Notes: a model not told the origin generated them from the sequence alone. Positions 1 to 23,751 are shown, numbered from the stretch's first letter. The stretch is DNA of 23,751 bases from a virus (IMGVR_UViG_3300025853_000660:1-23751), one strand, 5' to 3'. Numbers and translations are program-made.

Positions 1-191
1 TCTAAGCCTGCCTTCTTATCTTCTGATTGTGTAGCTGATAATATAGTTGTAACCGATGGGATTTTTTTATCTCCAACATTATAGTGCCGTGAGCCGAGGT
101 CATTGTCTCGGGTATACTTTTGATAGTTGTATTTCTTTTCGAGTTTTAAGTCGGTAATACTAAATGAATTATTTTTTCTAACAAGACGCAC
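1..191 (-). CDS. PD-(D/E)XK nuclease, N-terminal part (cut by window edge)
   Basis: From a GTG at 191 the minus strand stays open to base 1 and encodes 63 residues: LVRKNNSFSITDLKLEKKYN (3-22), YTRDNDLGSRHYNVGDKK (26-43) and IPSVTTILSATQSEDKKAGL (44-63). The motif PSVTTIL followed by a Lys-rich helix is the usual start of phage Cas4/RecB-like PD-(D/E)XK exonucleases, which act in DNA replication, recombination or degradation of host DNA. The catalytic residues lie beyond the edge. No ATG exists in this frame after the upstream stop at 212-210, so the start must be GTG (191) or another rare codon such as ATT at 206. The gene is 8 bases downstream of the holin-like gene if GTG is used. Confidence 0.6.
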   Translation of the reverse strand, partial: MRLVRKNNSFSITDLKLEKKYNYQKYTRDNDLGSRHYNVGDKKIPSVTTILSATQSEDKKAGL

Positions 192-199
192 AAGGTCTT

Positions 200-415
200 T
201 TAGAATACTTTAAATAGAAGAGCAACTATTATTCCAATCATAGATGTCATTAAAAATGCAGTAGAGGATATAAGAATCTTTTCAATTCTATGTATATCTG
301 TGTGTAAATCTGAAATTTTTTTATTAGTATTTTCCTGCATAATCCTACATAATTTTTCATGATCATCTAATCTTTGATGAGCAAGGTTATCTTTACTAGA
401 AGCTTTTCTTGGCAC
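200..415 (-). CDS. XhlA-like holin / small membrane protein (GTG start)
   Basis: This 71-residue protein has a polar, coiled-coil first part (residues 15-46, LDDHEKLCRIMQENTNKKIS, then DLHTDIHRIEKI) and a single C-terminal membrane segment (47-69, LISSTAFLMTSMIGIIVALLF). This arrangement, with helices before one terminal membrane helix, is that of the XhlA haemolysin/holin-type family. A holin would permeabilise the inner membrane and let the endolysin out. The first codon is GTG at 415, with a good GGGAGG 7 bases before it, inside the end of the 843-residue gene. If it is a holin, it lies over 22 kb from the endolysin. Alternatively it is a virion or superinfection membrane protein. Confidence 0.65.
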   Translation of the reverse strand: MPRKASSKDNLAHQRLDDHEKLCRIMQENTNKKISDLHTDIHRIEKILISSTAFLMTSMIGIIVALLFKVF

Positions 416-2927
416 TGACTATCCCTCCCTTACTAAAAAGATTTAAAGCCTGTGCTAATTCTGTGTTTGATTGTTGTCCACCCATAGGTAAATTAGATGG
501 TGTTACATTTGGTAATGGTATATTTGCAGTTGTTCTATTACCTGCTTGTTCAGCTGTTTGTGGAACTTGATTTGTATCTATTGGTATAACATCAGCACTT
601 GCAGGATTTTCATTTGGAACTACATTAACTGCTTTCAAATCACCATCAAGCATTGCTTGAATTTGTTCTTGATTTGCTTTTATTGTATTTTGCACTAAAG
701 TATTTTGATCTTCTGTAATTATATTATTACCAACTAAACCTGTACCTAACTGATTCATGTATCTTGTATAACCAACTAAACTATTTGTAGATGTTCCTTT
801 TACACCTTCAGTAACAAGTTTCATTAGTTTAGGGTTTGAAAACATTCTAGCCAATCCTGCGGGACCAAGTATAAACACACCTGCAGTACCAGGATCAACA
901 GCTCCTGTCCCTAAAGCTAAAGCTCCACCAAGTTGTGATATAGCTCCCGCTTCTTTTAATTGAATAAAAATAGTTCCTCTTCCTTTACCAGTAGTACCTG
1001 GTCTAAATATTTTACCCTCTGCATATTTTAATGCATCCACATACTCATTCATTAATTTACCTTGTTCTTTACTTATAAGACCACCACTCTTAATAAAACT
1101 TGCATATTTGTTTTGAACAAAGTCTCTTGCTTTACTAGCATCAAGATAAGTATATTGATTATCGTACTTAACAGTGTCATCTAAAAACTTTTTAAAGAAA
1201 TGTCCTCTAACACCATCTTCAATTTTTTTAGCTTCTTCTAAAGGAATTAATCTTGTACCCTGTGATGTCTTAGCATTAATTTGTGCTAAGAAATCATCCG
1301 TATAACTTTTTTGATTTGCTTTTACAATCATATCGAATATCTTTTCTTGGCCAACTTGTTTTTTAGCAATTCCAGCAAAGATACCGTTGTTAAAAGATCT
1401 ACTACCTAATTTAGTTAATTCTGTTAAATCATTTCTTAAAGTTCTTACATTACTAGGAAGATCTGCTCTTTCCATTAAGTCAGATACTCTTCTTAAAATT
1501 TCTCCTCTCATTCTAGAACCTTCTGCAGTTTTAGTTACAGTTCTACCAATATTCTTATAGGCATTTGCTAATTGACCAAAGGTGGCGTTTTGAGGTACAC
1601 CTGCCATTGTTTCTTGTATCATACTAATTGCTTCATCATACTGACCTTTAAATGGATTAGTCTGCATCTCATTCATCTGTTTACTTAAATAAACACCTAA
1701 TGAATCAGTTTCTTGAATTCTACCTAATTGAGGATTCCATAATTTAATTTTATTAGCACCATTGGTTCTTATAGGTACAACTCCAGATTCATCAATTAAA
1801 CCTGCTACTTTCAAATAACCTTCTGATAAAGTTTGATCATAAAGTTTTCGAGAATTTTTTAAACTTTGTTGCATCATTTCACCAAAAGCTTGAGGGTCTA
1901 GTACATTAGCATCAACAGCTCTTACTGCATTTTCTACAAGATCATCTATACCTGCTACTAAACCTATTCTTGCTCCACCAGATGCAGCTCTCATTCTACC
2001 TGCTCCAAATAAAGAAGCCTCTGCTATAGATTGCAATTGATCAATGACTGCATTTTCAGTTAACATGGCAGGAGTAATACTACCAGCTTCTACTTGTCCT
2101 AAAAAATCTCCACCAAGTTTTTGTTCTTGTCTTGCTAATACTTCTAATGCTTTTTTAGGGTCTCTTAATGTAGCTATTTGATCTGCAGATAAACCTGGGT
2201 TGGCTTCAATTAATTCATCAATACCTTTTGATGTAAGGTTTCCAGATCTTATTTTTCCTAATGCTTTATAAAAATCTTTTTGTCTATCTAAAACTTTTGT
2301 TGCTGCATTAGCTGTTCGTAATGTATTGACACTTCCTGTTGCAACTTTATTATACATTTTAGCTAAACCACCTGCCATACCAAAACCTAAAACTTCACCA
2401 AAGCCACCTTGCATCGATGCTCTTGCAACTTCTCTTACAATGTTTTCTTTTGGGTCAAATGCTTGTGCAACTGCAGCACCGGTACCACCCCCTGCGGCTG
2501 CTCCTAATGATGCTCTTCCAATTTTACCGACTGTGTTTGCACTTATATTTAACAGTGGTCTTGCTATTCTAGCTATTCTTGCAGCAGATACTGCAGTCAA
2601 TGCTAAAGATGATCCACCAGAAAAAGGTGCGGCTGCAGCTCCAGCTATACCACCAGCTATAGATAAACCAACCTCTGTTGCTATTCTCATAAAGCTAGGT
2701 GATGATAAAAAACTTTCTGTATCTTTATTGTACTTACCTAATTGTGCTTCAGTTAAAACATCTTCAGGTTTGATTAAAAATTCGTCATTGTCTAATATAG
2801 ATGATCCTGTTTTTTCATCTTCGAAATTTCTAGCACCTAAAAAAGTATCAATAGCTAATTGTTCTTTTGCAGTTGGTTGTTCACCTTCAATTTTAAATTT
2901 TTGTCCTGATACTACTATGTCAGCCAT
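396..2927 (-). CDS. Large Gly/Ala-rich internal virion (DNA ejection) protein
   Basis: This 843-residue protein is the largest in the window. It has an N-terminal small domain (1-70), then a Gly/Ala-rich hydrophobic region (about 85-160, including VGLSIAGGIAGAAAAPF and LGAAAGGGTGAAVAQAF). A long helical middle follows. A second hydrophobic stretch lies near 690-725 (GALALGTGAVDPGTAG, VFILGPAGLARMF), and the end is a Pro/Asn/Gln-rich linker with a short tag, LNLFSKGGIVSAKKSF. Large proteins with membrane-active segments at the end of the podovirus structural operon (P22 gp16, T7 gp15/gp16 position) are ejected into the cell to carry DNA across the envelope. No lysozyme or protease motif is visible. 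AGGAG stands 9 bases before the ATG, which overlaps the previous stop. The 3' end overlaps the holin-like gene by 20 bases. Confidence 0.7.
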   Translation of the reverse strand: MADIVVSGQKFKIEGEQPTAKEQLAIDTFLGARNFEDEKTGSSILDNDEFLIKPEDVLTEAQLGKYNKDTESFLSSPSFMRIATEVGLSIAGGIAGAAAAPFSGGSSLALTAVSAARIARIARPLLNISANTVGKIGRASLGAAAGGGTGAAVAQAFDPKENIVREVARASMQGGFGEVLGFGMAGGLAKMYNKVATGSVNTLRTANAATKVLDRQKDFYKALGKIRSGNLTSKGIDELIEANPGLSADQIATLRDPKKALEVLARQEQKLGGDFLGQVEAGSITPAMLTENAVIDQLQSIAEASLFGAGRMRAASGGARIGLVAGIDDLVENAVRAVDANVLDPQAFGEMMQQSLKNSRKLYDQTLSEGYLKVAGLIDESGVVPIRTNGANKIKLWNPQLGRIQETDSLGVYLSKQMNEMQTNPFKGQYDEAISMIQETMAGVPQNATFGQLANAYKNIGRTVTKTAEGSRMRGEILRRVSDLMERADLPSNVRTLRNDLTELTKLGSRSFNNGIFAGIAKKQVGQEKIFDMIVKANQKSYTDDFLAQINAKTSQGTRLIPLEEAKKIEDGVRGHFFKKFLDDTVKYDNQYTYLDASKARDFVQNKYASFIKSGGLISKEQGKLMNEYVDALKYAEGKIFRPGTTGKGRGTIFIQLKEAGAISQLGGALALGTGAVDPGTAGVFILGPAGLARMFSNPKLMKLVTEGVKGTSTNSLVGYTRYMNQLGTGLVGNNIITEDQNTLVQNTIKANQEQIQAMLDGDLKAVNVVPNENPASADVIPIDTNQVPQTAEQAGNRTTANIPLPNVTPSNLPMGGQQSNTELAQALNLFSKGGIVSAKKSF

Positions 2928-3781
2928 TATGGTGCTCCTGTAAGATCTATTGTATCACCTACTCTTTTAAATTTAATATCTTGTGCTAAGTCAAATGTAA
3001 TTGTTTCAGTTGCACCAGAATTATCCATTATATTCATAGCATCTTCAAATGTAGCATTTTGATCTTCTGCTAGTGCTATTGTTTGATTTAAATATTTATT
3101 AAGTGCTGCCATTTTTCCTTCAAAAGTTACTTCTGTGTCACCAAGTTGAGGTATCATTCTTTTAATTCTTTCAGCTTCTTGTTCTGATACTGCTGCTCCA
3201 GAAATTGCTTTACCTAAAAAAGAAGTAGTTTTTTGAATATCAGCTTTTAACTCCGCATATTGTCTTGCATTTTTTGTTCCTAACAAATTAGTTATAGGTG
3301 CAATCTGTCTATAGGATAAAGGACCTACAGGTTTATCTAATGCAACATATTTATTTGCTACATCCCCTAAAATAGCTTTAATTTGTTTTGCACCAAATGC
3401 ACTCTTTAAAGCATCTGCACTTGGCTTACTAATAACATTAATCTTACCTTCTGCATCTATTTGAGCAGAAGTTCCTGGCGGCAACTTTGCAGCTTTTAGT
3501 TCTTCAGTAGTCATAAGACGTGCAGCTTTTTTAGGTTTAGCTTTTTCTAATGCAATCATTGTTGCAGGTAATTTTGATACCCCTTCTCCTAAAGCACTTA
3601 TAGCATTACCTACACCAGAACCTTTGGCTTGAAGTAATGGTCCCGCTAAAGTCAAGGCATATATAGCTTTTTCTCTAGGAGTAAGTGAACTTAATCCACC
3701 TGTTTGATAATGTTTTACAGTAGGTTTTAATGATTTAAAATATCTATCCTTAAACATTTTTCTTGTTAGAACTTTATCCAT
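2927..3781 (-). CDS. Putative internal virion / ejection protein
   Basis: This 284-residue protein starts MDKVLTRKMFKDRYFKSLK, then HYQTGGLSSLTPREKAIYALTLAGPLLQAKGSGVG (24-58). I recognise this combination from marine phage structural operons: a basic start, a YxxGGL motif, a hydrophobic helix and then KLPATMIALEKAK (71-83). The C-terminal part, RIKRMIPQLGDTEVTFEGKM (205-224), recalls short helical domains found in internal virion proteins. No enzyme motif is present. Position between two other ejection-like genes suggests that the three are ejected together to form the DNA conduit. GAGG before the ATG comes from the upstream gene's final codons; its own 3' end supplies AGGAG for the next gene. 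Confidence 0.65.
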   Translation of the reverse strand: MDKVLTRKMFKDRYFKSLKPTVKHYQTGGLSSLTPREKAIYALTLAGPLLQAKGSGVGNAISALGEGVSKLPATMIALEKAKPKKAARLMTTEELKAAKLPPGTSAQIDAEGKINVISKPSADALKSAFGAKQIKAILGDVANKYVALDKPVGPLSYRQIAPITNLLGTKNARQYAELKADIQKTTSFLGKAISGAAVSEQEAERIKRMIPQLGDTEVTFEGKMAALNKYLNQTIALAEDQNATFEDAMNIMDNSGATETITFDLAQDIKFKRVGDTIDLTGAP

Positions 3782-3783
3782 GC

Positions 3784-4650
3784 TTACCTCGGTTGCATTA
3801 AATTATAAGTAGCATAAGCACCTAAACCAGCTCCTGCTGCTTGTCCTAAAGGATTTGATCCGGGAGCCGTGGTTGCTGTAAGAGTACTTTGTGTTGTAGG
3901 TAAATTAGTCATAATACCTTTTAAGAATTCAACTCTTTGATAAGGTTCATAAGCTCTTTGAAGTTCCGTTGCTCTTTGAGCATCTAGAGCTTGTTGTCCA
4001 ATACCTCTTTGTAATGCACCTGCTTGCATCTGTGCATTTATATCTGCAAGACTCATTGCTTGTTGTTGTGCACCAAGTTGACCTAACCCTTGACCTGCTG
4101 CTAATTGTGTTTGCGTTGCAAGTTGTTGTTGATTTTGAGCTGCACCTAATGCAGTTTGGAAACCTTGAGCTTGTGCTTGACCCATAGCTTCTAAAGTTCT
4201 TTTTTGTAACTCTGCTTGTTGTACACCTTGTCTTCCTCCACCAAAAGCACCAGCATCAATTGCTGAAGCAGATAATTGGTTTTGTGCTATCTGGCCTTGT
4301 CTTCCAATTTCATTTGTTACATATTGTTGATAAGGATTTAAAAATTGTGAAATGTTTGGTCCTGCAGCAGCAGTCTGTTGTGCTCCAGTAAAAGCACCAA
4401 TACCTCCCGTTACTGTTCCAGCACCAACACCTGTCTGTCCTGCTTGAGTAATTCCTGCTTGTTCTAAAGCGGAAATAGGAGCTACTTGAACACCCGGTAA
4501 GGATACAGGTGTCTTAGCTAAACCTGCAGCTTCATCATATAAAGCTAATTTTCTAGCCTCAACTCCTGGTGCTTCTCTTGCAATACTTGTTTGAGTTCCA
4601 GAAGAGGAGCCACCTCCGCCTCCGCCTCCGCCTCCGCCAAATATACTCAT
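3784..4650 (-). CDS. Ala/Gln-rich putative ejection protein with poly-Gly start
   Basis: This 288-residue protein begins MSIF followed by ten glycines (5-14) and SSS. It continues as a helical Ala/Gln/Gly-rich protein. The block FLNPYQQYVTNEIGRQGQI then QNQLSASAIDAGAFGGGRQG (107-144) is a hallmark I recall from DNA transfer or injection proteins of marine podoviruses, as in P22 gp7 or T7 gp14 position. Long Gln/Ala repeats (148-215) predict an extended helix. YEPYQRVEFLKGIM (234-247) is another conserved block before the hydrophobic C-terminal AAGAGLGAYATYNLM. The poly-Gly tract is encoded by a GGCGGA hexamer repeat. The start overlaps the GNAT-like gene's stop; the GAGG of its own last codons serves the next gene. 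Confidence 0.72.
   Translation of the reverse strand: MSIFGGGGGGGGGGSSSGTQTSIAREAPGVEARKLALYDEAAGLAKTPVSLPGVQVAPISALEQAGITQAGQTGVGAGTVTGGIGAFTGAQQTAAAGPNISQFLNPYQQYVTNEIGRQGQIAQNQLSASAIDAGAFGGGRQGVQQAELQKRTLEAMGQAQAQGFQTALGAAQNQQQLATQTQLAAGQGLGQLGAQQQAMSLADINAQMQAGALQRGIGQQALDAQRATELQRAYEPYQRVEFLKGIMTNLPTTQSTLTATTAPGSNPLGQAAGAGLGAYATYNLMQPR
4615..4638 (-). repeat. Tandem hexamer GGCGGA, four units, inside a gene
   Basis: Four exact copies of GGCGGA encode eight of the ten glycines near the N terminus of the ejection-like protein. The tract is far richer in G and C than its surroundings. Gain or loss of units would keep the frame and change the glycine run by two residues each time. Confidence 0.9.
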
Positions 4651-5108
4651 TAGTTTAACTCCTTTTCAAATTCAATGTGTCTTGATTTATAACCATACTT
4701 AGGCATAACTTTTTTATAACCTGGTCTCATATAAGCTTTAATTTTTTTACAACCATTTACCTTAGCAAACTGTTCTAAAGTATTAATTAATTTTTCTTCC
4801 CATAAATTCATTTTTTTACCTGTACATATTAAACCTTGTAATTCTTTAAAGTTTGGGTTTTCAAATATTCTCGTTGTGACAACACCATAAACTTTATTTG
4901 TTTCTCCTTCTTCTGAACCAAAAATTAAAAACAATTGATTATCTCCCGATATTAAAAGTTGTTTTATATCTTCTGGCTCTGCGTATTTTCCACTGTATAC
5001 CAAAGCCTCTGCAATCATAAAATGAACTAATGACCAAATATCTTCTACCTTTGCAGGTATAATTGGTAATACTTCAATATCGTTTTTAATTATCTTTTCT
5101 GCTTGCAT
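4650..5108 (-). CDS. GNAT-like internal virion protein
   Basis: This 152-residue protein has the outline of an N-acetyltransferase (GNAT) fold: a starting strand (IEVLPIIPAK), an N-terminal helix (VEDIWSLVHFMIAEALV, 21-37), central strands (QLFLIFGSEEG, KVYGVVTTRIFEN), a helix (WEEKLINTLEQFAKVNGC, 103-120) and the C-terminal block IKAYMRPGYKKVMPKYGYK (123-141). The RPGY/W...GYK end is common to GNAT-like proteins found beside ejection genes in podoviruses. The acetyl-CoA loop (R/QxxGxG/A) is not visible, so catalysis is doubtful. It overlaps the upstream gene by 23 bases and the next gene by TAATG. It is probably a structural or assembly protein derived from an enzyme. Confidence 0.65.
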   Translation of the reverse strand: MQAEKIIKNDIEVLPIIPAKVEDIWSLVHFMIAEALVYSGKYAEPEDIKQLLISGDNQLFLIFGSEEGETNKVYGVVTTRIFENPNFKELQGLICTGKKMNLWEEKLINTLEQFAKVNGCKKIKAYMRPGYKKVMPKYGYKSRHIEFEKELN

Positions 5109-5958
5109 CGACTAAATCATAAATCCGTTTTAATTTTTTTTGTTGATCATAAAAGAAATCAGCACCAGCTTTTCTCATGCTTTTATAACTTTTAGGATCC
5201 CCACCCGATAAAATACCTGCACCTAATACTGCATCAGCTCTAGATACAAATTCACCATCAGCTAATTGTGCAAGCATTGTATCTTCATCCTTGTCACCAT
5301 TACCTGCTCCATCTTCTACATAACCTTCAGCTCTAACATAATTATTATAATCTTTCTCATCATGATCTGTTTTTGATGGTAAATAGTTTACCCCACCTTG
5401 ATTAAAATATTTTACAGCCGTAGCTAATCCACCTTCATTTGCATAAAACATATTAGATCCATAAGTTTCTTGTCTAGTAGGTCTTGGATTTTTTGTTGGT
5501 TCAAAACCACCTTCTAATTTTTCACTTTGTTCTTTGTAAGCTTTATCATAATCTTCTTTTCTATAGCCTTCCATTTGACCATCACCTTCATCTTCCCCAC
5601 TTAACAACGGAAGTAATGTAGATGCAGCTATAAATTTAGTTGGTGTATCCATTCCTAAAATGCCTTTACCTGCTTGCTCGGCAACAGCCGGAACAACTTC
5701 TCCTGCTGCATTTGTAGTAGCTGCTTTAGCTTCAACAGCTTTTTGTCCTATCAAACCTTTGATACCACTAAATGGATTTCCAGTTCCAACTTTACCTAAA
5801 AAACCAGATGGTCCTCCAAGCATTCCTGATTGAGTGGCTTGACCTAATGCAAAAGAACCACCACCGATTAAGGCGGCATCTCTTAATGCTCGTTTTGTTG
5901 ATTTACCTCTAAGTTTTTGTACACCAAATGTGGCTAATGCTAATGTAAATGGATCCAT
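5086..5958 (-). CDS. Virion-associated protein with LADGEFV motif
   Basis: This 290-residue protein has a Gly/Ala-rich hydrophobic first third (residues 1-120, such as AALIGGGSFALGQATQSG and FIAASTLLPLLSG), then a charged middle, and a conserved end. The segment DTMLAQLADGEFVSRADAVLGAG (226-248) matches a motif found in many marine phage internal proteins and in tape-measure proteins. It is followed by DPKSYKSMRKAGADFFYD. Two Gly-Gly motifs, YANEGGLAT and YFNQGGVNY, lie at 172-191. It starts the putative ejection-protein operon with AGGAAAA before the ATG. A role inside the head or in genome ejection is inferred from position and from the amphipathic make-up. Confidence 0.65.
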   Translation of the reverse strand: MDPFTLALATFGVQKLRGKSTKRALRDAALIGGGSFALGQATQSGMLGGPSGFLGKVGTGNPFSGIKGLIGQKAVEAKAATTNAAGEVVPAVAEQAGKGILGMDTPTKFIAASTLLPLLSGEDEGDGQMEGYRKEDYDKAYKEQSEKLEGGFEPTKNPRPTRQETYGSNMFYANEGGLATAVKYFNQGGVNYLPSKTDHDEKDYNNYVRAEGYVEDGAGNGDKDEDTMLAQLADGEFVSRADAVLGAGILSGGDPKSYKSMRKAGADFFYDQQKKLKRIYDLVDASRKDN

Positions 5959-5972
5959 AGTCTATTTTCCTA

Positions 5973-5981
5973 ATAATAGCA
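5973..5981 (-). promoter_or_regulatory. Promoter-like TGCTATTAT with downstream Shine-Dalgarno
   Basis: Minus strand TGCTATTAT resembles the TGCTATAAT boxes elsewhere, but here 14 bases including AGGAAAA separate it from the ATG at 5958. It marks the change from the glycosyltransferase genes to the putative ejection proteins. The -35 region is poor. Confidence 0.35.
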
Positions 5982-5993
5982 TATATTACCATT

Positions 5994-6857
5994 TTACTTG
6001 TTAGGTTTCAACTCATCAGCAAAACGACCTATGTATTGATGCTCTCCAACATGTACAATTGGATCAGTTATATAAGCATAACATTTACCACCTATTTCTT
6101 TCCAACGTTGGCAAAAAGCAAAGTCTTCTCCTAAATATGTCTTTTCTATTGGATCGTGAAGTGTGTCAAAAAAATTCCATAAGTTTGGTCTATCTACATA
6201 TTTACCATTTATGACTGTCTTTTGTACAATTTTTTTATCAGGATAAGCTTTTATCATCTTATCAAAAACAGACCTTTGAATCATCATACATCCTGTAGGG
6301 CTATGAGTTACTTCAATAACTCCATCATCTAGTGTGATATCATTATTATCCCCAACTTTCATTGGATAAGTATTTAAAGATGCTTTTAAATGATTTGCAG
6401 TTTTTATAGTTCCTTCTTCTATTTTACTTAATGCTTTATCCCACATCATAGTTTTTAAAGGATAAGGTATTGATAGTACTTCTTTATCTTTTTTTAACAT
6501 TGCTAATATTGACTCTGGTTTGAAATAAATATCTGAATCAACAAACAACATGTGTGTGCACTTTGATTCTAAAAATCCTGCTACACATAGGTTTCTTCCT
6601 TGAGTAACAAGAGATGACTTAAGTAAATGAAAATAAATTAAAATATTATTTTTAATACAAGTTTGTTGTAGCTCTAATAAAGCTTGAGTGTAATGTATTG
6701 AACAATCACTGTGCACAGGTGTAGCCACAAACAATGATACTTTACTTTTTGGTTTGTTAGATTTCCACAAAGGTGTAATTGATTTCTCATGTGACTCTCC
6801 TGGAATTTTTATTTCTTTAAGAGTTTGATAAGTATCTTTATTTACTGTTTCTTTCAA
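5994..6857 (-). CDS. GT-A fold glycosyltransferase with DxD motif
   Basis: This 287-residue protein has a GT-A glycosyltransferase core. VSLFVATPVHSDCSIHYTQAL (40-60) is the first nucleotide-binding strand and helix, QGRNLCVAGFL (86-96) follows, and HMLFVDSDIYF (102-112) contains the metal-binding DxD (D107, D109). GCMMIQRSVFDKM (189-201) and LGEDFAFCQRWKEIGG (242-257) hold the acceptor-site residues (E244, D245), and H269 in IVHVGEHQY may complete the metal site. Length and order fit phage GT-A enzymes related to family 2. It overlaps the GT-B gene by 20 bases. Two enzymes of different fold in tandem suggest two successive sugar additions. Confidence 0.83.
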   Translation of the reverse strand: MKETVNKDTYQTLKEIKIPGESHEKSITPLWKSNKPKSKVSLFVATPVHSDCSIHYTQALLELQQTCIKNNILIYFHLLKSSLVTQGRNLCVAGFLESKCTHMLFVDSDIYFKPESILAMLKKDKEVLSIPYPLKTMMWDKALSKIEEGTIKTANHLKASLNTYPMKVGDNNDITLDDGVIEVTHSPTGCMMIQRSVFDKMIKAYPDKKIVQKTVINGKYVDRPNLWNFFDTLHDPIEKTYLGEDFAFCQRWKEIGGKCYAYITDPIVHVGEHQYIGRFADELKPNK

Positions 6858-7773
6858 TTAAGGCTCCTTTCAAAAAACCAGACCACTCAGCCCCCTTTTT
6901 TTCCCAATTATAAAATCTTTTATAAAATTTTTGTTGTTCTTCTAAATGTTCTTGAATGTAATCTTCATGTAAATAATTTGCTGCTACCTTTACTGCATTT
7001 GCAGTATCAACAGCCATTCTTTCGTAATCTCTACTGTAATTTATATAAACAGGCCATTCAGCACAAGTTTCATACAAAGCTCCAAAGTTATTAGTAACTA
7101 CATGTACACCCGAAGCTAAAGCTTCAAGTGCAGACACACAAGACGTTTCTTCAAATATACTTGGATATATAAACATATCATAGTTAGGCATCATTTCTAA
7201 AATATACTCGTTAGGTTTGTAACCAATATAATTTACATTTGGTAGTTTTTTAGCTTGTTCATAAAGTGGCTCAAATTGTTTATCGTGTACGCTATTAAAC
7301 TCTGATCCATAAACTTGAGATGAAGAATATATATCTAAAGTAATATTAGGATCTTCAATCTCTTGCATTGCTCGAAGCACTAAGTTAAGACCTCTCCAAG
7401 GTGTGCAATGATGTATTAATTTAATTGGTTCACCTTTTTTATATATCTTTCTTATTGGAAACTTTTCAATACCATTTTTAATTACAACACATTTTTCAGT
7501 AGGTATATCAAAAAAATATCTAAATTTTTCATAGTTCCAATGACTATTAAATACATACCAATCATATTCTTTGTGTCTTTCTTTATTATTAAAAAAAGGT
7601 TGAAGATTACCTTGATCCCAAGAATTTTTTTGCCAAAGTATATTTAGTTTGTTTGGGTCTATTGGAACTTTACCTGGTATGGATGTACAAATTTGAACTT
7701 GATCAAGCAGATCTTTTGAAACATGCTTATTAAGCATTTCCATTTGAATTTCTGTTGCGCCTCTAGGTTCCAT
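6838..7773 (-). CDS. GT4-like (GT-B) glycosyltransferase
   Basis: This 311-residue protein is a GT-B fold glycosyltransferase of family 4 type, which moves a sugar from a nucleotide-sugar to an acceptor. The C-terminal donor domain is clear: KLIHHCTPWRGLNLVLRAM (118-136), ITLDIYSSSQVYG, PNVNYIGYKPNEYILEMM (178-195) and FIYPSIFEETSCVSALEALASG (201-222). The last contains the E-x7-E pattern (E209 and E217) that holds the donor. The N-terminal domain is shorter than usual for the family (about 110 residues), beginning at a GGTE-like motif (RGATEIQ, 4-10), so the first Rossmann strand is missing. It overlaps the oxygenase upstream (TAATG) and the next glycosyltransferase by 20 bases. Acceptor and sugar are unknown. 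Confidence 0.85.
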   Translation of the reverse strand: MEPRGATEIQMEMLNKHVSKDLLDQVQICTSIPGKVPIDPNKLNILWQKNSWDQGNLQPFFNNKERHKEYDWYVFNSHWNYEKFRYFFDIPTEKCVVIKNGIEKFPIRKIYKKGEPIKLIHHCTPWRGLNLVLRAMQEIEDPNITLDIYSSSQVYGSEFNSVHDKQFEPLYEQAKKLPNVNYIGYKPNEYILEMMPNYDMFIYPSIFEETSCVSALEALASGVHVVTNNFGALYETCAEWPVYINYSRDYERMAVDTANAVKVAANYLHEDYIQEHLEEQQKFYKRFYNWEKKGAEWSGFLKGALIERNSK

Positions 7774-8285
7774 TATTTTAATGTTATAAAACTGTTAAGT
7801 GTTAATCTTCCGTTGTCTATATCTGTCCCATGGTGTCCATAACCCATATGAAAATATTCACTAGAATACATTATTAATCTATTTTTTACAAATTTAAAAT
7901 CGTTAACTATATTTTTTTCTTTATCATATAAATATGTTCCAGAGTTAAGATTAGTTTTAGATAAATATATTAGTGATGAAAAATTAAAAAAATCTTGATG
8001 TATAAAATCTTTTTCATTATCTTCTTCTCGTCTTAAATGTATACAATGTGTAATAAAACTTACATCTTCTGGTTTGATTAATTTATTATAAAACATTAAA
8101 AAATTAATATATTCATACAAAAAAATATTTGTTTCAATTAATGGAAAGCTTCTTAATCCAGGGAATGTTTCAGTAGTGCCTCGTAACGAGTTGAGATTTT
8201 CTTGATCATATAATTTTATTTTTTTTAATTCAGGTAAAATGTAATCTAACCTAGGAATAAAATCTTCAACTTGTCTAGCTATCAT
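7773..8285 (-). CDS. DUF6445-like 2OG-Fe(II) oxygenase family protein
   Basis: This 170-residue protein resembles DUF6445-type proteins: the FPGLRS motif (41-46) is followed by an oxygenase-like triad. IHQDFFN gives H96 and D98, EYFHMGYGHHG gives H146 (or H151/H152), and R160 in NGRLTLNSF is the expected 2-oxoglutarate-binding arginine. The strand SSLIYLSKTNLNSGTYLY (103-120) corresponds to the central beta hairpin of the fold. The substrate is unknown. It is coupled upstream by ATGA and downstream by TAATG to the GT-B glycosyltransferase, so hydroxylation and glycosylation of the same target is a reasonable hypothesis. Confidence 0.75.
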   Translation of the reverse strand: MIARQVEDFIPRLDYILPELKKIKLYDQENLNSLRGTTETFPGLRSFPLIETNIFLYEYINFLMFYNKLIKPEDVSFITHCIHLRREEDNEKDFIHQDFFNFSSLIYLSKTNLNSGTYLYDKEKNIVNDFKFVKNRLIMYSSEYFHMGYGHHGTDIDNGRLTLNSFITLK

Positions 8286-8476
8286 TCCTTAGTAAGGCTC
8301 TCCATAGATACTTTCGTAACTTTAATTTCCAAGTCCTGTCTAAAATCATCATTAGTAGTGTCAGTATTGGGATCAGCAACATCAGCATCAAAATCAGCTT
8401 TACTAGCATAAACTTTACCTGTTCTCTTATGTTTAATTATTTCTTTAGCTTCAGCTGGTATCTTCTTAAGTGTCAT
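8282..8476 (-). CDS. 64-residue acidic conserved protein
   Basis: This 64-residue protein has the pattern HKRTGKVYASKADFDADVADPNTDT (16-40) followed by RQDLEIKVTKV. I recall the same pattern (H-x-RTGKxY.S...DVxDPxTxT) in many marine phage small proteins without function. It is acidic in the middle and probably a small beta protein. AAGGAG lies 8 bases before the ATG, inside the end of the methyltransferase gene, so expression may be strong. Its last bases (AAGGAATGA) combine a Shine-Dalgarno sequence and a stop/start overlap for the next oxygenase-like gene. Confidence 0.7.
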   Translation of the reverse strand: MTLKKIPAEAKEIIKHKRTGKVYASKADFDADVADPNTDTTNDDFRQDLEIKVTKVSMESLTKE

Positions 8477-8477
8477 A

Positions 8478-9299
8478 TTATTTCTCCTTTTTTAAAAATG
8501 AATCATAATTCCAAGAATTATTTTTTCCCCAGAAGTCACAATATTTACTATCTCTACTAAATGAAGTTAAATCGCAAGATTTAAATATAGCATACTTATC
8601 TGGGTCTATGGTATCCTCTACAACTAAACGATCACCAGTAGTCATCATTGATGATACCTTATTAATTATACCCTTCATATTAGCATGACAGTCTTCAATA
8701 ACTAACATGGGTGATTCGTATTCTTCAAACTCATATGAATCTATATTATTAACATCTAATTTTATAAATTCAACGTTCGGTATATCTTTGATTTCTTGGT
8801 TGTCTACAGTGATAATTCTTGTATCTAAGCCTAATGTTTTTGTCATATCAGAAAACCAATAAGCGGAACCACCTTCACCAGAACCAAATTCTAGTATTGT
8901 TTTTGGTTTAAGCTCTTGCAGCATTTGTTGGTAAATAGTTAGACTCATAGGATCTTTTAATAATTTAAGTCCTTTCCATTTAAAGTTATTAAATTTAGAA
9001 AATTGTATTACATTAGTATAATGCCTATTGTTTTCTAAAATTCTTTCAATCACATTTAATTCTGCTTTGTATTCGTGAGGACCATCAGGCTCTTCTATTG
9101 TATTACCTTCAGTAAATAAATTAGCATATTCACTACCTACCATAGTTTTATAAATGTTCATCATCTGATCTACCATAATATTAATAAAATGTTTTTTATT
9201 AGCATTTTTGATAGTCATCACTCCATCATCTTTAATTTTTTGTATTTCGCTTTCGTTGAAAAATAAATTAAGACTTGTTTTTGTAGTTTCTATTTTCAT
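8478..9299 (-). CDS. CmcI-like SAM-dependent methyltransferase
   Basis: This 273-residue protein has a class I methyltransferase fold of the CmcI / rhamnosyl O-methyltransferase type. WKGLKLLKDPMSLTIYQQML (108-127) is the family lead-in; ILEFGSGEGGSAYWF (135-149) is the SAM-binding glycine loop with E137; TVDNQ (164-168) is motif II with D166. LVIEDCHA (199-206) and LVVEDT (225-230) supply later acidic motifs. In this family these residues often hold metal and the acceptor hydroxyl. Family members methylate sugars or small molecules; with glycosyltransferases two and three genes downstream, O-methylation of a glycan is the natural reading. The first 90 residues have no match I can name. AGGAT precedes the ATG by 6 bases. 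Confidence 0.8.
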   Translation of the reverse strand: MKIETTKTSLNLFFNESEIQKIKDDGVMTIKNANKKHFINIMVDQMMNIYKTMVGSEYANLFTEGNTIEEPDGPHEYKAELNVIERILENNRHYTNVIQFSKFNNFKWKGLKLLKDPMSLTIYQQMLQELKPKTILEFGSGEGGSAYWFSDMTKTLGLDTRIITVDNQEIKDIPNVEFIKLDVNNIDSYEFEEYESPMLVIEDCHANMKGIINKVSSMMTTGDRLVVEDTIDPDKYAIFKSCDLTSFSRDSKYCDFWGKNNSWNYDSFLKKEK

Positions 9300-9301
9300 A
9301 A

Positions 9302-9886
9302 TTAATCCTGTTTGTATATAGCTAAACTTAATGAAAGTCTAGGTTCTTTTATAGAAGTCACACAATGTGGAGTCATTCTATTTATAAATTGAACATTTTG
9401 ATCTTTAATAATTGTTTCCTTTTTATCTATATTCCAAACAGATTCTCCATATATATTTTTAATAAATAAACAATAATCATCTGTATGTTCTGGAAATGAA
9501 ACATTTTGATTATTTAAACCTTTTGAAAAATAAAAATTACCACATATTCTTACACCAAATGTTTCTAAAGCAACCTGTTCTATTTTTTTAAGTTCATCAT
9601 TAATATCAAGCACATCACTTATAATAAATGAAAACCCTTTGTCATAAAAATTTTTAAATTTGTCAAAATCTAAAAAACCATATATATCAAATAACTCTTT
9701 TCTTAATTTTGTTCCTAAATTATCTAATAAACAAATACTTTCATGACCATGGTGAAACTGATAAGGAAATCTTTTAGATATTTTTAAGATATCAAATATA
9801 TCCCATTCTTTTAGATTTACTTGATGAGTAACTAAAAACTCATGAAATTTTTGAAAGGAAGGTTGATGAAGGTTTCTCACGGACAA
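9302..9886 (-). CDS. 2OG-Fe(II) oxygenase / cupin-like protein
   Basis: This 194-residue protein has a plausible iron triad in its C-terminal half: FPEHTDDY gives H134 and D136, MTPHCV gives H174, and R183 in EPRLSLSLAIY is the likely 2-oxoglutarate or carboxylate-binding arginine. The strands in between (CLFIKNIYGESVWNID, DQNVQFINR) fit a cupin/JmjC-like barrel. The N-terminal half is charged and helical, with a His-rich stretch (QFHHGHES at 43-50) that may hold another metal. It starts the group of modification genes and ends three bases before the methyltransferase start. Compared with the other oxygenases here the family match is weaker; a non-enzymatic cupin is possible. Confidence 0.65.
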   Translation of the reverse strand: MSVRNLHQPSFQKFHEFLVTHQVNLKEWDIFDILKISKRFPYQFHHGHESICLLDNLGTKLRKELFDIYGFLDFDKFKNFYDKGFSFIISDVLDINDELKKIEQVALETFGVRICGNFYFSKGLNNQNVSFPEHTDDYCLFIKNIYGESVWNIDKKETIIKDQNVQFINRMTPHCVTSIKEPRLSLSLAIYKQD

Positions 9887-10017
9887 CCCTGGCCTTTGTA
9901 TCTATTTAAATTTTTTTGACGCTTCTCGTGTTTGTTGAGATTTTTCTTGTGTTGCCGAGGACCTCTTTTCTTAGGTTTATCTCTGGGTATGAAGTGTGTA
10001 AATTTTTGTTTAGCCAT
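9877..10017 (-). CDS. 46-residue Lys/Arg-rich protein
   Basis: The minus-strand frame from the ATG at 10017 encodes 46 residues, MAKQKFTHFIPRDKPKKRGP through NRYKGQGCP, then TGA. About 40 percent of the residues are Lys, Arg or His. The start lies inside the end of the previous gene (8-base overlap) behind the sequence CAGGAGA, a good Shine-Dalgarno; the end overlaps the next gene by 10 bases. These overlaps and the RBS support a real gene. I recall near-identical small basic proteins in marine phages. Binding to DNA or RNA, or neutralising packaged DNA, is a guess from charge. Confidence 0.75.
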   Translation of the reverse strand: MAKQKFTHFIPRDKPKKRGPRQHKKNLNKHEKRQKNLNRYKGQGCP

Positions 10018-10360
10018 TCTCCTGAGATCTGTCTATTTGAGCATAGCTAATAACACCTTGAATTTTACTACTGCCTGTAGCTGCTTGCACAGTTATTGCA
10101 TCACCTGCTTCAAGATTTAAACCTTGTGGGGCAGCATTAACTTGAGATTTAGCTGCAACATCATCTCTGAAAAATTCATATTCAGCACTTGAGTCAGAAG
10201 AATCTACAAAGTTCATGTTAACTAAGATAGCTGATGAAGCATCATTGTTAGCACAATAAACACTTTTTACTATAACTGTTGCATTAGTAGGACATGTAAA
10301 CGCTGTTGTCTTACTTGTATCGGTCTGTTTAAAACCTTGATTTTTATATTGTATAGTCAT
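10010..10360 (-). CDS. Small beta-rich virion protein
   Basis: This 116-residue protein is a compact all-beta protein of a type common in marine phage structural modules (pattern TTAFTCPTNATVIVKSVYCAN at 18-38, SAILVNMNFVDSS, then LNLEAGDAITVQAATGSSKIQGVISY at 81-106). The block LxLEAGDxI is typical of small jelly-roll or Ig-like virion proteins that decorate heads or fibres. Two cysteines (C23, C36) lie in neighbouring strands. There is no enzyme motif. It is coupled upstream by an ATGA overlap and overlaps the next small gene by 8 bases. Head decoration or minor tail protein are both possible. Confidence 0.7.
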   Translation of the reverse strand: MTIQYKNQGFKQTDTSKTTAFTCPTNATVIVKSVYCANNDASSAILVNMNFVDSSDSSAEYEFFRDDVAAKSQVNAAPQGLNLEAGDAITVQAATGSSKIQGVISYAQIDRSQENG

Positions 10361-10521
10361 GATAAAAAATAGTTAAATGCATCTTGTTCATTTTTTAATT
10401 CTTGTTGATAAGATGTGTTTAATTTATCTTTGAGGGTTTGTAAAGACTGAGCTACTTGTCTTTGATTTTCTTCAGTATAAGTAGGTGTAGGTTCTGGTAT
10501 TAATAGATCAACTCTAGCCAT
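10357..10521 (-). CDS. 54-residue helical protein after the gp10-like gene
   Basis: Reading the minus strand from the ATG at 10521 gives 54 residues starting MARVDLLIPEPTPTYTEEN and ending NEQDAFNYFLS, closed by TGA. After a Pro/Thr-rich start the rest is a single charged amphipathic helix (QVAQSLQTLKDKLNTSYQQE). The gene fills a 160-base gap exactly: its start overlaps the stop of the 716-residue gene (TAATG) and its stop overlaps the next start (ATGA). This double coupling is strong evidence that it is translated. It might be a small tail or assembly component; I recognise no domain. Confidence 0.75.
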   Translation of the reverse strand: MARVDLLIPEPTPTYTEENQRQVAQSLQTLKDKLNTSYQQELKNEQDAFNYFLS

Positions 10522-12671
10522 TATCCCCTCATACCATCTGGTTGTACATCTACTCTAAATGTACCATATCTCCAATTCTGATCGGTGGAGGTATTTGCTA
10601 CCTTTACACTTGCAAATCTAGATCTTGCTCTTGTATCAACTTTATCAGTTGATGAATTTATTGTAAAAGGACCTAAAGGAGAGGACTGTGCATTTACTGC
10701 AGGATAGGATCTTAAATTTAAAGTAACTTGTGCATCACCAGTTAATATTTTGAAATCTGGTATAAATCTTCTTATGCTCATAAAAAATTGTCCATCTCCA
10801 CCGGTAGACAAATCAAAATCTCCTGATGTAATAAATGCAGGTATTGCTGTTTTGTTACCAAGAGCATCAACTTCATTGTTACCAACTTCATGTGCATAAT
10901 ATGTAGACGCACCATTTATGTTTGTTGCTCCTTGTATTGTTGGAAACGTAGGCACATCTGCGGTAATAAATTCAGTTGCATAAGGATTATCGTATAATGT
11001 TGCATCAGCCCAAGAAGTCCTAGCTAATGATCCTGTAGTCCAAGTGTTTTCAGTATAGTTGTAAGTTACAGCTCTATCTACTTGTTCTTGTCCATTCCTT
11101 GCATAGAACCAAGTTATCTCTTCATACAAATGATTTAATCCAGCATATACTTGCTCACCTGCTGTATAATTAATACCTAAGTTATCTCCTTTACTTGTAA
11201 ATACAAAATCTTCTACTAAGCAAGGTAACGATTTAACAGTACCATCATAAACAAAAAATCCTCCTGCTTGACCCATCCAAAAAACTTTACCATTTACATA
11301 CTTGATAGCATGTTGACCAATCAAACCACAATTAGAACCAACCTGTCTTATAGAAAATGTAAATGGTGGTCCAACAAATTGCATTATATAAGCAGAAGTA
11401 TCAGTAAGTATTAGAATATAATCTTTAGCTTTTGCAGCTCCTACAATTTTTACCCCAGAGTCTACTCTAAAAGTACCTGCAGTATTCGTTGATGTCGGTG
11501 TATAATCTGATAAATTTTCTTGATCTGAAAATCTTATAAACATTTTATCTTGTGTGTTCTCAGTTCCAATAATTGTTTCAGTTCCAAGAATAATAAGGTG
11601 TCTATCTCTTTCTGATACTATTGACATTACAGAAGTAGTTGGAGCTCCAGCAATAGCTGTTGCTCTTGTTGTTAATGCAGGAGGGTTCGAACTAATTGCT
11701 TCCCATTTAAAAGTTTTTCCATTTTTAATTGTTGCAACAAGAGTGCTTCCAAAATGATCTAATGACCATGAAGCAGGATCTAGTAATACTGTCGTAGATG
11801 TAGAGGCTTGTCCCCAAGCTGTAAAATATTCAACGGACGCACCATCTGAGTGTGCTGTTCTTGTACCTCCAGAACCTCTCGTAATACCTTGTAATATATT
11901 ACCTGTTATATTTGTGTAAGAAATAAACTCAGCTCCAACTTTTATACTGCCACTTGTTGGAAAGCCGAGAGCCGAGGTCACTGTTATTTCAGTTGCAGAT
12001 CCATTGTTACCTTGAGTGTCATCAGCTAGTGCCCCATTTAAAGTTGTGACAAGTCCTGATTGACCACCCCAAGAAGATGTTCCCCAACCATAACCAGCAG
12101 TTTGGTTCAATGGTCCTACTTCAACATAAGGATTAAGCACAGCTGACCCACTAGCAGCTACTGATGTGCCTGCTGCAGAAGCCATTGTTATAGTGAATGT
12201 ATCTACAGAAGCCGTAACTACTTGAAATGTATTTGTTTCAAAATCTGAAGCTATATATCCTGCTCCTGAGGGAGGTGTTACAGATGTAAATGTAAATAAA
12301 TCTCCATCAGTCAATCCATGACCAATTTTATTTACAGTAACAGTTGTGCTTGTATTCACTGTCGTAAAAGTAGCACCAGTTATTGGAGTATCTAAAGGCG
12401 TAATATCGTAGTAAGCTCCTTCAAAATAAACTACTAAAACTTTGTTTGAGCCTAAAGCTATATATTTTCTACCATCAAGATCAGCCCAAATAAGTTGTTC
12501 TCTAATAGCACCTACTACTTTTTTATTTATAATTTCTTCCCAACCACCTATTTTTTCAGGTAGTCCGTATCTAAATCTAACAAAATCACCATCGACCCAC
12601 TGACCTTCAGCTCCGGTAGCAGTGACCTGTTTGTTAAATCCTGGTTGTATCTGTATGTTAGCTAATGGCAT
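10521..12671 (-). CDS. P22 gp10-like tail / packaged-DNA stabilisation protein
   Basis: This 716-residue protein is a P22 gp10-like (Phage_stabilise type) tail protein, which caps the adaptor and keeps packaged DNA in the head; it is the functional counterpart of T7 nozzle protein gp12. Recognised blocks are the N terminus LANIQIQPGFNKQ (3-15) with GDFVRFRYGLPEKIGGWEE, the middle SLDHFGSTLVATIKNGKTFK, SERDRHLIILGTE and RFSDQENLSDYTP, then NGKVFWMGQAGGFFVYDG and EEITWFYARNGQEQ. These repeated beta blades fit a propeller. The conserved N terminus supports the ATG at 12671 as the true start although it has no Shine-Dalgarno sequence. Ser/Thr-rich insertions at about 95-250 (TSTTVTVNK, TSSWGG) probably form an extra surface domain. 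The stop overlaps the next gene (TAATG). Confidence 0.85.
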   Translation of the reverse strand: MPLANIQIQPGFNKQVTATGAEGQWVDGDFVRFRYGLPEKIGGWEEIINKKVVGAIREQLIWADLDGRKYIALGSNKVLVVYFEGAYYDITPLDTPITGATFTTVNTSTTVTVNKIGHGLTDGDLFTFTSVTPPSGAGYIASDFETNTFQVVTASVDTFTITMASAAGTSVAASGSAVLNPYVEVGPLNQTAGYGWGTSSWGGQSGLVTTLNGALADDTQGNNGSATEITVTSALGFPTSGSIKVGAEFISYTNITGNILQGITRGSGGTRTAHSDGASVEYFTAWGQASTSTTVLLDPASWSLDHFGSTLVATIKNGKTFKWEAISSNPPALTTRATAIAGAPTTSVMSIVSERDRHLIILGTETIIGTENTQDKMFIRFSDQENLSDYTPTSTNTAGTFRVDSGVKIVGAAKAKDYILILTDTSAYIMQFVGPPFTFSIRQVGSNCGLIGQHAIKYVNGKVFWMGQAGGFFVYDGTVKSLPCLVEDFVFTSKGDNLGINYTAGEQVYAGLNHLYEEITWFYARNGQEQVDRAVTYNYTENTWTTGSLARTSWADATLYDNPYATEFITADVPTFPTIQGATNINGASTYYAHEVGNNEVDALGNKTAIPAFITSGDFDLSTGGDGQFFMSIRRFIPDFKILTGDAQVTLNLRSYPAVNAQSSPLGPFTINSSTDKVDTRARSRFASVKVANTSTDQNWRYGTFRVDVQPDGMRG

Positions 12672-12676
12672 GCCAG

Positions 12677-12705
12677 ATTATAGCATATTAGCTTATCTTC
12701 TTAAA
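12677..12705 (-). promoter_or_regulatory. Promoter TTTAAG-N17-TATAAT with extended -10 (TGC)
   Basis: Minus strand: TTTAAG at 12705-12700, 17 bases ending TGC, then TATAAT at 12682-12677 and five bases (CTGGC) to the ATG at 12671. This 17-base element (TGCTATAATCTGGCATG) differs at one base from the one before the gene at 21276. No Shine-Dalgarno sequence is seen. A leaderless start of the large tail gene is suggested. Confidence 0.6.
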
Positions 12706-13241
12706 CCTATTCTAAGTCGTTTATCGTACTTCCAATCTTTATGTGGCCCTTCTTGATTAACATAATGCATAAATACTTGGCTGTATTGATCTCCTTCATA
12801 AGGTCCTTCTCTATAATGCTCCCAATCAATACCTTTATAAACTATAGCTTCTCCAGGTTTTAAATCAAAACACTTGCCATCAGCACACATTTTCCATGGC
12901 ACATTATCAGATCCTAAATGTAATGTAACTGAGTATTCACAAGAAGGTCTGTCTCTATGTTTTTTTAATTCTGATCCATTTACATACATTCTGTAAAATG
13001 AATATGTAGGCCATAATTTAATACCACAAATTTCTTCCATACGTTTCCATTTTTGTACTAACAAAATCTCTGTGGCTGGGTCTGCATAATGTGATGCATC
13101 AAAATTAGTTACAACGTCATCAGCCATAGACAACCCACCTGCATTATTTCTTAAATTTAATTTTGCGTAACTATGAAAGAAAAAAGCCTCATCAGGAGTT
13201 ATAAAATCTTTTATAAGTATTGGTGTTTTTAATTTATCCAT
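12693..13241 (-). CDS. 2OG-Fe(II) oxygenase-like protein with unusual C-terminal half
   Basis: This 182-residue protein carries an oxygenase iron triad: KKHRDRP gives H95 and D97, and WEHYREG gives H142. The strands around it (SVTLHLGSDNVPWKM, KPGEAIVYKG) fit the double-stranded beta-helix fold. The arginine that normally sits about 10-14 residues after the distal histidine is missing: Gln152 and Gln155 stand there (GDQYSQVFMHY). Either R144 serves instead or the cosubstrate differs. From memory, related marine phage proteins share this QVFMHYV ending, so it is probably a subfamily feature rather than decay. It overlaps the preceding oxygenase by 13 bases. The end is basic (KYDKRLRIGLRR). Confidence 0.78.
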   Translation of the reverse strand: MDKLKTPILIKDFITPDEAFFFHSYAKLNLRNNAGGLSMADDVVTNFDASHYADPATEILLVQKWKRMEEICGIKLWPTYSFYRMYVNGSELKKHRDRPSCEYSVTLHLGSDNVPWKMCADGKCFDLKPGEAIVYKGIDWEHYREGPYEGDQYSQVFMHYVNQEGPHKDWKYDKRLRIGLRR

Positions 13242-13834
13242 GATACTAAACTATATCTTACTCCCTTTGTAATTGGTTTTACTCCATGAGGATACATAAA
13301 ACTACTAGGCCAAATAACACATCTGTTTGGTTGAAGTTCAATCTTACCAATACCAGGAAAGTGTAATTCACCACCCTCATAATCATTATTTAAAAAATAT
13401 ATAAAACTTAATCTTCTTGGATACGTTAGACTTGCATCAACATGTGGTTTGTAATTACCACCAACATTATATCTTAAGATCTCAAGTTGAGACACGTTAC
13501 AATCGTGAAATTCTATACCAGTATCTTGTACATATTTTCTTACGATTTGCAAAACTACTTCATGGAAAAAATATGTGTAGTGAACATTAGTCATGGAGTC
13601 ATGATGAGTACATAAAGGTAAACAATCAACAACTCTAAAAGACTTATCAAGTTTACCCCCATCACCAGTATCTCCTATCTTTCCTGCTTCCCAATAACTA
13701 GGTTGAACTATATTAAGCCATCTTAATAACTTTTGTAATTTTTGTATTGGTATAACATTGTCATACACTTTAACAAATTTAGATAAGTCTGTTTGTTTTT
13801 GATCTAAAATTATTTTGTTATTTTTTTGTTCCAT
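13229..13834 (-). CDS. Prolyl 4-hydroxylase-like 2OG-Fe(II) oxygenase
   Basis: This 201-residue protein has all the parts of a prolyl 4-hydroxylase-type 2OG-Fe(II) oxygenase. YKPHVDA gives the iron ligands H131 and D133, RRLSFIYFLNNDYEGGELHF (140-159) is the characteristic strand-turn-strand, YPHGV gives the distal ligand H183, and R193 in GVRYSLVSW holds 2-oxoglutarate. Family members hydroxylate prolines or other residues in proteins. Its start lies within the 3' end of the DUF6065-like gene (25-base overlap), and its 3' end overlaps the next oxygenase by 13 bases, forming a coupled trio directly downstream of the tail fibre genes. The Gly/Pro-rich fibre is a conceivable substrate, but this is inference. 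Confidence 0.9.
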   Translation of the reverse strand: MEQKNNKIILDQKQTDLSKFVKVYDNVIPIQKLQKLLRWLNIVQPSYWEAGKIGDTGDGGKLDKSFRVVDCLPLCTHHDSMTNVHYTYFFHEVVLQIVRKYVQDTGIEFHDCNVSQLEILRYNVGGNYKPHVDASLTYPRRLSFIYFLNNDYEGGELHFPGIGKIELQPNRCVIWPSSFMYPHGVKPITKGVRYSLVSWIN

Positions 13835-14574
13835 ACACTTCTTATGAACTTATATCTTGTTGTTGAAAGTTTAAAGTCTTTCTCATCTATTTCTTTTTTA
13901 GTAATAGGTTTTATTTGCATTTTCCATCTATCTCTTTTAAAAGGTATAACTTGTGCAAAAGGTGTACCTTTTTTTATTGTTCCCTCATAACCATTTTTAT
14001 ATTTCCAACCATTGAAAACAGATGGAAGTTGCACTCTATGTGTGTGCATATCAGTATCAACTATTCCTGGTAATATCTCAAACCTGTCATCATTATTATT
14101 AAGTAAAGGTAAAAATAGACATGAATAACCTTTTGGAGTTTCGATAAACCAAGGGTTTTCAAATTTAAAAAATTTATAAGACAAATTTTTTTCCATAAAT
14201 GATGAACCTTCTAATTGTTTGAAAGGATGAAACCCAGGTTCTGGTCCTATACCTAAATAATTTGCTTGTGTTTGCATAAAAGGGGGAGCCATTGAAAAAC
14301 TTGTTTGAACTTTATATTCCCATTTGTCTTCCTCAATTTCTGGATTTTCTTGGGGTTTCATTGTTATATAATAATCTTGCGCAGTTTTAAGCATATAACC
14401 TGTAGTAAGAGAATCCATAAAAGGCAGACAACCTTTTACAGTAAATAGTCCTAGTTTATGTTCTAGTTTTTTGTACCACTCTGGTACATTCATTGAAACA
14501 GGTTCAGGTTTTACATCTGAATTCCATTTGATAAATTCTGGCAGTGCCCTAAAAACAATTTTGTTATCAAACAT
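13810..14574 (-). CDS. DUF6065-like conserved protein
   Basis: This 254-residue protein shows blocks I associate with DUF6065: KGCLPFMDSLTTGYMLKTAQDY (47-68), QANYLGIGPEPGFHPFKQLEG (103-123), ENPWFIETPKGYSCLFLPLL (139-158), PGIVDTDMHTH (169-179) and KKGTPFAQVIPFKRDRW (201-217). The pattern suggests a compact beta-sandwich or cupin-like fold; D173, D175, H177 and H179 could bind a metal, but this is only suggestive. Function of the family is unknown to me. The 3' end overlaps the next oxygenase gene by 25 bases, so the two are probably linked in use. The ATG at 14574 is preceded by a 41-base gap without a good Shine-Dalgarno sequence. Confidence 0.6.
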   Translation of the reverse strand: MFDNKIVFRALPEFIKWNSDVKPEPVSMNVPEWYKKLEHKLGLFTVKGCLPFMDSLTTGYMLKTAQDYYITMKPQENPEIEEDKWEYKVQTSFSMAPPFMQTQANYLGIGPEPGFHPFKQLEGSSFMEKNLSYKFFKFENPWFIETPKGYSCLFLPLLNNNDDRFEILPGIVDTDMHTHRVQLPSVFNGWKYKNGYEGTIKKGTPFAQVIPFKRDRWKMQIKPITKKEIDEKDFKLSTTRYKFIRSVWNKKITK

Positions 14575-14614
14575 ACCAAGTATGTATATACTAAATCAGA
14601 GATAGTTCTAGTGA

Positions 14615-14620
14615 ATTATA
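14615..14620 (-). promoter_or_regulatory. Weak internal promoter candidate (TATAAT)
   Basis: TATAAT on the minus strand overlaps the stop of the 156-residue gene and precedes a 40-base gap before the ATG at 14574, one of the longest gaps here. There is no TG extension and no good -35, so this may be chance in AT-rich DNA. The gap also holds a small imperfect inverted repeat (AGTATgtatATACT) too weak to call a terminator. Confidence 0.2.
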
Positions 14621-15086
14621 CTGGAATTTCCATATAACTTACAGCAGATCCAAATCTTGCCTCCATATATGAATAAAAAGAATCCATTGGAAAAGATGGG
14701 TTATCACTTAACGCACCACCATCTGCTTCAGCTTTTACAGTTTCTATGTTTGTAAGATGTGCTTGATATCTAGTGTTGTGTGGTTGATCAGCTTCATCAT
14801 TATGAAATTTAAGATGATCTTCTATTTTTGACTTACATCTCTCAAGTTCACTTTTAAAAATTTCAAGATTTGCAATTGCATCAGGTCTATCAGTATATGT
14901 TACTGAATTATGTCTTGATTCAAAATCAATTACTTTTTGACCTCTAACTAAAGCGTTAAAATCTTCATCTGAAATTTCAGTAGCATCTGCTCCCGTTTCA
15001 TGTTTTAAAGCATAAGTTTTTGCCGCATCGTCTCTACAAAATACAATAGGACTTATTCCTTCATGATTCCAAACAATAGCTGCCAT
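14616..15086 (-). CDS. Conserved protein after the fibre (possible fibre chaperone)
   Basis: This 156-residue protein begins MAAIVWNHEGISPIVFCRDD, a block I associate with marine phage proteins of unknown function found next to tail fibres. The middle (residues 60-120) is predicted helical and charged (NLEIFKSELERCKSKIEDHLK). The end is FPMDSFYSYMEARFGSAVSYM. It starts inside the stop of the fibre gene (TAATG at 15086), so it is translated with the fibre. That position and the helical make-up are what a fibre assembly chaperone would have, but no Tfa or gp57A/gp38 motif is visible. A minor tail protein is the alternative. Confidence 0.55.
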   Translation of the reverse strand: MAAIVWNHEGISPIVFCRDDAAKTYALKHETGADATEISDEDFNALVRGQKVIDFESRHNSVTYTDRPDAIANLEIFKSELERCKSKIEDHLKFHNDEADQPHNTRYQAHLTNIETVKAEADGGALSDNPSFPMDSFYSYMEARFGSAVSYMEIPV

Positions 15087-16426
15087 TAGAATCCACCTCC
15101 ATTTTTCTCCCAGAAGAACATATAACCTGGTCCACCATTTTGTGCACTTTGGTTAGGGCTTCCACCAGGACCACCAATAGTTTTTGCTAAAAACATAAAA
15201 CCAGAGTTAGCAGCAGGAAATGTATTTCCTAATGCATCTGTATTAACACCTTCAGCTTTAATAACTGGGAACACAGTTGTTCCATCATATAAATTTGTTT
15301 GATTAAATGAGTTAGCATTTGGATCTAAACCAGATAAGCCATTGATAGTTGGTTGGGATGGATAAGGAGAGAAAGGTGATCCTCTTCCGCCTGCATCACC
15401 ACCGTTAGGTCCACCATTTCCACCGCCACCTATTGTAACGTTTGCAAATTGAGTTGAACCTCCACCGCCACCGATGTTAACTGTTTGACCAGATAATCCT
15501 CCAGGTACTGATACTGCAAAGAAACCAATTCCACCATTACCGCCTGGGCCTCCTGGTCTTACTGGATCATTTCTAGTACCACCGTTTCCTGCTCCCCCAC
15601 CTGCATAACCAATTCCAGCTGTTACGCCTGGAGTTAAAGGTGAGTAAGTTGTTGATACAGGTCCTGGACTTGCGATAGCAAGTGTGTAATCAAAAGAGTC
15701 TCCACCTGCAGCTCCACCTGAAGCTGCTGCAGTTAATCTTCCTTGAGCATCAACAGTAAATCCTGCATTTGTATATGCACCTGCAGTTACAGCAGTGTTT
15801 GATAATTGATCTGGGCCAATAGCATCATCTGCAACTTTAGCAGTGGTTACTGCATCATCCGCAATTTTAGCCGTGGTTACTGCACTAGCATTTATCGCAG
15901 CCGTTACTACTGCATTGTCTGAAAGATTAGCAGCTAATACTGCATCATCCGCAATTTTTGCAGCCGTGATTGCATCGTTATCAATTTGTGCAGTTCCAAT
16001 AGTACCGCCTAAAGTATTTAAAGCGATCTCATTTAAATTTGTTCCATCTGTGTAAGCAGCAATTATTTTTGCTTCGCCTACGGTAAAACCAGTTCCACTT
16101 GCAGTTTTAATTGTAAGGTTTGTTACTCCAGTTACTGCAGAGCAATCAAAAATATAAAATTTTTCTATTGTGTCTGGGACAGTAACTACTGAAGCACCTG
16201 TAAGAGTTCCTGTAAATTTGATAACCATGTTACGAGCATTTGATAATGCTCCGTCTGACATAGCTAATGCTACAGTTCCACCATTGTTAAGTGCTATTGC
16301 TTCATAACCTGCAATTGCTTGTTGAACTAATTTTAAATTGTCGTTTGTTTTATCACCCCATGTACCAGCGTTTTCACCGGTTACCATTAATTCTAGTTTG
16401 AGGTCTGCTGAATAACTTGATGCCAT
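15086..16426 (-). CDS. Tail fibre / receptor-binding protein with Gly-rich C-terminal region
   Basis: This 446-residue protein has four parts. Residues 1-40 (SSYSADLKLELMVTGENAG, then TWGDKTNDNLKLVQQAI) match the N-terminal anchor of many marine phage tail fibres. Residues 41-146 are a beta domain. Residues 147-216 are seven tandem decapeptides of the type AKIADDAVTT, expected to form a trimeric shaft, followed by the fibre motif VDAQGRLT (225-232). Residues 274-349 and 418-446 are dominated by Gly runs (GGGG, GGPGGNGG, GGPNGGDAGG), recalling the polyglycine-II sandwich of the Salmonella phage S16 adhesin gp38. The last part would be the receptor-contacting tip. AGGAG lies 9 bases before the ATG, in a 37-base leader that also holds a TATAAT. 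The stop overlaps the next gene (TAATG). Confidence 0.82.
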   Translation of the reverse strand: MASSYSADLKLELMVTGENAGTWGDKTNDNLKLVQQAIAGYEAIALNNGGTVALAMSDGALSNARNMVIKFTGTLTGASVVTVPDTIEKFYIFDCSAVTGVTNLTIKTASGTGFTVGEAKIIAAYTDGTNLNEIALNTLGGTIGTAQIDNDAITAAKIADDAVLAANLSDNAVVTAAINASAVTTAKIADDAVTTAKVADDAIGPDQLSNTAVTAGAYTNAGFTVDAQGRLTAAASGGAAGGDSFDYTLAIASPGPVSTTYSPLTPGVTAGIGYAGGGAGNGGTRNDPVRPGGPGGNGGIGFFAVSVPGGLSGQTVNIGGGGGSTQFANVTIGGGGNGGPNGGDAGGRGSPFSPYPSQPTINGLSGLDPNANSFNQTNLYDGTTVFPVIKAEGVNTDALGNTFPAANSGFMFLAKTIGGPGGSPNQSAQNGGPGYMFFWEKNGGGF

Positions 16427-16463
16427 AATTTTGTTCTCCTAAATAATTATAATTTTACATTAA

Positions 16464-17582
16464 TCATGCAGCTAAATCAACCTCTGTCCAGATATTGTTT
16501 ACACCAAGATCAATTTCTTGCCATGCTGTAATATTAGGGCTTCCAGTTGAAGAAGTCAACTGTATGCCTGTTGGCTGCACAAGAGCATTACCTGTTGCCG
16601 TAATTTGACCTACGGAACTACTTAATTGTATGCCACTTACTCCTACTATTTGATCTGGGACTTCCTCTGCTTGTCCTAAAGAACTTGTAAGCTGTTGACC
16701 TGTGACTGGTTCAATTGTTGATTGTTGTAAACTAAAGTCACCTAGAGTTGCAGTAATTTGACTACCTGTAACAGGGACATCTAAAAATAATCCTGCTATT
16801 GGGTCACCAATTGATGAAGATAAACTTATACCTGTAACATCTACTGTAGCTGTACCTGTAACTTCTTCTACAGATCCTGCAGTAGCATCTAGTTGATCTT
16901 CTGTTGCTAATACAAATATATCTTGATCAATTATAATTGAGAATGATGGACTTGCAAAAGTAGATGTTAATTCAACACCAGACACACTTACATTTACATC
17001 AGTAAATGCACCTGTTGCAGGAAAATTAATACTGGATGTTAATTGTTGTCCTTCAGCTAAAGCGGAATATGCTACACCCCAAGCAAACTCTCCCCATGAT
17101 CCTCTGCTCCAACCAATACCCGTTAAAGTAGAACCATCAACTGTTGCAGCACCTGCACTAAAAGATGCGGTTATTCCAGAAACGTTAACACCAATACCTA
17201 TTACTTCTTCACCCATCGATGAAGTAAGTTCTTGTCCTGTTACATTTTGATTAATTGAAGTTCCACCAAGTACAGATGGTTCTCCAAAAGCCATCTGACC
17301 AAGGTTTGTAACATCTACAGTCGCATCAGCAATAATTAATTCTGAAACGGAACCTATTGATGATGTTAATTGAGATCCAACTGCTATTGGTTGTGATCCA
17401 GATAGATCACCCCATTCGTTTTCACCCCATGTGTCACCACCCCAACCGATTTGTATCTCGGCATCAGCAACAACTTGTCCAACACTAAAGGATGCACTTA
17501 TACCTGAAAGAGCTTGAGAGACATCGCCTTGACCAGCCCAGTCTCCCTGTCCCCAACTAAGTGCACCCCATGTGTTTGACAT
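16464..17582 (-). CDS. Repeat-built tail/fibre-like protein (LTSSxG and WG repeats)
   Basis: This 372-residue protein is made almost wholly of short repeats. About a dozen copies of a beta unit of the form V-[TS]-G-x-x-[LI]-[TS]-[SA]-[ST]-x-G recur (QLTSSIGSV, ELTSSMGEE, SLSSSIGDP, QITATLGDF, QLTSSLGQA, QLSSSVGQI, QLTSSTGSP), commonly 25-40 residues apart. Three Trp-Gly clusters occur at residues 4-16 (TWGALSWGQGDWA), 46-58 (GWGGDTWGENEWG) and about 153-166 (GWSRGSWGEFAWG). There are almost no cysteines and little charge. Such composition fits an elongated virion fibre or shaft, and its place just before the tail fibre gene agrees. AAAGGA stands 6 bases before the ATG at 17582. I do not know a named family. 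Confidence 0.7.
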   Translation of the reverse strand: MSNTWGALSWGQGDWAGQGDVSQALSGISASFSVGQVVADAEIQIGWGGDTWGENEWGDLSGSQPIAVGSQLTSSIGSVSELIIADATVDVTNLGQMAFGEPSVLGGTSINQNVTGQELTSSMGEEVIGIGVNVSGITASFSAGAATVDGSTLTGIGWSRGSWGEFAWGVAYSALAEGQQLTSSINFPATGAFTDVNVSVSGVELTSTFASPSFSIIIDQDIFVLATEDQLDATAGSVEEVTGTATVDVTGISLSSSIGDPIAGLFLDVPVTGSQITATLGDFSLQQSTIEPVTGQQLTSSLGQAEEVPDQIVGVSGIQLSSSVGQITATGNALVQPTGIQLTSSTGSPNITAWQEIDLGVNNIWTEVDLAA

Positions 17583-17599
17583 TCATATCCTTTAACTTA

Positions 17600-18052
17600 T
17601 TACGCTAATCTTAAAATAGCTGCAGAAGTTGTAAATGCAGGGAACTGAATTGTAAACGTTCCAGATGTTGCAGTTTTATCACTTCCAAAATCTAACACAG
17701 CAACAGCATCAGTAGTTGAAGAACCACCATCTGTTTGTGTGTTGTAAATTAGTGCACCTCTTGCAGTCAATGTAACTCCTACAAAAGATAAATCAGCAAA
17801 ATCAGTAATTGCTATTGATGATGAAACTTTTACACCTTCATTAACAAGAGCTTTTCCGCCAGCAGTGTATCCTGATGGTGAAGAAACTTCATTACTAGTT
17901 GTATAGTTTTCAGTTGATTTACCTAAAGTTGCTGAACTAGTATACATAGCTAACTTGTATGTATCTCCGTTCGGAGCAGTATCAAAGTCATGTTTACCTT
18001 GAAGTAATTCTTTTTTAAAAGAATTACAAATTGCATTTGTTGTTATAGCCAT
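17600..18052 (-). CDS. Beta-rich phage virion protein (conserved family)
   Basis: This 150-residue protein belongs to a widespread phage family I recognise by its N terminus (MAITTNAICNSFKKELLQGK), the block DTYKLAMYTSSATLGKSTENY, the segment YTAGGKALVNEGVKV, and the end ALIYNT...AVLDFGSDKTATSGTFTIQFP. It is nearly all beta strand, and no enzyme motif is present. Homologs are usually annotated as structural proteins; whether they decorate the head or form part of the tail is not clear to me. A strong AAGGAG lies 8 bases before the ATG at 18052, in a gap of 15 bases after the adaptor gene, as expected for a protein made in many copies. Confidence 0.7.
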   Translation of the reverse strand: MAITTNAICNSFKKELLQGKHDFDTAPNGDTYKLAMYTSSATLGKSTENYTTSNEVSSPSGYTAGGKALVNEGVKVSSSIAITDFADLSFVGVTLTARGALIYNTQTDGGSSTTDAVAVLDFGSDKTATSGTFTIQFPAFTTSAAILRLA

Positions 18053-18067
18053 AATTATTCTCCTTAA

Positions 18068-18733
18068 TTAATTATTTTGGTTCGGAGAAGGTGAAGGCAC
18101 TACTATTCTTGGTACACCATCATCAAACTCCGCACGTCTTCTTCTACCCATTTGTTGTAGGGCAAAATTCTGTACTTCCTCATTATACTTCTTTTCATAT
18201 AAGTTGTACATATCTTGAGGCCCTTTTAAAAATCTAAAAGCTTCAGCAAGAACACCATGAAGTAACATCGACTCTTGATATTTTGCTAAATAAGTTTGAT
18301 TAGTAGATGTAAATTGAGGTGGATCTTTAATGTAATTGATTTGAACTGTATTACCCGTAGCAGGAGTAGGTGCTACAATAATATTAAATTCATCCCAATT
18401 AGCATAATATTTTGGTGTGCCTTGTGTGCCAGTTCCATTGTATTCTGAAATAAAACTAGTGTCTCTTTTTTCAAGAAAAGTTCTATTACCACTGCCATCA
18501 ACGACTTGTATAGATCTTAAAATTAAAAGATCTGAAGGCATAGATACAGCTCTATTTGTTGCTGTAAAACTTGAATTAGCATACTTTCTTAGATCATCAT
18601 AATCTACCTTGCCAGCAACATCTAACTCAACTGATCTAATAAAATCTTGAATAATTGCGTCAGTCAAAACATTTGCATCAACTTCAGTATAGTTTCTTAC
18701 TTGTGTTAAAAAATCTGAATATGTTATAGCCAT
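18068..18733 (-). CDS. SU10-adaptor-like head-tail connector
   Basis: This 221-residue protein resembles the podophage SU10 adaptor family of neck proteins, which link portal and nozzle. The N-terminal helices (residues 5-45: YSDFLTQVRNYTEVDANVLT, then IQDFIRSVELDVAGKV) are followed by a beta domain (SMPSDLLILRSIQV, PKYYANWDEFNIIVAPTP, VQINYIKDPPQF). A helical C-terminal part follows (YQESMLLHGVLAEAFRFLKG). The tail, GRRRRAEFDDGVPRI, is basic and probably contacts DNA or the portal. It overlaps the upstream gene (TAATG). The presence of both this protein and the P22 gp4-like one means two successive adaptor layers. Assignment rests on my recollection of the family pattern. Confidence 0.7.
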   Translation of the reverse strand: MAITYSDFLTQVRNYTEVDANVLTDAIIQDFIRSVELDVAGKVDYDDLRKYANSSFTATNRAVSMPSDLLILRSIQVVDGSGNRTFLEKRDTSFISEYNGTGTQGTPKYYANWDEFNIIVAPTPATGNTVQINYIKDPPQFTSTNQTYLAKYQESMLLHGVLAEAFRFLKGPQDMYNLYEKKYNEEVQNFALQQMGRRRRAEFDDGVPRIVVPSPSPNQNN

Positions 18734-19137
18734 TATGTGATACTCACGGTTACTGAATTAATTTCCATAGATACTTGTCTTCTTCTATTTTGTAATGATG
18801 GATCTGCAGGAATCATCGATGAAGTTCCTTGATTTAAAAATCCAAATTGTCCTGGTAAAGTTAAATTTGCTACACCAACTGTAATACCCCCAGAATCAGC
18901 TAAAGTTGTATCATTAGTTGCGACAGTTGTAGGTTGTTGAAATCTTTGTGATCTTGTATTTTGTAAAGCTACTGCATCTGCTTTATGATATGGTGGATCT
19001 AGTTGTGGATGTTTAGGTTCATACTCTGAAATATGAACTAATGCACCTGTCCACTCTTTAACCATTTCTTTATAAGGAAATGCTTGACCAGATCTATCTG
19101 ATATTGCCTGACTTCTTTTTCCAGTTGCGAAACTCAT
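18733..19137 (-). CDS. Small conserved neck-region virion protein (Cys-less knuckle-like)
   Basis: This 134-residue protein has a conserved block at residues 11-46 (AISDRSGQAFPYKEMVKEWTG, then EYEPKHPQLD). From memory, related phage proteins carry cysteines in this block (C-x-x-C-G-F...EWtG..V...C.E.rhPQ), like a small zinc knuckle. In this copy Ser and Asp/Ile stand there instead, so metal binding is probably lost. The C-terminal half is beta-rich and low in charge (ITVGVANLTLPGQFGFLN), ending VSMEINSVTVSIT. It lies between two adaptor genes and shares TAATG overlaps with both, which argues for a stoichiometric neck or head-completion role. I cannot assign it further. Confidence 0.65.
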   Translation of the reverse strand: MSFATGKRSQAISDRSGQAFPYKEMVKEWTGALVHISEYEPKHPQLDPPYHKADAVALQNTRSQRFQQPTTVATNDTTLADSGGITVGVANLTLPGQFGFLNQGTSSMIPADPSLQNRRRQVSMEINSVTVSIT

Positions 19138-19832
19138 TATCCGCCTCCAGGGAAGTATGATTGAGGAGAAATATAAACCGAAGTTCTAGAGCCATCTTCA
19201 TTTAATGCTCTAATTAATTCGTCCTCATATAATTGTTTTAATAATTGTATTCTGTCTGGTGCTCTTTTTTGTGATAAATAATATGCTAGGCCAGAACACA
19301 TACATGGTAAAAACCTATAAGCTACATCAGGTGTTTTTGTAAAGCCACCTGCATCTTCAATTCTGTTAATTGTGTAAAATTTTAATGTTGTGTAAGTTGT
19401 TGCATCAGGAGCTAAATATAAACTTATAGTTGGTGTTGTTTGTCTATCAACATAATATTGTGAGGGTTGTCCTGTTTGTAATTTGTTTGGAAGTGCAGCA
19501 TAAGCTGATCTATCGATTTTTGTTAATGCAATATCATTTGTGGATGAAGTGTTTCCTGCTGCGTTTGTAGTTGAGATATAGGCTTCAAGAACATCATTAA
19601 CATCTGTTGCAACAGTATAAGTTGCAGTTCCAGCAGTTAAAGCTTGTTCATTAAGTTTAACTTTCCAAAGGTGAATACCTCTGTTACCCCACTCTGAAAA
19701 TAAAAGATTTAAACTTCTTCTTGCGCTACGTAAGTCATTCCCACTATTAGTCCGCATACCACATCGTTCGTATGCCTCTTCAATAATGTCATCGATCTGA
19801 AGATCGAATGATGTAGTTCCTGACGTAGTCAT
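19137..19832 (-). CDS. P22 gp4-like head-tail adaptor / tail accessory factor
   Basis: This 231-residue protein has the N-terminal helix pattern of P22 gp4-like tail accessory factors (residues 10-56: DIIEEAYERCGM, then ARRSLNLLFSEWGNRGIHLWKV). Such proteins attach below the portal ring, close the head after DNA packaging and carry the tail. The middle part is beta-rich (TATYTVATDVNDVLEAYI, PTISLYLAPD, YTTLKFYTINRIEDAG). The C-terminal helices (RFLPCMCSGLAYYLSQKRAPDR) are typical of this adaptor class. Length fits. The stop overlaps the next start (TAATG), and the next three genes are also neck or virion proteins. The closest named family cannot be confirmed without a profile search, but an adaptor role is well supported by sequence and place. 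Confidence 0.75.
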   Translation of the reverse strand: MTTSGTTSFDLQIDDIIEEAYERCGMRTNSGNDLRSARRSLNLLFSEWGNRGIHLWKVKLNEQALTAGTATYTVATDVNDVLEAYISTTNAAGNTSSTNDIALTKIDRSAYAALPNKLQTGQPSQYYVDRQTTPTISLYLAPDATTYTTLKFYTINRIEDAGGFTKTPDVAYRFLPCMCSGLAYYLSQKRAPDRIQLLKQLYEDELIRALNEDGSRTSVYISPQSYFPGGG

Positions 19833-19838
19833 AATTCA

Positions 19839-20528
19839 TTACATTATGTCTTTGTAATAATCCAAAGACTTTCCTGGTATTAATTCTTCATCTTGTAAAC
19901 CGCTTCCACCTACTACAGCTCCCATACCTTTTGTAGCAGCACCGCCTCCAACTCTCTTCATAACTTTTTGTGCTTCTTTATCTGAAACTTGTGCTTTAGA
20001 TGTTTTTTTAATTATTTCAAAATCTTCACCAGATATTTTACCATCTTTGTTTTTATCTAATTTTTTTTGTCCACCTTTTAACATTGTATCTCCTCCTGTA
20101 CTCATTTTCATCAAATCAGCATGATAATCTTTTGTACTTGTTTTACTTAATTTAGTTTTTAATTTTTTTACTTTTGCTTTCTTTTCTGGGGACATTGTTG
20201 CAACGTCATAAATTACATTTGCCGCAGTTAACCCTAAACCAACTGGAGTAATTGCTCTTCCGATTTTAGCAATCTTACTAGCTGTTCTTAACTTCTTGGC
20301 TGCACTTGCAGTAATCAATTCTTTTGACAAACTTTTAGCCACATTTGAAGGTTTACCCACAGTACCTTTTTTAAATAAAGATTTAGAAGCAATGTTTTTC
20401 ATCATAGCTGTAGTTTTTTGTCCAGCTTTGAAAGCTCTTTGTTCAAACTTAGCAGGGTATGCACCTTTTCCTGGAGCATTCCTAGTTTTTGCAAATAAGT
20501 TTTTTAGTTTATCTGATAATTTTGACAT
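19839..20528 (-). CDS. Basic virion-region protein with one EF-hand loop
   Basis: This 229-residue protein has a lysine-rich N-terminal half. A hydrophobic stretch at 93-112 (ITPVGLGLTAANVIYDVATM) could insert in or lie on a membrane. It is followed by a canonical EF-hand loop at residues 158-169: D158, N160, D162, G163, I165, S166 and D169 give DxNxDGxISxxD. The twelfth position is Asp rather than the usual Glu, which can shift preference towards magnesium or weaken calcium binding. Glycine-rich stretches (GGDTMLKGGQ and RVGGGAATKGMG) flank it. The gene stands between the basic small proteins and the neck proteins, so a minor virion or ejected protein is likely. The ATG at 20528 has AGGGA about 7-8 bases upstream. 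The overall family is not recognised. Confidence 0.75.
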   Translation of the reverse strand: MSKLSDKLKNLFAKTRNAPGKGAYPAKFEQRAFKAGQKTTAMMKNIASKSLFKKGTVGKPSNVAKSLSKELITASAAKKLRTASKIAKIGRAITPVGLGLTAANVIYDVATMSPEKKAKVKKLKTKLSKTSTKDYHADLMKMSTGGDTMLKGGQKKLDKNKDGKISGEDFEIIKKTSKAQVSDKEAQKVMKRVGGGAATKGMGAVVGGSGLQDEELIPGKSLDYYKDIM

Positions 20529-20539
20529 AGTTATTTTCC

Positions 20540-20809
20540 CTAGATTTCTATCATACCACCATAATACTTCTTGGTAAAGGTGCTGACGTTTGTTGGTTTA
20601 CCTCCAGGGTTACCGGCTTGTCTTTTCCTTGCAACAGCAGAACGCTTTTCTGAGCTTGTCATTCGGGCTGCTTTTGCAGCAGGCACGCATTTGGGGTATT
20701 TTCTTTTTGATCCACTTGCAGATTTTCTTCCACATTCTTTATATCCTCCGCCTTTTTTAGGTGATCCTATATCGACCCATTTTTCATTGAACCATTTTTT
20801 AAGACTCAT
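20540..20809 (-). CDS. Small basic Cys-containing protein (DUF5872-like)
   Basis: This 89-residue protein has the conserved run KWVDIGSPKKGGGYKECGRK (10-29) followed by SGSKRKYPKCVPAAKAARM (32-50). I associate this pattern with small proteins of unknown function in marine phages and algae-associated sequences, possibly DUF5872; I cannot confirm the family by search. Cys26 and Cys41 sit in a basic, Gly-rich context and might bind metal or pair. The C terminus ends KKYYGGMIEI, a short Tyr-Gly-Gly motif also seen in other proteins here. It is coupled to the basic protein upstream through a TAATG overlap, so the two may act together. Confidence 0.7.
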   Translation of the reverse strand: MSLKKWFNEKWVDIGSPKKGGGYKECGRKSASGSKRKYPKCVPAAKAARMTSSEKRSAVARKRQAGNPGGKPTNVSTFTKKYYGGMIEI

Positions 20810-21276
20810 TAAAATACGCCTTTGAAACCTTTTCCTTTAATCGCTGCTCCTGTTCCACGTACCTCGCCACCACACATTTTCTGTAAAGGAACTGCTGCTC
20901 CACTAATATTTGTAGTGGTGTCTAACATCATTGCTCTGCTTGGTTTAACAATTGTATATGGCTTTTTCTTTGGTTTTTTATAATTATAAATTTTTTCTTT
21001 TGGAAAATTATCTATAATTTTTTGTGCTTCTAGTTTTAACTGTTCTTTAGTTTTTTTAGTTTTCACTTTAATTAATTTTTGGTTTTTTGTTCTAGGTGTA
21101 TTTACCATAACTCCCTCATTAGCTTTCTTTGGTCCCCAATCTTTTCTTTTAAGTCCAGATGGATCTTTTGCTTTTCCTGCACATATTTTAGAGGCATATG
21201 CATTAGCATATGCAGAAGGATATACTTTGAATTTTCTTTTAGCTGCTGATTTGCCTCTTGCACATAATTTAGTCAT
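20809..21276 (-). CDS. Basic conserved marine-phage protein with Gly-rich C-terminal tag
   Basis: This 155-residue protein is strongly basic. Its N-terminal block, residues 5-34 (CARGKSAAKRKF, then YPSAYANAYASKICAGK), is a signature I recall from many marine phage small proteins of unknown function. The middle is lysine-rich (KVKTKKTKEQLK, YKKPKKKPY). The C terminus has MCGGEVRGTGAAIKGKGFKGVF-type sequence (134-155), a glycine/lysine tail that resembles the GGGAATKGMG segment of the protein at 19839. The charge suggests binding to DNA or packaging as virion cargo, but this is inference. The start at 21276 lacks a Shine-Dalgarno sequence and sits 5 bases after an extended -10 box. The stop overlaps the next start (TAATG). 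Confidence 0.75.
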   Translation of the reverse strand: MTKLCARGKSAAKRKFKVYPSAYANAYASKICAGKAKDPSGLKRKDWGPKKANEGVMVNTPRTKNQKLIKVKTKKTKEQLKLEAQKIIDNFPKEKIYNYKKPKKKPYTIVKPSRAMMLDTTTNISGAAVPLQKMCGGEVRGTGAAIKGKGFKGVF

Positions 21277-21281
21277 GCAAG

Positions 21282-21310
21282 ATTATAGCATTTATCAACT
21301 ATATAGTAAA
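21282..21310 (-). promoter_or_regulatory. Promoter TTTACT-N17-TATAAT with extended -10 (TGC)
   Basis: Minus strand: -35-like TTTACT at 21310-21305, a 17-base spacer ending in TGC, and TATAAT at 21287-21282. Five bases (CTTGC) then separate the box from the ATG at 21276. The element TGCTATAATCTTGCATG recurs with one change (CTGGC) before the gene at 12671. No Shine-Dalgarno sequence is present, so a leaderless transcript is the simplest reading. Confidence 0.6.
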
Positions 21311-21442
21311 TGTCTTGGCTATTGGGTTTTTCTTCTTCTTTTTAATAGCTAGTTTTACTCTTTCTTTTTTCTTTTTTTCATCTCTAGCACCACGTAATTT
21401 GCCTTCTATTTGTTTTGATATTTGTGATCTTCCAATAGTCAT
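21299..21442 (-). CDS. 47-residue lysine-rich protein
   Basis: Translating the minus strand from the ATG at 21442 gives a 47-residue protein beginning MTIGRSQISKQIEGKLRGAR and ending IAKTFTI, closed by TAG. About a third of the residues are lysine, with runs DEKKKKERVK and AIKKKKKNPIAK. The frame fills an otherwise unexplained gap between two genes on the same strand. Small proteins of this kind recur in marine phage structural operons as I recall, but no function is known to me. The high charge suggests binding to nucleic acid, or a minor virion cargo protein like its basic neighbours. There is no Shine-Dalgarno sequence; the extended -10 box just upstream suggests a leaderless message. Confidence 0.7.
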   Translation of the reverse strand: MTIGRSQISKQIEGKLRGARDEKKKKERVKLAIKKKKKNPIAKTFTI

Positions 21443-21447
21443 AATTA

Positions 21448-21456
21448 ATTATACCA
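21448..21456 (-). promoter_or_regulatory. Extended -10 box TGGTATAAT, 5 nt before an ATG
   Basis: On the minus strand TGGTATAAT ends five bases (TAATT) before the ATG at 21442. It overlaps the end of the upstream oxygenase gene. A poor -35 candidate, GTAACA, lies 18 bases upstream. No Shine-Dalgarno sequence is seen before this ATG. The spacing equals that of the boxes at 21282 and 12677, which suggests transcription starting at or next to the A of ATG. Confidence 0.45.
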
Positions 21457-22087
21457 CAGTTTCATATCGAATGTTACCTGATATTGATATCCTTTCACCT
21501 TCTGATTTATAAAATGGATTTACTTGATGTAATAGTTTAGATGGAAACATCATTAAAACCCCTTCATGTGATTTATCTACTGCTATGGGAAATGTTCTTT
21601 GGTTTCCAGCTATATCAAAATAACAAAAATTAAAGCTAGCTGTAATAGAATCTCCTTTGTCATCAAGATCTTCTTTTCTTTCTTCTTTTACATCATAAGG
21701 TATTTTTACCCATAAAACCCAAGATAGAACTCCTTCGTGATGATGTAAAGGCACATACTCATTTTTAGTTTGGTAATTTACCCACATATCTTTACCGTTA
21801 AAAGCAAGATCATTATTTGTGCAATAAATATTTCTTAATCGAATATCATGATTTTTTTGATAAGCATCAGCTATACCTAAAACTTCTTCGGCTAACATAT
21901 TTTCGCATTCTCTTAGCCTATAATGAATGGGAGTTCCTATTCCAGATAAACCTGTTTTAAATTTTTGCATTTTATGATCTTTTAAGTTTAAACATTCGTT
22001 ATAAACTTTTTCAAACTTATCTTTATGAAGCTTTGTTATTGCTATTGGTAAAGTTGGTAAAAATTGAAACTCTAGTTTATTTTCCAT
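21449..22087 (-). CDS. 2OG-Fe(II) oxygenase of the HxH type (2OG-FeII_Oxy_5-like)
   Basis: This 212-residue protein resembles the putative 2OG-Fe(II) oxygenase family often seen in cyanophages and pelagiphages. The first iron motif is HHHEG with H115 and H117, so the usual HxD is HxH here, as in that family. The distal ligand is H187 (KLLHQVNPF), and R199 in GERISIS is the 2-oxoglutarate-binding arginine. The segment EGVLSWVLW matches the beta strand after the first motif. It overlaps the preceding oxygenase by 11 bases, so the two are probably made together and may act on one target. Its last codons (ACT GTG GTA TAA) also form an extended -10 promoter box for the next gene. The substrate is unknown. 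Confidence 0.85.
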   Translation of the reverse strand: MENKLEFQFLPTLPIAITKLHKDKFEKVYNECLNLKDHKMQKFKTGLSGIGTPIHYRLRECENMLAEEVLGIADAYQKNHDIRLRNIYCTNNDLAFNGKDMWVNYQTKNEYVPLHHHEGVLSWVLWVKIPYDVKEERKEDLDDKGDSITASFNFCYFDIAGNQRTFPIAVDKSHEGVLMMFPSKLLHQVNPFYKSEGERISISGNIRYETVV

Positions 22088-22643
22088 TTGGGTCTTTATA
22101 TTCTTTTATATGAACAATCATATTAAGATTGAATCTATGAAAAAATTCTTTTGGTGCAAATCCTCTATGTATTAAATGAGATGGAAACACAATTGCTTGA
22201 CCCTCTTTACTGTAAATTTTTTCTCCTGTTTCAAACTCAGTTCCTCCGTCATTCGTGTGTAAATTGTACAAAACTGAAACACAGTGGCCATAGGTGTCTT
22301 CATCACAATGCCAATCTGGTCCTGCATTAGGGGTATAAAAATTCCAATACATTCTTCTTGGAGCTGCCATTTGATGTTTAGATTGTTGTGCTGCTAAATG
22401 AAAAACCCATTTTCCAAATGTATTTAAATAAGGGTCACCATTTTTACCATGCATATCTTCTAAACTTGTGTGATACATTCCAAAATCTTTAGCACGATTA
22501 CCTGCTATTACTTGGTTAAAAGATTTTTGAAACATAGGAGGTTTATCATTAGCAAACCTCCAATCTATTTTTCCAAGATATTCAATAACTTCTTTATTTA
22601 AAACACTTGGAATTGGTAAATCTAATAATTCTATTTTTGACAT
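22077..22643 (-). CDS. Fe(II)/2-oxoglutarate-dependent oxygenase
   Basis: This 188-residue protein has the non-haem iron triad of the double-stranded beta-helix oxygenases: WHCDED gives H112 and D114, and HRG gives H159. R170 (HRFNLN), 11 residues later, is placed to bind 2-oxoglutarate. Such enzymes couple oxidation of 2-oxoglutarate to hydroxylation of a protein, lipid, nucleobase or small molecule; the substrate here cannot be read from sequence. The strand pattern between the iron ligands (SVLYNLHTNDGGTEF, then GQAIVFPSHLIH) is typical of prolyl-4-hydroxylase-like phage proteins. The start follows the endolysin stop by 4 bases with no strong Shine-Dalgarno sequence, so translation is probably coupled. 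It overlaps the next gene, another oxygenase, by 11 bases. Confidence 0.88.
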   Translation of the reverse strand: MSKIELLDLPIPSVLNKEVIEYLGKIDWRFANDKPPMFQKSFNQVIAGNRAKDFGMYHTSLEDMHGKNGDPYLNTFGKWVFHLAAQQSKHQMAAPRRMYWNFYTPNAGPDWHCDEDTYGHCVSVLYNLHTNDGGTEFETGEKIYSKEGQAIVFPSHLIHRGFAPKEFFHRFNLNMIVHIKEYKDPNGK

Positions 22644-22647
22644 AAGA

Positions 22648-23124
22648 TCAAACCAGATCTTTAGCTTTTCCTATCACTGGTTTGTAATGGGTTTTACCAT
22701 CTTTTTTAAATGCATGCAAGAATTGTTTTCTAGGTTGATCAGATGTGTAACTACAATGTATCCATCCCGAGTTAGGTTCGCCTGGCGTGTAGAACTCGAG
22801 TATCAATTGATCATAGTCTAAATTTTTAGTTATCCAATCAGCTAATTCTGCATTGTCGGTTCCCATACATTCGAAGTCTGCAGCCTCAGCTTTTGCATGT
22901 TGGCTATTGATCGAGCTACCTATTTTTAGGCAAAGTTGTTCGCTACGGAACCCTGACGTGACCTTTACTCTGCCGAAGTGATCACGTACCGGTTGCAGTA
23001 TATTTTCACATAATGCTTTTAATTTTTCTATCTGACCTGAATTAGGATTGTTGTTGATATCTAAACGGATAGCAGTATCCGATTTGATTAACTCTTGAAG
23101 AGTGAAGTTACGTGTTAATTCCAT
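22648..23124 (-). CDS. M15-family peptidoglycan peptidase (endolysin)
   Basis: This 158-residue protein is a zinc D-Ala-D-Ala carboxypeptidase-like peptidase of the M15 (M15A/M15_3) type. Such enzymes cut the peptide part of peptidoglycan and act as phage endolysins. The zinc-binding pattern is complete: SQH at residues 74-76 with AADFE giving H76 and D83, and WIHCSY giving H123. Glu110, in the LILEF segment, is a likely catalytic residue. TSGFRS (56-61) is the usual conserved turn before the first zinc ligand. Length matches single-domain phage M15 endolysins, and no cell-wall-binding domain or signal peptide is present, so release would need a holin. The start at 23124 has GGAG six bases upstream. 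The partner holin may be the small membrane protein at 23364-23738 or the one at 200-415. Confidence 0.9.
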   Translation of the reverse strand: MELTRNFTLQELIKSDTAIRLDINNNPNSGQIEKLKALCENILQPVRDHFGRVKVTSGFRSEQLCLKIGSSINSQHAKAEAADFECMGTDNAELADWITKNLDYDQLILEFYTPGEPNSGWIHCSYTSDQPRKQFLHAFKKDGKTHYKPVIGKAKDLV

Positions 23125-23127
23125 ATA

Positions 23128-23364
23128 TTACTCCAATATTAATTTTTTAATTGATTTTGATCCGTCTACGTTCGATTCGAGCTCAGCCATCGACTTAATA
23201 CATTGATAAACTATATTATCCCTTGTATTTGATCTCATTGCAACTCTTTTACCTTTTAAGCACATTGACATTGAGGGTTTACCTGATTCTGGATCAGTTT
23301 GAATTCTATGTTCTTTGATCTCTCCGTTTACAATCATAATTAGGGCAACAATTAATTCTGTCAT
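23128..23364 (-). CDS. Small conserved hypothetical protein
   Basis: This 78-residue protein starts with a hydrophobic stretch (residues 3-12, ELIVALIMIV) followed by a charged, beta-like segment. It contains two cysteines (in SMCLKG and YQCIKS). Similar short proteins next to a lysis peptidase occur in marine phages as far as I recall, but I do not recognise a named domain. The start overlaps the upstream stop (TAATG at 23364), so the gene is translationally coupled. Its own last codons supply a GGAG Shine-Dalgarno sequence for the peptidase downstream. It could be a secreted or periplasmic lysis helper if the N terminus acts as a signal sequence, but there is no lipobox, so a classical outer spanin is unlikely. 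Confidence 0.6.
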   Translation of the reverse strand: MTELIVALIMIVNGEIKEHRIQTDPESGKPSMSMCLKGKRVAMRSNTRDNIVYQCIKSMAELESNVDGSKSIKKLILE

Positions 23365-23738
23365 TAGTAAGACTTTCCGTTAGCTCTAACTTTATCTTTT
23401 AAATCCTCGATATCAACTAATGCTTTATCTAATTGTTCTCTTAAAAATTCTATATTAACTTTGTTAGTCATATTCATCTCTTGAGTCTCTTCCATTTTCT
23501 CAACGGACTTATAAAGATCCTCAATTAAAAAATGTTGTTCTTGATCGGTAGGGACTTGTTCAGATTTTTTTAATAAATCATTTTCAAACAACTCACGTGA
23601 TGTCTCTAACGATACTAATCTTGCCGTAAGCTCTGTGTATGCGAACACGCCCATTGCAACGAGCACGATCAGGCTAGCTACCGTCTTCATTGGCATCTGT
23701 ACTCTTGCCTCTTCTCCGATGTTTAATGGTTTAGTCAT
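23364..23738 (-). CDS. Small membrane-anchored coiled-coil protein near the lysis gene
   Basis: This is a 124-residue protein with one clear membrane segment at about residues 17-36 (rich in V, L, A, I), preceded by a short polar N terminus. The remainder is charged and heptad-like (about 40-60 and 75-118), so a coiled coil is likely. An inner-membrane protein with its coiled coil on the other side fits an inner spanin or a holin accessory protein. The gene lies two genes upstream of the M15 endolysin, which supports a lysis role, but no family-specific motif decides it. The ATG at 23738 has no obvious Shine-Dalgarno sequence in the 13 bases left in the window. The stop overlaps the next start as TAATG. 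The membrane topology is well supported; the function is inferred from position only. Confidence 0.7.
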   Translation of the reverse strand: MTKPLNIGEEARVQMPMKTVASLIVLVAMGVFAYTELTARLVSLETSRELFENDLLKKSEQVPTDQEQHFLIEDLYKSVEKMEETQEMNMTNKVNIEFLREQLDKALVDIEDLKDKVRANGKSY

Positions 23739-23751
23739 TTTTAGGTTTTGG

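Follow-up and report, generated by a model that had tools for sequence, protein, structure and literature searches.

Between the tail and ejection genes of an abundant type of marine phage lies what we read as a hub for modifying proteins: a pair of glycosyltransferase (GT) genes—GT-B, then GT-A—that stays in place, accompanied by oxygenases and capping enzymes that come and go in two or three fixed slots beside it. At about even odds (a probability of roughly 0.5), this hub of the late (virion) operon modifies a virion protein, most likely one of the tail, by hydroxylation, glycosylation and capping.

The DNA analysed (hereafter, the window) is a stretch of 23,751 nucleotides. We assign this fragment (~23.7 kb) to an HTVC023P-type pelagipodovirus, since the tail/stabilisation protein it encodes shares 60% identity with its counterpart in the Pelagibacter phage HTVC023P and 55% with the one in HTVC027P. 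Phages of this type are the most abundant known viruses of the ocean bacterium SAR11. Both isolates share one gene order—tail protein, 54-aa gene, ~111-aa gene, small gene, GT-B, GT-A and ejection-region genes—with one additional gene after the tail protein in HTVC027P. A preliminary description of the window had reported six closely packed open reading frames on one strand (5994-9886) between tail and ejection genes; our reading confirms the layout, with gaps of 1–2 nt or overlaps of 1–20 nt, and both flanks (Table 1), and adds an overlooked 46-aa gene that has a counterpart in relatives. All six frames are real and intact, and alignments of relatives show undamaged catalytic residues in GT-A, GT-B and the DUF6445-like oxygenase. 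All six are under purifying selection: in comparisons with relatives at 81–100% protein identity, dN/dS is mostly 0.07–0.14 for the cargo genes and GT-B and 0.10 and 0.17 for GT-A, with greater scatter for near-identical pairs.

Table 1. Genes of the modification region and its flanks, in window coordinates.
Feature	Coordinates	Strand	Evidence
Ejection-type protein, Gly/Ser-rich N-terminus	3784..4650	-	PHROG 4287 DNA ejection protein, E=2e-6
Fast-evolving gene after GT-A, downstream anchor	5086..5958	-	27-68% identity to isolates; dN/dS 0.30-0.47
GT-A-fold glycosyltransferase, resident pair, second gene	5994..6857	-	PHROG 1574, E=7e-37
GT4-type GT-B, resident pair, first gene	6838..7773	-	PF00534, E=1e-13; PHROG 2170, E=7e-29
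2OG-Fe(II) oxygenase, DUF6445-like, cargo, in the slot between small protein and GT-B	7773..8285	-	PF20043, E=1e-4; PF13640, E=0.005
Small 64-aa late protein, backbone rather than cargo	8282..8476	-	84% identical in HTVC023P, directly before GT-B
CmcI / rhamnosyl O-methyltransferase-type SAM methyltransferase, cargo	8478..9299	-	PF04989, E=2e-15; 2br3; dN/dS 0.13
JmjC-type (cupin fold) oxygenase, cargo, in the slot between 112-aa protein and small protein	9302..9886	-	PHROG 29157, E=2e-39
46-aa gene, homologue of HTVC023P gp75	9877..10017	-	Open reading frame; present in relatives
116-aa late protein, backbone, presumed structural, candidate acceptor	10010..10360	-	Same-place homologues in HTVC023P, HTVC027P and GT-less psg01
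54-aa backbone gene, homologue of HTVC023P gp73	10357..10521	-	
Tail / DNA-stabilisation-type virion protein, upstream anchor	10521..12671	-	PHROG 3287 virion structural protein, E=2e-87; 60% to HTVC023P

Most of the functions first proposed for the six genes were upheld. The GT-B exceeds the PF00534 cut-off (51.7 against 26.4 bits) and has an EX7E-like motif in which E209 and E217 are invariant in relatives, and the GT-A call is likewise backed by its family match (Table 1), with DxD (D107, D109) and ED (E244, D245) residues invariant in 42 relatives. The closest structural matches to the GT-A model (pLDDT 84.5) were STIV A197 (Z 16.5), LH3 (16.4, over residues 293-519), Mimivirus R699 (14.8), COLGALT1 (14.5) and Mnn9 (14.4), a similarity at the level of fold, which does not prove function. 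A profile of the 42 GT-A sequences found no PDB chain at E≤1, so the likeness to LH3 and COLGALT1 is one of fold only; the score against Anp1/GT62 (PF03452) was 15.6 bits, under the gathering cut-off of 28.8, and PDB sequence searches with GT-A, GT-B and the DUF6445-like oxygenase returned nothing informative.

The protein first called cupin/oxygenase-like matches JmjC_2 weakly (E=0.004), and its model (pLDDT 88) shares the JmjC core fold with NO66 (Z 16.6, rmsd 3.0 over 172 residues), MINA53 (15.8) and YcfD (13.4), at Z 13–16.6 overall; these three are hydroxylases of protein side chains. The full-length architecture of the ribosomal oxygenases is absent, as the 194 residues align to residues 199-426 of ~458 in NO66, against lengths of 360–460 aa for the known enzymes, and distant relatives of the window gene carry HxH rather than HxD. 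A GTG two codons in, where relatives begin with ATG, is probably the true start, and the start first drawn probably lies two codons too early. The label of DUF6445-like oxygenase is upheld by its E-value and by an HxD...H...R motif (H96, D98, H146 and R160, invariant in 7 relatives), although the score against PF20043 is 22.4 bits, just under the gathering cut-off of 24; a relative in the same slot of another locus (L168) scores 45.6 bits.

The methyltransferase call is firm: 57.6 bits against PF04989 RMNT_CmcI (cut-off 23.2) and, for a profile, E=1e-29 against the CmcI structure 2br3. Against the rhamnosyl O-methyltransferase equivalog NF045824 it reaches 51.5 bits, with a cut-off of 400, and is therefore a relative, not an orthologue, of that enzyme. 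We found no relative in 84,980 prokaryote genomes and no CmcI-type methyltransferase like the window's in 50,697 phage records. A search of plasmids gave no match.

The product described as a small acidic protein is not notably acidic (64 aa, pI 5.8, 13 acidic and 12 basic residues, near neutral). We excluded it from the modification set because it is retained where the GTs are missing: a distant homologue occurs in the GT-less phage 023Pt_psg01. Its identity between loci tracks that of the GTs (correlation 0.54–0.57) better than other tested late genes do.

Comparisons of loci show that GT-B and GT-A are a resident, co-inherited pair. We drew two sets of 80 loci from IMG/VR, one with the tail protein as anchor and one with GT-B, samples skewed to close relatives with many related contigs, so that the locus counts given here are not independent. 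GT-B precedes GT-A in all 105 loci with downstream sequence, at a fixed position after the ~112-aa late protein and the small protein. Their pairwise identities correlate at 0.83; the correlation of GT identity with other tested late genes is 0.16–0.38 (the small protein excluded) and with the 116-aa protein 0.17–0.18. The 80 tail-anchored loci comprise 32 with GTs, 16 without and 32 on contigs ending short of the site, and all GT-less loci are divergent (tail protein ≤50% identical to the nearest query). Among phage records, 15 of 18 GT-B matches fall in records that also hold a GT-A relative, sometimes tens of kb away (phiM12); in T4-like phages this co-occurrence may stem partly from shared descent.

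By the same comparisons, the JmjC-type oxygenase, the CmcI-type methyltransferase and the 2OG oxygenase are swappable cargo in two or three fixed slots by the GT pair. The three occur as a set only in the window's own clade (~10 contigs, 81–100% identity); the slots of relatives hold other oxygenases, a NodU-type carbamoyltransferase (PF16861, E=2e-54) or an extra GT, or are empty. No insert is present in the three slots of 67 of the 101 GT-positive loci, and the remainder carry differing sets, for example carbamoyltransferase plus DUF6445-like oxygenase (L165), a JmjC-type gene only (L110, L153) or two other oxygenases (L095/L096). Of the 88 inserts that lie between the ~112-aa gene and GT-A, 85 belong to modifying-enzyme families, none is structural and the 3 left unclassified retain both iron histidines. 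The two slots just upstream hold 9 enzymes and 45 structural-like genes, the latter assigned mostly from sequence and context, with few matching a named PHROG; a Fisher test separates enzyme from upstream slots at 7e-28 when genes are counted and at 1.8e-4 when families are. Inserts were classified by family scans and alignment. A regular expression for HxD...H...R was rejected as classifier, since shuffled inserts triggered it in 28% of cases and backbone proteins in 23%. The 33 oxygenase-like inserts (20 matching 2OG-FeII_Oxy_5, 16 matching 2OG-FeII_Oxy_3) align with only two invariant columns, the two iron-binding histidines. GC content rises from cargo (25.7%) through GTs (30.5%) to virion genes (34.7%), with cargo lower in 40 of 40 loci, a gradient that fits recent arrival of the cargo and older residence of the GTs.

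The preliminary description had treated the six genes as one coupled, undescribed system, and here it needs revision. Order and co-occurrence hold for the GT pair, and within this phage group the methyltransferase is never seen apart from the full set; the oxygenases, however, turn up in close relatives alone or in different company. HTVC023P (gp76-gp78) and HTVC027P (gp79-gp81) have the same GT-B, GT-A and small late protein in the same place but lack the JmjC oxygenase, the methyltransferase and the DUF6445-like oxygenase there, and GTs and eight kinds of 2OG oxygenase are already listed for the group in the part of the published account available to us (PMC9599517). In that part we found no mention of the slot structure, nor did we find this organisation described in the portions seen of the literature on the group. 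The proposed hydroxylation, glycosylation and methylation of an acceptor survives as a working model, freed from the coupling of six genes.

In that model, GT-B and GT-A would presumably assemble a short glycan by two successive additions, while oxygenases and capping enzymes would enter and leave the slots beside them. The oxygenases may hydroxylate side chains of a co-produced phage protein, with some hydroxyls serving as attachment points for the GTs, much as hydroxylysine is glycosylated in collagen. The oxygenase–methyltransferase pair might add a methoxy group to protein or glycan, as CmcJ and CmcI do on cephalosporins, and relatives would cap with a carbamoyl group instead of methyl. 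The likeliest acceptor would be a tail protein exposed on the virion, for example a fibre or the 116-aa product encoded next door, and an exchange of cargo could alter how the particle appears to receptors, defences or competitors. A fuller version—resident two-step glycosylation with exchangeable hydroxylases and caps (methyl, carbamoyl and, in a T4-like relative, sulfate) giving a rapidly changing tail coat, by collagen-like chemistry and CmcJ/CmcI-like methoxylation—we put forward tentatively, as possible but doubtful.

CmcI partners with the hydroxylase CmcJ, hydroxylation preceding methylation (PMC6097109), and the window's methyltransferase, homologous to CmcI, directly follows an oxygenase gene; that oxygenase, however, is JmjC-type by model, and the substrate is surely different. 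We did not find such a methoxylation step described in phages. An oxygenase gene adjoins a CmcI-type methyltransferase in the window clade and at L011 (overlapping), L183 (convergent) and L184/L185 (overlapping), where the methyltransferase lies inside a run of oxygenases; relatives at L181 and L182 lack an adjoining oxygenase, and methyltransferase relatives outside this phage group have no GT pair in view. Some of these regions are rich in oxygenases, so adjacency is moderate evidence. The collagen system (LH3, COLGALT1, Mimivirus R699) offers the GT-A fold among the closest of solved structures and, as in the window, oxygenases alongside GTs, yet identity in the structural alignment is 12–14%, the window's enzymes are separate small genes and no collagen-like acceptor was seen by eye in the window. 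Mycobacteriophages Che8 and Rita likewise encode GTs and are reported to put sugar on a virion protein, the outcome proposed here (as cited in PMC11256854), a likeness drawn from description. Their glycan was reported on the major capsid protein, whereas here the acceptor is a candidate, and the part of that source available to us does not mention hydroxylase or methyltransferase cargo.

A protein acceptor is favoured because the JmjC oxygenase model best matches protein side-chain hydroxylases and the best matches of GT-A include LH3, Mimivirus R699 and COLGALT1; support from LH3 is weakened, as the match falls outside its N-terminal part and ties with STIV A197. A link to the tail is favoured because GTs or oxygenases sit among fibre-like or tail genes elsewhere. 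The unrelated T4-like marine virus AG-345-L05 has, in order, a repeat protein, a DUF6445 oxygenase, a sulfotransferase, a 968-aa repeat protein, GT-A, GT-B, a DUF6445-type oxygenase, a 916-aa protein (part of which matches a virion structural PHROG) and a prolyl-hydroxylase-like oxygenase; in cyanophage ACG-2014f, GT-A adjoins tail-collar and surface-repeat genes; and the oxygenase run at L184 is flanked by a fibre gene on one side and a Gly-rich, fibre-like one on the other. For a virion acceptor, the strongest argument in our view is the interleaving with large fibre-like genes in AG-345-L05. Against this, the GT-A relatives of phiM12, Cr30, DLP6 and OspM_OC (all T4-like) lie among replication genes, with GT-B elsewhere, and the Cr30 GT-B sits in a heptose-sugar cassette (epimerase, heptose kinase, phosphoheptose isomerase) as for a surface glycan, both of which weaken the case for a virion acceptor. 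The hub itself is weakened by the methyltransferases of L181 and L182, by GT identity that fails to track the 116-aa protein and by oxygenases that are also common in phages without GTs.

The main rival, which we consider rather unlikely, is remodelling of the host surface: sugars added late to SAR11 lipopolysaccharide or capsule would block superinfection or free progeny from debris, with cargo methylating, carbamoylating or oxidising them. Pelagimyophage GTs have been interpreted in this way (PMC7029224), and the Cr30 cassette, the nearness of the methyltransferase to rhamnosyl O-methyltransferase and CmcI models, and carbamoyltransferases of the slot kind annotated in cyanophages all point in that direction; the protein-hydroxylase fold of the oxygenase and the virion-type neighbours in AG-345-L05 point away from it, and the gene calls, made without membrane prediction, reveal beside the GT pair no gene recognisably devoted to exporting sugars or anchoring to the membrane. 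Improbable, too, is a loose collection of morons, in which cargo acts on separate targets—the JmjC oxygenase on a ribosomal protein, for instance—and shares only a tolerated insertion point. Cargo is indeed mixed, gained and lost among loci, and the JmjC oxygenase resembles ribosomal oxygenases, with a relative in HTVC008M ~5 kb from a phage S21 gene, but only modifying enzymes enter these slots, in contrast to the structural genes of the slots next to them, selection is purifying, and the oxygenase–methyltransferase adjacency recurs at L011, L183 and L184/L185.

We regard as very unlikely a role in DNA hypermodification, with GTs glycosylating a hydroxylated base and cargo enzymes finishing it, even though GT-A relatives adjoin sliding-clamp genes in several T4-like phages. 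It is weakened by the absence of thymidylate-synthase-type enzymes: a PF00303 search that detected its positive control found none in HTVC023P, HTVC027P, psg01 or six contigs. The window's genes lie in a virion operon, and restriction-modification is present in only one of >100 SAR11 genomes (PMC7029224). A Tet_JBP scan gave no match, and control genomes were equally without one. Agrobacterium phage Atu_ph04, with undigestible DNA and a GT1 gene, was set aside as a parallel, there being no Agrobacterium phage among the GT-B matches.

We place the finding among cases in which a phage encodes enzymes that modify virion or surface. Members of the group probably decorate one of their own particle proteins, the host surface being a less likely target, and frequently exchange the decoration. 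The use that viruses make of prolyl hydroxylase has been termed cryptic (PMC9301287); if the hub does modify a virion protein, many of the 2OG oxygenases that abound in marine phages would gain a function, and the hub would offer a concrete system open to testing, with the GT pair present in two cultured phages, HTVC023P and HTVC027P.

Several neighbours of the gene for the 116-aa late backbone protein are 98–99% identical between the window and the fetched virus locus L004, whereas identity is only 43% for the 116-aa protein itself and falls to 86% for the resident GT-B glycosyltransferase; on this comparison, alleles have been swapped within near-identical surroundings. The fastest-evolving neighbour is the gene directly after GT-A (dN/dS 0.30–0.47; 27–68% identity to isolates).

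The T4-like marine virus AG-345-L05 interleaves a sulfotransferase (PF13469, E=3e-14) and DUF6445 oxygenases with large repeat proteins and the GT pair. L184 and L185, from a marine phage group other than the window's, each carry a single CmcI-type methyltransferase in a row of adjacent oxygenase-like genes, of which L184 has seven. In Caulobacter phage Cr30, a GT-B relative lies within a cassette of heptose-sugar genes that encode a nucleotide-sugar epimerase, a heptose kinase and a phosphoheptose isomerase, which hints at the donor sugar.

Two further 2OG oxygenases lie in the late region, away from the GT and cargo genes. A tail-fibre-like protein, Gly/Pro-rich in its C-terminal part, is encoded near the prolyl-hydroxylase-like member of this pair. 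This fibre-like protein is a possible target of hydroxylation.

Features and their positions in each record's own coordinates
Feature	Record	Positions	Match
Gene after GT-A	window	5086-5958	
116-aa protein	window	10010-10360	
Counterpart of the 116-aa protein	L004	5222-5557	
2OG oxygenase-like	window	12693-13241	
2OG oxygenase (prolyl-hydroxylase-like)	window	13229-13834	PF13640, E=6e-18
Tail-fibre-like protein	window	15086-16426	
2OG oxygenase	window	21449-22087	PF13759, E=5e-15
2OG oxygenase-like	window	22077-22643	
Oxygenase-methyltransferase run	L184	2353-7076	
Oxygenase-methyltransferase run	L185	3605-7153	
Heptose-sugar cassette	Cr30 (L192)	3938-7677	
Sulfotransferase-oxygenase-GT cluster	AG-345-L05 (L198)	1610-8975	

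The two 2OG oxygenase-like proteins of the window, together with the slot inserts (alignment A12), have matches among PHROGs that bear the names ferrochelatase (2954), DNA endonuclease V (274; 21 of the 33 slot oxygenases) and minor coat protein (1644; 11 of 33). The names are probably wrong, and the published ferrochelatase-oxygenase partnership in HTVC023P-type phages may be based in part on one of them.
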